Shown here piece by piece: positions 1 to 64,000 of a stretch of DNA of 64,000 nucleotides (positions within the stretch are counted from its first letter, which is position 1; each line of letters starts with the position of its first letter). Origin of the DNA: Kyrpidia tusciae DSM 2912 (lineage in GTDB: Bacteria > Bacillota > Bacilli > Kyrpidiales > Kyrpidiaceae); contig NC_014098.1 in the NCBI RefSeq assembly GCF_000092905.1, forward strand, positions 2,790,001 through 2,854,000, in the 5' to 3' direction. Position numbers and translations under genes: made by a program. Under the pieces are notes generated by a model, which was given only the letters and a program-made list of their open reading frames with translations, did no database searches and was not told the DNA's origin.

Positions 1-64
1 CCACGATCGCGTCGAATACTTGAAAGAAAAAGTCATGGAACACGACCAAGATGTTCCAGATTAA
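1..64 (+). CDS. 3' end of an unidentified gene (partial)
   Basis: An open frame runs in from the left edge and stops with TAA at 62-64, giving about 20 charged C-terminal residues ending in HDQDVPD. It is followed by a strong hairpin at 90-128, which suits the end of a transcription unit. Too little remains to name a family. Confidence 0.45.
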   Translation, partial: HDRVEYLKEKVMEHDQDVPD

Positions 65-89
65 CCGTAAGCTTTCCGGACGGGCATGA

Positions 90-128
90 CCGGTAAAGGA
101 CCGAAAACATCGTTCGGTCCTTTACCGG
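90..128. terminator. Perfect 16-bp inverted repeat, probable terminator
   Basis: Arms at 90-105 and 113-128 are exact reverse complements with a 7-nt loop. The stem would be very stable, but no T-tract follows on either strand, so a factor-assisted terminator or RNA-stability element is as likely as an intrinsic terminator. It lies between the partial gene at the left edge and the RND operon promoter at 182. Confidence 0.45.
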
Positions 129-181
129 TCGATGCACACCCTCATTTGGCGATCCCTCGGAGTTAATTTGCCAGCGATACC

Positions 182-240
182 TTGACAGCGATGCTTGCGA
201 CGCGTATATTGTTTTTGGGTTTGTTAGTAAGCACTTACAT
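182..240 (+). promoter_or_regulatory. RND operon promoter with a TetR-type operator
   Basis: A consensus -35 (TTGACA, 182-187) and -10 (TATATT, 205-210) are separated by 17 bp. Just after the expected start site lies GTAAG-CA-CTTAC (227-238) inside TAGTAAGCACTTACAT (225-240). The same GCACTTACAT string occurs in a second palindrome in front of the tetR gene at 5388-5403. A shared operator in both promoters is inferred, with TetR binding blocking RND transcription. Confidence 0.7.
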
Positions 241-341
241 ACAATCATGCGGGATTGTGTTCCCAATCCGACAGGGCAGAGATGCGTCGCTCGAAGAAAC
301 GGATGCGATTGACCAGGGCGAAGGGGTGGTGTTGCTCAAGG

Positions 342-1583
342 ATGACGGAGTTAAAACGAAAGAACATCGTACTTTGGATAGCACTCATTGCCTTGTTCGC
401 GTTATCCTTCGTGTTGTCCGGGTGCCAGACGAAGACGGAAACAGTCGATTTTCCTGGCATACCGGTCGAGGTGACGCGTCTAAAACGCGGTGAAATTGTC
501 CACGAAAGCGCGTATTACGGAGAGACGGAGAGCAGAACTCGCGTAACAGTCAGCGCGAAAGTTTCCGGGACTGTCAACCACCTGGCGAAACATAATGGTG
601 ACCGGGTCGATCAGGGCGAACTCATCCTGAGCCTTGACAATACTGACATCGAAGCGACGGTGGCGCAAGCTGCTGCTGCAGTTCAAGTGGCCGAAGCGAA
701 TGTGGAGAAGATCAAAAAAGGGCCTGAACCGGAAGAAATAACCGCCGCAAAAGAGAACGTGCGTCAGGCTGAGATCGCCGTCGAGGCCGCACGTACCAAC
801 CTTGAGCGGACGAAAAAACTTTTTGAAAACGGGGTCGTGAGTTTGAAAGAATCGGAAAACGTGCAACACGAATATGACCTTGCCATGTCGAGACTCGCCG
901 CCGCCGAACAAAATCTTTTGCTTCTCAAGCGCTCACCAACCCCGGAGGCGGTCGCCGTTGCTGAAGCGGAACTCAATAAGGCCAGAACCTCTTATCATAC
1001 GGCTCTCTCGAAGCGCAACGATGCTCGCGTGATAAGTCCTGTATCCGGTTATATCTCGGGACTTGTTATTCAAGAAGGGGAATTTTTGGCTGCCGGGACA
1101 CCGTTTGCCGTGATCGAGAATCCCAACGCCTTCCACATTACGGTGCGGGTTTCAGAAAGCGACATCCATTTCGTTCGTTTGGGTGACAACGTGACCGTGA
1201 AGTTTCCAACTCTTCAGCTTTCGACCACGGGGGTAGTCGATGAAGTCTCGCCATCGGCCGATCCGCGCACAGGTCTGTTCCCAGTGAAACTCACGATTGA
1301 AAACCATGACGGTCAAGTGAAACCCGGCATGGTCGCGAACGTCATCATCCCCCTTGAACGGCATGGATCAGCTCTCGTCGTGCCGACGAACGCAGTCATC
1401 AACGACAAGGGCGATACATACGTGTATGTCGTCGAAAAGGGCGTTGCCAGAAAAAGGAAGGTCAATACGGGCATTCGCAGCGAACAATACGTAGAAATCA
1501 TCGACGGGCTGTCCGTCGATGAAGTGGTTATCACCGCAGGCGTCGACCTCCTCGTCGACGGAGAGAGGGTTGTCGTGAGATGA
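342..1583 (+). CDS. RND efflux adaptor lipoprotein (HlyD/MFP family)
   Basis: This is the membrane-fusion subunit of a tripartite-type efflux pump; in a Gram-positive it would be lipid-anchored on the outer face of the membrane. The start ATG at 342 gives a signal peptide with lipobox LSGC; GTGG-rich sequence at 323-329 is the likely ribosome site, although in-frame starts exist further upstream (303, 255). After the lipobox come a barrel-sandwich half, an alpha-helical hairpin rich in Ala/Glu (about residues 80-200), the returning lipoyl half and a beta-barrel with the PGMVANVIIP segment. The stop overlaps the ATG of the RND permease (ATGA), showing translational coupling. No outer-membrane factor is encoded, as expected for a monoderm. 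Confidence 0.85.
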   Translation: MTELKRKNIVLWIALIALFALSFVLSGCQTKTETVDFPGIPVEVTRLKRGEIVHESAYYGETESRTRVTVSAKVSGTVNHLAKHNGDRVDQGELILSLDNTDIEATVAQAAAAVQVAEANVEKIKKGPEPEEITAAKENVRQAEIAVEAARTNLERTKKLFENGVVSLKESENVQHEYDLAMSRLAAAEQNLLLLKRSPTPEAVAVAEAELNKARTSYHTALSKRNDARVISPVSGYISGLVIQEGEFLAAGTPFAVIENPNAFHITVRVSESDIHFVRLGDNVTVKFPTLQLSTTGVVDEVSPSADPRTGLFPVKLTIENHDGQVKPGMVANVIIPLERHGSALVVPTNAVINDKGDTYVYVVEKGVARKRKVNTGIRSEQYVEIIDGLSVDEVVITAGVDLLVDGERVVVR

Positions 1584-4500
1584 GCTTTTATCATACATCT
1601 GTCAAACGGCCCCTCACGATTTCGATGATTGTCGTCATCGTTATGCTGCTCGGAATGTACGTTTTTTTCCGCATCCCGATTGATCTCTTTCCGGACATTG
1701 AGACGCCGGTCGTTACCGTCACGGTCAAGTACCCCGGTGCCTCACCGGAAGAGGTCGAAAACGGCGTTACCGATGTGCTCGAAAAAGAATTGAATACGCT
1801 GGAAAATTTAAAGCGGATCAGTTCCGTAAGCTCACAAAATGTCGCGCGCATTTTTGTTGAATTTAACTATGGGACGAATATCGATCTGGCCGAGAACAAA
1901 GTAAAATCCAAAATCGATGCGGTGCTGGGTGATCTGCCGTCCACCATCGAGGTCCCTGTCGTTGAGAAAGTGAGTCCCGCCGACCTGCCCGTCGTCGAAG
2001 TGGCCCTTTTCGGTGAACGCGATGACGTCGATCTCAAGATGCTCACGACATTTGCTGAAGACTGGATCAAACCGTCATTTCAGAAGATACCGGGTGTCGC
2101 TTCGGTGACCGTATTCGGAGGACGGACGAATGAAGTATCGGTTGCTTTGGATCCCAATCGCCTACAAGCATTCCACCTCAGCATCAATCAAGTTGAAGAG
2201 GCCATCAAGAAAGACAGCGTCACGCTCGCAGTCGGCAAAGCTCGAGAAGGGCAAAAAGAACTCTCCGTCAAAGTCGATGCCGACCTTCGCGATTTGTACC
2301 AACTCGAAAATATATCCATTCCCACGCCAACGGGGCCGCCGGTGCGCTTAAAAGACCTCGGCACCGTGAAGACCCAAGAAGCGGAAAACAATCAATACGC
2401 GTACTATAACGGCCAAAAGGCGTTGGCCATGTTTGTATATAAACAAAAAGATGCCAACACGCTTGACGTTGCCAGGCGCCTGAAGGCTGAGATCGAACGA
2501 ATACGACCCGAATTGCAAACTGCGGGCGCAAACATCGCGGTGACCAATGATTCCTCCGCGTTTATCGACAAGTCGATTCGCACGCTGGCCGAACATGGGC
2601 TCATCGGAGCGACGCTTGCCGTGGTCATTCTTTATCTATTTTTAGCCGACGTAGCAGCAACGCTCGTCGTTTCAACGGCGATTCCGATCTCCATTGTGAC
2701 GACGTTTTTGTTGATGTATTTCTCTAATTTAAGCATCAACCTGATCACGCTTGGAGCTCTTACGCTCGGAATCGGGCTCATGATCGACGATGCCGTTGTC
2801 GTTCTGGAAAACATTTTCCGGCACTACCGCGAAGAAAGAAAAACGGTTTTTCAAGCCGCTGTGGATGGAGTACGCCAAATTTCGGCGCCGGTCATCGCAA
2901 GCACCATCACGAAAATGATCGTCTTTTTGCCACTGCTCTTTGTCCAAGGCCTGACGGGACAACTCTTCTTGCCGCTTGCCTTGACGGTCATGTATTCACT
3001 TTTGGCTTCGCTCGTCGTTTCACTTACCGTAACACCGACGATCACGGCCATGCTCCTTGGTTTATCGGAGCGGTCAAAGTGGCTGTCTCGCCAGGGGAAA
3101 ATAGCCCGTTTTCTCACCACTTCGCGCCACAAACTCCTGAATGGGTACAGAGGCTTTCTCGAATGGGCTTTGAATCACAAGGCGTTCGTTCTTTTACCTG
3201 CCGTGATCAGTGTGGTCATCGGCGTAGCGCTCGCGCCGCTTATCGGAGGGGAGTTTATGCCGAAGATGGACAGCGGCGAATTTACGATTCACATCGATAT
3301 GCCGCCCGGTGCCAAGACCGCGGAGACAGACCGCGTTGTCAAAAGCATTCTCGATCGGTTACATGCGATTCCAGAAGTTCAGGAGACATTTGTCGGACTG
3401 GGCGCTACGCAATCGAACCCGACCATCGAGCAAACCGATAAAGCGTACATAAACGTCAATCTTCTTGGCAAGCGCGACCGGAAGCGAAGCACCGCAGACG
3501 TCGTTGAAATGGTACGCAGGGAGCTTGCCATGCCGGGCGTTAAACTTAAAGTTCAAGAAAAAGGGTTTGTCGTTTCTTCGCTATTTTCCTCTGATCCTGT
3601 CTACATTACAGTAAAAGGGGAAAATATCGATATGCTCAACCAGATCTCGTCGGACATCACCCGTATGGTGCGCACCATTCCCGGTGTCCGCGATGCGGAT
3701 AATAGCCTCGGATTAAAAAAGGTCGAGTTTGTTCTGAACGTTGATCAAGAAAAAGCGAAATTGCATGGCTTGGATGTGCTAACGATCAGCCGAATGATGA
3801 AAACGATGATCGATGGAGATGTCGTCGCCAGTTTAAAAACGAAGACAGGTGATATCGACATTCGCGTCGGTTACGATCTTACTAGTGGGCAAAAACCAAG
3901 CATCCATGAACTGTTGGCGCTGTCCATTCCGACACAAAATGGGTTTGTACCGCTTTCAGATCTCGTCGTCACCGGACAAAATTCAAGCCCGTCCGACATT
4001 TACCGCGAAAATCAGGTGCGGATGGCTTTTGTGACCGCCGACCTGTACCAGACTGATCTGCAGACGGTCAACGCCGCCATTCACAAACAACTCGAATCGT
4101 ATCCTTTGCCAAAAGGCTATACGATCGAGTTCGGCGGAGAAACAAAAGACATGGCTGAATCGTTTTCTCAACTCGGTATCTCACTCATTTTGGCCATCAT
4201 TTTAATCTATGCCGTCATGGTCGCTGAATTTGAGACGTTTCGGCATCCGTTCATTATCATGTTTTCCATTCCCGCGACGGCGATCGGCATCACAGGAAGT
4301 TTGCTTCTGTTCAATCGGCATTTTAGCATTTCCTCAATCATGGGGATGATCATGCTTGCGGGGATCATCGTAAGCAATGGAATCGTCATGATCGACCTCA
4401 TGAAGCAACTGCGGGAGAAAGGTTTAAGCGCCCGAGAAGCGGTACTTCGGGCCGGGCCGCTGCGCCTTACACCCGTGCTCATCACCGCTGGGGCGGCCGT

Positions 4501-4711
4501 TTTTGCAGTTCTTCCTCTGGCCGTCGCGACCAGTGAAGGGTCGGAAATGAACGCCCCGATGGCGACCGTCGTCATGGGGGGCTTGAGTGTCGGTACCCTC
4601 ATCACGCTCGTCATCATTCCGGTTCTCTACGACGGGATGGAGACGTTACGCGCCCGTCGTAAGCGGTATCCAGACCGAAGTGCCGAAAAGGCTGAGGTGT
4701 TGGACAAATGA
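1580..4711 (+). CDS. RND family efflux transporter permease
   Basis: A proton-driven multidrug/solvent exporter of the HAE1/AcrB type, 1,043 residues as is usual for the family. It shows the typical two-fold repeat: TM1 near residues 12-32, a periplasmic porter region, six helices at about 335-540 with the proton-relay aspartate pair in GIGLMIDDAVVVLEN (about residues 395-410), a second large loop, and helices at about 860-1020 with SIMGMIMLAGIIVSNGIVM. ATGA overlap with the adaptor gene indicates co-translation. The gene and its partner look richer in A+T than the DNA beyond 5.7 kb, which suggests acquisition. The substrate cannot be read from the sequence. Confidence 0.92.
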   Translation: MSFYHTSVKRPLTISMIVVIVMLLGMYVFFRIPIDLFPDIETPVVTVTVKYPGASPEEVENGVTDVLEKELNTLENLKRISSVSSQNVARIFVEFNYGTNIDLAENKVKSKIDAVLGDLPSTIEVPVVEKVSPADLPVVEVALFGERDDVDLKMLTTFAEDWIKPSFQKIPGVASVTVFGGRTNEVSVALDPNRLQAFHLSINQVEEAIKKDSVTLAVGKAREGQKELSVKVDADLRDLYQLENISIPTPTGPPVRLKDLGTVKTQEAENNQYAYYNGQKALAMFVYKQKDANTLDVARRLKAEIERIRPELQTAGANIAVTNDSSAFIDKSIRTLAEHGLIGATLAVVILYLFLADVAATLVVSTAIPISIVTTFLLMYFSNLSINLITLGALTLGIGLMIDDAVVVLENIFRHYREERKTVFQAAVDGVRQISAPVIASTITKMIVFLPLLFVQGLTGQLFLPLALTVMYSLLASLVVSLTVTPTITAMLLGLSERSKWLSRQGKIARFLTTSRHKLLNGYRGFLEWALNHKAFVLLPAVISVVIGVALAPLIGGEFMPKMDSGEFTIHIDMPPGAKTAETDRVVKSILDRLHAIPEVQETFVGLGATQSNPTIEQTDKAYINVNLLGKRDRKRSTADVVEMVRRELAMPGVKLKVQEKGFVVSSLFSSDPVYITVKGENIDMLNQISSDITRMVRTIPGVRDADNSLGLKKVEFVLNVDQEKAKLHGLDVLTISRMMKTMIDGDVVASLKTKTGDIDIRVGYDLTSGQKPSIHELLALSIPTQNGFVPLSDLVVTGQNSSPSDIYRENQVRMAFVTADLYQTDLQTVNAAIHKQLESYPLPKGYTIEFGGETKDMAESFSQLGISLILAIILIYAVMVAEFETFRHPFIIMFSIPATAIGITGSLLLFNRHFSISSIMGMIMLAGIIVSNGIVMIDLMKQLREKGLSAREAVLRAGPLRLTPVLITAGAAVFAVLPLAVATSEGSEMNAPMATVVMGGLSVGTLITLVIIPVLYDGMETLRARRKRYPDRSAEKAEVLDK

Positions 4712-4795
4712 TCACTGTCTAAGACAGGTACGAGTGCCGTGATCAACATATGCGATGCCATTGATTGGGTTGCGCGGCGGCATTCGGTGGATGAG

Positions 4796-5371
4796 CTACG
4801 GTGTTCGCCGGATCAGCGTTAAAATGGCCGCGGTGTACCGCTCAACGAGGGTCTCCTGTTCTTCAGGTGACAGCACGTGAAAGGGAGGGTCGGTCGGCTG
4901 AACGATGTGTCCGAGAAAAATGCCGTATAAAAGTCGCATCGCCGGTTCGGCCGACGTTTTGATTCCACGCGCATTGAAATGCCATTCGACGGCCCGACCG
5001 ACTTCTTTAATGATAAGTTTTGGAAGATCGATTTCCGGCGGCAGGCGGTGGAGGAGACTCTCGGCGATCAACATGCGGAGCACCGGCGTGTGATGGGAGA
5101 TGAACATCAATCGGTTCTGAAGCAAACGCCGAAAAAATATAGGTGATTCGCATTCCTCGGCGGTTTCTAAGATGTCGGGAATGAAACGTCGCTCGATATA
5201 AGGCTTGAATGCCGCTAAAAACAGGTTGCGTTTGCTCCCGAATTTACGAAACAACGTCAACTCGGCCACGCCGGCCGCTTTAGCGATCTCCATTGTGGTG
5301 CCTTTTTCATATCCTTTTTCGATGAATACGTTCCGCGCTGCCTTAAGGATTTGTTCCATTTTATCCGCCAA
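4796..5371 (-). CDS. TetR/AcrR family transcriptional regulator
   Basis: A 191-residue repressor with the N-terminal helix-turn-helix IAKAAGVAELTLFRKFGSK and a divergent ligand-binding C-terminal half. I chose TTG at 5371-5369 because GAGGTG lies 7 nt upstream and translation then begins ADKMEQILKAARNVF, as in family members; a longer frame upstream would read through the operator. It is convergent with the RND pair. Its promoter carries the same half-sites (GTAAG / CTTAC) as the RND promoter, so it most likely represses both the pump and itself until an effector binds. Confidence 0.88.
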   Translation of the reverse strand: MADKMEQILKAARNVFIEKGYEKGTTMEIAKAAGVAELTLFRKFGSKRNLFLAAFKPYIERRFIPDILETAEECESPIFFRRLLQNRLMFISHHTPVLRMLIAESLLHRLPPEIDLPKLIIKEVGRAVEWHFNARGIKTSAEPAMRLLYGIFLGHIVQPTDPPFHVLSPEEQETLVERYTAAILTLIRRTP

Positions 5372-5387
5372 AGGTGAACACCTCACC

Positions 5388-5403
5388 GTAAGTTTGCACT
5401 TAC
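5388..5403 (-). promoter_or_regulatory. TetR operator in the tetR promoter
   Basis: GTAAGT-TTGC-ACTTAC is a perfect 6-bp half-site palindrome, 17 nt before the TTG start. On the minus strand a -10-like TTATACT lies just upstream (about 5410-5417). The right part GCACTTACAT is identical to the operator at 231-240 in the RND promoter; the centre differs (4 bp here against CA there). Autoregulation is inferred. Confidence 0.6.
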
Positions 5404-5419
5404 ATCGGAAGTATAACAC

Positions 5420-5723
5420 ATCGGGCCGCCGGCTTTTCCTCATAACCGTCCTGATAGTCCCAGGAGTCGTGTAAATTGGGACTCCGAAAATGGACAAAAG
5501 AAGCCATCGTTGTGCCTACTCGAACGTGCGAGATCATCCTGGGGGGCCTGTTGGCGGCCACCGCCGCATCCCAGGCATCCACCGGCAGCAACTCTCCGCG
5601 ATTTCTTATTGTGCCATGCGATCCGCGGCTTGCGGGCAAAGACGGCCGATATGGAGCAGCCCCTTGACAACCGAGGCGCGGAAATCAATGTTATGAGTAG
5701 GTCCTCAATCAGGAGGTGCGTCC
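5420..5723. other. Intergenic stretch without a recognisable gene
   Basis: Short frames occur on both strands but none has a convincing start, ribosome site or family motif. Near its right end TTGACA (5664-5669) is followed 18-19 bp later by an ATGTTATG box, a possible promoter for the decayed tetR and the ABC efflux operon. GC content rises sharply across this stretch relative to the RND module. Confidence 0.35.
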
Positions 5724-6048
5724 ATGAAGGAGTCCTCTGAAGGACGCCGGTCCGGAGACGCACGCCCGTCGCCCAGCAGCCGGCCGTTGAAAATCCGGCA
5801 TCCGGATCCGCGCAGGGGTTCTACAACCTCCTCGATCTTTTCTCCAGAGAGGACATCACGGACCGGCATTGGCGCATCCTGGAGCCGGCCAGCCGGGTCT
5901 TTTCCGAAAAAGGACTCAGCGCCGCCTGGACGCTTTCCCCGACTTTTTCCCCTGGAAAGACAAAGAGGTGGAGACCCGGCGGATGCTGGACATCCACCTC
6001 CATGGGATTGTGCGTCGCGACGAGATGGACGCTGCAAAGGAGGAAAAT
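5724..6048 (+). pseudogene. Decayed TetR-type regulator upstream of the ABC efflux genes
   Basis: AGGAGG (about 5710) precedes ATG 5724, but the frame soon becomes non-protein-like. In the frame starting near 5780 one reads HWRILEPASRVFSEKGLSAA (about 5865-5925), very like the first helices of TetR proteins. In a different frame just after it lies ETRRMLDIHLHGIVRRDE (about 5970-6023), resembling a TetR C-terminal helix. The core of about 100 residues is missing. I read this as a tetR gene with an internal deletion and frameshifts, left in the usual position of a local repressor. Confidence 0.45.
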
Positions 6049-6051
6049 GCC

Positions 6052-7242
6052 ATGCACACGAGCCTCCGTCTGCCCTTGGTTGCGGTCCTGCTGAGTCTTG
6101 TCCTCACGGGGTGCGGCCAGTCCGAGACGCCGGTGTATTCCGGCACCATCGAGGGCACCGAGATCCCCATTCAAACCGAGGTGGGCGGGACTGTTCAGAG
6201 CCTGCCCGTGGCCGAAGGGGCATCCGTCAAAAAGGGCCAGCTGCTGGTCGCCTTGGATGACCAATCGTATCAACTTCAGGTACAGGGGGCAGGGGCCGGC
6301 GTGGACGCCGCTCTCGCCGCCCTTCGGGACGCCGAGGCCGGGAGCCGGGCCCAGGAAATCGCCGCCGCCATGGCCGCCGTCGATCAAACCCGGGCCCTGG
6401 CCGATCAGTCCGCCGCCAACAGCAAAGCCGCCGGGGAACAAGTGAACGCGTTGATCGCCAACCAGAGTCAGTTGATGAGCAACCTCAAAGGGGCCCAGGA
6501 TACCTTGGCTTACCAGCAACAACAGCTCGCCCGGGTCCAGGCCCTGCAACAGGCCGGGGCGGCCACCCAAGAGCAGGTGGATGCCGCCCAGCAGGCGGTC
6601 AATCAGGCCCAGACCCAGGTGGATAACCTCCAGGCTCAGCTTCAAGGCATTCAGGCCCAGATCCGCCAAGCGCAGAATGCCCAGGCCGCCGCCCAGAGCG
6701 GATACGCCTCGGCTCTGGCCAATGAACGCTCCGCCCAGGCCAAGCTCGACCTGCTCAAAGCCGGGGCTACCGACCAGCATCTCAAACAGTTGATCGCCAT
6801 GAAAGATCAGGCGGACGCGAAACTGGCCGAGGCCCGACTTCAACTGGAGAAAACCCGGGTCCTCGCCCCGGCGGACGGCATCCTGTTGCGCCGAGACGTG
6901 GAGGTGGGCCAAGTGGTCAAACCCGGGGCCACCCTAGGGATGCTTCTGAAAACGAACGAGCTAAAAGTGGTTATTTACATACCCGAAGCAGATTTGGGCC
7001 GGGTGAAACTGGGTCAACCGGCCGCCATACGGGTGGACGCCTATCCCGGGGAAACGTTCTCCGGCCGGGTTTCCGTCATCGCCGACCGGGCGGAGTTTAC
7101 GCCGAAAAATGTGCAGACACCCGATGAGCGCGCCAAGATGGTGTTTGCGGTGACGGTGGAGATCACGTCGGGCCTGGACCGGTTGCGGGCGGGGATGCCT
7201 GCGGATGTGGTCCTGGGCGGTCCGGCGGGAGGTGCGTCATGA
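6052..7242 (+). CDS. HlyD-family adaptor lipoprotein of an ABC exporter
   Basis: Start ATG at 6052 with AAAGGAGG 8 nt upstream gives a lipoprotein signal ending LVLTGC. The mature protein (about 375 residues) has a biotinyl-lipoyl half (GTVQSLPVAEGASVKKGQ), a very long Gln/Ala-rich coiled-coil hairpin (about residues 80-265), the second half-motif (RVLAPADGILLRRDVEVGQ) and a beta-barrel. It is the adaptor of a YbhG/YhiI-like efflux system and is followed, with ATGA overlap, by its ATPase and permease. Codon use is strongly GC-biased, unlike the RND module to the left. The substrate is unknown. Confidence 0.85.
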   Translation: MHTSLRLPLVAVLLSLVLTGCGQSETPVYSGTIEGTEIPIQTEVGGTVQSLPVAEGASVKKGQLLVALDDQSYQLQVQGAGAGVDAALAALRDAEAGSRAQEIAAAMAAVDQTRALADQSAANSKAAGEQVNALIANQSQLMSNLKGAQDTLAYQQQQLARVQALQQAGAATQEQVDAAQQAVNQAQTQVDNLQAQLQGIQAQIRQAQNAQAAAQSGYASALANERSAQAKLDLLKAGATDQHLKQLIAMKDQADAKLAEARLQLEKTRVLAPADGILLRRDVEVGQVVKPGATLGMLLKTNELKVVIYIPEADLGRVKLGQPAAIRVDAYPGETFSGRVSVIADRAEFTPKNVQTPDERAKMVFAVTVEITSGLDRLRAGMPADVVLGGPAGGAS

Positions 7243-8036
7243 GCCGCATCGAAGGAAATGCGGCCGGGGGCGCAAGTCAGGACCCGGCCATCACCTGTAC
7301 GGATCTGACGAAACAGTTCGGTTCCCGGACGGCCGTGGATCGGGTTTCTCTCACCATTCCTCGGGGGGCGATTTACGGTTTTCTCGGTCCGAACGGATCG
7401 GGAAAATCCACCACCATCCGGATGCTCTGCGGGGTGCTGACCCCGACCTCAGGAACCGGCCGGGTGCTGGGCTACGATATCGTTCGGGATGCCGAGGAGA
7501 TCAAGGCCCGAATCGGCTACATGTCCCAGCGGTTCAGCCTCTACGAGGAGCTGACGGTGATGGAGAACCTCGATTTTTACGCCCGAATCTACGGGCTCTC
7601 CGGACCCCGGGTCCGAGAGCGCAAGGAGGAACTGATCGCCCTGGCAGGTCTGACCGGCCGGGAGAAACAGCGGGCCGGCTCCCTCTCCGGCGGTTGGAAG
7701 CAGCGGCTGGCCCTCTCCTGTGCCCTCCTTCATGAGCCCGAGTTGCTGATCCTCGATGAACCCACCGCCGGCGTCGATCCCGTATCGAGGAGAGTTTTCT
7801 GGAATTTGATCCACGACCTGGCCAAAACCGGGGTCACCGTCCTGGTGAGTACCCATTACATGGACGAGGCCGAAACCTGCGACCGGATCGGGTTTATTTT
7901 CTTCGGGAAACTGCTGGTGGACGGAACGCCGGAAGAACTCAAGCGGCAATTCGGGACCTCGACCTTAGATGATGTGTTTATCCAACTCGTTTCCTCCCAG
8001 GAACACCCTCTGGGCGATGGAGGGGGCGCTGCATGA
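7239..8036 (+). CDS. ABC-2 exporter ATP-binding protein
   Basis: A 265-residue single-domain ABC ATPase. Walker A is GPNGSGKSTT, the signature is LSGGWKQRLAL (Trp replaces the more usual Met/Gln), Walker B is LLILDEPTAGVDP and the H-loop is VSTHYMDEAE. Sequence similarity is to the CcmA/YbhF class that powers ABC-2 permeases in drug or polysaccharide export. It overlaps by four bases with both the HlyD gene before it and the permease after it, so the three form one operon. YbhF-type ATPases are often double; this one is a half-size unit and would act as a homodimer. Confidence 0.9.
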   Translation: MSRIEGNAAGGASQDPAITCTDLTKQFGSRTAVDRVSLTIPRGAIYGFLGPNGSGKSTTIRMLCGVLTPTSGTGRVLGYDIVRDAEEIKARIGYMSQRFSLYEELTVMENLDFYARIYGLSGPRVRERKEELIALAGLTGREKQRAGSLSGGWKQRLALSCALLHEPELLILDEPTAGVDPVSRRVFWNLIHDLAKTGVTVLVSTHYMDEAETCDRIGFIFFGKLLVDGTPEELKRQFGTSTLDDVFIQLVSSQEHPLGDGGGAA

Positions 8037-9196
8037 GCAACAAAGGGAAACAGGGTCAATCGTCCTTCCAGTGGAATCGCTTTGTGGCCATTGTGCGGAA
8101 AGAATTCTTACAAATCCGGCGGGACCCCGCGAGCCTGGCCATCGCTTTGGCCATGCCGTTGTTGATGCTGCTCCTGTTCGGATACGCCGTGAACACCGAC
8201 GTGGACCACCTGTCGATGGGGGTGTGGGATCAGGCCAAGACCGCGCAAAGTCGGGAGTTGGTGCAAAATCTGACCAACACGGGGTATTTTGACGAGCGAT
8301 ATCAAGTGGAGGGGTATGGGGAGCTCCAGGGGTTGATGGACAGCGGTCAAATCAAAGTGGGACTGGTGATTCCCCGGGACTACAGCAAGGCTTTGGACAC
8401 CTGGCAACCGGTGGACGTGCAGGTCCTGGTGGACGGGACGGACCCGAACGCCGCCCGGACAGCCCTGGCCAATGCCCAATTGATTCTCCAGAATCGGGCG
8501 ATGGAGGAACAACAAGCCCAGTTGTCGGCGGAGGGTCTCGGTAATGTTCAGATTCCCATTCAGGTGCAAGCCCGGGTGCTCTACAATCCGAACATGAAGA
8601 GTCTGCTCTTTAACATCCCGGCACTGATCGGCCTGATCATGCAAAATGTCACGGCGATTCTGACCGCCTTTACGATTGTCCGGGAGCGGGAGCGGGGGAC
8701 CATGGAGCAGCTGATCGTCACTCCGGTGAGGCCGAGCGAGTTGATCGTGGGGAAACTGACGCCTTACGTCCTCATCGGAATGTTTTCCTTTGTCTTGGTG
8801 TTGGCTGCGGGTACCGCCTGGTTTGGCGTGCCGGTCAAAGGAAGTGTGGGGCTGTTGCTGATCCTGAGCCTGCTGTTCTTGGTCACCGCTTTGGCGATCG
8901 GGATCTTGATCTCCACCGTGGCCAAAACCCAGCTCCAGGCGATGCAGATGGCTTTCGCTTTCATCCTGCCGAGCGTGTTGTTGTCCGGGTTTATTTTTCC
9001 CCGGGAGACCATGCCCCTGGTGATCCAGTGGATCGGGGCGGTGATCCCACTGACCTATTTTCTCGAAATCCTGCGGGGGATCTTCTTGAAAGGAATCGGA
9101 ATCGGGCAACTCTGGCAGGATACGGTGAGCCTGGCGATTTTCGCGGTGCTGTTTTGTACGGTCGCCGTTCTGCGTTTCCGCAAGCGGTTGGATTGA
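8033..9196 (+). CDS. ABC-2 type efflux permease
   Basis: 387 residues with TM1 at about 30-50, a large extracytoplasmic domain (about 55-190), and five more helices in the second half, which matches the ABC2_membrane_3 (YhhJ/YbhS) topology. The conserved REFLQIRRDP motif precedes TM1, and the coupling-helix region FTIVRERERGTMEQLIVTP and the GFIFPRETMP loop are typical. It is co-translated with the ATPase (ATGA). E. coli-type systems have two permeases (YbhS and YbhR); only one is present here, so the transporter may be a homodimer. Confidence 0.88.
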   Translation: MSNKGKQGQSSFQWNRFVAIVRKEFLQIRRDPASLAIALAMPLLMLLLFGYAVNTDVDHLSMGVWDQAKTAQSRELVQNLTNTGYFDERYQVEGYGELQGLMDSGQIKVGLVIPRDYSKALDTWQPVDVQVLVDGTDPNAARTALANAQLILQNRAMEEQQAQLSAEGLGNVQIPIQVQARVLYNPNMKSLLFNIPALIGLIMQNVTAILTAFTIVRERERGTMEQLIVTPVRPSELIVGKLTPYVLIGMFSFVLVLAAGTAWFGVPVKGSVGLLLILSLLFLVTALAIGILISTVAKTQLQAMQMAFAFILPSVLLSGFIFPRETMPLVIQWIGAVIPLTYFLEILRGIFLKGIGIGQLWQDTVSLAIFAVLFCTVAVLRFRKRLD

Positions 9197-9356
9197 GGGG
9201 GAACGCTAGCGGGGTCCCGCATCCCACCTGGAATGTTTGCCGGTGGTCGGCCGGAGGTGCGGGCGTTTGATCCGCCCTCCCCCGGCACACCATGAGGCGG
9301 TCGCGTGCCACCTGAACCGACCTCCGCGGCGCACTGCCGCCAAGTCGTCGCGGTAG

Positions 9357-12300
9357 TCAGCGGAACATGTCTCCCTTGTACACAACCCGTTCTCTGTCGG
9401 GCTCCCAGCGGACGAGGCCGCGTTCGATAGCCTCATGCACACCCCGTTCCAGTGCGGTTTCCACCGCAGACCCTAGGCGCTGATACCCGAACAGCCTTGC
9501 GAGTTCCCGAATCAGTTGCTCTTTGGGCAAACTGATCTGGCCTTCGAGAATATATTGGACCGCCGATGCCACTTCTTGAACGGGCAAGTCAGCAGCGTCC
9601 CGGCGTTCGGCATCCCCCTCGCTGATGCGAAACCGCATATAGGTAGCGGGATCGACATCCCTCGGCCAGAAGAACGGCGTTTGGTCTTGGACGGTACACT
9701 TGGGGCGCATATGTTTTACAATCTCGTCCAATCGCATCCGCAATCGGTGGCCAATCCGCTTAATTCCCCAAGCGCCCAGCACCCGGCGATATAGCAGGTC
9801 ACAACTTATCGGACCTTCCCCTTCAATCACCTTCGACAGTTGTTCCTTGATCAGACGAGTATTCGATTCGGCAAAGAAGTCGTCGATGGTAAAGGGCACC
9901 CGTTCCAGGACAACGGGCTGATAGACTGCGAACTTGCCTTTTGTTGTACGCAGTACGGGATCCGCCAGCGCGGACGAGGATTGTTGATTGATCGCCCGCC
10001 CGGGATCGGACTCTTGGCGAGAAATCGGAGCGTCAAAAGTCGCGGGCTGAAGTTGCCCGTTTTTTCCCTTGGCGGGCTCGTCAGTCTGTTGTACCCTCGT
10101 GGCACCAGGTTGCCTTGTCTTAGTTTCTGCCTCCCGAATGGCCTGTTGTATCCCCTGAAGAACCATGTCCAGATTTTCCCACCAGTCCATAGACCAAATG
10201 CGATAAATGTTCCAGCCCAATTGGTTCAGCATTCGTGGGCGCAGGACCTCACGATCTCTCGTCATATCGGCGCGGTGGTAGGTGTGACCGTCTGCGAGAA
10301 TGCCCAGCAAATACCTGCCGGGGTCGCGGGGATCCACGATTGCCAGATCGACCCGAAACCCGGATGTCCCCACGTGTTCGTGAACGGAATATCCCAGACC
10401 TCGGAGCCGTTCTGCAACGTTTCTCTCCAACCCATCGGCAAGGCGCGCTTGGGATGTCACGGGCAGCGCCAAAGCCGTTCTTCCTCTCTCCGCATATTCG
10501 AGGAATGCTTTCAGTCCGGCCACGCCCCGGGAATGAATCCTAGAGCCCTCCATATGCTCGGGTCTCAATGTTGAAAATACGATCATTTCCTCGCGGGCCC
10601 GGGAGACGGCCACATTCAGGCGCCTCCATCCGCCCTCGCGGTTCAGCGGCCCAAAGTTCATGGTGACGTGTCCCGTCTCATCCGGACCATATCCGATCGA
10701 AAAGAGAATGACGTCCCTTTCGTCGCCCTGAACATTTTCCAGGTTTTTAATAAGTAGGGGCTCGTGCATCCCGGCGGCGACAGATTCTAGATCCGGTTCC
10801 CTGGCAAACGCCTCATCCAAAAGATCCTCGATCAGATTCTTCTGCGGAAGGTTAAACGTCACGACGCCAATGCTATGTTTTCGCAGTTCGGGGTCGCGAA
10901 GGCGCCGCAGGATCTCATCCACCACCGCAACGGCTTCCGCCCGGTTCTGCTTCGTCCGCCCGCGATCATAAAACCCGTCCACATGTACGCGTTTCACACT
11001 GGGCACAAGTTCATCGGGGGAGGGAAATGTGAGCAATTTGTTGTCATAATAATGGCGGTTGCTAAATGAAATCAGTCCTTCGCGACGGCTTCGATAATGC
11101 CACAGCAAGAATCCTTGCGGCATTCCGATGGCCAGACAATCGTCCAAAACGCTCTCCAAATCCTCGGAAAGGTCCTTATCCTCGGAATCCCGGTTTGTTG
11201 ACGTGAAGAAACTCGTAGGCGGAAGTTGATTCGGATCCCCTACCACGATAACGTTCCGCCCCCGGGCCATGGCACCCACCGCCTCACAGGTGGGAACTTG
11301 TGAGGCTTCGTCAAAAATGACGAGGTCAAAAGGTGGTGCCGCGGGATCGAGATACTGGGCGACGGATATAGGGGACATTAACATACACGGGCAAACCCGG
11401 TTCAATACGTTGGGAATCTGACCAAATAAGTTACGCAGGGACACACCGCGCCCGTGACCCCGGATTGCCCGCATCAACACCCCAAGTTCAGAGGAGTTGT
11501 GGACCTTCTCTCCGGGATTTGGGATAAGTCTGGCCAGGCGGGCCGCGATTTCCTGCCGTGTCAAGTCCTCGTACTGGTCGACCATGCGGGTAAACCGCCC
11601 AATGCGTTCTTCGAACAGTTGACTGGAAAACTCGGCTAACTCCGGAGTGCGGTGCAACATACTTTCTACACACGCTTTATACAAGGCACGGCGAAAAGAT
11701 GGAACAATTTGGTCATTCTGCAATGTACCATTTTCATATGCCTGCACCAGAGAGGCAAGCCCCATATCGACCAGCTTGTTTCGAACTTTACGAAACGTAC
11801 ACCATTCGCGTAGACCCCCAATGTTTCCCAACCAGGTCCTGGTTTTCTGTTGCAGAGGACGAATCCAGTCCGCCCTCTCCCCTCGCCCCAGGTCCTCGGA
11901 CAAATCGATCTGCAACAATTCGAACACTCGCTGTCGGGACTGCTCCAACTCCTCCTTTACGGCCATGAAGTTTTTCAGGGTGGACCCTTGTTGTTCCAGA
12001 AATGCCTGTGTGCCATCTCGGAATAGCCGTCCCACTCCCTCTTGCAATCCCACACCGCCACTTGGCTGCGCGGCAAAGGCATCGAATATCCGGGCCAGTT
12101 TTTCCCTCCAGCGGGCAACCCCCCGCACCGCCTCCCAGTCCGCCTCACCGTCATTCCAGAGGTTAGCACCGAGGAGCTCGGAATATTTCGCACCCCACTC
12201 GCGCACCGCCCGCTCCTCTTCCTGCAGGTGGACAATCTTCATCAAGTCTCGCTCCAGGCGATTCTTGTCCGGCTTCCCGCCTTTTGCGAGAAATGGCTTA

Positions 12301-15300
12301 ACCCTTTTGGCAATCCGCGCCCGCCGGAGTGTACGTGACATCCAGCCCAGGCGACCGGCCTCTTGCCATTCCCTGAGCACCGACGCCGCGTCGAATTCGA
12401 GAACCTCCGGGAAGTAGTCTTTGTACACATCAGCACGCAATGAATCCCGATTCACGCCGTGCTCTGAAACCCTCCGGAGATTTTCAACCAAATTCTTCCA
12501 ATCCCCCGACGTTATGAACTGGGCCGAGACCTCCGGCGCGTCCAACAGAACCGTGCAGAGCCGATGGAGCAGTTCGGCTTCTTCGAGGGCCAAGGAAGGG
12601 GCACCGTTCCAGTCCAGAGCCCGCACGAGGTCATGGAGGGCGGACTTACAGGCGTCGAGAGTTTGTTCCAGATGACGCAAAGCGTCCTCTGCCTGGGATT
12701 TCAGAACGGCTGAATAATCAGCCCGTTGAATCTCTTTCAGCGGGTGGTCCCACGGGCCCCCGCACACCTCCCCCGCAATCCGCAATTCATTTGCCGCGTC
12801 CAAATATGCCTGCATCTGATCCACAGACATTCGGTCGACGAGACGGCCGTCCACATGAACGACGTCCGGTGCGTTCCGGTCCCGATCGAATAATGTAATA
12901 GCATCGTAAATGGATAAACCGTGACTGTGCTTTCTGTGCAATGCCCGGGCATGACGGCTTAACTCTGCCCTCATTTTGCCCAGTCGTTCCGCTTCCTCTT
13001 GCCATTCGACTTCGGAGCGGACTTTCCCCTGTTCCAACGCCACCCGCAGCTGATCCAACACAGCCCGCTTGTTATTCTTGGTCGAGTGAAGCTCGAGGCA
13101 GAAAGGACCCAGTCCGAGTTCAGAAAGACGTCGCTGAACCACGGTGAGGGCCGCCATTTTCGCAGCGACAAAGAGGACCGTTTTCCCCTGGGCCAAAGCG
13201 TCAGCGATGATGTTGGTGATGGTTTGCGATTTCCCCGTACCCGGTGGTCCGTGCAGAACGAAACTTTCGCCTTCGTGTGCCGCAGCCACCGCCCGGAACT
13301 GGGAGGCGTCCGCGCCAATGGGGACAAACAACTGGTCGGGGGAATATGTGTCCTCAAGACGATCCGGCCGGTCAAAAACCCCTAGAGGTTGCCACTCTAA
13401 CTTTCCGGACATCAGGCTGGCGACGACCGGGTTTTTAACCAGATCGGCCGTTCTGTTCCGTAGATCATTCCACATCACGAACTGACCAAAGGAAAAGAGG
13501 CCGATGCAAGCCCTTTCTTCCACATCCCAACGCCGCTTGTTCATCACCATCTGCCGGACGTGGGTAAAAACTTTGCGCAGATGAATCCCCGACTCGTCTC
13601 GTGGCAGAGGATCGAGACCTTCAATCACTATCCCGTGATCTTGTTTCATCAGCTCCAGGAGCGTGATGTTAAACTGGGTTTCTTCATCCCGGCGGCGAAC
13701 CGTAAACCCGACCCCTCGATGCTTACGAACGATGTCAATGGGAACCATGACCATGGGCGCGTACCGCGGCTTCTCGCTAACATCGGTTTCAAACCATTTT
13801 AAGAATCCGAGAGCCAGGTACAATGTATTGGCACCGTGCTCTTCAAGGGATAATTTCGCGGAGCGATAGATGTGAACACAGCGATCTTTCAGATCCACCT
13901 CCGACAAATCAGCACGAAGCCGCCCGTGCTCCAGCTCCTGTTGAACAATCTGGGCCAGTTGGCTCCCCGGCTGGATCTGACGAAAATGCTGGGGATTCTG
14001 CGGGTTTTCGGTTACAAAGCCAGGAACGGGATGAAGCTCAAACTCCCGGCCCTGGGACAACACATCCTCTAACACGTCAAGTTCTGAGATAAGTAAAGGG
14101 ATCGTCGATTTCTTACCGCGAAAGTTCAGCAGCAAATTGCGTAGCGATAGATCCAGGAGCCGACGTTCCCATTCCCTTTGTTTGGGGTGAACCCCCTGAT
14201 CATTCTCGACGGGCGTTTTAAAGATATCTATCATCCGGGGGACAGCAAACTCTACGTTCTCCTGCACCGTGTCTTCTTCCACAGTCCAACCCGCATCTGT
14301 CTTCACACGAAGGGGAAGGGGGCGGATGCCGTCCGCCCTCGATCGGGCGACGTCCACAAAACAGACGAATTTTTCTTCTTCCATTAAATGTATCTGCGCG
14401 AGCCGCTCGGCTTGTTCAAAAGGTACCGGCGGTTTGGAAGTTAGCGCCGTGGACTCAACAACACAGATTTCACCCACGCCGTCTGCCAGGCGTTTCCGCA
14501 ATAAAGAGATATCATCCTGCACACTTTCTGGGAACGTTTCCTTTACAAGCCACGCACCGACGAACGCATGCCCTTGCACGAACACGATGAGCGGATGTAG
14601 TCCTGCCGCCTCGAGGCAAGCCGCGAAAAGGAGGGTGATATCGAGGCAGTTTCCCATTCGATATGTACTCATGGTATCCGGAAGACGAACGCGCTGTCCG
14701 CTCTCCTGAAAGCTGGGCGGGAGAACAGCGTAGGTGAAGCCCTCTTTTTGTATGGTATGGTAAATAGCCGCCACTTGCATGCGGGCGCGATTCGGATCTT
14801 GAGATTGATACCCATCAAAAGAAGGGCTTGAAATCCATTGACCGAGAATGTCGGCCGGTGTACGTATCAGTCTCCGCACTTCAGGATGATTGGGAGTCAC
14901 GAAAGCCGAAATCATTTCCGGCAATGCCGTCAATCCGCCCCATTCGTCAAAGGCGAGCAGATCAATGGGAAAAGATTCAATATGCAGGACAGTTTCGCCT
15001 TGAAGGACGGAAACTTGCAATTCCTCCGCCAATCGCTCGGTCAATTCGGCAAGCACCCCCGGGGAAACTCGCAAATCCACTGGCCCCAGCACGATGGATT
15101 CACCGGCAGGAATCAGATCAAAGGACGTGCTCCACTCGTCGGCGAATCCCCCGGTGTTCCGGATACAAACCGTGACCCCATGCAAATCTCGAGAGGAGAG
15201 GTTTCTGATATACACTTCGCGAATGACCGGTATTCGGTTTTGTTGTAGGGCATAATTGACTGTCTTGCAATAGACGAGCTTAAATTCAATCAGCGCTTGC

Positions 15301-15308
15301 TCTTCCAA
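9357..15308 (-). CDS. Giant SF1 helicase-nuclease (DUF4011/DUF3320), candidate defence protein
   Basis: About 1,983 residues. Order of parts (numbering from the longest frame, 15317): N-terminal beta-rich region; a transglutaminase-like segment with GNCLDITLLFAACLEAAG (about 221-238) and GHAFVGAWL (about 247); DUF4011-type linker (from about 370); SF1 helicase with Walker A GPPGTGKSQTI (about 690), Walker B LVIFDEASQVP (about 1327), GDPNQLPPTSF (about 1354), QGDERDVILF and AVSRAREEM (about 1530-1575); a Vsr/DUF559-like nuclease (SGFRVDLAIVDP, GILADG, about 1645-1700); and a C-terminal DUF3320 winged segment (about 1800-1870). The start is uncertain: GTG 15317 is too close to AAGGAG, whereas TTG 15308 has good spacing. 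Families of this build occur in defence islands; the function here is inferred. It stands alone, flanked by transport genes. Confidence 0.85.
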   Translation of the reverse strand: MEEQALIEFKLVYCKTVNYALQQNRIPVIREVYIRNLSSRDLHGVTVCIRNTGGFADEWSTSFDLIPAGESIVLGPVDLRVSPGVLAELTERLAEELQVSVLQGETVLHIESFPIDLLAFDEWGGLTALPEMISAFVTPNHPEVRRLIRTPADILGQWISSPSFDGYQSQDPNRARMQVAAIYHTIQKEGFTYAVLPPSFQESGQRVRLPDTMSTYRMGNCLDITLLFAACLEAAGLHPLIVFVQGHAFVGAWLVKETFPESVQDDISLLRKRLADGVGEICVVESTALTSKPPVPFEQAERLAQIHLMEEEKFVCFVDVARSRADGIRPLPLRVKTDAGWTVEEDTVQENVEFAVPRMIDIFKTPVENDQGVHPKQREWERRLLDLSLRNLLLNFRGKKSTIPLLISELDVLEDVLSQGREFELHPVPGFVTENPQNPQHFRQIQPGSQLAQIVQQELEHGRLRADLSEVDLKDRCVHIYRSAKLSLEEHGANTLYLALGFLKWFETDVSEKPRYAPMVMVPIDIVRKHRGVGFTVRRRDEETQFNITLLELMKQDHGIVIEGLDPLPRDESGIHLRKVFTHVRQMVMNKRRWDVEERACIGLFSFGQFVMWNDLRNRTADLVKNPVVASLMSGKLEWQPLGVFDRPDRLEDTYSPDQLFVPIGADASQFRAVAAAHEGESFVLHGPPGTGKSQTITNIIADALAQGKTVLFVAAKMAALTVVQRRLSELGLGPFCLELHSTKNNKRAVLDQLRVALEQGKVRSEVEWQEEAERLGKMRAELSRHARALHRKHSHGLSIYDAITLFDRDRNAPDVVHVDGRLVDRMSVDQMQAYLDAANELRIAGEVCGGPWDHPLKEIQRADYSAVLKSQAEDALRHLEQTLDACKSALHDLVRALDWNGAPSLALEEAELLHRLCTVLLDAPEVSAQFITSGDWKNLVENLRRVSEHGVNRDSLRADVYKDYFPEVLEFDAASVLREWQEAGRLGWMSRTLRRARIAKRVKPFLAKGGKPDKNRLERDLMKIVHLQEEERAVREWGAKYSELLGANLWNDGEADWEAVRGVARWREKLARIFDAFAAQPSGGVGLQEGVGRLFRDGTQAFLEQQGSTLKNFMAVKEELEQSRQRVFELLQIDLSEDLGRGERADWIRPLQQKTRTWLGNIGGLREWCTFRKVRNKLVDMGLASLVQAYENGTLQNDQIVPSFRRALYKACVESMLHRTPELAEFSSQLFEERIGRFTRMVDQYEDLTRQEIAARLARLIPNPGEKVHNSSELGVLMRAIRGHGRGVSLRNLFGQIPNVLNRVCPCMLMSPISVAQYLDPAAPPFDLVIFDEASQVPTCEAVGAMARGRNVIVVGDPNQLPPTSFFTSTNRDSEDKDLSEDLESVLDDCLAIGMPQGFLLWHYRSRREGLISFSNRHYYDNKLLTFPSPDELVPSVKRVHVDGFYDRGRTKQNRAEAVAVVDEILRRLRDPELRKHSIGVVTFNLPQKNLIEDLLDEAFAREPDLESVAAGMHEPLLIKNLENVQGDERDVILFSIGYGPDETGHVTMNFGPLNREGGWRRLNVAVSRAREEMIVFSTLRPEHMEGSRIHSRGVAGLKAFLEYAERGRTALALPVTSQARLADGLERNVAERLRGLGYSVHEHVGTSGFRVDLAIVDPRDPGRYLLGILADGHTYHRADMTRDREVLRPRMLNQLGWNIYRIWSMDWWENLDMVLQGIQQAIREAETKTRQPGATRVQQTDEPAKGKNGQLQPATFDAPISRQESDPGRAINQQSSSALADPVLRTTKGKFAVYQPVVLERVPFTIDDFFAESNTRLIKEQLSKVIEGEGPISCDLLYRRVLGAWGIKRIGHRLRMRLDEIVKHMRPKCTVQDQTPFFWPRDVDPATYMRFRISEGDAERRDAADLPVQEVASAVQYILEGQISLPKEQLIRELARLFGYQRLGSAVETALERGVHEAIERGLVRWEPDRERVVYKGDMFR

Positions 15309-15555
15309 CGGGCACACTTCTCCTTCCCACCGCTGAGTGCGACGATTAGCTTCGTCTCAAAAATATCTGCAATTTTAGCATACCGCACTTCGTATTGCGG
15401 GTAAATCCCTCCGCTGTAGTCCGATGCACAACCACCCAGCCGTGCGAAAAACGGGTGGACAGGCGGAACACTCTCGGCATCCCTTTGGAGGAATTCCAAG
15501 GACTCCTGTGGAATGATTGTATATGTGTATACGCTCAGAAGCAGGAGGATCTTGC

Positions 15556-16353
15556 GTGTCAGACAGCAGCACATCCGATCAACAGGCAGTCCGGTTTGAA
15601 CAGGTGTCCAAAACGTTTGTAACCGCCCGGGGTCCGGTGAGGGCTCTTCGCGGGATCAGCGGGGAGGTGCCTGCCGGGGCGATCCTCACCTTGGTGGGGC
15701 CGTCGGGATCTGGCAAAAGTACGTTATTGTCATTGGTCAACTTGATGGTCACGCCGGATGAGGGCCGGGTGTTCGTGTTCGGCCGGGAGGCCCGGACCTG
15801 GGATCCACCTGCTCTCCGGCGCACCGCCGCCCTGGTATTTCAGCGGCCTCCCGTGGTTCCTGGCTCGGTGCGGGACAACCTGAGTCTCGGCGCCCGGCTT
15901 CAGGGCCGACCCCTCGATCACCCGGAAGACTTCTTGGAAATGGTAGGGCTGCCCAGGGAGCTCCTCGATCAGGATGCCCGGGAATTATCCGGCGGTCAGT
16001 TGCAACGGCTGGGCCTCGCCCGGGCACTGGTGTTGGAACCGCGCATTCTGTTGTTGGACGAAGTCACCTCCGCCCTGGATCCCTCTGCGGTGCGGGAGGT
16101 GGAGACTTTTCTGACCGATCTTTGTCATTCTCGCGGGGTGACGATCCTCTGGGTCACCCACGATCTGGACCAGGCCCGGCGGGTGGGGGATTGGACCTGG
16201 CTCATGGCGGCCGGGGAGATTATCGAGGCCAAAGCCACGGAGGATTTTTTTATGCAGCCCGACAATCCTCTCACCCTTCGGTTCTTGGCGGGCGGACACA
16301 TTCAACCGGGCGAAACGTCTGAGACATTTACGACAAAAGGGGGGTCTGTATGA
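15556..16353 (+). CDS. fetA: Metal (iron) export ABC transporter ATPase, FetA-like
   Basis: 265 residues from GTG 15556, which has AGGAGG at 15543-15548; the frame extends upstream but without a site. Walker A GPSGSGKSTL, signature LSGGQLQRLGLARAL, Walker B ILLLDEVTSALDP and H-loop WVTHDLDQAR are present. Its partner, overlapping by ATGA, is an unmistakable UPF0014 (FetB/YbbM) permease, and this pairing defines the FetAB system that exports iron and protects from peroxide in E. coli. The metal specificity here is inferred from family. Confidence 0.87.
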   Translation: MSDSSTSDQQAVRFEQVSKTFVTARGPVRALRGISGEVPAGAILTLVGPSGSGKSTLLSLVNLMVTPDEGRVFVFGREARTWDPPALRRTAALVFQRPPVVPGSVRDNLSLGARLQGRPLDHPEDFLEMVGLPRELLDQDARELSGGQLQRLGLARALVLEPRILLLDEVTSALDPSAVREVETFLTDLCHSRGVTILWVTHDLDQARRVGDWTWLMAAGEIIEAKATEDFFMQPDNPLTLRFLAGGHIQPGETSETFTTKGGSV

Positions 16354-17126
16354 GTCTGCTCGCCTTATCGTTTACCCTTGGATTTGTCGTCCTGGCGCTG
16401 ATTCTCTCCCTCTGGCAGCGCCTGGGAATGGAGAAAGACATGATCGTCTCCACAGTCCGGGCTACCATCCAGCTTCTCATCGTCGGATACATATTAAAGG
16501 TCGTCTTCAGCATCCAAGGTCCCGCCCTCATCCTCGCCATGATCCTCCTCATGCTGGTGGTGGCCACCTTTAACGCCGCCAAGCGCGGCCGGGGCATGCC
16601 GGGGATCCACCTGCGGATCCTGTTCGCCCTCACCTTAACCGAGGCGGTCACCCAAGCGTTCCTTCTCCTCATGCGAATCGTGCCACCCACCCCGCAATAT
16701 GTGATTCCGATCAGCGGGATGATCATCGGCAACGCCATGGTGGTGGCCGGCCTGTTTCTCAATCGGCTTCGGGCAGAGGCGGAAAACCGCAAGGAAGAGA
16801 TCAACCTGATCCTCTCCCTCGGTGGCACCCCGCGCCAGGCGATCCAACCGGTGCTCAAGACGGCGGTGCGCGCCGGGATGATTCCCACGATCGACAGCAC
16901 CAAAACCACCGGGCTGGTCCAGTTGCCGGGAATGATGACCGGACAAATTATCGCCGGGGCCGACCCGATCCAAGCCGTTCGGTACCAGCTTTTAATCCTG
17001 TTCGCCATCCTCGCCTCCGCCGCCCTCACCAGCATGGTCCTGGGGTTCCTGACGTACCCGCGCCTGTTCAACACGTATCAGCAGCTGGTGCTGCCGCCCC
17101 AGAACTCGGCCAAGCTCGGTTCTTAA
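16350..17126 (+). CDS. fetB: FetB/YbbM-type (UPF0014) export permease
   Basis: 258 residues, seven predicted helices, no signal peptide. Family hallmarks are ATIQLLIVGYILK, the cytoplasmic NAAKRGRGMPG segment, ISGMIIGNAM, the SLGGTPRQAIQPVLKTAVRAGMIPTIDS loop region and GLVQLPGMMTGQIIAG. It forms the membrane part of the FetAB exporter with the overlapping upstream ATPase. The stop lies 28 bp from the convergent EamA gene, and no terminator hairpin fits in the gap. Confidence 0.9.
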   Translation: MSLLALSFTLGFVVLALILSLWQRLGMEKDMIVSTVRATIQLLIVGYILKVVFSIQGPALILAMILLMLVVATFNAAKRGRGMPGIHLRILFALTLTEAVTQAFLLLMRIVPPTPQYVIPISGMIIGNAMVVAGLFLNRLRAEAENRKEEINLILSLGGTPRQAIQPVLKTAVRAGMIPTIDSTKTTGLVQLPGMMTGQIIAGADPIQAVRYQLLILFAILASAALTSMVLGFLTYPRLFNTYQQLVLPPQNSAKLGS

Positions 17127-17154
17127 TGTCCCTTCGTCACCGAGCAACCAAAGG

Positions 17155-18138
17155 TCATTTGGGTCGGGCCAGCAGCACCACCGCAGCGAGGATGCACGCG
17201 GCCCCCGCCGCCCCGGTCATGCCCAGGTTCACGTGGAGAAACAGCGCCGCCGACACCACCGCCGAAACTGGCTCGGCACTGGCCAAAAGGCTGGTCTCAG
17301 CCGGGGTTAGAAAACGCAGACTGGTGAGATAAAACAGAAACGACACCAATGTGCCAAAGAACACAACAAAGGCGGTGAGGCCCCAGGCGATCCACCACGT
17401 CTCCCCGGGCACCGCCGGCCCGGGCTGAAGCGCCCCGCCCAGGGCCGGCACCGCCGCCCCCACCACCATCGCCCACCCCACCGTGGCCGGCGCCCCGTAG
17501 CGGCGCAACAACCGTCCGGGGTACACCGTATAAAAAGCCAACGTCACGGCGGAGGCCAGCCCCCACACCACACTCGTCCAGGGCACAGTTAGCGCCTGGA
17601 TCTGCCCACCGGTCACCAGCAAAAACGTCCCCGCCAATGCCAGACCGACCGCGGCGATTTGCCGAAGGCCGGGCATTCGCCGCGACCTCGCCGCCGCGTA
17701 AAGGACGATCATCGCCGGGGCCAGATACTGGAGCAGCGTGGCCGTAGCGGCATTGCCCTCGGCCACCGAAGCAAAATACGAATACTGCACCCCCAGCATC
17801 CCGAAGATCCCAAACAGCGTTAACCTCAGCGCGTCCACGGGATGCACGAGAGGCCCCAAGGCCGCCCGGGGCCCCGCAAACACCGCCGTCCCCAGCACCA
17901 AGATCATCCCGGACAGCCCCATTCGCACGGTCACGAGCCACTCCGGGCGAAACCCCTCCCCTTGAAACAACACCTGGGCGGCCGTCCCCGACAACCCCCA
18001 AAACACGGCCGCGGCCAACACCATAACAAAACCCTTCACCCGGCCGGCTCGGGGCGTTCCGGTATAAGAACCCTCATCCACCGGAACGCGTCCCGTCCGA
18101 CCCAACTCCCTGACCGTTCCATCGTATGCCAATTTCAA
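17155..18138 (-). CDS. EamA-family (DMT) transporter
   Basis: 327 residues with ten hydrophobic segments in two EamA repeats (about 35-160 and 175-320), as in RhaT/YdcZ-like drug/metabolite exporters. The TTG start at 18138 is supported by a four-base TTGA overlap with the stop of the amino-acid permease gene and GAGG just upstream. The two therefore form one operon. The substrate is unknown; amino-acid or metabolite export would fit its partner. Confidence 0.85.
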   Translation of the reverse strand: MKLAYDGTVRELGRTGRVPVDEGSYTGTPRAGRVKGFVMVLAAAVFWGLSGTAAQVLFQGEGFRPEWLVTVRMGLSGMILVLGTAVFAGPRAALGPLVHPVDALRLTLFGIFGMLGVQYSYFASVAEGNAATATLLQYLAPAMIVLYAAARSRRMPGLRQIAAVGLALAGTFLLVTGGQIQALTVPWTSVVWGLASAVTLAFYTVYPGRLLRRYGAPATVGWAMVVGAAVPALGGALQPGPAVPGETWWIAWGLTAFVVFFGTLVSFLFYLTSLRFLTPAETSLLASAEPVSAVVSAALFLHVNLGMTGAAGAACILAAVVLLARPK

Positions 18139-19508
18139 GGCCTCACTTCTCTACGAGACTCGCGCCGGACAAACCCATATCCAACGAGCATCACGGCCAT
18201 CGCCCCGAGACTTGTCCAAATCCCCAAGCGCTGTTCGGCGCTCATCACGATCAAGCCGATAATGACCGCCAACATCAGAATCCCGAGGCCGGTACTCACC
18301 GGATACCCCCAGGCGTGAAACGGCAATTTTCCCAATTCCTCCTGGGGCACCCGACGGCGAAATCCCACGTGGGCCACGAGAATCAACATCCAGACGAACA
18401 GGAAAGAAAACCCAGGAATAGACATCAAGTAGTTAAACACCTGATCGGGCCATTTGTACGCAATCCCCACCCCGATCCACAGAAAAATGGTACTGGCGAG
18501 CAAAGCCCGAATGGGCACCCGGCGACCGCTGAGCTTCATCAACCAGCCGGGGGCATACCCTTGCTGTCCGAGAGAATACAACATCCGGGACACGGCGTAC
18601 ATACCGGAGTTCATGCTGGAGAGCACCGCCGTCAACACGACAAAATTCATCACGTGGTCGACGAAGGGCACTCCCACCTGCCGAAAGACCATCACAAAGG
18701 GACTTTCCCCGGTCCCCACCGTGGTCCAAGGCACCAGGGCTACGATCACCAGAAGCGGCAACACGTAAAATAGCACCGTCCGCCACACCACTCCGACCAT
18801 CGCCCGGGGAATGGTCCGGCCGGGGTCTCGAGTCTCCGCCGCCGTTAGCCCGATCATCTCACTGCCACCATAAGAAAACATCACCACCAGGAGCGCGCCG
18901 GCCAAACCGCTGAAGCCGGTGGGGAAAAATCCTCCATGGGCGGTAAGGTTTCCGAACCCGATGGCCGGATGCCCTGGAACCGCACCGACGAGAAGCAAAA
19001 ACCCGAGCAGGGAAAAAAGAATGATGGTGACAATTTTGATCCCCGCAAACCAAAACTCAAATTCCCCGTAGGCGCGCACCTGAAACAAATTCACAATCGT
19101 CAACGCCAGGGAGATGATGAGGCTGAGGACCCACAGGGGGACCCCCTGAAGCCAAAAGTGTAAAAAGGTCGCTCCGGCGGTACATTCCGCCGCCAACACC
19201 AAAACCCAACAAAACCAATACAACCAACCGGCCAGATAACCGAACATGGGCCCGACATACTGCCTGACATAGACCAAAAAGGAACCGGCCACCGGTTTAT
19301 GAATGGACATCTCCGCCAAGGCAAAAAGGACGAACAAGAGCAGAATGCCGCCCACGAGATAGTCCACCACCACCGCCGGCCCGGCCAAATGGATCGTCGA
19401 ACCGCTGCCGAGAAACATCCCGGCGCCAATCACGCCGCCGAGGGACATCATCACGATATGCCGGCTCAAAAGTCCCCGGGACAGGCCCGGAGTACTTCCC
19501 TGTTCCAT
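18135..19508 (-). CDS. Amino acid permease (APC superfamily)
   Basis: 457 residues from ATG 19508, preceded by an AGAGGGGG site; a longer frame to 19703 would overlap the divergent aminotransferase and lacks family similarity. The AAT-type opening LSRHIVMMSLGGVIGAGMF and the FSYGGSEMIGLTAAE motif of helix 6 mark an amino-acid/H+ symporter with 12 helices. Translationally coupled to the EamA gene. Its divergence from a PLP aminotransferase and the nearby amidase suggest a role in amino-acid uptake and catabolism, but the substrate is not evident. Confidence 0.88.
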   Translation of the reverse strand: MEQGSTPGLSRGLLSRHIVMMSLGGVIGAGMFLGSGSTIHLAGPAVVVDYLVGGILLLFVLFALAEMSIHKPVAGSFLVYVRQYVGPMFGYLAGWLYWFCWVLVLAAECTAGATFLHFWLQGVPLWVLSLIISLALTIVNLFQVRAYGEFEFWFAGIKIVTIILFSLLGFLLLVGAVPGHPAIGFGNLTAHGGFFPTGFSGLAGALLVVMFSYGGSEMIGLTAAETRDPGRTIPRAMVGVVWRTVLFYVLPLLVIVALVPWTTVGTGESPFVMVFRQVGVPFVDHVMNFVVLTAVLSSMNSGMYAVSRMLYSLGQQGYAPGWLMKLSGRRVPIRALLASTIFLWIGVGIAYKWPDQVFNYLMSIPGFSFLFVWMLILVAHVGFRRRVPQEELGKLPFHAWGYPVSTGLGILMLAVIIGLIVMSAEQRLGIWTSLGAMAVMLVGYGFVRRESRREVRP

Positions 19509-19688
19509 CGCCCCCTCTTGCAATGGCTCTCCCCCTTCGAAGTTTCTCTCGGATCCCGGGCTCCACGAAATCTCGCCCGTCAGGTCCTTTCCTTCCTTTA
19601 GTATACAAAATCTGCGACTTCCGCGAACAGAAGAGAGGGTTTGTGCTAAGATGAAATTTAGCGAGTCGAACGGAAAGGATGGAGTCAC

Positions 19689-20876
19689 GTGGGGATCCTT
19701 CACCCGGCAGACCGCATCTCGCGGTTACCCAAACAATTTTTCGCACGCCTCACCGCCGCAGCGGCACGTCACATGGAACAAGGGTTTGATGTCATTAATC
19801 TGGGCCAGGGCAACCCCGACCTGCCAACGCCGAGCCATATCGTCGAGGCGTTGCAGCAGGCGGCAGAAGATCCCGCCACACATCGCTATCCGCCGTTTCG
19901 CGGGCTCCCGGAATTGAAACGGGCGGCTGCCAAGTGGTATGCAGACCGCTACGGCGTCGATCTGGATCCCGAGCGCGAGGTGGCCATCCTTCCGGGGGGC
20001 AAAACCGGGTTGGTGGAGATCAGCCCGGCTTTGCTCAACCCAGGAGATGTCTGCCTGGTCCCGGATCCGGGTTATCCGGATTACTTATCGGGGATCGCCT
20101 GGGCCGGCGCAGAGATGGTACCGATGCCCCTTCGGGCGGAACGCCGATTCCTTCCTGATTTTGCCGAAATACCTTCCGACGTGGCCGACCGGGCCAAGTT
20201 GATGTTTTTGAACTACCCCAACAACCCCACCGGAGCGGCGGCAGACCTCGCCTTTTTCGAGGCAACAGTCCGGTTTGCCCAGCGGCACGAGATCGTGGTC
20301 CTTCAGGATTTCGCTTATGGGGCCATCGGTTTTGACGGCAAGGTGCCGCCGAGCTTTCTACAGGTTCCCGGAGCCAAAGACGTGGGGATCGAGCTCTACT
20401 CGTTCTCCAAGACCTTCAACATGGCGGGGTGGCGCCTGGCTTTCGCGGTGGGCCGGGCCGATGTCATCCAGCTCTTGGAACTGGTTCACGACCATTTTTA
20501 CTGCAGCGTGTTCGGCGCCGTCCAAAGGGCGGGCATTGCGGCCTTGACGGGGCCGTTAGAGCCCGTTGAAACGATGCGCCGTACCTATGAGAATCGGCGC
20601 AATGCGTTCTGTGGAGAGTTGCGGCGCCTCGGTTATCCGGTTCAGCCCCCGGAGGGATCGTTTTTCTGCTGGCTCCCGGCCCCCCCGGGCGAGACCAGCG
20701 AAGGATTCGCCGAGCGGGTACTGGAAACCTTTCACGTCGTGGTGGCTCCTGGGGTGGGGTTCGGGCCGCACGGCGAGGGATACGTCAGGGTAGGGCTTTT
20801 GGCGCCTGAAGAGAGGCTTGTTGAGGCCGCCCGGCGATTGGCCATGGCGTATCACAACGAAAGGCCAAACATATGA
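19689..20876 (+). CDS. PLP-dependent class I/II aminotransferase
   Basis: 395 residues from GTG 19689 (GGATGGAG upstream). Fold-type I hallmarks: INLGQGNPDLPTP near the N-terminus, the phosphate-binding GGKTGL, NYPNNPTGAA with the cofactor-contacting Asn, FAYGAIGFDG, and the Schiff-base lysine in SFSKTFNMAGWRLAF (about residue 240). Closest in flavour to Bacillus PatA/DapL-like and methionine-salvage aminotransferases. Divergent from the amino-acid permease and convergent with an amidase. The exact amino donor cannot be inferred. Confidence 0.87.
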   Translation: MGILHPADRISRLPKQFFARLTAAAARHMEQGFDVINLGQGNPDLPTPSHIVEALQQAAEDPATHRYPPFRGLPELKRAAAKWYADRYGVDLDPEREVAILPGGKTGLVEISPALLNPGDVCLVPDPGYPDYLSGIAWAGAEMVPMPLRAERRFLPDFAEIPSDVADRAKLMFLNYPNNPTGAAADLAFFEATVRFAQRHEIVVLQDFAYGAIGFDGKVPPSFLQVPGAKDVGIELYSFSKTFNMAGWRLAFAVGRADVIQLLELVHDHFYCSVFGAVQRAGIAALTGPLEPVETMRRTYENRRNAFCGELRRLGYPVQPPEGSFFCWLPAPPGETSEGFAERVLETFHVVVAPGVGFGPHGEGYVRVGLLAPEERLVEAARRLAMAYHNERPNI

Positions 20877-20957
20877 ATTCGCGGCTTCCGCCGTTGAGCA
20901 GGTCGGCGGCCCCGCCTTGATCCTCCGCCATGGGACAAACGAGCGGGGCCGACTTCA

Positions 20958-22304
20958 TCATAGCCGAATCCCGGCGGCGGCTTGGAATTGCGCCGCCAGA
21001 TCCAGCAATCCGTCGTCGTCCATGGGCGAACCGACCACCTGGAGACCGACGGGCAATCCTCGGCTATCCACCCCGCAGGGCACCGACACGGCGGGAAATC
21101 CCACCACATTCCACGGCGCAGTCATGGACACCAGCGCATCCCAAACAGGTACTTCACTGCCCGGGATCCGCACCTGCTCTTGACCCACCTTGGGAACGGG
21201 GCAGGGCAAAGTCGGCATCACGAGCCCGGCGTAGCTTTCCATTTTCCGGGTCCAATCGGCGATCTTCTCCCTCCGAATCGCTTGGGCCGCCAAATAGTCC
21301 AGGGCGGAAATGTCCCGCCCGGGATCTAACCGTTCAGCGAGATCCCTCTGGAGCAGTCCCCGCCGGGGCCCCTCGAGCACCTCCCGGTGGGTGAGATACG
21401 CCTCGGGAAGGCGAACGGTAAGTTGAAGCGCTTTCCACTCGTCAAAGGGCTCCATCTCCACGGCTTCAAATCCATACCCCAAACGCCGGAAAACGCCGAG
21501 GACATCTTCGAATATTTGAACGATTTCCGGATCTGTCCTCTCGCGGATGTAGTCCCAGGGCACGGCGAGGACGCGGTCGTGAGAAGCCCGCCCTCCGGGT
21601 CTGGGACGTTCAGTGCGCCCATCCGCAGCGCGAATCGGGGAATCCCCAGGATGCTCAGTCAGTAAATGAAATAAGTAGCGAGCATCGGAGGCGGTGTGGG
21701 TGAGGAGCCCCACGTGGTCGTAGGTGGTGCTGAGGGGCATCACCCCTTGGGTGGAAATTCGGTCTCTTGTCGGCTTAAAGCCGACGATCCCGCAACACGA
21801 TGCCGGAATGCGAACGGAACCGCCGGTATCCGTCCCCAGAGCTGCCGCAACCATCCCCGCGGCCACCGCTGCAGCCGAGCCTCCGCTTGAGCCCCCGGGA
21901 ATGTAGTCGAGGTTGCGGGGATTGCGGGTGGGAGGGGTAATAACTCCGTAGGCCAACTCCTGGGTGTTGGTCTTCCCGACGATCACCGCCCCGGCTTTCC
22001 GAAGTTTGGCCACGCATGGGGCGTCCTCGGCCGGCATCCGGTGATAGGCGCGGGAACCCCCGGTCGTCGGCATGCCGGCGACGTCGATCATGTCTTTCAC
22101 GCCCACAGGTATCCCGGACAGCGGGCCAGACCCGGGGGGATCCGCAATGCGATCCGCCGCCTCGGGATCCACATATAAAAACGCCTGAACCTTCGGCTCC
22201 AGGACGTTCAGTCGTTCCCGAACCCGGGTGGCCAATGCCTCGCGGGTCATCGTACCTCTTTCCAAAGCAGATAACATTTCGAGAACAGTCATATAATCTG
22301 TCAT
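20958..22304 (-). CDS. Amidase signature family hydrolase
   Basis: 448 residues; ATG with AAAGGAGG 9 nt upstream. The catalytic Ser-cisSer-Lys triad is visible: Lys in [11 protein letters not shown] (about 70), the [14 protein letters not shown] signature (about 137-151) and [16 protein letters not shown]. Residues after 300 form the variable substrate lobe. This is a GatA-like amide hydrolase, but no gatB or gatC is nearby, so a catabolic amidase is more likely than the tRNA amidotransferase. Its upstream region has been invaded by IS1182 copy 1, whose end lies 21 bp from the start codon. Confidence 0.87.
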
Positions 22305-22325
22305 AACTTTCGCCTCCTTTTTGGG

Positions 22326-24021
22326 GAGCCTTTTTCGATGCCGAAAAGGCCAGGAGGGATAAGGGGTAAGGAGCAGGGACCAGAAAACTTTCCCCCAAAG
22401 AGGGCCAGGAAAGACAGGGGTTTTGAATGGGGGGAGGGATAGATTCGGACAAATTCACCCCAGTCCAATAAGACAGGTGAGTCCTCTTTTGTTAGAATAG
22501 TGGTTAGACAAATGATCCAACAAGGAGGACTCACCCTATGGCCATTATACCACAACTCGAACTGTTTTCCTGGGAAGAGATTGAGCCGCTTGGAGACTTG
22601 GAACGCCTCCGGCTGGTTCTGGAACATCTGCCGGACGAAGCGCTCATGGCGCATCTGGAGAAATCGAGAGGTCATGGACGAGATGACTACCCGGTACGGG
22701 CGATGTGGAACTCGATGTTGGCAGGAATCGTGTTTCAGCACCCGTCGATCGAGAGCCTGCGCCGGGAACTCTCTCGAAACGGGCAGCTGCGGTCGATCTG
22801 TGGGTTGCGCGCAGTTCCCAGCGCAGCCGCTTACACCCGATTTCTCCGCAGCTTGATGGAGCACGGATCGTGGATCGAATCGATGTTCGACGAGCTGGTG
22901 AAGGCCCTGAGTGAGGAACTTCCGGAGTTCGGGCGTCGTTTGGCGATGGACAGTAAGGCAATCGCCTCGTGGGCGTCCCGTCCCTCGAAAGAAAAGAAGG
23001 AAGACGGACGGCGGGATCTGGATGCAGCATACGGGGTAAAAACCTATCGTGGGACCCGCGAGGACGGGAGTACATGGGAGAAAGTGGTCCGGTGGTTTGG
23101 CTACAAGCTCCACCTGGTGGTGGATGCTCAGCATGAATTGCCGGTGGCGTATACGGTGACCAAGGGGTCGCGCTCGGACGTCAAAGAAGGGCATGTCCTG
23201 CTGGATGAGATGGAGAAACGCCATCCGGAGATGTTGAAAAAGGCCGAGGTCCTGACGGCGGATCGGGGGTACGACGACTCGAAACTCCTGAGTCGCTGCT
23301 GGGATGAATATGGGATCAAGCCCGTGATCGACACGAGGCGGATGTGGAAAGACGGGGAGCAAACGCGGTTATTACCGGGACACACGAACGTGGTGTATGA
23401 CGAGGGGGGAGCGGTGTACTGTTACTGTCCAGAGACAGGGGCCCGGCAACAGATGAGCAATGGTGGGTTCGAGAAAGACCGGGGGACGCTGAAAAAAGTA
23501 TGTCCAGCCAAGGCGTACGGGATCACGTGTCAAGGGCGGGAACAGTGCCCCGTGGCCGGAGGGGTGCGGGTGGCGCTCGCAGTGGACCGGCGGATCTTCA
23601 CGCCGATTGCCCGGGAGAGCTACAAATGGGCGAAGGAATACCGGTACAGGACGGCGGTGGAGAGGGTGAACAGTCGCTTGGACGTCTCGTTTGGGTTTGA
23701 ACGGCATACCATTCGTGGGCTGGCCAAGATGCGGTTGCGCTGCGGCTTGGCTTTGTGCGTGATGCTGGCGATGGCATTGGGGAGGGTGCGGGAGAAGCAG
23801 CAAGAACGCATGAGGAGCTTGGTTCGCAGCGTGTCCTAAACGGAACGCGATCGTAGAAGGTGGAGCTCCTGGGCCAGGTAACCAAGAACCTGACCCCGGT
23901 TTCGCATGGCCTGAACCATCCAACCTGTGGATGATAAACCAGATAATGGACATACCAAACTCGCCACGCCGATGGGATTCGTGCTGAAGGTTCGGGGAAA
24001 AAGGGACATCGAAAAAGGCTC
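22326..24021 (+). mobile_element. IS1182-family insertion sequence, copy 1 (1,696 bp)
   Basis: Ends are GAGCCTTTTTCGATG at 22326 and its reverse complement ending at 24021, a 15-bp inverted repeat. One transposase gene fills the element. The sequence is almost identical to copy 2, differing by a 9-bp insertion in the transposase and scattered substitutions. Left flank TTGGG, right flank GCCGGA; the two differ, so this copy no longer has its own target duplication. Confidence 0.85.
22538..23839 (+). CDS. IS1182-family transposase
   Basis: 433 residues; AAGGAGG lies 10 nt before ATG. An N-terminal DUF772-like dimerisation region (about 15-110) is followed by an RNase-H-type DDE core: first Asp in RLAMDSKAIASW, second in VLTADRGYDDSKL, and Glu in YRTAVERVNSRLD. 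A Cys cluster (CPAKAYGITCQGREQC) lies before the Glu. Relative to copy 2 it has an extra LKK after DRGT. It appears intact and probably functional. Confidence 0.9.
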   Translation: MAIIPQLELFSWEEIEPLGDLERLRLVLEHLPDEALMAHLEKSRGHGRDDYPVRAMWNSMLAGIVFQHPSIESLRRELSRNGQLRSICGLRAVPSAAAYTRFLRSLMEHGSWIESMFDELVKALSEELPEFGRRLAMDSKAIASWASRPSKEKKEDGRRDLDAAYGVKTYRGTREDGSTWEKVVRWFGYKLHLVVDAQHELPVAYTVTKGSRSDVKEGHVLLDEMEKRHPEMLKKAEVLTADRGYDDSKLLSRCWDEYGIKPVIDTRRMWKDGEQTRLLPGHTNVVYDEGGAVYCYCPETGARQQMSNGGFEKDRGTLKKVCPAKAYGITCQGREQCPVAGGVRVALAVDRRIFTPIARESYKWAKEYRYRTAVERVNSRLDVSFGFERHTIRGLAKMRLRCGLALCVMLAMALGRVREKQQERMRSLVRSVS

Positions 24022-24059
24022 GCCGGAAATTTTGTCTTGACAACTGGGACTACCGTAGT

Positions 24060-24358
24060 TCCTGGGCACGTATTCGCTGGCTCACATCACCTCAGCGGCC
24101 ATATCCCGTGCCTTTGGCGATGCGCTGAAGCGAGCGCAAATCTCCAAAGAGGTCTCGATCCACTCCTTGCGCCATTCGTTTGCGACCCATTTGTTGGAGG
24201 ATGGAGTTTCCCTGCTGCAAATCAAAGAATTGCTCGGACATGCCAGCATCCGTTCCACGACGGTGTATTTGCACTTGGCAAATGTCACCTCTGGGATGCT
24301 TAGTCCACTTGATCGCCCGCCATCCACGGATAAAGGGAACATCAGTGCCCATGCCTGA
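24060..24358 (+). pseudogene. C-terminal piece of the tyrosine recombinase that accompanies IS91
   Basis: Reading from about 24060 gives HITSAAISRAFGDALKRAQ, then HSLRHSFATHLLEDG with the catalytic His-x-x-Arg, LLGHASIRSTTVYLH with the nucleophilic Tyr, and a stop at 24358. The N-terminal two thirds is gone: the sequence breaks off at the end of IS1182 copy 1 (24021) with a stop at about 24054. IS91-like elements in Bacillota commonly carry such a recombinase upstream of the Y-transposase, and it overlaps the next gene by 8 nt here. Confidence 0.75.
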
Positions 24359-25478
24359 ACTCCAAGACATCTTCGCCCAGTATGCTGACTCCTACGCAAA
24401 GAGGCACCCGCTCTCCCTCGAACAGGGGAAAGTGGTCCGGGCCATCCAGAACTGCCGCACCGCCGCCTTGGGAGGACATGTGGATGAGTGTGACCATTGC
24501 GGATACACGCATATCTCCTACAATTCCTGCCGCAACCGTCACTGTCCCAAATGTCAAACCCTGACCAAGGAACGCTGGATCCAAGCCCAGAAGGCGAACT
24601 TGCTGCAGGTCGGGTACTTTCATGTTGTGTTCACCCTTCCGGAGGAGCTGAATCCCGTTGCCTACCAGAACCCCGAGGTGGTGTACAACCTCTTGTTCAA
24701 GGCCGCTTCGGAAACCCTAACGGAGTTAGCGGCGGACCGCACCTATTTAGGGGCGCAGATCGGTTTTACGGCCGTCCTGCATACCTGGGGGCAGAACCTC
24801 ATGCTCCACCCGCACCTGCATTGTATTGTTCCGGGAGGCGGGCTGACGACAGACGGACGCTGGGTGAACTCCCGCAAGAAGTTCTTCCTCCCCATCAAGG
24901 TGCTCTCGCGTAAATTTCGGGGCAAGTTTCTGTTCCATCTCAAGCGTGCAACGCTTGCACTCCATGGTTCCTTGGAGCCCCTGCGGGACGGGGACCGCTT
25001 TCGGGAATGGATGTCCTCCCTCTACCAGAAGGAATGGGTGGTCTATTGCAAGCCGCCGTTTAAGACGCCGGCTCATGTGGTGGAGTATCTCGGACGCTAC
25101 ACGCATCGGGTGGCGATTTCCAATCAGCGGATTCTTCGCGCGGAAGACGGGAAAGTCACCTTCCGGTGGCGGGACTACCGGGATGGAAATCGGCAAAAAG
25201 AGATGACATTGACGGCTGAAGAGTTCATCCGCAGGTTCTTGATGCATGTCTTACCCAAGGGGTTTACGAGAATTCGGCACTACGGATTGCTCAGTCCCAG
25301 AAACCGAAAGACGAAGCTGAGCCTTTGCCGCAGGTTAACGAAGAGCAACTGCATGCCGGTTCCCAAACTGTCTGCGGTTGAACTGTTTATCCAGTTGACG
25401 GGCAAGGATTTCACAGTGTGTCCCCGTTGCGGGGTGGGTCATCTGACGCGGGCGGCTCCCATCCTCAAAACTGCATAG
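24351..25478 (+). CDS. IS91-family rolling-circle transposase
   Basis: 375 residues from ATG 24351, overlapping the recombinase remnant. N-terminal zinc finger CDHCGYTH...CRNRHCPKC (about 43-72), the metal-binding HLHCIVPGGG motif (about 155), and the YLGRYTHRVAISN segment with paired tyrosines (about 237-249) identify the Y2_Tnp/HUH class. It appears complete. A GTTC tetranucleotide (25648-25651), the family's usual flank at the oriIS end, occurs 170 bp downstream and may mark the element's end. Confidence 0.88.
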   Translation: MPELQDIFAQYADSYAKRHPLSLEQGKVVRAIQNCRTAALGGHVDECDHCGYTHISYNSCRNRHCPKCQTLTKERWIQAQKANLLQVGYFHVVFTLPEELNPVAYQNPEVVYNLLFKAASETLTELAADRTYLGAQIGFTAVLHTWGQNLMLHPHLHCIVPGGGLTTDGRWVNSRKKFFLPIKVLSRKFRGKFLFHLKRATLALHGSLEPLRDGDRFREWMSSLYQKEWVVYCKPPFKTPAHVVEYLGRYTHRVAISNQRILRAEDGKVTFRWRDYRDGNRQKEMTLTAEEFIRRFLMHVLPKGFTRIRHYGLLSPRNRKTKLSLCRRLTKSNCMPVPKLSAVELFIQLTGKDFTVCPRCGVGHLTRAAPILKTA

Positions 25479-25670
25479 CGGTGGATGATCAGCCCGTGGA
25501 ATGGGGAGGGGGAAAGTATGCGCACAGACGGAACAACAACGGTATCTGCGCCCATGCAATTCCAGGGTTTTGCCATGAAACCACTTGCAGGACATACTTT
25601 CGCGAGGAATGGCGAAGATTGATTCCCCATAGCAGCTAACGACCGCGGTTCAGTCCAAGCAAAATATGCG

Positions 25671-25706
25671 AAGTGGCGCTCAGTCTACAGACGAGCGCCA
25701 CTTTTT
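25671..25706 (+). terminator. Intrinsic terminator between IS91 and the RIT element
   Basis: An 11-bp perfect stem, AAGTGGCGCTC with GAGCGCCACTT, and a short loop are followed by TTTA. It is itself nested in a wider inverted repeat (AATATGCGAAG at 25662 and CTTCGCATATT at about 25713-25724). It would stop transcription from IS91 before the RIT element's left end at 25734. Confidence 0.6.
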
Positions 25707-25876
25707 ACACCGACTTCGCATATTTCACTATTCATTATGGGGAGCTGCAGGTTATGTGAAGTACCGGGAGGTTTGTGGCGTTAAATCGTATCCTTGTGAT
25801 GAAATGACTCTACATAACGCCTCACAATGGGGGATGGAGCTGTGGCTCTTAAACCCTCATGAAGGAGGCCATTTTC

Positions 25877-27118
25877 ATGTTGGAGCATCTCACTATTGCT
25901 GAGCTCGTGGAACAAGTTTTGGCGGATTTAAAGCGATTGGCGTATGCTCAAAATACGCAGCTCGCCTACCGCCGCTTCTACAATCGCGTGCTCCACTATG
26001 CGAAATTGCAAGGCGTTGAACATTACTCGGAAGCATTTGGCCAGAAATTTTTTGAGGCAACTTACGGGTGTCAATGGACCGAATTGCCGCAACCGATTCC
26101 AAAGAAGTTTCGTCCCCCAGTTCGCTTTCTCGCTTCTCTCACGGATGTACAACTTCACGGCACCGTAGTTCGGCGACGACCAAAAAATCGCCCATACGAG
26201 GCGCCACCTGCTTTTGGCAAAGCTTTGGACGCATTTACTGTCGAATGTCAACGACGTGGCTACTCTCCGTATGGTCAACGGACTCGGATGGGCCGGATAC
26301 GTCTGTTTCTCGCATTTCTTGCGTCTGAAAATGTCACACCTGACACCCTAACCGCACGACATGTATCTCGCTACGTCACTACCCTGATGAACTACAACCC
26401 AAAAACAGTGTTGGCCATACTTACCAATCTACGAACGTTTTTACGGTTTCTCCATGATGCCGGTTTTCACGCCCAGGATCTAAGCGGTGCCGTACCACGC
26501 GTTCGTGCAGGTCGGTATGAACGTCTGCCGAGTGTGTGGCCAGCCGATACGGTGCAGCGACTTCTCAATGCCGTTGATCGGGGGAATCCGACTGGTAAGC
26601 GTGATTATGCCATTTTGTTACTCGCTGCTCGGCTCGGTATGCGGGTGGGGGATATCAAGGCGTTGACGCTATCGGCCCTACATTGGGAGTCGAAAACCAT
26701 TACCTGGGTGCAACAAAAAACAGGGCGCGCAATCGAATACCCACTTTTAGACGACGTCGGTTGGGCGATCATCGACTATTTAAAGTATGGCCGGCCCGCG
26801 ACAACGAGTCCGGTCCTTTTCGTGCGCCATTATGCCCCTTTCGAACCTTTTGGCTCACATGCAAATTTGCATCATATCATCACCCGCTATGTCCGGCGTG
26901 CAGGTATTTCAGTACCCGCCGGGCATCATGGCATGCATGCCCTTCGACACACACTCGCCAGCACGTTGTTAGAGCGTGAGACACCTCTTCCCGTTATCGC
27001 GGAGATCCTGGGCCATCTCAGCACCCAGTCTACCCAAGTGTATCTGGCAGTGAATCGAGAAGGACTGGAACGTTGTGCTCTAGATCCCGAGGAGGTATTC
27101 GCTTATGGCGACGAATGA
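25877..27118 (+). CDS. RIT tyrosine recombinase A
   Basis: 413 residues from ATG 25877 (GAAGGAGG 8 nt upstream). The N-terminal SAM-like core-binding part spans about 100-215, and the catalytic domain has Arg in ARLGMRVGDIKALTL, His-x-x-Arg in MHALRHTLASTLLE, and Tyr in HLSTQSTQVYLAV. First of three overlapping recombinase genes (14-bp overlap with the next). Trios of this size order (about 413, 326 and 342 residues) characterise RIT elements; all three are thought to act together. A+T content is higher than in host genes. Confidence 0.85.
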   Translation: MLEHLTIAELVEQVLADLKRLAYAQNTQLAYRRFYNRVLHYAKLQGVEHYSEAFGQKFFEATYGCQWTELPQPIPKKFRPPVRFLASLTDVQLHGTVVRRRPKNRPYEAPPAFGKALDAFTVECQRRGYSPYGQRTRMGRIRLFLAFLASENVTPDTLTARHVSRYVTTLMNYNPKTVLAILTNLRTFLRFLHDAGFHAQDLSGAVPRVRAGRYERLPSVWPADTVQRLLNAVDRGNPTGKRDYAILLLAARLGMRVGDIKALTLSALHWESKTITWVQQKTGRAIEYPLLDDVGWAIIDYLKYGRPATTSPVLFVRHYAPFEPFGSHANLHHIITRYVRRAGISVPAGHHGMHALRHTLASTLLERETPLPVIAEILGHLSTQSTQVYLAVNREGLERCALDPEEVFAYGDE

Positions 27119-28085
27119 CGGATTTATGAGCGTACTGGGTCCCATTCTCGAGGCTCTAATTGCTGAAAAGCGCAGTGTTGGCTATCACTATGACAAAGAG
27201 GTCCGTGATTTTGCGCGGTTTGATCGTTTCTGTTCGGCCGTTGGTCACCAAAGTCTATCGCTGCCGCGCGAACTCGTGGAGCAGTGGACTGCCAAACAAA
27301 TTCATGAGACCGAAACCAATCGTCAGCACCGAATTTCGCGTATGCGAGTATTAGGGGGCTATATGCAACGCTGTGGATACCCCGCTTGGGTGTATCCCCG
27401 ACAGACGGCTGCCCAAACGTCTTTGCGATACGCACCTTATATTTTCTCTCGCTCGGAATTGGCAGCCTTGTTTCGTGCAATCGATACGTGCCCACCGGAA
27501 CGTCATTCTCCCTATCGTCATGTGGTATTTCCTTTGCTATTTCGACTCCTTTACAGCAGCGGCTTGAGGATCGGAGAAGCGTTAGCCTTACGTGGTGGCG
27601 ATGTTAACCTGCAAACAGGAACCCTCCACATCCGGGTGGCGAAGCTGGACAAGGAACGACGGATTCCCGTCCATCCCGCACTGGTTCAACGCATGGAGCG
27701 ATATGTGAAAGTGCTGGGTATTACGCCGACTCTGGAAGCCCCCTTGTTTCCTGGGCCGAGTGGACAATCCTACTGCGAAAGCACCATTTACGACGCCTTT
27801 CGTCGGTTTCTCTGGGAGGCTAACATCTCACACGGGGGGCGGGGCCGTGGTCCCCGCCTTCATGACCTGCGTCATACGTTTGCTGTCCACTGCCTACGGA
27901 AGTGGGTTTTGGAAGGTGTTGATCTCACGGTTGCACTTCCATATCTCTCCGCCTACATGGGACATACGAGCCTCAAAAGCACGCAGATGTACCTCCGTCT
28001 CACGGCTGAAGTGTACCCAACTGTTGTAGCCGCTGTTGAGCGGCGTTATGCATCCATAATTCCAACAGGCGGTGAACGCGGATGA
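27105..28085 (+). CDS. RIT tyrosine recombinase B
   Basis: 326 residues; GAGGAGG 9 nt before ATG. Catalytic motifs: Arg in YSSGLRIGEALALRGGDV, RLHDLRHTFAVHCLR, and the terminal Tyr in MGHTSLKSTQMYLRL. It overlaps recombinase A by 14 bp and recombinase C by ATGA, so the trio is translated as one unit. It is intact. The short N-terminal domain (about 1-110) is probably the core-binding region. Confidence 0.87.
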   Translation: MATNDGFMSVLGPILEALIAEKRSVGYHYDKEVRDFARFDRFCSAVGHQSLSLPRELVEQWTAKQIHETETNRQHRISRMRVLGGYMQRCGYPAWVYPRQTAAQTSLRYAPYIFSRSELAALFRAIDTCPPERHSPYRHVVFPLLFRLLYSSGLRIGEALALRGGDVNLQTGTLHIRVAKLDKERRIPVHPALVQRMERYVKVLGITPTLEAPLFPGPSGQSYCESTIYDAFRRFLWEANISHGGRGRGPRLHDLRHTFAVHCLRKWVLEGVDLTVALPYLSAYMGHTSLKSTQMYLRLTAEVYPTVVAAVERRYASIIPTGGERG

Positions 28086-28639
28086 GGCCAACTGATTTTG
28101 CGCTTTTATTAACCCGCTACTTGAGTCAGCATTTGCCAGCCCAACGTAACTTGAGTCGACAAACCATTCAGTCTTACCGAGACACATTCAAGCTCTTGCT
28201 GCGATTTTGCCAGGCGGAACGTGGGTGGGTGCCGGAGAACATTACACTTGCCCAGATTGATCGGGCATGTATTGAAGCGTTTCTCGACTGGATTGAAACG
28301 GTTCGCCACTGCACCGTCGCTACGAGGAACCAACGACTTGCTGCATTGAAGTCCTTTTTTCGTTGGGTTTCATATGAGGCGCCGGAACATCTTGAGTCCA
28401 CGCAGCGCGTACTGGGAATTCCGTGGAAAAAGACGGGGCAACCAAAGATGATGTATTTGACAGCGAATGCAGTACAGGCATTATTAGCACAACCGGATCG
28501 TACTACCCCTGCAGGACGGCGAGACGCAACATTGCTTGCCTTGCTCTATGACACCGGTGCGCGAGTACAGGAGCTGGTTGATCTGAGGGTTCGGGATGTA
28601 CGGATCGAATCCCCTGCAGTTGTCACTCTAACCGGGAAA
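28082..28639 (+). pseudogene. RIT tyrosine recombinase C, fragment 1 of 3 (N-terminal)
   Basis: Codons 1-186 of the third recombinase, ending in VVTLTGK where the IS110 element enters. The first catalytic Arg is in YDTGARVQELVDLRV. Beyond 28639 the frame reads three IS-derived codons and stops at 28651. Joined to 30711-31093 and 33769-33856 it makes an unbroken 342-residue protein, so the gene was inactivated only by the two insertions. Confidence 0.85.
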
Positions 28640-28813
28640 GCCCAGTGGTGAAATGTCAAGGGGGTGGTCGAAGAAAATTGGGAATGGATATGGGAAATAG
28701 TTACAAATGCGAAGGTTAAAGGGCGACCTTAACCAAACCCATGATGTTCGCCGAATTTTCGAGCGATGTTCATGGGTGCAAAACTGGAAAATCCGTCCGT
28801 CTGGAGGTAGTGG

Positions 28814-30049
28814 TTATCTCCTCCTCTCCGGGGGTGTGTACAGCTGATTGGTGCTCAGTAGTGTGAACACCAAGCGTACCAGTTTTCTTGCAGTCAGGAC
28901 GAGGGCTCTTTTATGTTGGTGCTTCAGCGCTTCGTCGTGCTTCTTGCGGTAAAACTCGGCGTACTCGGAATCATGGCGGCGAACCTGGTCTGCAGCTTGA
29001 ATCAGATAATAGCGCAGGTACTTGTTCCCAGTACGCATTCGGGATGTTTCATCGGCTTCGTACTCCCCGGATTGGTACTGATTCCAGACCAGTCCGGCGT
29101 ACTTGGCTAAGGCGTTGTGGTTCTTGAAACGTCGAATGTCGCCGACTTCGGCTATGATTCCGGCTGCGTATACAGGGCCGATGCCCTTGACCGACTCGAG
29201 GGTATTTGGGATCGCTTTCATCAGCCTGGCAATCGCTCGGTCGAGTTTCTTCACCTCAGCGTCCATGTGCTGGATCACGCTGAGGGTGACGGACAGCGAC
29301 AGATTGACGGGATCCTGCATCACCTTGTCCAGTCGAAAGGACCTGCGTGCAACCTTTTGGAGTTCCTGTGCGATCTGCTTTGGGTCGTCAAACTTGTTTC
29401 TGCTTTTGTCGACCAAGAGCGCCACAAGATCCTCAAGGGGCATCGCAGCGATTTGTTCAGGCTCCAGCTCCTGAATGACGGCGAGCGACGTGGCACCGAA
29501 AGTATCGGAGAACGGGTTGTCTTGACGCAGACCACTGAACTTAAGAAACAGCTGGTTCAGGAAGAAGGTCTTGTCCCGAGACATGGTCTGCATCACATGA
29601 AACCGAGTCCGGGTGAGACGTTGAAGCGCTTCGTATCGGATCGTGTCTGTCATGGCTTGTGGGAGACGGCCAAACCGCAGGTGGTCCGCAATCACCCAGG
29701 CATCGATGCGGTCGTTTTTGGGAAGGTGGTCATACGCCTTCTTGAAACGAGCCACTCTCCGCGCGTTTAAGACGTGAATCTGAGCGTCGAGGTGTGGTGC
29801 ATGGTCCTCGAGTTGTTGTTTGAGGTAATGGGCCAGATGCCAGCCGAGGTTGGCTGTCGCCTCCATGCCGACAACGACGCGATCCATGTGCTTGGTCTCT
29901 GTGATCTCCAAGACCTTGTGAATGAGAGTGTCGGCTCCCTGTGGGTCATTGGAGATCTGAAACGAGGCCAAGTTCTGACCGGCCTCATCCATAAATTGAA
30001 TATGGTGGGCCTTCAAGCTCACGTCGATCCCAACATGCAGTTTCGGCAA
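28814..30049 (-). CDS. IS110-family transposase (DEDD/serine recombinase)
   Basis: 411 residues from TTG 30049, chosen because GGAGGTG lies 6 nt upstream; a TTG at 30079 lacks a site. An N-terminal RuvC-like DEDD domain shows HVGIDVS (Asp), a Glu in GMEATANLG, and DRIDAWVIAD (Asp pair). The C-terminal Transposase_20 domain has VKGIGPVYAAGIIAEVGD and the YAGLVWNQYQSGEYE region with the candidate catalytic serine. Members of this family are guided by a bridge RNA from the element's own noncoding end. Confidence 0.88.
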   Translation of the reverse strand: MPKLHVGIDVSLKAHHIQFMDEAGQNLASFQISNDPQGADTLIHKVLEITETKHMDRVVVGMEATANLGWHLAHYLKQQLEDHAPHLDAQIHVLNARRVARFKKAYDHLPKNDRIDAWVIADHLRFGRLPQAMTDTIRYEALQRLTRTRFHVMQTMSRDKTFFLNQLFLKFSGLRQDNPFSDTFGATSLAVIQELEPEQIAAMPLEDLVALLVDKSRNKFDDPKQIAQELQKVARRSFRLDKVMQDPVNLSLSVTLSVIQHMDAEVKKLDRAIARLMKAIPNTLESVKGIGPVYAAGIIAEVGDIRRFKNHNALAKYAGLVWNQYQSGEYEADETSRMRTGNKYLRYYLIQAADQVRRHDSEYAEFYRKKHDEALKHQHKRALVLTARKLVRLVFTLLSTNQLYTPPERRR

Positions 30050-30079
30050 CGGATTCACCTCCGTTCGGGGAAGAGTCAA

Positions 30080-30710
30080 GCCAGTCCCGGACCTGGGTGC
30101 CCGTGGGAACCACCGACCTCAGCCTCGTCATCAGCACTCATCCATCCGGATGTCAATTGCGGGCCACTACACCCCATCCGGGATGGAGGCGCAACCAGTG
30201 GTTAGAGCATGGGTGGTGGATCCTGGGTAGCAGGCTTTCCACAGCAGTACCAAACGGTCCGCAAGGAGGGGAAGAAATCTCCCGAGAAAGACTTGCTGAT
30301 CCCATTGTCCCACAGGCAGGCCGGGCTGTCGAAATCTCCACCGACCAAACACGTTGGGGCTTCCCCCGACTGGAGGTGGAGAGATATGGAATTATCAAGG
30401 AACAAAGGCATGACAAAGAAACGGAGTGACGGTTGTGCAACTCCAAGACCAAACGCGATGGATTCAATAACCAACGGCGATGGGAACTTCCCCATCCAGA
30501 TGATCCACAAACATGGCCAGACCAAGACACGCCGACAACCGACCTACACCAACAGATGTGGATGGGGAAGCCCACCACCTCCACCCCTATGAGCAGCTGT
30601 CTCATAGGGATGGATAAAAGAGCCGGCTCTGGAAGTTCTCCAGCGCTGCTCCAGCAGTTCCGGACCTACTGGAAATTCAACGAAGAAGACCTTCTACTAC
30701 TATCATACGA
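30080..30710 (-). ncRNA. Long noncoding left end of IS110; candidate bridge-RNA region
   Basis: About 630 bp upstream of the transposase start contain no convincing gene. Short self-complementary blocks recur, for example CCATCC/GGATGG near 30141-30186 and ATCCGGAT at 30145-30152. IS110-group elements encode their bridge RNA in this position, though usually in a much shorter stretch. The exact RNA and its loops cannot be drawn without comparing copies. Confidence 0.35.
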
Positions 30711-31093
30711 GGGAGGAAAAAACGTTCGGTACCACTGATGACGGCTACGGCAGATTTGGTGGCTGCTTATCTGAAGGAGACACATCTCCTTCGAGCGGAA
30801 TTTATGGACCATCCCCTGTTTTATAACCGGCAACGCCATGCTCTAACACGATGGGGAGTGGCGTATATCCTTCAAAAGTACGTCACACAGGCCAAAGCGC
30901 AAGCGCCTGCGGCATTTCCAGAGACGGTGAGCCCGCATCTCTTAAGGCATTCGAAGGCGATGCACCTCTTACAAGCTGGGGTCAATTTGATTTACATTCG
31001 TGATTTGCTTGGCCACAGCGATGTGACTACCACGGAGATCTATGCTCGAGCCGATGCAGAAATGAAGCGACGGGCTTTGGAGTCTGCGCGGAT
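30711..31093 (+). pseudogene. RIT tyrosine recombinase C, fragment 2 of 3 (catalytic)
   Basis: Codons 187-313 plus two bases, reading GRKKRSVPLMTATADLV, the HLLRHSKAMHLLQAG box and the tyrosine segment LLGHSDVTTTEIYAR. It ends at the left TGCGCGGAT (31085-31093), where the DruA-type IS begins. An apparent 123-residue ORF from 30738 that stops at 31109 simply reads a few codons into that IS. Confidence 0.85.
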
Positions 31094-31293
31094 CAGTGCT
31101 GACGCATGAACCGGTGTAGAAAAAATTCGGAGGCAGCTGAGGCGGCCCCGGACTCTGAATCCCTTCTACCTGTAGGGTGTCCCTGTAAAGGAGAATCGCC
31201 CTGAATAACGGGAAAATCTATTTCTGTTGATTATTGGATCCCCACAGGTTACACCTCCCCTCCCCCGCAGAACGATGTTGCAAGATATTCCTG

Positions 31294-32709
31294 TTAAAAC
31301 GCCATCGTCAGCCGCGGAGGACCTTGGCAACGCGCCAGCAGCCAGTCCCGATCTATCCACCCCTGCGTCCAGCTTTCGTACAAAAACTTCAACGTCCCGC
31401 TAAAGCCCAGTTCCCGCACTTTCTTCATCAGCCCTTCGGTATGCAAGGCCATGACGTTCACCAGATGGCCGAGGTGCATCAGCACGTGCCAGTTTCGCAT
31501 CGCCGTCCAGTCGGTGGAGTACAGGTGCTCATACTCGTATCCCCGGTGCTTCTCCGTCAGGATCTGTTCCTCAATGTCCCATCGGTGGCGTGCCGCACGA
31601 TTGCAGCGGTTCACCACATTTTGTGCCGTCAGCGGCTGCCCGGACACCCACGCCCAATGCGCCTCCTGCTGCTTCCCCCCCTCTTCCCAAAACTCTGTAC
31701 ATCCCACGACATGCACCTTAAGCCGACGGCGCGCCCCGGAAGCCTCCCTGAAATCATAGTCGATCTGGTTGATCCACCAAAAGATTTGCTCGCGATTGCC
31801 CCACCGGTGTCTCCGCTCGTTGGGTTCGATCTTTCTCAAGCCTTTGACCTCTTCCCACACACTGGGCAAACAGCTTTGGGGCAGGACAAACATAAAGTCC
31901 AGATGCAGATCCCGACACAGCGCCATCATCGGCCCGTTGGGGTACAGCCCGTCAGCTACCACCAAGATCCGCAATTTGGGAAACATCTTGCGCAGGCGGG
32001 TCAGCAGCCGTTTGCAGGCCTTCAGTTCACTGTCTTGCTTCTCGAACTCCGGCTGCTCAGCCGCATTCTCGCAAAACTCCGTGAGAAACGGGAGGACCAC
32101 CCCTTGAGGGCTGACAAGGCTAGCCTCCAGGGCATAGGCCATGGACGAGACCTGGTTCTCCCCGTGCCGACGATGCAAAGCCTCCGAGGTCCAGGGCTGC
32201 CCCCGACTCGCCTTTTGGGTGCCGTCTATGGCGATCACGTATTGCTTCTCGACCAACAGCGCCTTCAGTCGTCCCGACCGCAGAAGGCGCTTCACCGTCG
32301 CCGTCATCACCTCCTCGAGCTCCCCCGGATTGATCCGTTCCAAGATCCGCTGCACCGTGTCCATATGCGGGATGGTTTCCACCTCCGGAAAGATCTCCCG
32401 AAAGTGTTCCCAAAACGTTGGACGCGTCAGTTCCCGATTGGCTCTTCTGCGGGAGGCATACTGAAAGATAAACATGAACAGCCCAAACGTCAGAAGCACA
32501 GTCAGTTTGTGCCGAATGCTCCCTGGACGTCGGGGGTCGGCAATCCGTGAAAACTTCTCCATCAAGCCCGGCAACAACGCTCGCCAAACCGGCAACTGGG
32601 CTTCCACGGCCGTTTGCCGGTCCGCTCGCTCCTCCTCGCTGTTTCGATACGAGCTTTTCCGATTCGGAAGGGTCCAGGGGTGAATCGACTCGGGATTCCG
32701 AAGCGTCAT
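31294..32709 (-). CDS. DDE transposase of the DUF4338-associated IS
   Basis: 471 residues from ATG 32709, overlapping the DUF4338 stop as ATGA. DDE core: Asp in YVIAIDGTQKASRG, Asp in ILVVADGLYPNG, and Glu in RHRWDIEEQILTEKHRG, with the YREK-like signature (IS4/ISNCY-like fold). An N-terminal helical region (about 1-120) contains hydrophobic HKLTVLLTFGLFMFIF. Intact. It works as one unit with the upstream DruA-like protein, whose role in transposition is unknown. Confidence 0.83.
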   Translation of the reverse strand: MTLRNPESIHPWTLPNRKSSYRNSEEERADRQTAVEAQLPVWRALLPGLMEKFSRIADPRRPGSIRHKLTVLLTFGLFMFIFQYASRRRANRELTRPTFWEHFREIFPEVETIPHMDTVQRILERINPGELEEVMTATVKRLLRSGRLKALLVEKQYVIAIDGTQKASRGQPWTSEALHRRHGENQVSSMAYALEASLVSPQGVVLPFLTEFCENAAEQPEFEKQDSELKACKRLLTRLRKMFPKLRILVVADGLYPNGPMMALCRDLHLDFMFVLPQSCLPSVWEEVKGLRKIEPNERRHRWGNREQIFWWINQIDYDFREASGARRRLKVHVVGCTEFWEEGGKQQEAHWAWVSGQPLTAQNVVNRCNRAARHRWDIEEQILTEKHRGYEYEHLYSTDWTAMRNWHVLMHLGHLVNVMALHTEGLMKKVRELGFSGTLKFLYESWTQGWIDRDWLLARCQGPPRLTMAF

Positions 32710-33614
32710 CTCGATTCCCCCCACTCGTCTTCCACAAGCTGTGGAAAGGGTTCGACCAACCGCTTCCGCCAGTCCCGCACCAGCGGATAGACCCAGATCG
32801 ATTTCACGGACGTTCCATACTCGAAGAATCGATCCTGTCTTCCTCGTCCCGCCGTCTTCCCGATCTCGATCCAGTTGGCCGCTCGGTAGCAAGTTCCTGG
32901 ATATTGGGGTTCGATAAACGTCTCCAAAAGAACCGGTTCAAACCCATAGCGCGCCTTCCAATCCGCTCGAATCCGCCGGGCCGCCAACGCAAGCGCATGA
33001 CTGGCCAGATGGGGAATCTGTACACCCGGCAGAATCAGAAACCGATTGTTGTTCACGATTCGTGGGCGATACCGCCTGCGCTGCTCCGCCGTCCATCCGA
33101 TCCACTGATCCCGTGCAGCCAGGGCCTTCGCCGCAGCCCCAAACAACATCGCCCCCACAATGACCGGTCCGTTTGGCCCCTGTGCCCGGATCCAGTACTG
33201 GATGCGGGCCCCGATCCCACGAAGGTACCCCAACGGGTGATACGCCGCCATGGTCGCATTCCAGTCTGCCCGTTCTTCCGGACGGACCGGCTCCACGATG
33301 ACCGGAAGGACATCCCGCAGGCACGCCTGAAGCTGGGTTTGTACCACCCCCCCTCTTCGTTCCCGGCACCCTCGGGGACCCTGGGCTCGCAAGGGCGGAA
33401 GAGTGACCACTCCTTTTTGCTCGAGTTTTAGAAGCAGCTTGTGGCAGGCTTCGACTTTCAGCCGGCCATTCGGGGACTTCCACGGCAGATTCTCACACAA
33501 GGTCGCCGCGATTTCCTCTCGACTCAAGCGGGAAAACCGCTGGACCGTGTTTCGAATCAATTCCAGGTCCGCCTCGCGAAACTCTCGGTCGCCAATCCAA
33601 AAGGGTACGTCCAT
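32706..33614 (-). CDS. DruA-like DUF4338 protein encoded within an IS
   Basis: 302 residues from ATG 33614 (GAGGTGA 7 nt upstream). It shows the conserved DUF4338 core: HPLGYLRGIGARIQYWI, RDQWIGWTAEQRRR, VVNNNRFLILPGV-like IVNNNRFLILPG, LASHALALAARR, DWKARYGFEPVLLETF and GTCYRAANWIEIGKT. This domain is named for DruA of the Druantia phage-defence system, but here it lies inside the 21-bp repeats of an IS and is coupled to a DDE transposase. A role as a transposition cofactor is therefore more likely than defence. Confidence 0.82.
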   Translation of the reverse strand: MDVPFWIGDREFREADLELIRNTVQRFSRLSREEIAATLCENLPWKSPNGRLKVEACHKLLLKLEQKGVVTLPPLRAQGPRGCRERRGGVVQTQLQACLRDVLPVIVEPVRPEERADWNATMAAYHPLGYLRGIGARIQYWIRAQGPNGPVIVGAMLFGAAAKALAARDQWIGWTAEQRRRYRPRIVNNNRFLILPGVQIPHLASHALALAARRIRADWKARYGFEPVLLETFIEPQYPGTCYRAANWIEIGKTAGRGRQDRFFEYGTSVKSIWVYPLVRDWRKRLVEPFPQLVEDEWGESR

Positions 33615-33759
33615 CTGAGACTCACCTCTCGACATCATCTCCAAGGTTATCATCTCAGATGGGCTCAGAACTGTCCAGTCGTATTTGCAATCAAATTTTC
33701 TTGAGACGCGCTCTGAAGTCAAGCGTCCCAAGGGCTTCCCGGTTCATGCGTCAGCACTG

Positions 33760-33856
33760 TGCGCGGATACCGGGAGTTGACGTGGAACCAGGGTCCTGGA
33801 CCTCAGACGCCGGACTCATGGACTGGCTGACAAGCCTCGGAGCACGACCGATTTGA
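33760..33856 (+). pseudogene. RIT tyrosine recombinase C, fragment 3 of 3 (C-terminal tail)
   Basis: Starts with the right copy of the target duplication (33760-33768). From 33769 it supplies the last 29 codons, reading IPGVDVEPG to LGARPI and stopping at 33854-33856. A small hairpin GATTTGA/TCAAATC (33850-33872) follows and may end RIT transcription. Confidence 0.8.
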
Positions 33857-33956
33857 TCGTTGCAGTCAAATCTTATGTTGAGTCTACAAAGCGGTCATCT
33901 CAGCTTTTGTAAGCAGGGATGGCCGTTTCTCACCATAACCTGCAGCTCCCCATAAT

Positions 33957-34302
33957 TGCCCACCCCCGGTGGTCCCAGGAAGATAACGTTGCTGCCCTCC
34001 TGGATGAACGTCAAGCTGGCTAGTTCTCGTATTTGTCGCTCATCGACGGACGGCTGGAACGAGAAATCGAAATCTGCAAGGGTCTTGTGATACGGGAAGT
34101 TGGCCATGCGGAGTCTGGCATGCATGTAACGGCTGTATCGCTCCTCCTGCTCAGCCTCTAGCAGTCTGTGCAGGAACTCCGCATAGGTCGCCTGGTGCCC
34201 CGCTGCCCACTCCACGCACGCCGGCAGCACCGCCGCGGCGCGCTTTAATCCCAGCTCCAGCAGCTGCTCCTCGGCCTTGGCCAGAACCAACGCCTCACTC
34301 AT
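33957..34302 (-). pseudogene. istB: IstB helper ATPase, truncated at Walker A
   Basis: Residues 1-115 of the IS21 helper ATPase, ATG overlapping the istA stop (ATGA). The family opening (LLELGLKRAAAVL, then YHKTLADFDFSFQPSV) is normal up to VIFLGPPGVG, where the P-loop should continue Lys-Thr. Instead the RIT inverted repeat begins (NYGELQ...) and the frame stops at 33895. Without Walker A and the AAA+ core it cannot act. Confidence 0.88.
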
Positions 34303-35540
34303 TGCACCTGACCTCCCATTGCAATCTGCTCATAGACGGACAGCTCCCGCTGCTCCACGTCCGGCCCGATTTGCAACCCTGGCACCTTGCCTCGATCCGG
34401 ATGGGACGTCCCAGCCGGGATTCCCTTGAAGTGCTCAGGGTTGGTTGAGACCTGGTGCCTGCCTGTGAGCACGCGGTGTTCGGCAATGACCTGCCCGCCG
34501 TACTCGATCTGCAGGCTGCCTGACTCAAACTCCCTGACCAGCACGGTGTGCCCCACATACCGCCACGGAACGGTGTACATGTTCGTGTTCCACGAGATGC
34601 GGCAATCGTTCATGACCTTGCGCATATCGGCGTACGCCAGCGTGTACCGGCTCTTAGGCAGGGGCTGCAGCGTCTCTGCCTGAAACCGCACCACCGGCTG
34701 CTCCCGCGTTGTGCCGTGGATGCGAACATTGGCCACCATATCCCGCCAGATGGCACCTTGCCGGTTCAGGTCGTCATAGTCCACGAACGATACCGGCCAG
34801 AAGCTGGACCGGATATACCCGATGGGCCGTTCAATCTTCCCCTTTGTACGACTTCGGTAGGGCTTACAGGCCTTGGGCACGAATCCGTAGTACTTGGCGA
34901 AGTCCATGTACGCCGGCTGCCAGTCTACGTGTCCATGACCGTCGTTGGCCACAACCAGCGGGGAGCAGTTGTCGCTGAGAATGACCTTTGGAACCCCGCC
35001 GAAGAACTCCAGCGCGTTCCGAAGTGCCTGGAGGATATGCAGTTGGTCCGACGCTCTGATAAACTCCAGGTAGAGCATGCGGGAGTAGGCGAGTACCATG
35101 GCAAAGCACCATACCTTGCGCCGATGGCCATGCGGGTCCAGGTAGGGGAATGCGCCCAGGTCGATTTGCGCTTGCTCCCCCGGAGCCGTTTCAAACCGCA
35201 CGGTTGCCTTGGCAGAGACAACCGGACGGAGAGGGTGCATGAACTCGCGCAGTACGGTAATGCCGCCGGTGTATCCCTGCTCCCGGATCTCGCGAAAGAT
35301 TCGCTCCGCATTGAGGACGCCGATACGCATGCGCTGCTCCACATAGGCCTTGTATGGCTCCAGCTTGTGGCCTTTCACCCTCCGGCCACGCGACTTCACC
35401 ATCCCCTCCTCCTGCTGCCTAGGTTCACTCACAGCCTTGCGGATGGTTTTGCGGTCATGGCCGTATCTTCTGGCCAGTTCCGAGATGCTGACGCCCTCCT
35501 CATACAGCTTCCTGATTTCCATCTTTTCACTCTCCCTCAT
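34299..35540 (-). CDS. istA: IS21-family transposase IstA
   Basis: 413 residues from ATG 35540 (GGAGGTG 7 nt upstream). N-terminal HTH ISELARRYGHDRKTIRKAV, then an rve/DDE core: Asp in AQIDLGAFPYL, Asp in VILSDNCSPLV, Glu in KGKIERPIGYIR. A C-terminal beta-barrel follows with VPWRYVGHTVLVREFE. The gene is complete but its partner istB is broken, so the element is probably immobile unless helped in trans. Confidence 0.88.
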   Translation of the reverse strand: MRESEKMEIRKLYEEGVSISELARRYGHDRKTIRKAVSEPRQQEEGMVKSRGRRVKGHKLEPYKAYVEQRMRIGVLNAERIFREIREQGYTGGITVLREFMHPLRPVVSAKATVRFETAPGEQAQIDLGAFPYLDPHGHRRKVWCFAMVLAYSRMLYLEFIRASDQLHILQALRNALEFFGGVPKVILSDNCSPLVVANDGHGHVDWQPAYMDFAKYYGFVPKACKPYRSRTKGKIERPIGYIRSSFWPVSFVDYDDLNRQGAIWRDMVANVRIHGTTREQPVVRFQAETLQPLPKSRYTLAYADMRKVMNDCRISWNTNMYTVPWRYVGHTVLVREFESGSLQIEYGGQVIAEHRVLTGRHQVSTNPEHFKGIPAGTSHPDRGKVPGLQIGPDVEQRELSVYEQIAMGGQVQ

Positions 35541-35587
35541 GACTGGCACCTCCCAAGACGTGATGGCAGGTGCCATAATTCGACACA

Positions 35588-35687
35588 GGGGTGGGGAATT
35601 CATCCCGATGATTTTGAGGAAATCATGCCGGTGATTTTGGGGAATCGCTATCCGCTGCTATTGGGGATTTTACATCCGATGTTGACA
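35588..35687. repeat. IS21 terminal repeats (transposase binding sites)
   Basis: Within 100 bp, related blocks recur: CCGATGATTTTGAGGAAAT at about 35606, then CCGGTGATTTTGGGGAAT at about 35628, and further TATCCG and CATCCGATG steps before TTGACA at 35682-35687. Multiple direct repeats near the end are a known trait of IS21 elements. Confidence 0.55.
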
Positions 35688-36161
35688 GTGGCTGTAATTG
35701 ATTGGCATTCTCGGTACATTGTAAGCTGGCGACTGGAGCAGACCATGGACATTCCGTTTGTCCTAGCCGCGGCTCAATCGGCTCTCGAACAGGGGAAACC
35801 GGAGATCTGGAACAGCGACCAGGGAAGTCATTTCACCAGTCCACAGTACACGACTTTGCTGAAAGAGGCGGGTGTGCAAATCAGCATGGACGGCCGGAAC
35901 AGGGCTGTGGATAACATCTTCACCGAGCGGTTCTGGCGGACGCTCAAGTACGAAGAGGTGTACACGAAAGAGTACGCCAACCCCAGGGAGGCGAGGGAGT
36001 CCATCAGAACATTCATTCACCATTACAATCATGAGCGGCCACACCAATCGTTGGGATACCACACACCTGCCGAGATTTATCTGAAAGGGATGCGGCCAGA
36101 AGACCCTATACGTCCTCAAGCCTCTACCGAACATACATATTGTGGAAAGGAGAGTGCTTAA
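35688..36161 (+). pseudogene. IS3-family transposase, C-terminal catalytic fragment
   Basis: Reading VAVIDWHSRYIVSW (first Asp), EIWNSDQGSHFTSPQY (second Asp), DNIFTERFWRTLKYEEVY (Glu) and HYNHERPHQSLGYHTPAE, an rve domain of the IS3 orfB class. The N-terminal part is missing; the homology begins exactly where IS21 ends. Any longer frame to the left (to 34548) is antisense to istA and not part of the gene. Confidence 0.82.
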
Positions 36162-36281
36162 AGAGTAGGGGAAGCCGCTTCGCTCCTCCCCTCTGGCCTT
36201 TGGCCATTCACCCCTCCCGCTCCTCCAACAACGAGGGACCGGGTCGGTGGAGAGGCGAGGATATAGCTTAGCAACGCCGGA

Positions 36282-37968
36282 GAGCCTTTTTCGATGCCGA
36301 AAAGGCCAGGAGGGATAAGGGGTAAGGAGCAGGGACCAGAAAACTTTCCCCCAAAGAGGGCCAGGAAAGACAGGGGTTTTGAATGGGGGGAGGGATAGAT
36401 TCGGACAAATTCACCCCAGTCCAATAAGACAGGTGAGTCCTCTTTTGTTAGAATAGTGGTTAGACAAATGATCCAACAAGGAGGACTCACCCTATGGCCA
36501 TTATACCACAACTCGAACTGTTTTCCTGGGAAGAGATTGAGCCGCTTGGAGACTTGGAACGCCTCCGGCTGGTTCTGGAACATCTGCCGGACGAAGCGCT
36601 CATGGCGCATCTGGAGAAATCGAGAGGTCATGGACGAGATGACTACCCGGTACGGGCGATGTGGAACTCGATGTTGGCAGGAATCGTGTTTCAGCACCCG
36701 TCGATCGAGAGCCTGCGCCGGGAACTCTCTCGAAACGGGCAGCTGCGGTCGATCTGTGGGTTGCGCGCAGTTCCCAGCGCAGCCGCTTACACCCGGTTTC
36801 TCCGCAGCTTGATGAGGCACGGGTCGTGGATCGAATCGATGTTCGACGAGCTGGTGAAGGCCCTGAGTGAGGAACTTCCGGATTTCGGGCGTCGTTTGGC
36901 GATGGACAGCAAGGCGATCGCCTCGTGGGCGTCCCGTCCCCCGAAAGAAAAGAAGGAAGACGGACGGCGAGACCTGGATGCAGAGTACGGGGCAAAAACC
37001 TATCGTGGGACCCGCGAGGACGGGAGTACATGGGAGAAAGTGGTCCGGTGGTTTGGCTACAAGCTCCACCTGGTGGTGGATGCTCAGCATGAATTGCCTG
37101 TGGCGTATACGGTGACCAAGGGGTCGCGCTCGGACGTCAAAGAAGGGCATGTCCTGCTGGATGAGATGGAGAAACGCCATCCGGAGATGTTGAAAAAGGC
37201 CGAGGTCCTGACGGCGGATCGGGGGTACGACGACTCGAAACTCCTGAGTCGCTGCTGGGATGAATATGGGATCAAGCCCGTGATCGACACGAGGCGGATG
37301 TGGAAAGACGGGGAGCAAACGCGGTTATTACCGGGACACACGAACGTGGTGTATGACGAGGGGGGAGCGGTGTACTGTTACTGTCCAGAGACAGGGGCCC
37401 GGCAACAGATGAGCAATGGTGGGTTCGAGAAAGACCGGGGGACGGTATGTCCAGCCAAGGCGTACGGGATCACGTGTCAAGGGCGGGAACAGTGCCCCGT
37501 GGCCGGAGGGGTGCGGGTGCCGCTCGCAGTGGACCGGCGGATCTTCACGCCGATTGCCCGGGAGAGCTACAAATGGGCGAAGGAATACCGGTACAGGACG
37601 GCGGTGGAACGGGTGAACAGCCGATTGGACGTCTCGTTTGGGTTTGAACGGCACACCATTCGAGGGTTGGCGAAGATGCGGATACGTTGCGGTTTGGCTT
37701 TGTGCGTGATGCTGGCGATGGCATTGGGGAGGGTGCGGGAGAAGCAGCAAGAACGCATGAGGAGCTTGGTTCGCAGCGTGTCCTAAACGGAACGCGATCG
37801 TAGAAGGTGGAGCTCCTGGGCCAGGTAACCAAGAACCTGACCCCGGTTTCGCATGGCCTGAACCATCCAACCTGTGGATGATAAACCAGATAATGGACAT
37901 ACCAAACTCGCCACGCCGATGGGATTCGTGCTGAAGGTTCGGGGAAAAAGGGACATCGAAAAAGGCTC
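36282..37968 (+). mobile_element. IS1182-family insertion sequence, copy 2 (1,687 bp)
   Basis: The same 15-bp terminal repeats as copy 1 (GAGCCTTTTTCGATG at 36282, inverted at the right end). Same orientation as copy 1. Left flank GCCGGA, right flank TTGGG, the mirror of copy 1. It is 9 bp shorter. The right end lies 14 bp before the -35 box of the TerC promoter. Confidence 0.87.
36494..37786 (+). CDS. IS1182-family transposase
   Basis: 430 residues, nearly identical to the copy-1 transposase; the three-residue LKK after DRGT is absent, and a cluster of differences lies near RPPKEKKEDGRRDLDAEYGAK. The DDE residues (AMDSKAI, TADRGYDDS, VERVNSRLD) are all kept. Same AAGGAGG site before ATG. 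Intact and likely active. Confidence 0.9.
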   Translation: MAIIPQLELFSWEEIEPLGDLERLRLVLEHLPDEALMAHLEKSRGHGRDDYPVRAMWNSMLAGIVFQHPSIESLRRELSRNGQLRSICGLRAVPSAAAYTRFLRSLMRHGSWIESMFDELVKALSEELPDFGRRLAMDSKAIASWASRPPKEKKEDGRRDLDAEYGAKTYRGTREDGSTWEKVVRWFGYKLHLVVDAQHELPVAYTVTKGSRSDVKEGHVLLDEMEKRHPEMLKKAEVLTADRGYDDSKLLSRCWDEYGIKPVIDTRRMWKDGEQTRLLPGHTNVVYDEGGAVYCYCPETGARQQMSNGGFEKDRGTVCPAKAYGITCQGREQCPVAGGVRVPLAVDRRIFTPIARESYKWAKEYRYRTAVERVNSRLDVSFGFERHTIRGLAKMRIRCGLALCVMLAMALGRVREKQQERMRSLVRSVS

Positions 37969-37982
37969 TTGGGGCAAACCTC

Positions 37983-38012
37983 TTGACGATCTCATTCTAT
38001 TAACTGTAGAAT
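37983..38012 (+). promoter_or_regulatory. Promoter of the riboswitch-terC unit
   Basis: TTGACG (37983-37988) and TAGAAT (38007-38012) with an 18-bp spacer. Transcription would begin about 38019, just before the yybP-ykoY aptamer. The IS1182 end 14 bp upstream leaves the core promoter intact but replaces all upstream sequence. Confidence 0.65.
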
Positions 38013-38029
38013 ATAGGCACAAGCTGTAT

Positions 38030-38117
38030 ATGTCTCCAAAGGGGAGTAGCGGAACGGCAAAGTCGTCAGTACGGGGTTGCGGCCCCCGGCTTTGCGGCAA
38101 CGGTGACGTTGTGAGCG
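38030..38117 (+). ncRNA. yybP-ykoY manganese riboswitch aptamer
   Basis: The leader holds the class landmarks CAAAGGGGAGTAGC (38037 on), a GC-rich arm (TACGGGGTTGCGGCCCCCGG), and GCAACGGTGACG with GAGCGAGACC at the 3' side. It is followed by an intrinsic terminator and then a TerC-family gene, the classic arrangement. Known members bind Mn2+ and allow read-through when manganese is high. Base pairing was judged by eye only. Confidence 0.85.
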
Positions 38118-38151
38118 AGACCTTTACCGAAAAGCGGTAAAGGTCTTTTTT
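38118..38151 (+). terminator. Expression-platform terminator of the Mn riboswitch
   Basis: AGACCTTTACC pairs with GGTAAAGGTCT around a GAAAAGC loop, followed by six T residues. The 5' arm overlaps the aptamer's closing segment (GAGCGAGACC), so Mn2+ binding would sequester it and prevent termination. Confidence 0.85.
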
Positions 38152-38246
38152 GTTGAACGCGACCCTATCATGAATCTTTTTTGCCATCCGTCGCGGCGCA
38201 TGCTCTTCATCCAACGAGGACAATCTCAAGATAGGAGGCGAGTGAG

Positions 38247-38969
38247 TTGGAATTTCTTTCAGCGGCATTTTTCTCTGCGCTTTTGGCCATTATTATCATT
38301 GACCTGGTGCTGGCCGGCGACAACGCCGTCGTGATCGGAATGTCGGCCAGAACGCTCCCCAAGGACCTACAGAAAAAAGCGATTGTATGGGGTACTTTGA
38401 TCGCTATCGTCGTTCGCATCCTCGCCACCTTCGTCGCGGTGTGGCTGCTCGAGATCCCCGGTCTTCTCCTTGCGGGGGGGCTGCTGTTAATCTGGATTTC
38501 TTATAAATTGCTCATTCAGCAGAGTAAGCACGATGGCGCGGCTGGATCCGGCTTGGGAAAGGTTGCCGGCACCATGGCCGTGGCGGAGGCGGCCGTCGGT
38601 CTTCGGGCAGCCATCCGGACCATCGTCGTCGCCGATGCTGCTATGGGCTTAGACAACGTCCTGGCGGTGGCTGGAGCCGCTCACGGTCACTGGATTCTCG
38701 TATTCTTGGGCCTCGTGATCAGTATTCCCCTTGTCGTGTGGGGCAGCACCCTCATCGTCAAGCTCATGGATCGGTTCCCGTGGCTCATCTACGTGGGCGG
38801 CGGGGTCTTGGCCTGGACGGCCGGAAAAATGATCGCCGACGAACCGCTGCTGCAAACAGTATTTGACAACCCCGTCTTGTACTGGATGGTCATCATCCTC
38901 GTCATCGCCGGAGTTCTCACGGCCGGTCTCATCACGAATCAAAGGAGGCACCAAGCCGCGGGGAGTTAA
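38247..38969 (+). CDS. TerC-family membrane protein (YkoY-like, Mn2+ export)
   Basis: 240 residues; TTG start with AGGAGG about 9 nt upstream. Seven helices, with the family's metal-associated acidic motifs LVLAGDNAVVIG in TM1-2 and VVADAAMGLDNVLAVAG in the second half, in inverted symmetry. A yybP-ykoY riboswitch controls it, so a function in manganese efflux or metalation of exported proteins is likely, as for Bacillus MeeF/MeeY. A short, strongly polar C-terminus follows the last helix. Confidence 0.88.
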   Translation: MEFLSAAFFSALLAIIIIDLVLAGDNAVVIGMSARTLPKDLQKKAIVWGTLIAIVVRILATFVAVWLLEIPGLLLAGGLLLIWISYKLLIQQSKHDGAAGSGLGKVAGTMAVAEAAVGLRAAIRTIVVADAAMGLDNVLAVAGAAHGHWILVFLGLVISIPLVVWGSTLIVKLMDRFPWLIYVGGGVLAWTAGKMIADEPLLQTVFDNPVLYWMVIILVIAGVLTAGLITNQRRHQAAGS

Positions 38970-39070
38970 ACCGGCAACTGAGCCGGAACGAAAACACGCA
39001 CCAGCTCAGCGGCCTGGGCCACCCCTGTGCTAGACGCGGACTGCCTCATCAGCAGTCCGCCGCCGCAGGG

Positions 39071-39826
39071 TCAGCTTTGGCGAGGTTCCCCCCGCGTATC
39101 TTCCAAAAATCCCTGTTCCCGAAGGTAGTCGAGCATAAAGGGCCGGCGGGGCGCCTGGAGAACCCGGGCCACGTATTCACTCCACCCGTGGGTGCGTTTC
39201 CCCTCGGTCCGAGCGCGGTAATAGGCGCTCACCGTCTGATCGTAATCGGCGATGTGCACATCCCGGTCCGGTTCGTAGCGATTCCGGTGCAGCACAACCT
39301 CCAGGGGCAGCCGTGGTTTTTTCTCCGGTCGCTCGGCGGGATAGCCCACCGTCAGCGCAAATACCGGGTAAACGAAGCGCGGGATTTCCAATAGCCGGGT
39401 GACCTCGCGGATCTGATTGCGGATCCCCCCGACAAAACAGATTCCCAACCCCATCGATTCAGCGGCCAAGGCGGCATTCTCCGCCGCCAAGGCAGTGTCC
39501 ACGGTGGCCACGATAAAAAGTTCGGCGTTTGAAAGCTCACCCCCTCTGTCCCCGGCTCCTGCGGCCTCCATCATCCGCCTCACGTCTGCACAAAACACCA
39601 GAGCCACCGAACAAGTCTCGACGTGCCGATTGCCGGACAACTCCGCCAGTTCCCATTTTATCTTCGGGTCTCGAACGGCGATCACGGTGTAAGCCTGAAC
39701 GAAGCTGGAAGTGGCCGCCGATTGCGCGCTGCGCACGATCTCCTCGATCATCTCCTCAGATACCTCGCGGGGCAAATACTCCCGTACGGACCGATGGTTT
39801 TGTATCAAACGTATCGTGTCGTTCAC
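39071..39826 (-). CDS. NADPH-dependent nitroreductase (NfsA/FRP type)
   Basis: 251 residues from GTG 39826 (AAAGGGGGG upstream). FMN-binding opening HRSVREY (about 11-17), QSAATSSFVQAYTVIAV, and GGIRNQIREVTRLL with VYPVFALTVGYP are typical of the NfsA-like group; the long C-terminal arm with HGWSEYVARVL is also typical. It reduces nitroaromatics, quinones or flavins using NADPH. Monocistronic on the evidence of spacing. Confidence 0.88.
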   Translation of the reverse strand: MNDTIRLIQNHRSVREYLPREVSEEMIEEIVRSAQSAATSSFVQAYTVIAVRDPKIKWELAELSGNRHVETCSVALVFCADVRRMMEAAGAGDRGGELSNAELFIVATVDTALAAENAALAAESMGLGICFVGGIRNQIREVTRLLEIPRFVYPVFALTVGYPAERPEKKPRLPLEVVLHRNRYEPDRDVHIADYDQTVSAYYRARTEGKRTHGWSEYVARVLQAPRRPFMLDYLREQGFLEDTRGEPRQS

Positions 39827-39940
39827 GACGGCCCCCCTTTCGTTTCCATCTTACCCAGGTATCGTCCGGGGATCAACCGATCCTCGGGCGAGCCCACCTC
39901 TGTGGCGAGAACGTTTGACCAAGACCGTGACCTCGAATAA

Positions 39941-40117
39941 GGGTTGGCCGAGTCCCTGGATCGGATCTTGACCAACCTGAAGGCCCAAGGGTACACCTTC
40001 CGCACTCTGGATGATTTTGAGTCCCCGGCCGGTTCCCTCGGCCGGTTCGGGCCGCGATCGGCCGGACACCTCCCTCTCCCCTTAATCCGAAGGAAAGATG
40101 CCCGCATCATCCGGTAA
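39941..40117 (+). pseudogene. Possible remnant of a polysaccharide deacetylase 3' end
   Basis: Directly after a stop, the frame reads LAESLDRILTNLKAQGYTF then RTLDDF, very like the last helix and strand of NodB-type deacetylases (L.ri...Lk.qGY.fvtldel). Everything upstream is unrelated. The tail to 40117 runs over the end of the neighbouring gene. Only about 27 residues are informative. Confidence 0.35.
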
Positions 40118-40495
40118 ACTCGGGTATTCCCGGAATTGCACGTGCCGAAATACGTGCCGGTTTTCTACCCCGCCGTCCGGCCGCGGCACTGAAGTGTATT
40201 CTCGTCGGGTGGTGGCATAGAGCGGAATCCGCCCGTGCCGCCGACACCACGCCACCGCCAGCAAAATGGCGCCGGGTTCGCCGTGCACAAGCACGAGGTC
40301 ACCCGGCACCGTCTCCTGTTCGATCCAGTTCCAGATCGGGTCCAGCCAATCCGCAGGAAAAGGCCCCTCCGGGGGAATCTGGGACCACCGCTCCTGCAGC
40401 TCCGCGGGTAGGGCCGCAAACCGCCCCACCCTCCATCGTTCCCGGGCCTCCTCCTCCTGCTCCGACATCAGGCTGTGCGAAAAGAGCAAAACCAT
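40082..40495 (-). CDS. csx20: Csx20-like protein (CRISPR-associated family), no CRISPR nearby
   Basis: 137 residues from ATG 40495, with GGTGAGA upstream; an ATG at 40528 overlapping the previous stop is the alternative. The sequence opens MVLLFSHSL, then FAALPAELQERWSQIPPEGP, GDLVLVHGEPGAILLAVAWC, PLYATTRREY and VFRHVQFREYP. This spacing matches my memory of Csx20 proteins (LLFSH, QIPPD, GDYVLIQGDFGA, PIYATTKREA, FKHVRFR). Csx20 is linked to type III CRISPR and has been proposed as a ring nuclease. Here it sits with a metallophosphoesterase and no cas genes in view. Confidence 0.62.
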   Translation of the reverse strand: MVLLFSHSLMSEQEEEARERWRVGRFAALPAELQERWSQIPPEGPFPADWLDPIWNWIEQETVPGDLVLVHGEPGAILLAVAWCRRHGRIPLYATTRREYTSVPRPDGGVENRHVFRHVQFREYPSLPDDAGIFPSD

Positions 40496-40524
40496 GGTTC
40501 TCACCGACAATACGCCCCCACTCC

Positions 40525-41259
40525 TCATCCGAAAGGACTGATCGCCTCCCGAATCACCCGCATCATTTGTAGATTCGGATAATCCACTTGTCGCAAACGC
40601 TCTGCCGCCCGGTCCGCGTCATAGGGCACCCGCTCCAGGGTCACCCGAAACCGCCCGGCCTCCACCTCGAGCAGGGCGTAAGACGGCTGGGGCAGGCCGT
40701 CGAAGGGCAGGCCGACACTACCGGTGTTCACCACACATTTTCCCCAGAGATAGCGCACATAGGGCAGGTGAATATGCCCGTACACATAGACGTCCACCGC
40801 CGGTTTGACCATCAACCGCCCCTCTAATACTTCAGCGGAGGCATCCGGCAACACTGCGGTGAACAAATTGGTGGGCGTGGCGTGAAAGGCGTGAATCCGC
40901 ACCCCTTCGAGATCCCAAAAGATGTCCTCCGGAAGTTCCTCCAGGTATCGCACTTGGTCTGCCGTCAGCCGGCCGGCGGTCCACTCCTGCTCCCGGCGCA
41001 TAATCTCCAAAAACGGGTCCGGCACCTCGCCGGCCTCCACGCCCCGTACCGTCCACAGGTCGGCATTGCCTTGAATCACCTCGGCGCCGGCCGCCGCCAA
41101 CTCCCGCACCTTCTCCACCGCCCGGGTGGGCTCCGCGCCGCGATAGGCGATATCCCCCAGCACCGCGATACGGTCGACACCCCGCTTCCGCACATCCGCC
41201 AACACCGCATCAAGAGCCCCGACATTGCCGTGAATGTCCGACAAAAACGCCACCCGCAT
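40525..41259 (-). CDS. Metallophosphoesterase (YfcE/MJ0936-like)
   Basis: 244 residues from ATG 41259 (GGAGGAGG upstream). Calcineurin-like motifs in order: SDIHGN (about 7-12), LGDIAYRGAEP, QGNAD (GNxD variant of GNHD), HATPTN and YGHIHLPYVR. Such proteins hydrolyse cyclic or linear phosphodiesters with two metal ions. It lies directly upstream of the Csx20-like gene and may be co-transcribed, which is interesting because both could act on nucleotides; this is inference. Confidence 0.85.
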   Translation of the reverse strand: MRVAFLSDIHGNVGALDAVLADVRKRGVDRIAVLGDIAYRGAEPTRAVEKVRELAAAGAEVIQGNADLWTVRGVEAGEVPDPFLEIMRREQEWTAGRLTADQVRYLEELPEDIFWDLEGVRIHAFHATPTNLFTAVLPDASAEVLEGRLMVKPAVDVYVYGHIHLPYVRYLWGKCVVNTGSVGLPFDGLPQPSYALLEVEAGRFRVTLERVPYDADRAAERLRQVDYPNLQMMRVIREAISPFG

Positions 41260-41336
41260 GGTCAAAGCCTCCTCCCGCAGTCGGACAATGCTTCCAGCAT
41301 CACACCACAATAAATATTTATTAATTCCAATCTATG

Positions 41337-41580
41337 TTAGGTATTGTACCCGAAGACCTTGTCAATATCCTTTAAATGTGGATATAGACTTAGTAACTCA
41401 GGTGTAATGTGACATACATAGTTCTCAACTGGAGGTTGTTTAAGGAATATAGCATAGTATCCCGCATAAGAACTACGTGTCATCGGCTCAATTACATCAT
41501 TTCTCGGACATCCTCAGGAATTGCTGGTTCGAATATACCATGTCGGAATAAAACTTAGGTGTTTTTTGTAGGTCACCCGC
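41337..41580 (-). pseudogene. AT-rich frameshifted remnant, family unknown
   Basis: On the minus strand one frame reads FRHGIFEPAIPEDVREMM (about 41485-41545); shifted by one it continues VIEPMTRSSYAGYYAIF, KQPPVENYVCHITPELL and SLYPHLKDIDKVFGYNT with a stop at 41337-41339. The smooth continuation across one frameshift, in a block clearly richer in A+T than its neighbours, indicates a degraded acquired gene. I do not recognise the family. Bases 41581-41687 hold nothing visible. Confidence 0.45.
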
Positions 41581-41687
41581 CACAGGGACCGCAACGCGTC
41601 CACAAGAATGACAACTGGCTCGAGGGACGTTGATGCCCCGTGGCTATGGACCCCACTCAGGATATGTCGAGGATGGCATCATATGCC

Positions 41688-43091
41688 CTATGCGCCTTCT
41701 GCTTCGCCTAACCCCCGACGGGCGAGCTCATTCCAATACACGCACAGCGTCCGGATCCCCTTTTTAAAATTCCCCAGGTCAAAATGCTCGTTCGGCGCGT
41801 GGTTATTCTCGGTGGGTAGACTGAATCCCATCATCACCGCGGTCAATCCGAGAATGCGGTGAAACTCTTCCACGATGGGGATGGATCCGCCCAATCGGGT
41901 GAACACCGGCCCTGTGCCGTACACCGCCTCGTAGGCAGGGATCGCCGCTTGAATGCCCGGATGATCCAGAGGCGCCACATAGGGCCGGCCGCCGTCGAAC
42001 CGCTGCACCTCCACCCGAACGCCCACCGGCGCGTGCCGGGACACGTGAGCCGCGATGAGATCCATGATTTCGCCGGGATCCTGATCCGGGACCAGCCGGC
42101 AGGTGATCTTCGCGTGGGCCTCGGCGGGGATCACCGTTTTCGTCCCCTCCCCTTGAAATCCGCCATAGATCCCGTTGATCTCCAGGGTCGGCCGGGCGGT
42201 GGTCCGCTCGACATAGTTATAGCCCGCCTCCCCAACCAGGACCGATAGACCGAGGTCCCGGGCCAAGGCCCTTTCATCGAAGCCGAGCCCCCGGATCGCC
42301 TCCCGCTCCTCGGGTGTCAAATCCCGAACCCGATCGTAGAAACCCTGCACTCGCACCCGGCCATCGGAACCGTGCATGGACGCCAGGATCTCCACCAGGG
42401 CGTGGATGGGGTTGGGCACGCCGCCTCCGTAGATGCCGGAATGCAGGTCTCCCTTCGCACCGTACACATCCACCTGCAGAGCCGCCATCCCCCTGAGCCC
42501 GTAACAGATCGCCGGACGCCCCGGGGCCAGCATGGAAGTATCGGAAATCACCAGTACATCGGCTTGGAAAAGATCCCGGTTCGCCTCCAGACACCCGGGC
42601 AGACTCCCGCTGCCCACCTCTTCCTCGCCTTCAAAGCAGAATTTTACGTTCACCGGAAGTTCTCCGACAGCCTTTAGCCACGCTTCGACCGCCTTCACGT
42701 GCATGAAAACCTGGCCCTTGTCATCGCTCGTACCCCGGCCGTAGATTTTCCCATCCCGCACCTCGGGTTCAAAGGGCGGCGACTGCCAAAGGTTTAACGG
42801 GTCCACGGGCTGGACGTCATAATGGCCATAAATCAGCGCTGTCGGAGCGCCAGGTTTGCCCATCCACTCTCCATACACCACGGGATTCCCCTCCGTTTCC
42901 ACCAGCCGCGCCCCCTGCACCCCCGCCCGGGTCAGCGCATCCACCAACCATCGCGCCGCCGCCAGGACATCCCCCTTGTGCTCTGACAGCGCGCTGATGC
43001 TCGGAATGCGAATAAAATCCTTGAGCTCCTCTAAAAATCTTTCATTTTCTGCCTCGGCATATCGGATTGCGGCGTCAATTCCATTGTTCAC
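41688..43091 (-). CDS. M20-family dipeptidase (metallopeptidase)
   Basis: 467 residues from GTG 43091 (AAAGGGG upstream). Zinc ligands and catalytic residues are in order: GHYDVQP (His, Asp), GTSDDKGQ (bridging Asp), EGEEEVGS (general base Glu and ligand), VISDTSM (Asp) and HAPNEHFDL near the C-terminus (His). The dimerisation domain lies between about 190 and 330. It cleaves short peptides or related amides. It stands alone, but complements the dpp-type uptake operon and M19 dipeptidase found 10 kb to the right. Confidence 0.9.
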   Translation of the reverse strand: MNNGIDAAIRYAEAENERFLEELKDFIRIPSISALSEHKGDVLAAARWLVDALTRAGVQGARLVETEGNPVVYGEWMGKPGAPTALIYGHYDVQPVDPLNLWQSPPFEPEVRDGKIYGRGTSDDKGQVFMHVKAVEAWLKAVGELPVNVKFCFEGEEEVGSGSLPGCLEANRDLFQADVLVISDTSMLAPGRPAICYGLRGMAALQVDVYGAKGDLHSGIYGGGVPNPIHALVEILASMHGSDGRVRVQGFYDRVRDLTPEEREAIRGLGFDERALARDLGLSVLVGEAGYNYVERTTARPTLEINGIYGGFQGEGTKTVIPAEAHAKITCRLVPDQDPGEIMDLIAAHVSRHAPVGVRVEVQRFDGGRPYVAPLDHPGIQAAIPAYEAVYGTGPVFTRLGGSIPIVEEFHRILGLTAVMMGFSLPTENNHAPNEHFDLGNFKKGIRTLCVYWNELARRGLGEAEGA

Positions 43092-43197
43092 GATCTGTTC
43101 CCCTTTCGTTCACAAATATGGCCCAGAACGCCCCTGTCTTCCCCCCGGGATTTCTGTTAAACTTCTGTAAGAGACTGACAAAAGGAGGGGTCAACTT

Positions 43198-43593
43198 ATG
43201 AAGAAACTTCTCGCTGTCCTCGCGGCAGGCGCTTTATTAGTGGCGGGTTGCGGCGCCGCATCCCAGCCCTCTTCGGGCTCGGGTTCCTCCAGTGCCTCAA
43301 CGCCCACCACCTCCAGCCAAAGCGGATCGTCCTCTTCCTCGTCTTCATCTTCGGGTTCTGGCGGCGGCAGTGCAGACGTGACAGCCTTGTACCAGCAGAA
43401 TTGCCAAGCGTGTCACGGCGCCAACCTCGAAGGAGGAGTCGGACCCGCGCTGGACAAGGTGGGCGCCAAACTGTCCGAAGACCAGATTCAAAAGCAGATC
43501 GAAAACGGCGGTGGAACCATGCCTGGATTCAAGAGCAGCATGAAAGAGGACGACATCAAAGCCCTCGCCACGTGGCTTGCCGCCAAGAAGTGA
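43198..43593 (+). CDS. Membrane-anchored c-type cytochrome (lipoprotein)
   Basis: 131 residues with AAAGGAGG before ATG. Signal peptide with lipobox VAGC, then a flexible Ser/Gly-rich linker (about residues 22-62) and a single-haem domain with CQACH (haem attachment, His ligand) and MPGF supplying the Met ligand. It resembles Bacillus cytochrome c-551 (CccB), a small lipid-anchored electron carrier for terminal oxidases. Monocistronic, followed by an intrinsic terminator. Confidence 0.9.
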   Translation: MKKLLAVLAAGALLVAGCGAASQPSSGSGSSSASTPTTSSQSGSSSSSSSSSGSGGGSADVTALYQQNCQACHGANLEGGVGPALDKVGAKLSEDQIQKQIENGGGTMPGFKSSMKEDDIKALATWLAAKK

Positions 43594-43621
43594 GAACGAC
43601 TCCCAATCTTGAGAAAACCTC

Positions 43622-43658
43622 CAAGCCGGTTGCCTCGGACAGCCGGCTTGCCGTTTTC
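43622..43658 (+). terminator. Terminator of the cytochrome c gene
   Basis: CAAGCCGG (43622-43629) pairs with CCGGCTTG (43643-43650), followed by CCGTTTTCTT. It lies 28 bp after the cytochrome stop codon. Confidence 0.75.
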
Positions 43659-43807
43659 TTGCATCCCTTCATCTCAGTCGCCGGGCAGTTGTTCCTGTTG
43701 CCCGGCGATCCGGCTCGGATGCTGCCTCACTGCATTTGCTATTGCTATCCTATATAGTACCACGCCGTGCCACTTTATTCCCGCCAGGTGGTCGTTCCCG
43801 CCAAAAT

Positions 43808-43849
43808 GAAAAAGCCCGGTCCCGGAACCATGGCCCGGGTCGAGCTTTT
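43808..43849. terminator. Imperfect hairpin, possible terminator
   Basis: AAAAGCCCGG...CCCGG pairs imperfectly with CCCGGG...GCTTTT. Placed between the cytochrome and the convergent secreted-protein gene, with A and T runs at its feet so it could serve the minus-strand gene. Confidence 0.45.
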
Positions 43850-43961
43850 GAACAACCATCCTGGAACGCGGCATGCACATTATTCCATGATCAGCACCCC
43901 GAGAAAGGGGCTTAAAAAGGCCGATTGCCCGCCATGCCCCAGGTTCTCTTGTCCCTGGGCT

Positions 43962-44687
43962 CTACTGCCCGGCCGTCTGGGCTCCAGCCGAGGGCTGCTC
44001 GGGAAGAGGCTTGGGCAATGGCTGAGGAGCAGACTGAATCTCCTCGATGATCCGCGCCCGGAGCAATAGAGGTTTGGACGAATCGCCATTTCCGGAGGGC
44101 TGGGGCAGAGCCATATCCGCATTCGCGCTGGGCGGCGTGCTCCCCGAAGCGCCGCCCCCCGCCGTTGCTGCACCCTGGCTTGGTGCGGACATCTCCGGCG
44201 GCGCGGCGGGAGTCAGAAACGGTACGCTATCCGAGGGCGAACCCTGTGTACCCGCACCCGCCTGCGGGGCCCCTCCGGGTCCGGCAACAGGAGATTTTGC
44301 AGCCGCCGGACCGCCTTTCTGACCGGGAACCTCGGGCACCACTCCGTAGATCACGACCCGCTCCCCGACAAACAGTTCACCTTCTCCCATCGGCTGCCCG
44401 AAGGAAGTCTGAAACTCCGCCGTCGACGTATCCACCCGATATGTGGGCCCAAGCATAATGTATAATGCGCATACTTTTCCCGGCGGGCACGTCGGACGCC
44501 AATCGTCAGCCTTGACCGTCGCCCACCCGGGTTGTACCTCGGTGACCTGCCCTTGAATCACCACATCCCGCCAGACCGGGTCCACGGGCGCCTGCGCCCC
44601 GGAGCCCACCGCCGGGCCCGCCGTCAACCCCGGTACGGCCCCAACAAATGAAGCCATCAAAGCCCCCACCGCCATCGCGGTTTTCAC
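43962..44687 (-). CDS. Secreted protein with an OB-like domain and Pro/Ala/Gly-rich tail
   Basis: 241 residues from GTG 44687 (GGGAGGGG upstream). A signal peptide (about 1-24) is followed by a beta-rich domain (about 40-118): VVIQGQVTEVQPGWATVKADDW, CPPGKVC (a possible disulphide), YRVDTSTAEF and GERVVIYGVVP, resembling small OB-type exported domains. The second half is low-complexity Pro/Ala/Gly. I do not recognise the family. GC is high. Confidence 0.6.
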   Translation of the reverse strand: MKTAMAVGALMASFVGAVPGLTAGPAVGSGAQAPVDPVWRDVVIQGQVTEVQPGWATVKADDWRPTCPPGKVCALYIMLGPTYRVDTSTAEFQTSFGQPMGEGELFVGERVVIYGVVPEVPGQKGGPAAAKSPVAGPGGAPQAGAGTQGSPSDSVPFLTPAAPPEMSAPSQGAATAGGGASGSTPPSANADMALPQPSGNGDSSKPLLLRARIIEEIQSAPQPLPKPLPEQPSAGAQTAGQ

Positions 44688-44973
44688 CGTAATCCCCTCC
44701 CGGTCTCTCGACCTTCCGATCTACTCATCCTAATAGACGGGCGGGCCGGCCGATTTGTTCCCGGCGGGAGTTTTAAATAGCCCATGCCTAGGCTCGGGGA
44801 CCGCACGGGACCCACCGGAATGAGACCACACCAGGGCTGGGGGAGGCGGGGATTTGGTTCGGGGCTCGCGAAGTCCCCGGGGCAGAAGCACTTCGGGAAA
44901 CGGGCATTAAGGATCAAGCGGTTCATAACCTCCGGAACCTCTTCGCTCACATCAAGACCCCAGGGTCTAATGG

Positions 44974-45444
44974 TCACGACAACGTTCTCCCGTGCTCATC
45001 GAACCACTCGATCTCACTAATGCCACATCCTGGAATACTAGTGGAAAGCAATAGAAACAAGCCAAACTTGTAATCCAGGTGCCGTATGTATTGTTTCAAC
45101 TTGTCCTTATCGGTTTCTGGATCCACCTGGGTAGGAAGCTTCTTCATCTCTATGGCAAGCAGATTTGAGGATGTCCCCCTGTGGTGAATAATGATGTCGG
45201 GATACGCTCGCCGCTCACCGCGACTACCAAGGTTTATCAGCTTGGGATTATAGCCGTTACGGTTATATTCACAGTCAATATTCCATGATGAAAATTCTTT
45301 CTCGAGATATACTGCGAGCCTGTGGGCAATAGTTCGTTCGTGTACATCGATTTCGAACAGGTAAATGTCATTGCGGATCAGCATATTAAGACTCTTTTCT
45401 ACTCTCTTTCTCACCACGTAAAAATCTGGGCGAAACATTTTCAT
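44974..45444 (-). CDS. Orphan PD-(D/E)XK nuclease-like protein
   Basis: 156 residues; GGAGGTG 8 nt before ATG. The core reads AYPDIIIHHRG then LLAIEMKK (about 82-101), the Asp and Glu-x-Lys pattern of the restriction-endonuclease fold. An N-terminal conserved-looking segment ERTIAHRLAVYLEKEF precedes it, as in standalone nuclease-like proteins of unknown role. Codon use is clearly A+T-richer than the surrounding genes. It has no methyltransferase partner and abuts an IS remnant, so lateral arrival is likely. Confidence 0.65.
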   Translation of the reverse strand: MKMFRPDFYVVRKRVEKSLNMLIRNDIYLFEIDVHERTIAHRLAVYLEKEFSSWNIDCEYNRNGYNPKLINLGSRGERRAYPDIIIHHRGTSSNLLAIEMKKLPTQVDPETDKDKLKQYIRHLDYKFGLFLLLSTSIPGCGISEIEWFDEHGRTLS

Positions 45445-45462
45445 GGAATTAGCACCTCCCCG

Positions 45463-45807
45463 TCACAACACATGCGGCCATTCTTCACCCCTACAACCTT
45501 GTATTTTCACGGCTGTGCGCACCAGTACAGGGTGCAGCCGCCCTGCGCAAGGATAGTCGACGACCTCCCACACCACTTGGATCACAGGCATGGCGGCCCA
45601 ATAGCGCAGAGGGCGGGGTTCGGCTCTGGCGCCGCCGCGACTCTTTGGTGGGGTCTTCAGGGTGGCGATGGCGTATTTGCGGGCATATCCCAGTGTCTCT
45701 TGCAACTCGTCCAGGATCTGTGATTTTTGCGATCGGCTACGTGCTCGCAGGTAGCGCATCCACATCGTGTTCAAGCATTCCCGCCGACTCTGCATGGACA
45801 TCCACAC
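45463..45807 (-). pseudogene. N-terminal remnant of an rve-type IS transposase
   Basis: Reads MRYLRARSRSQKSQILDEL, ETLGYARKYAIATLK, RPLRYWAAMPVIQVVW then EVVDYPCAGRLHPVL. This is the N-terminal HTH region of integrase-core transposases (usually ..KSRILDE..TGYHRKYA..; VWE..DYPCAKRL). It stops where the catalytic core should begin; the rest is missing. Its insertion probably cut the adjacent xdhC-type gene. Confidence 0.65.
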
Positions 45808-45813
45808 CGCGAT

Positions 45814-45876
45814 CCCTTCGGTAAGATTTCTTCATGAGTGAGCCAACCCCCTTTCGGTAAGATTTTAACTGAGTGA
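45814..45876. repeat. Pair of 28-bp imperfect direct repeats (IS end)
   Basis: CCCTTCGGTAAGATTTCTTC at 45814 and CCCTTTCGGTAAGATTTTAA at 45848 (each continuing to GAGTGA) lie upstream of the transposase remnant. They look like transposase-binding repeats at an IS end; the xdhC homology resumes immediately after the second copy. Confidence 0.55.
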
Positions 45877-46608
45877 TTGCGGACGTGCGCATCCGAGGGC
45901 ACGGTGGAACTGTTTCTGGAACCCAAGAACATGGATCCCCCGCTGATCATTGTGGGGACGTCCCCGATCGCCCTCGCCCTGGAAGAATGGGCGCCCCGAT
46001 TCGCCCTGGCGCCGCTCCGGATCTCTCTGGAAGAGGCGGCACCCGGCGGCGTTGCGGACGAACCGCCGACCAGGCTGCGCAATCAACTGGATCTTCACAC
46101 CGGCACGGCGGCCTATGGCGTGGTGGCCACGATGGGGGTATACGATGTCGACGGACTGCTGGCCCTGTCCGCCCTGCCACTCCGGTATCTGGGCTTGGTC
46201 ACCAGCCCGAAACGCTGGACAGCCATGCGCACCGATCTGGCGGCAGCGGGTGCTTCGAGCGAATTCATCGACTTCGTCACAGCGCCCGCGGGGTTCGATA
46301 TCGGCGCCCTGGGTCCCCAAGAGATCGCCCTCAGTATTCTGGCACAAATCGTGGAGCGCCGCCGCCGCCACGCCCAGGTGCGCTGGCGGGGACAATCGGC
46401 CGAAAGGCATCCGGAACCCGACGAGGCCGCGCACAGCCGAGAGCTTGCGGCCCCCCGACAAGTGATCGATCCGGTCTGCGGAATGACCGTGGACTTGGAA
46501 AAGTCTCCTCACCGTTTGGTGCTGGACGGAACGACCTACGGGTTTTGCTGCGCCGGGTGTCGGGACCGTTTTGCGCGCGATCCGGAAACCTATCTGAGCC
46601 ACGCTTGA
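45877..46608 (+). pseudogene. XdhC-type protein fused to a YHS domain, N-terminus lost
   Basis: The frame enters at the IS end and reads GTVELFLEP, PPLIIVGTSPIALALEEWAP, the Rossmann-type C-terminal domain of XdhC/CoxI (GVVATMG, YLGLVTSPKRW, IGALGPQEIALSILAQIV). Residues about 195-243 are a YHS domain (DPVCGMTVDLEKSPH, GFCCAGCRDRFARDPETY), a metal-binding Cys motif. The usual N-terminal domain (about 100 residues) is missing, cut by the IS. A TTG at 45877 could restart translation without a clear ribosome site. Confidence 0.7.
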
Positions 46609-46707
46609 CGAGCCACCGCATGGGGATCCGTCGGCAACGTCCGGACTTTGGGCCGGAGATCGGCGGCGGCACAAGCATGGACAGAAATCATGTGAGGAGG
46701 CAAAGCC

Positions 46708-47064
46708 ATCCGAACATATGGAGGAGAATATACCCTTGAGCTGCCGAGGGAAAAGGTTTGGGAGTTTTTGATCGATCCCCATCGAGTGGGGCCTTGTATT
46801 CCCGATTTGCTCGAATTGAAGGTCGAGAGTGAGAATCGTTTCACCACTCGTGTGAAGGGCGGCGGAATGGGCAGCGGAGTTGACATGAAAGCGGAAGCGA
46901 CGCTCAACGATGTGGATGGGGGGACCCTCTTGAAATGGCGGTGCGACGCGTCGATCAGCGGGCCCATCGCGAGTCTCGGCGGGCGTCTGATTGACAATGA
47001 GGCGCGCAAAATCATTGAAAAGGTCTTTGCAAATCTGGAGAATGCACTGGTCGTTTCGGTATAG
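46708..47064 (+). CDS. coxG: CoxG-like SRPBCC protein, short form with unusual start
   Basis: 118 residues if begun at ATC 46708, the codon lying exactly 7 nt after AGGAGG where ATG would be expected; no in-frame ATG or GTG precedes the conserved EYTLELPREKVWEFL. CoxG proteins (START/SRPBCC fold) recruit the CoxD AAA protein to the membrane during CO dehydrogenase maturation. Compared with family members, about 30 residues seem absent between ENRFTTRVK and GGGMGSGVDM. It may be a decayed or mutated gene; TTG 46768 gives a truncated product. Confidence 0.6.
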   Translation: MRTYGGEYTLELPREKVWEFLIDPHRVGPCIPDLLELKVESENRFTTRVKGGGMGSGVDMKAEATLNDVDGGTLLKWRCDASISGPIASLGGRLIDNEARKIIEKVFANLENALVVSV

Positions 47065-47082
47065 AAACGGGAGGATAACCGG

Positions 47083-47943
47083 ATGAACGAACAGGTGCGC
47101 CGACTCCAAAAGGAATTGCGGCGGGCCCACTATGTGGCGGAGGAAGGGCTGGCCACTGTCCTGCACTTGGCACAGCGGCTGGCCCGTCCGCTGTTGTTGG
47201 AAGGCCCCGCGGGTGTGGGAAAAACGGCGTTGGCGAAGGCGCTCGCCGCCGTCCGTTCCGTGAATCTCGTTCGCCTGCAATGCTATGAGGGGCTGGACGC
47301 GAGCCAGGCGTTGTATGATTGGGATTACCCGAAACAGTTGCTGACGGCGCGCACGGCTTTCGCCGACGGCGCCGTAAACCAGGCGGCGCTTTACAGTGAG
47401 CCGTTTCTCATCGAACGCCCGCTTTTGCGGGCTCTCCGGGAAAGGCCGGCTCCGGTGCTGCTCATCGACGAAGTGGATCGGGCCGACGAGGAATTCGAGG
47501 CGCTGTTGCTGGAATTTCTGTCGGAATTCCAATTGACCATTCCCGAGTTGGGAACCTTCCGCGCCGATGAGCCGCCGATGGTGCTGTTGACCTCCAATCG
47601 CACCCGTGACTTATCGGACGCATTGCGCCGACGCTGTCTGTACATTTGGGTCGATTACCCGTCTTTGGAACAGGAGGCGGACATTGTCTCCCTGCATGTG
47701 CCGCGGATCGCGCCGGACCTCGCGAAACAAATCGCGCGCGCCGTGCGGAGGTTGCGCAAGTTGTCCCTGCTCAAGCCCCCCGGACTGGCGGAAACGATCG
47801 ATTTTGCCCAGGCCTTGACCGAACTGGAGGTACACGAGTTGGACGAAGGGGTCATTCGCCTAACCCTCGGATGTTTGTTGAAAACCCAGGAAGACCTGGA
47901 GCTGGTGCGGGAGAGGGGACTCGACGTACTATGGAACGCCTGA
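47083..47943 (+). CDS. coxD: MoxR-type AAA+ ATPase (CoxD-like)
   Basis: 286 residues; GGGAGGATAACCGG before ATG. Walker A GPAGVGKTALAKALA (about 44-58), Walker B VLLIDEVDRADEEFEALLLE (about 125-145), sensor VLLTSNRTRDLSDALRRR. MoxR proteins of this branch act with a VWA protein to mature molybdenum CO dehydrogenase (insertion of Cu and S in the CoxL active site). It overlaps the following VWA gene by 13 bp and follows coxG, the usual gene order. Confidence 0.87.
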   Translation: MNEQVRRLQKELRRAHYVAEEGLATVLHLAQRLARPLLLEGPAGVGKTALAKALAAVRSVNLVRLQCYEGLDASQALYDWDYPKQLLTARTAFADGAVNQAALYSEPFLIERPLLRALRERPAPVLLIDEVDRADEEFEALLLEFLSEFQLTIPELGTFRADEPPMVLLTSNRTRDLSDALRRRCLYIWVDYPSLEQEADIVSLHVPRIAPDLAKQIARAVRRLRKLSLLKPPGLAETIDFAQALTELEVHELDEGVIRLTLGCLLKTQEDLELVRERGLDVLWNA

Positions 47944-49058
47944 TCCTTGACGGGATTGGCCGGTTCACGGGCGACATCGTCACCCAGGTGACCCATTTTG
48001 CGCCCTGGCTGCGAAACCATGGGTTTCGCGCCGGGATTTCGGAAACGTTGACCGCCGTCGCCGCCCTGGCGGAATTGAACCTCGACAGCATGGACGAGGT
48101 CTGCAGCGCCTTTCGGGCGATCTATTCCCGAACACCGGCGGAATGGGGCATCTTTCCGAGTTTGTTTGAGCGATATTTTTGCGGTCGGGGAGTGCGACTG
48201 GAGGAGAAGCGCCGCCTGCAGCCGGATGATTCGATCGGCGGCGCCGGCGCCGGTCGGCAGACGGAGCGCCCGCCGGGGGAAACTGTCCAGGGGTTTCTCG
48301 CCGGATATCATCCGTACGACGGCGAACGGTTCGCATTGCGGGCGGACGAGCGGGTGCTGAAAGACGTGGTTCAGTTCACCCGGCTGGCGGTGCGTACGAT
48401 GGACGCACCGCGGGGCCGCAAGTGGCGATCCCGGGGAAGGGAAAAAATCGACTTGCGCCAAACCATGCGGTGCGCCCTGCGCCTGGCCGGGGAGCCCTTC
48501 GTCCTCAGAATGCGCCGGCGCCGTCCCGACAAGCCGCGAATTGTTCTGGCCCTCGACATTTCCGGCTCCATGAAGCCCTATGCGCCGTTTCTCGCGGCTC
48601 TCGCCTGGTCGTTCACCCGGGCCCGGGCGCGCACGCAAATCTTTCTCTTTTCCACGCGGCTGCTGCGGGTGACGTCGCTCATCGCCCGCAAAGGGGTTTC
48701 GGGCATTCCGTTATCCGACCTGCCGGGACTTCGGGGCGGCACTCGGATCGGCGGCGCGTTGGAACAATTGCTTCGGCGCTATCCCAGTTTGCTCCATCGC
48801 CGCACCTGCGTCATCATCGCGTCGGATGGATTTGATGCCGGCCACCCGGAGCGCATGCATACTTCCATGCGCGACCTGGCGGGCCGGGTGGGCCGCGTGG
48901 TGTGGATCAATCCACTGCTCGGCGAGCCGGGATATGAGCCGGCATCGGCGGGCATGTCAATGGCGTTGCCGTACATCGACGCTTTTATCGATGTCCACGA
49001 CGCGGCGACCTGGAAAAAAGCGGTGCTGGGCGGAGCGCTGCGAAGATCGGCGCCCTGA
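47931..49058 (+). CDS. coxE: VWA-domain protein (CoxE-like)
   Basis: 375 residues from ATG 47931, overlapping coxD; the longer frame back to 47646 is antisense-like noise within coxD. The N-terminal region (RNHGFRAGISETLTAVAAL) and the MIDAS motif IVLALDISGSMKPYA (about 200), RGGTRIGGAL and IASDGFDAGHPERM define the CoxE family. It partners the MoxR ATPase in CO dehydrogenase activation. The ribosome site is weak, consistent with translational coupling. Confidence 0.87.
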   Translation: MERLILDGIGRFTGDIVTQVTHFAPWLRNHGFRAGISETLTAVAALAELNLDSMDEVCSAFRAIYSRTPAEWGIFPSLFERYFCGRGVRLEEKRRLQPDDSIGGAGAGRQTERPPGETVQGFLAGYHPYDGERFALRADERVLKDVVQFTRLAVRTMDAPRGRKWRSRGREKIDLRQTMRCALRLAGEPFVLRMRRRRPDKPRIVLALDISGSMKPYAPFLAALAWSFTRARARTQIFLFSTRLLRVTSLIARKGVSGIPLSDLPGLRGGTRIGGALEQLLRRYPSLLHRRTCVIIASDGFDAGHPERMHTSMRDLAGRVGRVVWINPLLGEPGYEPASAGMSMALPYIDAFIDVHDAATWKKAVLGGALRRSAP

Positions 49059-49074
49059 GCCGCCCCCTGAATCA

Positions 49075-50127
49075 TCAACCATGAATTTTCTCCCGCCCGT
49101 GCAGCGGTTCACCCAAGCGGCCGGATCGCACAGCCAGCAATTCGGACACGATCGAAACCGCCACTTCGTCGATCGTTTCTGCGCCTATATCCAGTCCAAT
49201 GGGCGCATGGATCGGAGCGCTGTCGAAGTCGGCGCCGATGTTGCCGAGCATTTCCTGGGTTCGCGACACGGGGCCCAGCACGCCGACGAATTTGGGCCGG
49301 GCTTGCAACGCCAGGCGCAACGCCGCTTCATCCCGCAATTGCAAGTGGTTCATGATGACCCACCAGCTTTCCGCCAATGGCGCGGGATCCGCTTGGTCCG
49401 GTTCGACCACCAGGTGTTCGGCCGCGGGAAAACGACCGGTCCCGTTAAATTCTTTGCGCGGGTCGAGCACGGTGACGCGAAACCCGCATTTGGCGGCGAG
49501 GGCCGCCACGGGCACCGCGTCGTGGCCCGCGCCGCAGATGATCAGCCGTTCGTTCGGCCGCATCGTGTCGACGTAAAAGCGCCGGCCGTCGACGACGGCG
49601 ACTTCCGCCCTCGTCCGGCTCCAGATGCGCTGCGTCAATTGCTGCACGACGGCTTCCGGCAATTCGTCCATATCGCCGGCAATCGGATTTGTGCCCTCAA
49701 AGACAGCGCGGACCCCGGTCGGCAATTCGATGGCCAACGAGATGACGCGATCTTCGGCCACGGCCTCCCGCACCGATTGCCAAAACGGGTCCGAGGAATG
49801 AACGGGAAAAATGGCGACTTCCATGGTTCCTTTACAACCAATCCCGAGGGACCACAACTCGCTTTCACTGAGATCGTAATGGACGAGGCGGGGTTTGCCT
49901 TCCTCGATGGCCTTCTCCGCCCATCCGTAGAGGTCCGATTCGAGGCAACCGCCGCTGAGGGTTCCCAGCATCTTCCCTTTTTCCGTCATCATCATTTTGG
50001 CGCCGGGAAGGCGATAGGCCGAGCCTTTCACCTGGGTAATCGTCAACAGAGCGGTTCGTTCTCCGTCCGACCAGGCCTGTTGTATGCGGGCAAACATTTC
50101 GCGCGCTTCATCGATCCTTGACACCAT
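49075..50127 (-). CDS. XdhC/CoxI family molybdoenzyme maturation protein
   Basis: 350 residues from an initiator before VSRIDEAREMFARIQ (track start 50127). Complete two-domain build: N-terminal VKGSAYRLPGAKMMM and GTLSGGCLESDL, C-terminal Rossmann IICGAGHDAVPVAALAAKCG and KFVGVLGPVSRTQEM with IGLDIGAETIDEVAVSIV. XdhC proteins bind the molybdenum cofactor and support its sulfuration before insertion into xanthine or CO dehydrogenases. It is convergent with coxE. The truncated XdhC at 45877 would be its redundant paralogue. Confidence 0.88.
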   Translation of the reverse strand: MVSRIDEAREMFARIQQAWSDGERTALLTITQVKGSAYRLPGAKMMMTEKGKMLGTLSGGCLESDLYGWAEKAIEEGKPRLVHYDLSESELWSLGIGCKGTMEVAIFPVHSSDPFWQSVREAVAEDRVISLAIELPTGVRAVFEGTNPIAGDMDELPEAVVQQLTQRIWSRTRAEVAVVDGRRFYVDTMRPNERLIICGAGHDAVPVAALAAKCGFRVTVLDPRKEFNGTGRFPAAEHLVVEPDQADPAPLAESWWVIMNHLQLRDEAALRLALQARPKFVGVLGPVSRTQEMLGNIGADFDSAPIHAPIGLDIGAETIDEVAVSIVSELLAVRSGRLGEPLHGREKIHG

Positions 50128-50368
50128 TGATCATCTCCTTGGCTGAACTGGAGGCCGATTCGACAACTGATCGAGATGGCTCCCATCCCGGGGAGCCGAG
50201 GATTCATGGCGAAGTCGGGCTCGACTTAGAGTTAAAGGTTCATCTTGGATTCACAAGACTATTATAGAATATTAGAATGAACTTTTTATATATCCAAATG
50301 GGTGTTTCTTCATGCCCGGTCGGTTACGGCCTTTGGCACTCATTATACCAAGAAAGGTGGTCAACATC

Positions 50369-50881
50369 GTGGATCGACTGTATCGGACAACGGGGTGGAG
50401 CTGTGCTTGGGGCAGCGTTTCCGCAGCCTTCTTCGGCGGCATCCTCGATTTCCTGGCGGGCACATCCGGGCTGCTGACCTTGATCCTCGCCGGCGCAGGT
50501 TCCCTTTCCGGCAGTTATTTGGGACTCAGGATCGGATTGAAAGATGTCCAAGATCTGTTGTCTTCGACGAATCACCCTTTTGAGGTCGTCGGAATCCACA
50601 AACAACATGGAGCCATGTGGTCCCTGATGGGTGCCATGGTGGGCGGAGTGGCCGGGTCGACGGTCGGGACGGTCCTGGCTGCCGCCGGATGGACGTTGTC
50701 CATGCATCGTGTGCCCGGCATGATGGACTTTATGTCCATTGTCAACGTCATGATGGGGGGCGGGATGGGCGGCATGACCGGAGGGGTGATCGGTGCGTGG
50801 CGAAGCGCCATTCGCGTCGGATTCGTCGGAGAAAAAAGAGAGTTGCCATTGTCAGGTCAAAAGACGAAGTCGGAGGTATAG
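50369..50881 (+). CDS. Small Gly-rich membrane protein of unknown function
   Basis: 170 residues from GTG 50369 (AAAGGTGG 8 nt upstream), preferred over ATG 50312, which lacks a site. Hydrophobic segments rich in Gly, Ala and Met (about 12-60, 85-115, 125-150) include glycine-zipper-like runs such as VNVMMGGGMGGMTGGVIG. Both termini are charged. No family recognised. An A+T-rich tract with TATAGAAT at about 50262-50270 could be its promoter. Confidence 0.55.
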   Translation: MDRLYRTTGWSCAWGSVSAAFFGGILDFLAGTSGLLTLILAGAGSLSGSYLGLRIGLKDVQDLLSSTNHPFEVVGIHKQHGAMWSLMGAMVGGVAGSTVGTVLAAAGWTLSMHRVPGMMDFMSIVNVMMGGGMGGMTGGVIGAWRSAIRVGFVGEKRELPLSGQKTKSEV

Positions 50882-51233
50882 CCCTATCGACAACATGACC
50901 GCGGCGCCATCGTACAAAACGATGACATCTCCCGGGCGGCGGGCCAGGCGGTCCGGGCCGGGGCGACGTGGTGTTGGTGGGTCACGATGACAACAAAGAG
51001 ACGGCCGTAATCCACGCGCCCTCCGCCACGCCTCCGCAGACGGCACCCTCCCGAGACCCGGCGACGACAGAGTATACCGGATTTTATAGTTAAAGCTAAA
51101 ATACAATCTCACCGACACCCGAGGTCCCCGCCAACTGTCTCCCAACTCAATCGGGACATCGGCCAGGTGCTGCTGGAATTGGGGTGAGATCCCGGGCTCA
51201 TCCCAACTCCCCATAAAATTCCCCCTTCTCCCC
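50882..51233 (-). other. Gene-free stretch, possible trace of an ABC ATPase
   Basis: On the minus strand around 50890-51010 one reads LFVVIVTHQHHVA, like the H-loop of ABC ATPases, and in a shifted frame DRLARRPGDVIVLYDGAAV, like the strand that follows. No Walker or signature motif is left. The rest (51010-51233) shows no gene. The reading is weak and could be chance in GC-rich DNA. Confidence 0.25.
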
Positions 51234-51779
51234 TCAAAAGCTCGGCGGTGTCATCGCCCAGATGGAGCGCGAAATCACACTCCCGGGGTTCGCATAACGA
51301 TGCGAAATCGACGAGGGAAAGCAGATACTGTCGCCCTCGTACAAGTGAATCTCTTGGGCGCCGAGGCGCACGATCAACTCCCCCTCCAGCACATACCCGC
51401 ATTCTTCCCCCTTGTGGGTGACCATCCCCTCGCGATCGTGAGCTTCCCCCGGCTCAATCTCCACGAGCAAAAACTCGATCTGTCCGTGGAGAGAGGGACT
51501 CAACAGGTGGTATTTCACATGGGATCCGGGAAAATGGATGATCTTTCGCTGGTCCCGTCGCACCACCATACTCTCATCTTTCTGTTCTTCAAAAAAATAG
51601 TGCATGGGAACCTCGAGAGCCTGGCAGATGCGCCAAAAAGTGGTCAACGTTGGCACCACCCGGCCCCGTTCCACCTGGCTGATCAGCCCGGGACTCACCT
51701 CGCATTTTTCAGCCAACTCCTGGATAGTCCATCCCTTCTCTTGGCGCACCCGGCGAAGTTTCCCATGATCAAATCCCAT
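51234..51779 (-). CDS. XRE-family regulator with C-terminal cupin domain
   Basis: 181 residues from ATG 51779 (GGGGAGG upstream; ATG 51785 is nearly as good). HTH: LRRVRQEKGWTIQELAEKCEVSPGLISQVERG (about 6-38). The cupin_2 fold runs from about 95 to 175 (EIEPGEAHDREGMVTHKGEECGYVLEGEL, EGDSICFPSSISHRYANPG). Such PuuR-like regulators sense a small ligand through the cupin. It lies next to the end of the dpp-type operon on the same strand and is a plausible regulator of it. Confidence 0.87.
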   Translation of the reverse strand: MGFDHGKLRRVRQEKGWTIQELAEKCEVSPGLISQVERGRVVPTLTTFWRICQALEVPMHYFFEEQKDESMVVRRDQRKIIHFPGSHVKYHLLSPSLHGQIEFLLVEIEPGEAHDREGMVTHKGEECGYVLEGELIVRLGAQEIHLYEGDSICFPSSISHRYANPGSVISRSIWAMTPPSF

Positions 51780-51975
51780 CTCCATCCGCCTCCCCTGGGG
51801 CCCGGCTATCCGCTGCATCCCCGTTCCGTTTGTATGCCTCCCCACCCGCAGATCCGAGATCGCCTCGACTCGCCATCCCGTCCCGGTCTCGTCCGGGCTC
51901 CTACCGGGGTCCTCCGCGGTACCCCGTCTTCACGCAACCCAGGCCCCTGAGCCTCGAAGGTCCGTTCATCCCCTT

Positions 51976-52824
51976 TCACACCACCACCGACGGCACCGAT
52001 TCCAGCAGCTTTTGAGTATACGCCTCCTGGGGTTGTGTAAAGATTTGGTCTGCGTCGCCGACCTCCACCAATCTCCCCTGATACAGAACCCCCACCCGGT
52101 CACAGAAATATTTGACTAAACCCATATTGTGGGAAATAAACAGATACGTCAGTCCAAACTGTTGCTGAAGGTCTTTCAGCAGATTGATCACCTGGGCCTG
52201 GACCGACACATCCAGGGCTGATGTCGGCTCATCGAGAATCACCAGGGCCGGCCGGGTGATGAGAGCCCGGGCGATGGCGATCCGTTGGCGCTGACCCCCG
52301 CTGAATTCGTGGGGCAAGCGATGCAGATGGTCGGGGTGCAGACCCACACGCCGCATGAGCTCCACCAAAGCCTCGTCGTTCCCGTACTCCCGGCGCCGCT
52401 GCGGCGATACCGCCCGCAGAGGCTCCAAAACGATGTCCCGGATGCGCATCCGCGGTTCCAGCGAAGACCGGGGATCCTGAAACACCATCTGAATATCCCC
52501 GTAGGGGAACATCCCCCGCTTCCCGCCCCCCACAAGTATCTGGCCCCGAAAGCGGATTTCACCCCCGTCCGGCTCCTCCAGACCCATGATCAAATGGGCG
52601 AGGGTGGACTTGCCGCTGCCCGATTCCCCCACGAGGCCGAACACCTCGCCAGCCCGCACAGAAAACGAAATCCGATCCGCGGCGATGGTCTCGACGCGCA
52701 GCCCCCGCTTTTTGACCACAAAGCGCTTCACCACGTCCGCCATTTCCAGGAGGGGAGGCTGAGCGCCCGCCGAAGGGTCAGAGTGAGAACCACCAGCGTC
52801 TTCGGCGTAGCTTGTAACTGTCAT
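51976..52824 (-). CDS. dppF: Peptide ABC transporter ATP-binding protein (DppF/OppF)
   Basis: 282 residues from ATG 52824 (GGGGAGGTG upstream), overlapping the dppD stop as ATGA. Walker A GESGSGKST, QMVFQDPRSSLEPRMRI, signature FSGGQRQRIAIARAL, Walker B LVILDEPTSALDV and FISHNMGLVKYFCDRVGVLYQG. The C-terminal oligopeptide extension (QPQEAYTQKLLESVP) is short. Last gene of a five-gene operon read leftward. Confidence 0.9.
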   Translation of the reverse strand: MTVTSYAEDAGGSHSDPSAGAQPPLLEMADVVKRFVVKKRGLRVETIAADRISFSVRAGEVFGLVGESGSGKSTLAHLIMGLEEPDGGEIRFRGQILVGGGKRGMFPYGDIQMVFQDPRSSLEPRMRIRDIVLEPLRAVSPQRRREYGNDEALVELMRRVGLHPDHLHRLPHEFSGGQRQRIAIARALITRPALVILDEPTSALDVSVQAQVINLLKDLQQQFGLTYLFISHNMGLVKYFCDRVGVLYQGRLVEVGDADQIFTQPQEAYTQKLLESVPSVVV

Positions 52825-53810
52825 ACCCGCACCTCCCCCTCTTCCACGACCCAACAGGCCGCCTGGTGATCCATAGCACAGTTCCGAAGAACGGGCGCTT
52901 CCGCGCATCGGTCCACCCGGTTTGCACACCGAGGGGCGAAAATACACCCCGGCGGCCGATGGTGGAGATCCGGCAGCTCCCCCTCGATCGCCACCAGAGC
53001 CCGACCTCGCCCGGCCACATCCGGCACTGCACGCAACAAAGCCTGGGTATAAGGGTGTCTGGGACGGCTGAGCACCCGCCGCACCTCCCCCGCCTCCACC
53101 ACCTCCCCGGCGTACATCACCACCATGCGCGAACACGTTTGCGCCACTACCCCAAGGTCGTGGGTGATCAGGAGCACCGCCGTCCCGTGGGACTCGGCCA
53201 GTTGCTGAATTAAAAGGAGGATGTCAGCCTGAACCGTCACGTCCAAGGCGGTGGTGGGCTCGTCCGCAATGAGAAGCGCCGGCTCCGCCGACATGGCGAG
53301 GGCGATCACCACCCGCTGTCTCATTCCGCCGCTGAGCTCGAAGGGATACTGCCGGGACACCAAATCCGGACGGCGGATGCGCACCTCTTCCAGGGCCCTC
53401 AAAACCCGCTCCCGCGCCTCCCCCTTGGACACCCGATGGTGGCGGCGGATGACGTGGTACAACTGGTCACCCACCGTCATCGTCGGGTTGAGGGCGGTCA
53501 TGGGCTCCTGGAACACGAAACCAATTCGCTTGCCCCGCAACTCGGCCATTTGCCGCTCCGGCAAAGCCACGACATCCCGGCCCTCGAACCGGATCTCCCC
53601 GGATTCGATCACCGTCTTCTCCGGGGGCAACAATTTGGCAATGGCCAGGGCCGTGACCGATTTTCCCGATCCCGATTCTCCGACGAGGCCGACGATCTCC
53701 CCGGGGTGGATCCGGAAATGGATGTGGTTCAGTACTTTCACCCTTCCGCGACCACTCCGAAAGGACAGAGTGAGATCCTTCACTTCAAGGATTGCATTCT
53801 CCCCGCCCAT
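52821..53810 (-). CDS. dppD: Peptide ABC transporter ATP-binding protein (DppD/OppD)
   Basis: 329 residues from ATG 53810 (AAGGGGG upstream). Walker A GESGSGKSVT, signature ELSGGMRQRVVIALAM, Walker B LLIADEPTTALDV, H-loop ITHDLGVVAQ. The C-terminal Cys cluster PGCIFAPRCANRVDRC...NC is the iron-sulfur site known in DppD. The upstream extension to 53978 overlaps dppC and is not used. Confidence 0.9.
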   Translation of the reverse strand: MGGENAILEVKDLTLSFRSGRGRVKVLNHIHFRIHPGEIVGLVGESGSGKSVTALAIAKLLPPEKTVIESGEIRFEGRDVVALPERQMAELRGKRIGFVFQEPMTALNPTMTVGDQLYHVIRRHHRVSKGEARERVLRALEEVRIRRPDLVSRQYPFELSGGMRQRVVIALAMSAEPALLIADEPTTALDVTVQADILLLIQQLAESHGTAVLLITHDLGVVAQTCSRMVVMYAGEVVEAGEVRRVLSRPRHPYTQALLRAVPDVAGRGRALVAIEGELPDLHHRPPGCIFAPRCANRVDRCAEAPVLRNCAMDHQAACWVVEEGEVRV

Positions 53811-53824
53811 GTCGCAAGCCCCCT

Positions 53825-54697
53825 TCACTCGCGGCTCCGGGGATCCAGGAGATCGCGGATCCCGTCGCCCACGAGATTGAACGCCATCACCGTGACAAAA
53901 ATCGCCGCCCCGGTAAACGTGGGGTACCACCACTGGTTGAGCAGATATTTCCATCCCACGCTGATCATGGCGCCCCACTCCGGCGTCGGCGGCTGGGCCC
54001 CAAGGCCCAGGAACCCAAGAGTAGCAATCAGGAGAATTGTATCACCAAGGTCAAAGGTCATCTGGACGATGATCGGCGGCAGGGCGTTCGGGACAATGTG
54101 CCGGGTCACGATCCAGCCGGAACCCAGTCCGAACGTCCTCGCGGCCCGGACAAACAGCTGCTGGGACAACGACAACGTCTCAGCCCGGGCCAGCCGCACA
54201 TACGTCGGCAATTTTACAATGGCGATGGCCAGCGCCGCATTCCACAGACTCGGCCCCAGGGCTGCGGCCAGGGCCATGGCGAGCACCAAAGTGGGAAAGG
54301 CGAGCACAATATCCATGCTCCGCATCACGAGCTGATCCACCCACCGGCCCCGATATCCCGCGAAGGACCCAATTAGGGTCCCGGCGATGGCCGAGAGCAA
54401 CACGGCCCCCACCCCCACCCCGACGGAAATCCGTGCTCCATAGAGAATCCGGCTGGCAATGTCCCTCCCCACCTCGTCGGTCCCGAACCAGTGCGCAGAA
54501 CTCGGCGGGGCGAGCCGGCCGCCGAGATCGACAGCGGTCGGCGAGGCCGGCGCCAGCCACGGGGCTAGAATCGCCACGAGGACAATGAGGAAGGCCACGA
54601 TCACCGCAGCTGCCGCCAGGCGATTGCCCAGCAACCGCAGGGATCCTTTCCACAAACCAACACTCGCTCCCTTTGTTTCCAACACTTCGGGCGCCAT
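53825..54697 (-). CDS. dppC: Peptide ABC transporter permease (DppC/OppC)
   Basis: 290 residues from ATG 54697 (GGAGGTG upstream), five bases after the dppB stop. Six helices; the N-terminal OppC_N hydrophobic segment, HWFGTDEVGRDIASRILYGARISV (typical of DppC) and the EAA-loop region VRAARTFGLGSGWIVTRHIVPNALP are all present. It pairs with DppB to form the membrane channel. Confidence 0.9.
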   Translation of the reverse strand: MAPEVLETKGASVGLWKGSLRLLGNRLAAAAVIVAFLIVLVAILAPWLAPASPTAVDLGGRLAPPSSAHWFGTDEVGRDIASRILYGARISVGVGVGAVLLSAIAGTLIGSFAGYRGRWVDQLVMRSMDIVLAFPTLVLAMALAAALGPSLWNAALAIAIVKLPTYVRLARAETLSLSQQLFVRAARTFGLGSGWIVTRHIVPNALPPIIVQMTFDLGDTILLIATLGFLGLGAQPPTPEWGAMISVGWKYLLNQWWYPTFTGAAIFVTVMAFNLVGDGIRDLLDPRSRE

Positions 54698-54702
54698 CCC
54701 GC

Positions 54703-55707
54703 TCACCTCCGAATCTGCGGATCCAGGGCATAATGAACGAGATCCACAGCCAGGTTGATCAACACATATGCGGCGGCGATGACGACCGTGAAGCCCATGA
54801 TCGCCGGAAAGTCCAGGGACGCGATGGACTGCACCACGTACTGGCCCATTCCCGGCCAATCAAAAATTGTTTCCGTCACCACGGCCCCGCCCAACAGGGA
54901 CCCAAAGGACAACCCGATCACCGTGATGGTGGGAACCATGGCATTGCGCAGACCATAACGGATGAGGAGGAACATCGGGCCAAGACCGTTGGCCCGGCCT
55001 GTCAACATGAACTCCTGGGATAAGACTTCGATCATGCTCGACCGGACCTGCCGCATGATCACAGACATTTGCACATAGGACAACGTCACGGCGGGCAACA
55101 CCAAGTGCCACAGGCTGTTAAATAAATCGGCCCAATATCCGGTCAAGGCGCTGTCCACGGTATACAGGCCAGTGATCATCGGGGGTTTTGGCAAATCGAT
55201 GTCCAGGCGCCCCGACGCCGGCAGCCACCCCAAATGTCCGTAGAAAATCAAAATCAACACCAGCCCGCTCCAGAACACGGGAATCGAAACTCCGCCAATG
55301 GAAAAAAACCGGGTGACATAATCCCAGAAGGTGTTGCGTTTCACCGCCGCAAGAACGCCGAGGGGAATCCCAAACAGCACGGCTATCAGAAATGCGTAAA
55401 GCACCAGCTCCAGGGTGGCCGGAAAGAAAGTAAACAGGTCCTGGGCAACGGGCTGCTGGGTGCGGATGGACGTTCCCAAATCCCCGTGAAACAACTCTTT
55501 CATGTAATCGAGGTACTGCACCCACAGCGGCTGATTGAGGCCGAGCTGTTCACGGATCGATTGCAGCGTCTCCGGACTGGCGTAAGGACCGGCCATCATC
55601 TGGGCCGGGTCCCCGGGAATGACGTGGGACATCAAGAAAGTGGCCACCGTAACGCCGAAAAGCACAAAAACCAGCATCAACAACCGCTGTCGAATGAGAT
55701 ATCCCAT
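54703..55707 (-). CDS. dppB: Peptide ABC transporter permease (DppB/OppB)
   Basis: 334 residues from ATG 55707 (GGTGG upstream; GTG 55716 is three codons earlier). N-terminal YLIRQRLLMLVFVLFGVT helix, GDLGTSIRTQQPV, RQVRSSMIEVLSQEFMLTGRANGL (EAA loop) and the long C-terminal helices match DppB. In the same leftward operon as the binding protein and ATPases. Confidence 0.9.
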   Translation of the reverse strand: MGYLIRQRLLMLVFVLFGVTVATFLMSHVIPGDPAQMMAGPYASPETLQSIREQLGLNQPLWVQYLDYMKELFHGDLGTSIRTQQPVAQDLFTFFPATLELVLYAFLIAVLFGIPLGVLAAVKRNTFWDYVTRFFSIGGVSIPVFWSGLVLILIFYGHLGWLPASGRLDIDLPKPPMITGLYTVDSALTGYWADLFNSLWHLVLPAVTLSYVQMSVIMRQVRSSMIEVLSQEFMLTGRANGLGPMFLLIRYGLRNAMVPTITVIGLSFGSLLGGAVVTETIFDWPGMGQYVVQSIASLDFPAIMGFTVVIAAAYVLINLAVDLVHYALDPQIRR

Positions 55708-55766
55708 CGGCACCACCCGTCCTGTCGATCAAGAGGCCCCGAACCGAAACCCGGGGCCTCCCTTCG

Positions 55767-57392
55767 TCACTTCGACATGTCGGCCAAATTGTAGATCTGT
55801 TCCAGCATGGGATTGTAAACGAATCCCTTCACATCACTGCGCATCGGGAGCAGATAATTTTTCTGGTACAAGTAGATATACGGGGCATCATCGATTACGA
55901 TTTTTTGCGCATCGGTATACAACCGGGTCCGGGTCGCCTGGTCCTGGACGACGGCGGCCTCGCGAATCAGACGATCCACCTCGGGGTTGGAGTAAAAGGC
56001 GCGGTTCCCCGCCAGGCCAAAGTTTTTCGAGTCAAACCAGAAGTTCATGAACATGTAGGGATCGGCGTAATCCGGGCTCCACACGCCGAGAGCCAGATCG
56101 AACTGCCCCTTGTCCAACATGTCCCGCTCGGTGGCGTATTCCACCTGTTGTAGCTTCACGTTGATCCCAATCTGCTTCAAATTATTCTGGATCGCCAGCG
56201 CCTCGGAAGGCCACCAGGGCATGTGGTCGGAATACAGAAGGGTGAGCATGGGCACCTGGACCCCGGATTCGGCCAACAGTTGTTTCGCCTTGTTCACGTC
56301 GTAGGTGTACTGGGGCAAGCTGTCGTCGTGGCCCCAAAGGCCCTTTGGAATCGGCCCCCGCATCTGGGTGGCGTACCCGCTCTGGGAAGACTGGATGATA
56401 CCCTGATAATCCACGGCGTAACTGATCGCCTGGCGCACCTTCTTGTTCTGTAGCGCCGGACTCCCCTTCGACGTGTTCAGATACACGTAATCCACCAACA
56501 TGCTGGGCTGATTGATCACCGTAATCCCCTGCTCGGAAGACAGCCTTTTCAGTTGGTCGGCGGGGATCCCTTCGGCAATGTCGATCTGGCCCTTCTCCAG
56601 TTGGAGCCGTTCAGCGGACGCATCGCCGAGAATGCGAAAATAGACTTTAGAAAGTTTCGGCTGCGTACCGCTGTACGACGGGTTGACGGTCAGCTCCAGA
56701 TACTGCCCTTTCTTCCAGTCCGCCAATTGGTAGGGCCCCGAACCCATGGTGTGATCGGCCAAATAGGCCTGTCCCATGTCCCCGTTCTGCTCGTGCTCCA
56801 TCACTTTTGGATTCACAATACTCGCGTAATTGGCGGCCAAGGTCGACAGAAAAGCCGGGAATGGGTGTTTCAGAATGAACTGAACGTGAGTGGGATCCAA
56901 AACTTTGACTTCCTGAAGCTCATCGAAATCACCGGCGGGCCCCTTGTTAATCTTGAGCAGTCGGTCAAATGTAAATTTCACGGCATTGGCGTCCACCGGC
57001 GTCCCGTCGGCAAATTTGTTGCCGCTTTGCAGCGTGAAAGTCCAGGTTTTCCCTCCATCCCCCACCTGCCAGGAGGTGGCGAGGGAAGGTTTTACTTCCG
57101 TACTCGCTCCGTCGTATTGCACCAATCGCTGATAACAAGGATACGTGATTTTCCAGGCCGCGTTATCCATCGTCACCGCCGGATCCAGGGTGCCCGTGTC
57201 AGACGGCATCGCCACCGTCAGCGTGGATTTGTCCCCGGACCCGCTTTGTCCCGCCGGGTTGCCCGACGAGGTGGGGTTTGAGGCACAGCCGGCCACAACC
57301 ATCATGCCGGCCACGATCAGCCCCAGCGCCTTGATCCGCCCTTTTTTCACTTTGCCCCCCATACGGGGCCGAACCCCAATCCTCATATCCAT
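55767..57392 (-). CDS. Extracellular solute-binding lipoprotein, family 5 (peptide)
   Basis: 541 residues. Signal peptide with lipobox VVAGC, then a short Ser/Gly-rich linker and the SBP_bac_5 domain: TLTVAMPSDTGTLDP, WTFTLQSGNKFADGTPVDANAVKFTFDRL, GTQPKLSKVYFR and IQNNLKQIGINVKLQQVEY. It captures peptides or related substrates and delivers them to DppBCDF. It is the first gene of the ABC operon after the M19 dipeptidase (22 bp away), which suggests imported dipeptides are substrates. Confidence 0.9.
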   Translation of the reverse strand: MDMRIGVRPRMGGKVKKGRIKALGLIVAGMMVVAGCASNPTSSGNPAGQSGSGDKSTLTVAMPSDTGTLDPAVTMDNAAWKITYPCYQRLVQYDGASTEVKPSLATSWQVGDGGKTWTFTLQSGNKFADGTPVDANAVKFTFDRLLKINKGPAGDFDELQEVKVLDPTHVQFILKHPFPAFLSTLAANYASIVNPKVMEHEQNGDMGQAYLADHTMGSGPYQLADWKKGQYLELTVNPSYSGTQPKLSKVYFRILGDASAERLQLEKGQIDIAEGIPADQLKRLSSEQGITVINQPSMLVDYVYLNTSKGSPALQNKKVRQAISYAVDYQGIIQSSQSGYATQMRGPIPKGLWGHDDSLPQYTYDVNKAKQLLAESGVQVPMLTLLYSDHMPWWPSEALAIQNNLKQIGINVKLQQVEYATERDMLDKGQFDLALGVWSPDYADPYMFMNFWFDSKNFGLAGNRAFYSNPEVDRLIREAAVVQDQATRTRLYTDAQKIVIDDAPYIYLYQKNYLLPMRSDVKGFVYNPMLEQIYNLADMSK

Positions 57393-57414
57393 CCGCCCCT
57401 TTGATCGATGTTAG

Positions 57415-58503
57415 TCACCGTAAAACATGGCTCATCATGCGCGAAGCATTGGCAAAAGCCACTTTTTCGATCTCTGCGTCGGTCAGCCCTCGCTCACTCA
57501 TTCTTTCGAGCAGCCGAGGCACATCCTCCACAGACCGGAGTTCTGCGTTTTCAGGAACCTGAAAATCCTCATCCGTTAAATAATCCATAAAATCGAATCC
57601 GAAAGCGATGTGGTCAATGCCAATCAGGTCCGCCATGTAGAGAATGTGGTCGATAAACCGATCCATCGTCGGGTGATCGAGGTCCACGAACTTCGGGTAG
57701 GCGTTCAACCCGATGACCCCGCCCCGGGCTCCGATCTCCCGGATGTGGCGATCCAAAAGATTCCTGGGAACATCACAGAGCGCCCGGGCGTTCGAATGGG
57801 AAGCAATAACCGGGCCATCCGCCACGTCCAGGACCCCGTCGATGGAAGTATCGTCAAGATGCGACACGTCCAGAACGACTCCTTGGGACTGAAGAGTTCG
57901 GACCGTGTGACGGCCAAAAGCGGTGAGCCCCGACATTCCGGCCCCACTCCCGGGATCTCCCGCCGCCCCGGCGATCCGGTTGCTCGTTCCCCAGGTGAGA
58001 ATCGCGTGGCGCAACCCCATGGGCCCAAGCACCCCCAAGGCCTGCCGCAGCTTCTCCTCCAGTCCGGGTTCTTCGCCTTGAAAATCTTCCGCTGGCCCGG
58101 GATTCTCTTTGCCAACTCCTCCGGCCACCAGAGTGTCCGCAGTTTCTTCTCTCATCTCTAAGAGCGGCCACTGCTCGACAAAGGAAAGCCCCTCCACGCC
58201 CAAAAAAATACCCACTTTTCCGGCATCCACGGCGCCGGTCAAGCCCTCCGCCGTCCTCACCAACTCCGCCTCTTCCCGGCACTCCCCCAAGTCCGCCATC
58301 AGCGAACCGAGTAGTTGCAAAAAGCGACTCGGGCCAACGGAACGGTATTGAGGTTCTACCCACAGCACTGCAATCATCGCCCGGACCCCGGCCCGCATCA
58401 AACGGGGATAATGGCGCCGGGCAAATACCCGTTGTTCCCCCTTGGCTCGCCGAACGGCAATATCCGTCACGATATCCGAGTGCAGATCGAACACATACGG
58501 CAT
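57415..58503 (-). CDS. Membrane dipeptidase-type M19 peptidase
   Basis: 362 residues from ATG 58503 (AAAGGT 9 nt upstream). Zinc-site motifs: DLHSDI (about 6-11; classical family has DGHND), GVEG (Glu), VVLDVSHLDDTS (His), VIASHSNARALCDVPRN (His, then Arg), and FGFDFMD (Asp). M19 enzymes hydrolyse dipeptides, including ones with D-amino acids at the C-terminus. It heads the operon with the peptide ABC genes. Confidence 0.88.
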   Translation of the reverse strand: MPYVFDLHSDIVTDIAVRRAKGEQRVFARRHYPRLMRAGVRAMIAVLWVEPQYRSVGPSRFLQLLGSLMADLGECREEAELVRTAEGLTGAVDAGKVGIFLGVEGLSFVEQWPLLEMREETADTLVAGGVGKENPGPAEDFQGEEPGLEEKLRQALGVLGPMGLRHAILTWGTSNRIAGAAGDPGSGAGMSGLTAFGRHTVRTLQSQGVVLDVSHLDDTSIDGVLDVADGPVIASHSNARALCDVPRNLLDRHIREIGARGGVIGLNAYPKFVDLDHPTMDRFIDHILYMADLIGIDHIAFGFDFMDYLTDEDFQVPENAELRSVEDVPRLLERMSERGLTDAEIEKVAFANASRMMSHVLR

Positions 58504-58564
58504 GCTATTCTGACCTTTCAATCCGTTTCATCGCCCCCACCCACTTCAGCTTTACCGGCACTTC

Positions 58565-58621
58565 GATATATTAAATTCTATTGGTTGATTTATATTATAT
58601 TAAATATCCGCCCCAGCGCAA
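58565..58621 (-). promoter_or_regulatory. Promoter and AT-rich operator region of the dipeptidase-dpp operon
   Basis: On the minus strand TTGCGC (58616-58621) and TATAAT (58594-58599) are separated by 16 bp. The TATAAT lies in an A+T-rich imperfect palindrome, from GATATATTAA (about 58565) to TTAAATATC (about 58600-58608), that would cover the start site. It is a candidate binding site for the XRE-cupin regulator at 51234-51779; that link is inference. Confidence 0.55.
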
Positions 58622-58650
58622 TAGGTTGAACGCAAAAAAGCCAACAACAC

Positions 58651-58678
58651 CCGAAGAGTTTCACCTTCAACTCTTCGG
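58651..58678. terminator. 10-bp perfect hairpin, function unclear
   Basis: CCGAAGAGTT and AACTCTTCGG are separated by 8 nt. It lies upstream of both divergent operons. No T-run follows closely on either strand, so it could be a remnant terminator or a protein site. Bases 58680-58880 hold no gene I can recognise. Confidence 0.3.
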
Positions 58679-58889
58679 CAGGCCTTTGAAGAGTGAGAAC
58701 ACGAACGATCTTCGCACCGTTCCCGAATCGCACCTCATTGGCATGGGGGGCAGACAACAAGTGGAGACGCCCAATTTGCGGACGAAAACCGGATCGCAAG
58801 GTTTACCCGCGAATGCGGCGTAATGCTGTGGGCGAGAAGGTGTCGGCGATCTCGTCCAGGGACAATTCGTCCTTCACGCTCACAAGATA

Positions 58890-58918
58890 TTTTTCGAGTA
58901 ATCGAAAAAGCGTATAAT
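58890..58918 (+). promoter_or_regulatory. Acyl-CoA synthetase promoter with a 20-bp palindromic operator
   Basis: TATAAT (58913-58918) is a consensus -10. Directly upstream is a perfect palindrome, TTTTTCGA-GTAA-TCGAAAAA (58890-58909), filling the spacer and -35 position. A repressor or activator bound there would control the gene; the TTTTTC box is a poor -35, so activation is possible. Confidence 0.6.
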
Positions 58919-59019
58919 GAATCAGTGGGACAAACCATAAAAGCAGCCAAGCCTATCACCCGAAAAGTCTCGAGGTAGCGGATCACTTGTCCATTCACAC
59001 CTGCGAGGGGGAGAATGCG

Positions 59020-60681
59020 ATGGAAACCTATACCTATGACGTGCGGATGTTCAAGGAGACCTTTGAGTACGGGTTCACGTACATCAACGGCTTCATGCGA
59101 AACGTGCACCGGTTCGCCCATCGTCCAGCTGTGACTTGCCCGCTTCGCAACCGGACGTGGACGTATGCCGAACTCAATCGAGAAGTGAACCGGCTTGCCC
59201 ACGCGCTTTTGGGAGACGGGATTGGCAAGAATGACGTGGTCATGTACCAACTGCTCAACTCCTTCGAGTTCGTGTTGAGCTATCTTGCACCTCAAAAAAT
59301 CGGGGCCATTAACTGCCCGATCAACTATCGCCTCTCGCCTGGGGAAACGGCGTTTATCATTGACGACAGCCAGCCGGCGGTGTTCATATACGATGCGGAG
59401 ATCCGGGAAACGGCGGAGCAGGCGTTGGCACTGGCTCGGCACAAACCGAAACGGATCGTGATGGTCGACCTGAACGGCGATCAGCAAACGCCGGAAGGTC
59501 ACGTTCCGTTCGCCGAGTATGTCAACAATCAGCCGGAGGACAATCCGCCCATCGAACGTCCGTCCCACATCTACGATGAAACCACCCGCCTTTATACCTC
59601 CGGGACCACGGGCACCCCCAAGGGGGTACCGCTGAACAACATCAACGACGTCCTCTCCGCCCATGACGTGGCCATGCATTTTCCTTTAAGTCCCGTCGAT
59701 AAAACCATGAACATGAGCCCCTGGTTTCACCGCGGGGGACTCCACTCTGGCGGGCCAACCCCCACCCTCTACGTCGGGGGTGAGATTGTCATTCTGAGAT
59801 ATTTTAATCCGAGAACATGCCTGGAGTATGTAGAGAAATACGGGTTGACCTTTTTGATCGGGGCCCCGCCCATGCTAAAAATGCTCTATGAACAACAAAA
59901 AAAGAATCCCGCCGATTTGACAGGGTTGAAGGGGATCGTCACCATGGGGGCGCCCTTGGAGAAAGAGGACTGCATCCGGTTCCAGGAGACCTTGACACCG
60001 AATATTTTCAATGGATATGGGACGACCGAGGCCTTCTGGAACACCTTCTTGCGGCCCTACGATTTGCCGGATCACTCCGGCGCCGCCGGTCGGGCCTGCA
60101 CCGACGACGAGGTGGTGGTCGTCAAGGTGTATCCGGACCGCCGGGCGGAACCGGACGACTGGGTGGCCAAGGATGGCCAGGAAATCGGGGAGATCATCGT
60201 GAAAGCCCCGGGCAAGACGACCTACTCTTACGTCCATGCCGGGGAGGACTCGGAGCGGGTTTTTTACAAGGGCTGGATCTACATCGGAGATGTCGGAACA
60301 TGGGATGAGGACGAGTACATCACGGTGGTGGGCCGCAAGACCAACATGATCATCTCGGCCGGCGAAAACATCCACCCGGTGCAGGTGGAAGAGATTTTAA
60401 ACCAGCATCCGAAAGTGAAAGAATCGGTGGTGGTCGGAGTGCCGGATGAGCTCCGGGGGGAGGCGGTGGTGGCCTACGTCATCAAGGCGGACCCCTCGTT
60501 GACGGCGGCGGAATTGAACCACTACTGTAGCACCCACCCGATGCTTGCGAGCTACAAGAGACCGCGTTTCTACCGGTTTGTCGAGGAATTGCCCTTCACC
60601 GCCACGGGGAAGAAAAAGCACTATGAAGTGAGAGCGATGGCGCTGGAAGACCAGAAACGGGGGCTGTTTGAACGGCTTTAA
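59020..60681 (+). CDS. Acyl-CoA synthetase (AMP-forming)
   Basis: 553 residues from ATG 59020 (GGGGGAG 7 nt upstream). ANL superfamily motifs: P-loop RLYTSGTTGTPKGVPL (about 180-195), NGYGTTEAFWNTF, GWIYIGDVGTWDEDEYITVVGRKTNMIISAGENIHPVQVEEIL region, and the C-terminal catalytic Lys in PFTATGKKKHYEV. It activates a carboxylic acid to its CoA thioester. The acid cannot be named; family neighbours include medium-chain and aromatic acids. Monocistronic. Confidence 0.88.
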   Translation: METYTYDVRMFKETFEYGFTYINGFMRNVHRFAHRPAVTCPLRNRTWTYAELNREVNRLAHALLGDGIGKNDVVMYQLLNSFEFVLSYLAPQKIGAINCPINYRLSPGETAFIIDDSQPAVFIYDAEIRETAEQALALARHKPKRIVMVDLNGDQQTPEGHVPFAEYVNNQPEDNPPIERPSHIYDETTRLYTSGTTGTPKGVPLNNINDVLSAHDVAMHFPLSPVDKTMNMSPWFHRGGLHSGGPTPTLYVGGEIVILRYFNPRTCLEYVEKYGLTFLIGAPPMLKMLYEQQKKNPADLTGLKGIVTMGAPLEKEDCIRFQETLTPNIFNGYGTTEAFWNTFLRPYDLPDHSGAAGRACTDDEVVVVKVYPDRRAEPDDWVAKDGQEIGEIIVKAPGKTTYSYVHAGEDSERVFYKGWIYIGDVGTWDEDEYITVVGRKTNMIISAGENIHPVQVEEILNQHPKVKESVVVGVPDELRGEAVVAYVIKADPSLTAAELNHYCSTHPMLASYKRPRFYRFVEELPFTATGKKKHYEVRAMALEDQKRGLFERL

Positions 60682-60797
60682 ACCTCATCGGGACTGTCGT
60701 TGCGGACTGGGCGTGGGTCGGTCCACCGGGCCTCCCCACGCATACCCGTCCGCGCCCGTCTAACGGGTGTCCCCCGCGGCCCGAGACGCGCCCACCG

Positions 60798-62192
60798 TCA
60801 GCCCTCGGACCGCCCCGGGAGCCGCCAACTCATCCAAATCACCGCCATGCCCAGCATCGCCAACACGGTACCCAGTTTGTGCAAACTCGCCGTATCCAGC
60901 TGATGGCCAAAAAACAACCCGAGCAATACCGTGGAGAGAATCGTCCCCATATAGCGGGACGTTTGAAACAACCCCGACGCCACGCCGATCACCTCTTTCG
61001 GCGCCACTTGAAACAGGGCGGTCTGGAGCCCGACGTTATTGAACCCGTTGCTCACCCCGAGCACCGACAAACAAAACACCAGCCACGCGATGGAAGAGGC
61101 GCTGTGAAGGGTCCAAAACAACGCGGACCCCGCAGTCATGCAAATCCCTGCCAGAACCAAGGGTGGACGCACACCCCCCTTGGCCACCCAGCGGCCGGTC
61201 AACGGGGCGACGATCACCCCGAACCCGGCCACCGCCAGCATCAACAGCCCCGTCTCCTGGGCGTTTAGGCCCCGGGCCTCCTGGAGATACGTCGGCATTC
61301 CAAAGAAAATCGAGTAAAAAATCACGTTCACGGTCACGAATTGCACCAACACCCAGGTGAGGGACAGATTGCGCCGAAACATCCGCACATCCAAAAATGG
61401 CGTCGCCACCCGCAGTTCCACGGCCACCAGCAGCGCGCCGGCGGCGATGGCCAGAATCCCGGCGCCCCAAATCGGGTGGTCCGTCACCGAAAGGAGAAAG
61501 AGCAGCCCCGTGACGATGGTTCCGGCAAAAAGCACCACGCCTGGAACATCCAAGTATCTCAGCCAATCCGGCAGCGCCCCCGCCCGCTTGCGCGGCTTGT
61601 CTTTTGGCAGCACCGCCAAAGCCATCCCAAACCCCACGATGACAAAAGGAAAATTCACCCAGAAAATGGCCGGCCAGTCGCCGTAGTGAACGAGCACGCC
61701 GCCAATCGACGGCCCGAAGGCCGCCGCACCAGACGAAAACACCGACAAAAATGCCAAGGCCTGGGACTGACGCTCCGTGATGACATGGCGCACGATGCCC
61801 ATCCCCGCCGGATAGATCGCCCCGCTTCCAAAAGACTGGATCAGCCGGAAGACGATCAACCACCCGTAGGACGGGGCGAAGGGAGCGGTGGCCGAAGAAA
61901 CCGCCACCAGAATCAGGCCGGAAAGAAACACCTTTTTGCGTCCAAATAGATCGGCCAGCTTGCCCATCACCGGCTGGGCGATGGCACTGGCCAAATAATA
62001 CGCCGAGATTAACCATGACGCCGCCGCAAAATCCAGCCCAAAGGCGTGCTCCAGCCGGGCCAGGGCCACAGCGACGAGCGACGAATTGAGCGGGTTGAGC
62101 AGCACCCCGAGGGCGACGGTGAACAACAGAAGATTCCTGCGCGGCAACGCCGGCAGATCTGTCCCTTCTCGTCTTTCTGTCTCCAGTTCCAC
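60798..62192 (-). CDS. MFS drug-efflux transporter (DHA-type)
   Basis: 464 residues from GTG 62192 (GGAGGCCGGGAG upstream; GTG 62210 has no site). Twelve to fourteen helices. Motif A between TM2 and TM3 is GKLADLFGRKKVFLSG, motif C-like IGGVLVHYGDWPAIFWVNFP, and the opening LLNPLNSSLVAVALARLEHAF is typical of EmrB/QacA-type proton antiporters. Convergent with the acyl-CoA synthetase. Substrate unknown. Confidence 0.87.
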   Translation of the reverse strand: MELETERREGTDLPALPRRNLLLFTVALGVLLNPLNSSLVAVALARLEHAFGLDFAAASWLISAYYLASAIAQPVMGKLADLFGRKKVFLSGLILVAVSSATAPFAPSYGWLIVFRLIQSFGSGAIYPAGMGIVRHVITERQSQALAFLSVFSSGAAAFGPSIGGVLVHYGDWPAIFWVNFPFVIVGFGMALAVLPKDKPRKRAGALPDWLRYLDVPGVVLFAGTIVTGLLFLLSVTDHPIWGAGILAIAAGALLVAVELRVATPFLDVRMFRRNLSLTWVLVQFVTVNVIFYSIFFGMPTYLQEARGLNAQETGLLMLAVAGFGVIVAPLTGRWVAKGGVRPPLVLAGICMTAGSALFWTLHSASSIAWLVFCLSVLGVSNGFNNVGLQTALFQVAPKEVIGVASGLFQTSRYMGTILSTVLLGLFFGHQLDTASLHKLGTVLAMLGMAVIWMSWRLPGRSEG

Positions 62193-62250
62193 GATCTCCC
62201 GGCCTCCCACGTATAGTCAGGCTCGGATTATTCCATCGACGACCCGCCGT

Positions 62251-62454
62251 TCACCGGCGCGCACGATCCCCATCCAGTATATCATTCGTAGCGCGAAAAT
62301 TTCCAAAGGCGGGATCAGCCTGGGTAAGTACACCTTGGGCATCACGGAAGGAATGCCCGCAACGAGCCGCTTCATCTCCGAAATACATGCTGATTGAAAG
62401 GAAAGTGTTCAACCTCTCAGGCGAGTCGTCCAGGAGCAGTGTTCGGACCTTCAT
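62251..62454 (-). CDS. Small ORF resembling a truncated response-regulator receiver
   Basis: 67 residues from ATG 62454 (GAGGA 5 nt upstream), overlapping the end of the FapA-like gene by 38 bp. It begins MKVRTLLLDDSPERL, like the first strand and acidic pair of receiver domains, and continues GHSFRDAQGVLTQADPAF, like helix 2, then departs before the phosphorylated Asp would appear. Either a truncated receiver or a chance ORF. Confidence 0.35.
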   Translation of the reverse strand: MKVRTLLLDDSPERLNTFLSISMYFGDEAARCGHSFRDAQGVLTQADPAFGNFRATNDILDGDRARR

Positions 62455-64000
62455 TGCGTTCCTCCCACAGCTCGGTGTTGTATTCGACAACCAGATTCCT
62501 GTTTCGGGTACGCCCCACTTGCAACACCGTATTGGGATGCCGTAAGCGAATGCGAATCTTCCCAGACGGATTGTCGACTTTTGCACTGCTCTCGATACCG
62601 AAAGGAGTGCCCATTTCTTCAATATCGATTAAATTTTGCGCCGCGAGAAATCCGCCCCGCATACTGCCGCGTATGAGAATTGAATTTCCGGCTTCCAAAG
62701 AGCTGGCGTAAGTACCAGGCCCGGTAACCACAATGCTCCCGGATGCCCTCACCGAACTGGAGGTGACACTGGCCGCCTTCACCGAGGCGGGTTCAGTGTG
62801 TTTCATCGATTCGATCTGGAAGATGTAATCAACCAACATGTGGTATAAAGCCATCACATGCTGTTCAGTGATGTTGGTCCTGCCAATGCCGAACCACCTT
62901 GAGCGGATCTCACGCACGATCTGGCGATACCGATCATCTGCGTTCAGCACTCCATCAGTCTCATTGCAGAAAGATTGCAGAAAACGTTCCAGATCCGGAT
63001 GACGGGTGGTAAGCAGTGCGTCCGCCAACAACCCCAGGTGTGTACCCTGGTCAATCCGCTGCCTGGCGTGCGCCACCAATTCTTGGAACTCCGCGTGAAA
63101 CTTCTCATATTCCACTATCCCTTTTTTCAACAGTTCATAAATTGTCGTGTACACAAGTTTGGATGCTCCCGCTACGATCTGCGACCCCACAATGGCATCA
63201 TTGACCGACACACCACGTTCTCCCAGCACCGTGGAGTGGAACACACCGCCATTTACCCGCACGGTTCCCGTGGCTTTGATATAGCTACCATCGAGTACCG
63301 ACCCCAACACCACAACGTCCCCGTCAAATTCAACTTTCCCGTCTTTGCTGGAGAGATCGTGGTCAATCACCAATTCCGGGATTATATCGATATGACTTTT
63401 CGTAAAGAGCAGTCGGCCACTACGAACTGCCACGAGGCGGTTATTTACTTCTATCACACCTTGCCCCAGCGTTGGCAGCGAGCGATGCACCGGGCATGGA
63501 ATCTCCCTGCCGAACACATCCCGCCCCGGCGCACCCGGTATCTCTGGTTCCAATACAGCGACCGTTGTCCCAATCCCAATGGATGTAATGCGCATCTGAC
63601 GCTGCAGAGGATCGTGTACCTTCGGAAGTTCAACCCGTCTGTAACGAGCCGCTCGGCCTGGAACGGGGGGAGTTCCCCGCAACACGATACATTCGGTCGT
63701 GTTCTTGGCCTGAGCAATGGTCTCAACTCCTGTCGGATCAAGTACCCCGACGTACCCCTCAGACTCCAACCGTGCGACAATTTCGGCGGTGCCCAACGGA
63801 TCGGGAAGCCTATCGATTGTTTCGATTTCTAGCACCGCACGATGCACACCGCCCATGTCTCTGAGGCGATGCTCTTGACCCGGTGTTACGTCGATTCTCC
63901 CAATGACTTCCATGTTGTCCTTCGTCACTTTTGTAGAAAACTGGAGCGATGGCAAACTCTTGGCCAGCGATACCTCGATATGCTGATTTTCATGAACAAC
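62417..64000 (-). CDS. FapA-like DUF342 protein (5' end beyond the window)
   Basis: At least 527 residues; the frame stays open to the edge (VVHENQHIEVSLAKS upstream of the first internal start at 63955). DUF342 hallmarks: the FDGDVVVLGSVLDGSYIKATGTVRVNGGV right-handed beta-helix (about 215-245), a helical insert (about 280-400), and a second beta-helix half SSVRASGSIVVTGPGTYASSLEAGNSILIRGSMRGG. Named FapA (flagellar assembly protein A) in Pfam; the cellular role in Bacillota is poorly defined, and polymer-like surface or scaffolding roles have been suggested. Confidence 0.82.
   Translation of the reverse strand, partial: VVHENQHIEVSLAKSLPSLQFSTKVTKDNMEVIGRIDVTPGQEHRLRDMGGVHRAVLEIETIDRLPDPLGTAEIVARLESEGYVGVLDPTGVETIAQAKNTTECIVLRGTPPVPGRAARYRRVELPKVHDPLQRQMRITSIGIGTTVAVLEPEIPGAPGRDVFGREIPCPVHRSLPTLGQGVIEVNNRLVAVRSGRLLFTKSHIDIIPELVIDHDLSSKDGKVEFDGDVVVLGSVLDGSYIKATGTVRVNGGVFHSTVLGERGVSVNDAIVGSQIVAGASKLVYTTIYELLKKGIVEYEKFHAEFQELVAHARQRIDQGTHLGLLADALLTTRHPDLERFLQSFCNETDGVLNADDRYRQIVREIRSRWFGIGRTNITEQHVMALYHMLVDYIFQIESMKHTEPASVKAASVTSSSVRASGSIVVTGPGTYASSLEAGNSILIRGSMRGGFLAAQNLIDIEEMGTPFGIESSAKVDNPSGKIRIRLRHPNTVLQVGRTRNRNLVVEYNTELWEERNEGPNTAPGRLA

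Follow-up and report, generated by a model that had tools for sequence, protein, structure and literature searches.

The described systems closest to the locus analysed here are the NCBIfam family NF058533, an equivalog named 'anti-phage protein ProA', the PADLOC phage-defence candidate PDC-S37 and, at greater distance, Hhe (NF042953) and Mokosh. A literature search did not find a paper defining ProA; the 'Prometheus' of DefenseFinder-based papers may be the same system. In genomic terms, a DUF4011 gene is reported to form one of the core flanks of a defence hotspot that all P. aeruginosa isolates in the study possess (PMC10250203).

The present analysis places a giant architecture that had looked undescribed in the named anti-phage family ProA. 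Judged by its aligned residues, this family splits by the state of two candidate active sites. Both sites are intact in the Pseudomonadota members read, whereas the mostly Bacillota and Bacteroidota branch of the window protein combines an altered nuclease motif with a retained cysteine site, a division that bears on which end of the protein works.

Identification of the gene and its family

The window, that is the whole stretch of 64,000 nucleotides analysed from Kyrpidia tusciae DSM 2912, carries at 9357..15317 on the minus strand an intact open reading frame with a GTG start and 1986 codons for amino acids, uninterrupted by internal stops. It is the single copy of a proA-family gene in the complete 3,384,766-base (3.38-Mb) genome, and its length bears out the single protein of about 1,980 residues read earlier from the DNA alone. 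All features below lie on the same strand.

Residues 21-1947 match positions 1-1903 of NF058533 with 2182 bits (cut-off 1500), and the N-terminal 366 residues searched alone still match model positions 1-334 (E 9.5e-115). PDC-S37 is matched with 1258.7 bits over residues 376-1969, whereas Hhe reaches 806.4 bits in three partial stretches, far under its cut-off of 2000. Membership of the ProA family (PDC-S37-like) is, on these profile matches, near certain. Because NF058533 matches end to end, N-terminal segment included, the arrangement is normal for a named family, and the novelty of the architecture does not hold, the transglutaminase-like segment being already part of the model. The sequence-only reading had proposed a candidate phage-defence system; its single-protein anti-phage interpretation is supported by the family, which is already named, so that the candidate is not a new one. 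A defence function of the window protein is likely, the basis being the family name.

The same reading had likened the protein to Mokosh type II with a Vsr-like nuclease in place of phospholipase D. The SF1 helicase core is indeed common to both and gives 103.5 bits with MkoC and 98.9 bits with MkoA, scores more than tenfold below those of PDC-S37 and ProA; a Pfam scan of the window protein found no phospholipase D family, and MTES_1575 occupies its position. Placement in Mokosh type II was rejected, and a Mokosh type II-like system is a highly improbable description of this locus.

From the N- to the C-terminus, the protein comprises an Ig-like sandwich, a transglutaminase-fold domain, DUF4011, an SF1 helicase, a Vsr-like REase_MTES_1575 nuclease and two winged helices (DUF3320). 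Pfam detects DUF4011 at residues 386-556 (13650..14162; PF13195, E 2.2e-45), AAA_11 and AAA_12 (PF13086, PF13087) within residues 670-1582, the nuclease at 1631-1727 and DUF3320 (PF11784) at 1812-1860. The helicase core (10572..13310) has a long insert between Walker A, GPPGTGKS at residues 690-697 (13227..13250), and Walker B, FDEASQ at residues 1335-1340 (11298..11315). Its motifs are conserved in 62-64 of 64 aligned proteins and all are intact in the window protein; Walker A is identical in 62 of the 64, the other two having GAPGTGKS, and Walker B is kept in every one. The winged helices span residues ~1811-1980 (9378..9887) according to the AF2 model and to structural matches with winged-helix domains. 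The complete SF1 helicase and the DUF3320 module claimed earlier are thus both present.

The N-terminal module

A Pfam scan of the window protein's N-terminal ~370 residues alone gave no match, and searches by sequence for a solved structure resembling either end of the protein returned none that was convincing. Among relatives, Transglut_core (PF01841) is matched by 39 of 52 (best E 8.9e-5). An AF2 model of residues 1-372, built on 52 sequences with a mean pLDDT of 87.9, predicts two domains. The first, at residues ~6-123 (14949..15302), is an Ig-like beta-sandwich with Z scores of ~9-10 to Ig-like domains, those of transglutaminases included. The second, at residues ~127-332 (14322..14939), has the predicted fold of transglutaminases and of yeast PNGase, itself a transglutaminase-superfamily enzyme; residues 127-332 of the model superpose on the yeast protein (3esw) with Z 9.7 over 156 residues (rmsd 3.7). 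The transglutaminase core that had been suspected at residues 150-320 is therefore present in the predicted structure.

The candidate catalytic residues are almost universally conserved in the 59 relatives with the N-terminal domain, a count that includes the window protein. Cys224 (GNCLD; 14646..14648), the predicted nucleophile, lies at the N-terminus of helix 224-237 and is found in 59 of 59, as is His250 (GHAFVGAW; 14568..14570), which starts strand 250-256. The third triad position, Glu288 (VVEST; 14454..14456) at the end of strand 284-287, is occupied by Glu in 58 and by Asn in one. This comparison with a Cys-His-Asp triad is made at the level of the alignment. The earlier numbering is corrected, the GNCLD cysteine being Cys224 and not Cys222; the Cys, His and Glu noted from the DNA are indeed there, but the Glu is no local oddity, being the rule of the family.

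Relatives and the loss of the N-terminal domain

A scan of a genome collection yielded 76 relatives, many from Paenibacillus and Lachnospiraceae, the closest full-length ones at ~50% identity. A quick tree with some long branches was built from the DUF4011-helicase part only, so both active-site regions are excluded from it. It contains a supported group of 40, made up of proteins with the N-terminal domain and a few nested kin that do not have it. Within this group, the proteins without the Glu of the IECDG nuclease motif form one supported branch of 34, which holds the window protein and is mostly composed of Bacillota and Bacteroidota. The other branch, in which every protein has the Glu, is made up of the five from Pseudomonadota and a single member of the window's own phylum (L114).

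The N-terminal domain is absent at three places on the tree, all within the Glu-less branch (L041/L064, L070 and L038/L071). A detached transglutaminase gene was sought beside the domain-less copies, positive controls included, and not found. With three losses and no separate gene nearby, the transglutaminase-like domain is not indispensable to the protein.

The Vsr-like nuclease domain

The nuclease at residues 1631-1727 (10137..10427) matches the REase_MTES_1575/DUF559 profile (PF18741, E 3.1e-28) with 98.1 bits against a cut-off of 38.2. The C-terminal AF2 model (mean pLDDT 82.9) shows a Vsr-like nuclease fold followed by the winged helices, and its nuclease part matches I-Bth0305I (Z 11.1) and Vsr (Z 8.9). 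The Vsr/DUF559-like assignment of the sequence-only reading is upheld as regards the fold and the Pfam family; the intactness of the domain is less certain, since the IECDG Glu is replaced by Leu1674 (LGILADG), E1631, D1657, D1676, H1681 and D1688 being kept.

This replacement is a property of the branch. The Glu column contains L, M, I or V throughout it, and the Glu is retained in all five Pseudomonadota ProA proteins read, which come from plasmids (L105, L106, L107, L109 and L110), and in Hhe-like and more distant DUF4011 helicase-nucleases. D1657, D1676, D1688 and R1689 are kept in every relative in which the columns are present. The position of H1681 is covered in 68 ProA proteins and is occupied by His in only 6, namely the five from Pseudomonadota and the window's, and the helix-1 Glu (position of E1631) is retained in only 10.

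A verdict of a dead nuclease, drawn from the loss of the IECDG Glu, had to be softened. Two real Vsr proteins from other genomes also have no Glu at this position, and E1631, D1657, H1681 and D1688 align with the conserved Vsr E, D, H and D, in an alignment that draws on two Vsr sequences and has a weak score in hhalign (17.7% probability). Because Vsr does without this Glu and the window protein keeps the four other residues, its nuclease may be active in the manner of Vsr.

These residues, together with the Vsr-like fold and the full IECDG nuclease still carried by DUF4011 relatives that have no N-terminal domain, favour a nuclease effector: the helicase would load the Vsr-like domain on phage DNA, which would be nicked or shredded, and the transglutaminase-like domain would be a sensor, a clamp or a self-regulator. 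The scarcity of the His and of the helix-1 Glu makes a family-wide nuclease role hard to sustain in this branch, however, and an explanation of this type is possible but doubtful.

Genomic setting, distribution and mobility

The gene is flanked by efflux operons on one side and by a pair of ABC-transporter genes on the other, with no recognisable defence island around it. PADLOC found no match among ten downstream window proteins (25.8-49 kb), and clustering of neighbours across relatives gave no partner gene common to different lineages. In six Paenibacillus genomes the ProA locus has one chromosomal neighbourhood in common, as would a resident gene.

The distribution of the family is patchy: scores above the NF058533 cut-off come from 6 genomes among 299 in the phylum and from 2 among 200 in the class. 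Full-length copies occur on plasmids, several of them conjugative, in Klebsiella, Rhizobium and P. aeruginosa. In a sister species (G003, L104, about 7805-8738), three proA fragments, 93-99% identical, are found at the same site; internal deletions have left a remnant of ~0.9 kb in place of ~6 kb (window 9357-15479), and the flanking operons are intact at 95-97% identity. Such a pattern points to a dispensable gene that is gained and lost, as expected of defence.

The Paenibacillus neighbourhood, together with the DUF4011 gene flanking the P. aeruginosa hotspot (PMC10250203), could also be read as the mark of a resident genome-maintenance helicase whose substrates would be R-loops, stalled forks or foreign DNA generally, with phage defence as a side effect. 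Patchy presence and carriage on plasmids and ICE-like elements are unlike a housekeeping gene, as is a near-complete deletion between intact flanks in the sister species, and the curated family name is that of an anti-phage protein; a maintenance role is accordingly improbable.

Some ProA copies are themselves altered. A 2221-residue ProA protein of P. aeruginosa (L106, 9548-16213) exceeds the usual length by more than 200 residues, and its record, typed as plasmid, bears genes of an integrating conjugative element. Several plasmid copies (hits H13, H20 and H21) are split in two, with IS21-family genes (istA, istB) between the pieces.

Elsewhere in the window, a block of ~15.6 kb (22327-37968) is missing from the sister genome, where the flanks abut and overlap by 6 bases, the result expected of a target-site duplication. 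The block contains several transposases (DDE_Tnp_1, IS91-like, IS110 and rve types) as well as a run of three tyrosine recombinases; the overlapping recombinase genes at 25859-28651 (419, 326 and 189 residues) resemble a recombinase-in-trio, the third looking short. At 168-5848, an RND-type efflux operon and a TetR-like gene are without counterpart in the sister's stretch, in which the matches at 3649 and 3765 lie almost end to end.

Proposed mechanism

In the proposed mechanism, the winged helices and the nuclease domain would attach the protein to phage (or replicating) DNA, ATP would drive translocation by the helicase, and engagement of DNA would switch on the effector. In the window's branch this effector is guessed to be the N-terminal Cys-His-Glu domain, because it is the best-preserved second active site there; it would cut, deamidate or cross-link a protein during infection, and the Vsr-like domain would either nick DNA weakly or serve mainly to grip it. 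A defence triggered by a helicase and driven by a protease or amidase would be unusual.

A ProA-family single-protein anti-phage system, with this order of effectors included, is the best explanation of the whole and a reasonably probable one. Counted in its favour are the matches to NF058533 (2182) and PDC-S37 (1258.7), the single-gene layout, the patchy spread, the plasmids, the sister-species deletion, the invariant C224 and H250, E288 in 58 of 59, the PNGase and Vsr folds and the branch-wide absence of the IECDG Glu. Against these stand the lack of a recognisable defence island, the shared Paenibacillus neighbourhood, the three domain losses and the Vsr proteins that also do without the IECDG Glu. 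As to which end is the effector, conservation in the branch leans towards the cysteine site, and the triple domain loss and the Vsr-type residues of the window protein lean the opposite way. An effector switch in this branch, in which the decayed nuclease would now only bind DNA and a toxic or protein-modifying output would come from the transglutaminase-fold domain coupled to the helicase, is rather unlikely.

Taken as a whole, the sequence-only reading is supported in the domain order, in both folds and in the single-protein anti-phage interpretation; the Mokosh placement and the novelty fell, and an intact nuclease is uncertain.

Comparison with known systems

The locus is an ordinary member of ProA with a modest twist, the altered nuclease motif beside a conserved cysteine site. 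What is new here is the near-universal Cys-His-Glu set, the branch-wide replacement of the IECDG Glu, the triple loss of the N-terminal domain and the deletion remnants in the sister species.

With ProA (NF058533), the window protein has in common its whole length and domain order, the N-terminal transglutaminase-like segment included; it differs from the Pseudomonadota members, which have IECDG where it has LGILADG. PDC-S37 corresponds to the part from DUF4011 to DUF3320, the PADLOC model leaving out the N-terminal ~375 residues. Hhe has the same order of DUF4011, helicase and MTES_1575 nuclease, but its match is partial and, in this genome, the N-terminal match of the model begins at DUF4011; an Hhe-like protein (L084) has no transglutaminase domain, and Hhe-like proteins retain the IECDG Glu that the window protein has lost. 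Mokosh MkoA and MkoC share a distant SF1 helicase homology with the window protein, which has no phospholipase D.

At the two ends of the protein, the comparison extends to individual enzymes. Yeast PNGase (Png1) and the transglutaminase superfamily have a similar fold and the same order of Cys on a helix, His on a strand and an acid on the next strand; the third residue is usually Asp in these enzymes and Glu in ProA, which also has a longer His-Glu stretch with conserved residues of its own. Vsr and I-Bth0305I, endonucleases of the EDxHD type, resemble the nuclease of the window protein in fold and in the E, D, H and D positions, but the ProA domain is embedded in a helicase, and its E and H are no longer present in most relatives of the branch.

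Follow-up and report, generated by a model that had tools for sequence, protein, structure and literature searches.

The stretch of DNA analysed here (the window) comprises 64,000 bp of the closed, 3,384,766-bp genome of Kyrpidia tusciae DSM 2912 (NC_014098.1, bases 2,790,001-2,854,000), and holds a short run of cox genes that opens with a truncated coxF next to the relic of an insertion sequence (IS) and ends in a coxI-like gene on the opposite strand (Table 1). Our main comparison genome was that of a congener with an intact cox cluster (G001), apparently K. spormannii. In proteins without annotation the start codons were picked by eye. Elsewhere in the window we noted two near-identical transposase genes (22538-23839 and 36494-37786), the second of which matches DDE_Tnp_1 and DUF772, and since further transposase- or integrase-like ORFs lie between about 22 and 38 kb, this part of the window is rich in mobile elements.

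Table 1. Coordinates of the features at the truncated cox cluster, numbered from the first base of the window.
Feature	Position	Strand	Remarks
Sequence between the end of left-flank G001 homology (44766) and the IS relic	44767..45462	.	holds ORF 44974-45444 (-)
ISNCY-like insertion sequence relic	45463..45881	-	transposase N-terminal fragment 45463-45807 (-) and terminal region; end at 45881
Truncated coxF-YHS (XdhC Rossmann + YHS)	45877..46608	+	XdhC_CoxI domain absent; G001 homology from 45882
YHS domain	46462..46602	+	ligand set DPVCGM...FCCAGC
coxG remnant	46708..47064	+	start ATG changed to ATC; 30-residue in-frame deletion relative to G001
coxD (MoxR-type AAA+ ATPase)	47083..47943	+	frame intact, 93% identical to G001
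coxE (VWA_CoxE)	47931..49058	+	frame intact
coxI-like gene (XdhC_CoxI + XdhC_C, no YHS)	49075..50127	-	intact

A truncated coxF-YHS gene at the end of an insertion sequence relic

The coxF reading frame has a possible TTG start at 45877, which falls within the IS end, and its product of 243 residues matches the Pfam families XdhC_C (E 3.8e-17, residues 23-158) and YHS (E 2e-14, residues 196-242), with no Pfam match in this ORF to the XdhC_CoxI domain (PF02625). The G001 ortholog is an intact protein of 335 residues encoded 3' of coxM, coxS and coxL, and it is by this comparison that the window gene is truncated: counted on the full-length gene, the two genomes become homologous at the final base of codon 94 (Met94), and the first residues retained are Thr95 and Cys96. 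Without its N domain and without CoxL, the remnant is probably inactive in CO oxidation.

Upstream of this point the 114-residue ORF of the IS relic resembles annotated ISNCY or DDE transposases (35.5%, E 4e-7), with no match in Pfam, and the stretch 45463-45876 has seven other partial matches in the 3,384,766-bp genome that are 77-97% identical. Comparison of these copies defines the end of the element, as the window copy, L004 and L006 all finish in TTGCG (window 45881) with unrelated sequence beyond, while divergence comes one base before this common end in L002 and three bases before it in L005. The relic therefore shows both the transposase similarity and the repeated common end by which we call it ISNCY-like; this is the only element end that it has, the other side being truncated at about 45463. 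A terminal motif occurs twice, as CCCTTCGGTAAGATTT at 45814 (45814-45829) and as CCTTTCGGTAAGATTT at 45850 (45850-45865), the two copies being 36 bp apart and identical at 15 of 16 positions, with TGAGTGA farther along in both. Because the same tandem motif recurs with few substitutions in L002, L004, L005 and L006, we regard it as part of the element and not as chance. Past the element end, TTGACA follows after about five bases in L002, L004 and L006 (CTGACG in L005), as if the element preferred sites beside -35 boxes, a pattern that the window copy does not fit. On the far side of the relic, the 156-residue ORF at the junction gave no Pfam or NCBIfam match and is absent from the G001 stretches compared.

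These observations bear on a sequence-only reading of the locus, in which paired 28-bp repeats of an IS end were said to abut the exact start of XdhC homology, and an IS insertion to have truncated an XdhC fusion with a C-terminal YHS domain. The fusion is confirmed by the two Pfam matches, and the abutment is exact, with the element ending at 45881 and homology to G001 starting at 45882. The tandem motif is likewise real, although it takes a one-base gap to extend it to a direct repeat of about 28 bp. As to the truncation, an IS relic does abut the truncated gene, but the event was larger than the one proposed, as the deletion also took coxMSL.

Deletion of coxMSL and the cox genes that remain

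To the left of the junction, window positions 38247-44766 are colinear with bases 2,789,190-2,801,476 of G001, which has extra sequence at two places, and to the right the window from 45882 onward corresponds to G001 from 2,826,747 onward. Between these colinear flanks lie 25,270 bp in G001 versus 1,115 bp in the window, and the 25 kb are an upper bound for the loss, in that G001 may have gained some of what lies outside coxMSL. Besides coxM-coxS-coxL and codons 1-94 of the coxF fusion, the G001 interval contains apparent CRISPR-Cas and two-component genes (judged by eye from the ORF list, the first part of the interval being unannotated) that may have been gained there. The order coxM-S-L-(XdhC-YHS)-G-D-E is common to Alicyclobacillus, Bacillus methanolicus and Hydrogenibacillus, which is why we take coxMSL and the 5' part of coxF to be ancestral. 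What is observed, then, is a deletion that ends exactly at the end of the ISNCY-like element and that took coxMSL together with the first 94 codons of coxF minus one base. We infer that it was made by transposition or recombination; since the IS relic is a fragment, an insertion followed by recombination is indistinguishable from a one-step adjacent deletion. As an event, the truncation is unremarkable, a gene loss associated with an IS.

The missing 5' part of coxF was not found elsewhere in the whole genome with either the G001 upstream DNA or the intact protein as query, and we reject on this ground a relocation of this half of the gene by recombination between IS copies. With the G001 upstream sequence, the whole-genome DNA search returned nothing beyond the window itself and two short stretches within the Form II cluster. 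Moreover, the best CoxL-like proteins of the genome score 892 and 663 bits, compared with more than 1,500 bits for Form I (at most two candidates scored per genome), and the better of the two carries the Form II motif AYRGAGR. These scores and the motif fit a published comparison that reports no Form I CoxL match for K. tusciae and both forms for K. spormannii EA-1 (PMC7248562). The ancestral cluster would have had the order coxM-coxS-coxL-coxF(XdhC-YHS)-coxG-coxD-coxE, with the coxI-like gene convergent in most close relatives, and the window would hold the right-hand stump of this Form I (Mo-Cu) CO dehydrogenase cluster.

Within the stump the numbers of synonymous and non-synonymous changes on the window branch are 21 and 7 for coxD, 25 and 14 for coxE, and 18 and 5 for coxI, and the corresponding numbers for G001 are 32 and 6, 22 and 22, and 30 and 5. 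All three of these frames (coxD, coxE and coxI-like) are intact and show no visible relaxation on this branch, which suggests that the loss is recent. The same intact frames and unrelaxed counts next to G001 could also mean that these genes were retained because they mature another molybdenum hydroxylase, for example the Form II enzyme of this genome; however, coxG is without 30 residues and a start codon, CoxE-like and coxG-like genes belonging to the Form II cluster lie close to it, and the loss may simply be recent, and we consider such retention unlikely. As a separate observation, dS relative to G001 is 0.089 for the coxF remnant and 0.456, 0.255 and 0.282 for coxD, coxE and coxI, respectively (window 45882-46864 versus 47070-50877), and the low value of the remnant compared with the other three suggests mosaic ancestry or local recombination.

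The XdhC-YHS fusion as a variant of CoxF

In a tree of the XdhC part, a CoxF clade of 25 rows that includes CoxF of Afipia is separate from the CoxI-like proteins with a support of 100/100, and the window gene is a coxF ortholog. Among the intact CoxF relatives PF02625 was matched in 23 of 24 rows, PF13478 in all 24 and YHS in 15, and as none of the ten CoxI-like or other XdhC proteins scanned gave a YHS match (0/9 for the CoxI-like proteins alone), YHS is not a general feature of XdhC proteins. By structure and by sequence, the XdhC part is matched best by the XdhC/CoxI molybdenum-cofactor chaperones (such as PDB 2we7 and 3on5), yet CoxI-like proteins differ in forming another clade and in giving no YHS match. 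CoxF of Oligotropha (Afipia) carboxidovorans OM5, encoded on pHCG3, shares with the family described here its clade, the XdhC N domain and Rossmann domain, the invariant C-x-S-x-G and its place in a cluster with coxL, coxD and coxE. It differs in that it ends after the Rossmann domain, where the present family adds a linker and YHS, and in that the Met found here two residues before the Cys is an Asn in Afipia CoxF, which has a Met one residue before the Cys instead.

Searches of relatives and of genome contigs recovered intact fusions in several genera. Of 398 genomes in a sample of the class searched for the coxF-YHS fusion (E up to 1e-28), 27 gave a match and 21 encode a full-length protein reaching the end of YHS; in all 21 the gene adjoins coxG and a coxL that is, for the part within the stretch, 88-100% identical to that of G001. 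The other six matches are the truncated copy of the window, a split gene in G018, and XdhC matches in G014, G041, G551 and G768 that stop short of YHS, the neighbour being CoxS-like in G014 and a 41.5% CoxL-like protein in G768, with no cox gene in the stretch around the match in G041 and G551. The G018 gene (L077 9074-10188) lies beside coxL and is split in two frames, by a frameshift or an assembly error. That the 243-residue XdhC_C-YHS protein of the window is a natural short form, with the IS merely lying upstream, might be argued from its open frame with a possible TTG start and from the lack of relaxed change (of the polarised changes of the remnant along the window branch, 5 are synonymous and none non-synonymous), but it is highly improbable, given that homology breaks off mid-gene at the IS end, that the one other short frame found, in G018, results from a split ORF of which both halves remain, and that the full-length form in the congener and 20 other class-sample genomes refutes such an origin.

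Across the phylum, 192 of 398 sampled genomes had some match to the fusion profile (at most five candidates scored per genome), and among the matches listed, to about E 2e-12, XdhC and YHS were both covered only in G408, G378, G152, G114 and the truncated window gene, every other listed match ending before profile position 290 or beginning after 266. In a phylum sample drawn likewise and scored with a CoxL profile (at most two candidates per genome), exactly the same four genomes, G408, G378, G152 and G114, exceeded 1,500 bits, and the CoxL adjoining each of their four intact fusions carries the motif AYRCSFR. Variants of this motif are SYRCSFR in L088, L090 and L091, and AYACSFR in L096. The intact fusions thus lie beside a Form I coxL, which in the window has been deleted. 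Outside the Bacillota our sampling was thin and consisted of plasmid records, of which 115 matched, 40 were listed and 15 of these were examined, picked for the XdhC part with near-duplicates left out; the same organism appears under several identifiers in L040/L072, in L041/L013/L081 and in L035/L011/L082. In the plasmid records examined, CoxF with YHS was found in a coxL cluster of Thermomicrobium, Natronorubrum, Paraburkholderia, Caballeronia and, with a degenerate YHS, Deinococcus, and the nine CoxF proteins with no YHS match are those of Afipia, Bradyrhizobium, two Rhizobium, Shinella, Roseivivax, Pseudosulfitobacter, Marivivens and Nonomuraea. YHS presence requires three changes on the tree of the XdhC part, in which several deep forks are poorly supported, and these may be one gain and two losses. 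A match in the Actinomycetota (L046) was rejected as a further fusion, being a 220-residue YHS protein with no cox gene found in its stretch.

The sequence-only reading had called the fusion unusual and named the protein a molybdenum-cofactor chaperone, with intact fusions beside coxL in other genomes as the proposed check and YHS and XdhC being always separate genes as the case against it. The 21 full-length fusions next to coxL in the class sample do away with the latter, and an origin of the fusion as a local IS artefact is ruled out by the same intact orthologs. The combination is indeed rare among XdhC proteins overall, but it is regular in the Form I clusters sampled in the Bacillota, and the gene is an ortholog of coxF, in a clade apart from CoxI. 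The parts are known families, and the fusion is, as far as our searches go, a new variant of CoxF; the literature searched, with most subscription journals and the domain-architecture databases outside its scope, held no paper that pairs a YHS domain with XdhC, CoxF or CO dehydrogenase.

A possible copper carrier for the Mo-Cu site

Intact coxF is predicted to encode an XdhC-type protein, with N domain and Rossmann domain, followed by a flexible linker and a C-terminal YHS domain. In an AlphaFold model of the Alicyclobacillus herbarius protein, of modest overall quality (mean pLDDT 78.7, pTM 0.65), the N and Rossmann domains are followed by a linker with pLDDT below 50 (residues 268-286) and a folded YHS block with pLDDT 77-88 (residues 291-330). 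The tethered YHS, usually with one Asp and three Cys, would bind copper and hand Cu(I) to the sulfurated Mo site of CoxL, perhaps with the M-x-C-x-S-x-G site in the XdhC part as an intermediate, and the protein would in this way do the job that has been proposed for CoxF in Oligotropha. In the Oligotropha study, CO dehydrogenase from coxE and coxF mutants is without Cu, and the authors suggest CoxF as a copper carrier, with MCPSHGTM as the suspected motif; each of the two mutants is without both CoxE and CoxF, for which reason the share of CoxF itself is not isolated (PMC4240915). The Oligotropha motif aligns with MTCASEGT here, and its Cys, Ser and Gly are invariant in all 24 CoxF rows, although by eye the Cys at the M-x-C-x-S-x-G place is also present in CoxI of Afipia and in the XdhC of G413, and it need therefore not be copper-specific.

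Additional support comes from the ligands of the YHS domain and from a YHS domain in another setting. All 15 close-relative rows (A1; 13 distinct proteins) have the Asp and three Cys, and of the 15 YHS rows in the wider set (A3) 12 retain the Asp, the individual Cys being retained in 14, 14 and 15. An adenylyl cyclase of Mycobacterium phlei has a similar YHS at its C terminus, likewise on a linker, whose proposed Cu ligands are an Asp and three Cys, and of the transition metals tested together with Mg2+, Cu2+ alone activated the enzyme; this protein differs from the CoxF fusion in that the partner is a cyclase and the role is probably that of a sensor (PMC4626032). Copper delivery to CO dehydrogenase, raised as a possibility in the sequence-only reading, is in our view plausible for the tethered YHS domain. 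Against a copper role of YHS stands that the genetically tested CoxF of Afipia and eight other CoxF proteins have no YHS, making the domain dispensable in some lineages, that YHS or TRASH domains may bind other metals, and that the ligands are incompletely conserved: both Burkholderiales rows have Asn in place of the Asp, and CoxF of Deinococcus sp. AJ005 (L084 8001-9062) has a degenerate YHS (SPVDGE, FTCANC) in which the Asp and two of the three Cys are lost.

The pattern at position 94 allows a further, tentative suggestion. In the A3 set Met94 is present in all 14 rows with YHS and an N domain, and at this position the nine rows lacking YHS have Asn in eight cases and Gln in one. It is possible, though we would not call it likely, that there are two kinds of CoxF, one that combines a Met-x-Cys docking site with a copper-carrying YHS on a tether and one with neither, the Met94/YHS relay being lost as a unit, perhaps twice (in alphaproteobacteria and in Nonomuraea). 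As the rows are related, the independent losses number about two, and Afipia CoxF has a Met one residue before the Cys, we treat this pattern as a lead only. The deletion in the window takes Met94 and leaves the Cys site.

The domain could instead sense copper or another metal and so gate CoxF, or bind Fe or Zn structurally, and not carry Cu to the active site. The M. phlei study reads its YHS as a Cu sensor module (PMC4626032), and the existence of CoxF without YHS means that the delivery step does not strictly need the domain; however, the fusion to a protein genetically tied to Cu insertion and the close association with Form I clusters agree at least equally well with delivery, and we think a purely sensory or structural role rather improbable. 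Considered as a whole, a deletion of coxMSL and the 5' end of coxF at an IS end, combined with a CoxF whose YHS domain carries copper, is the best explanation of these data and one that we regard as probable. The visible deletion accounts for why K. tusciae is without the Form I enzyme that its congener possesses, and the YHS-bearing CoxF orthologs offer a definite and purifiable candidate for a copper carrier to the Mo-Cu site of CO dehydrogenase.
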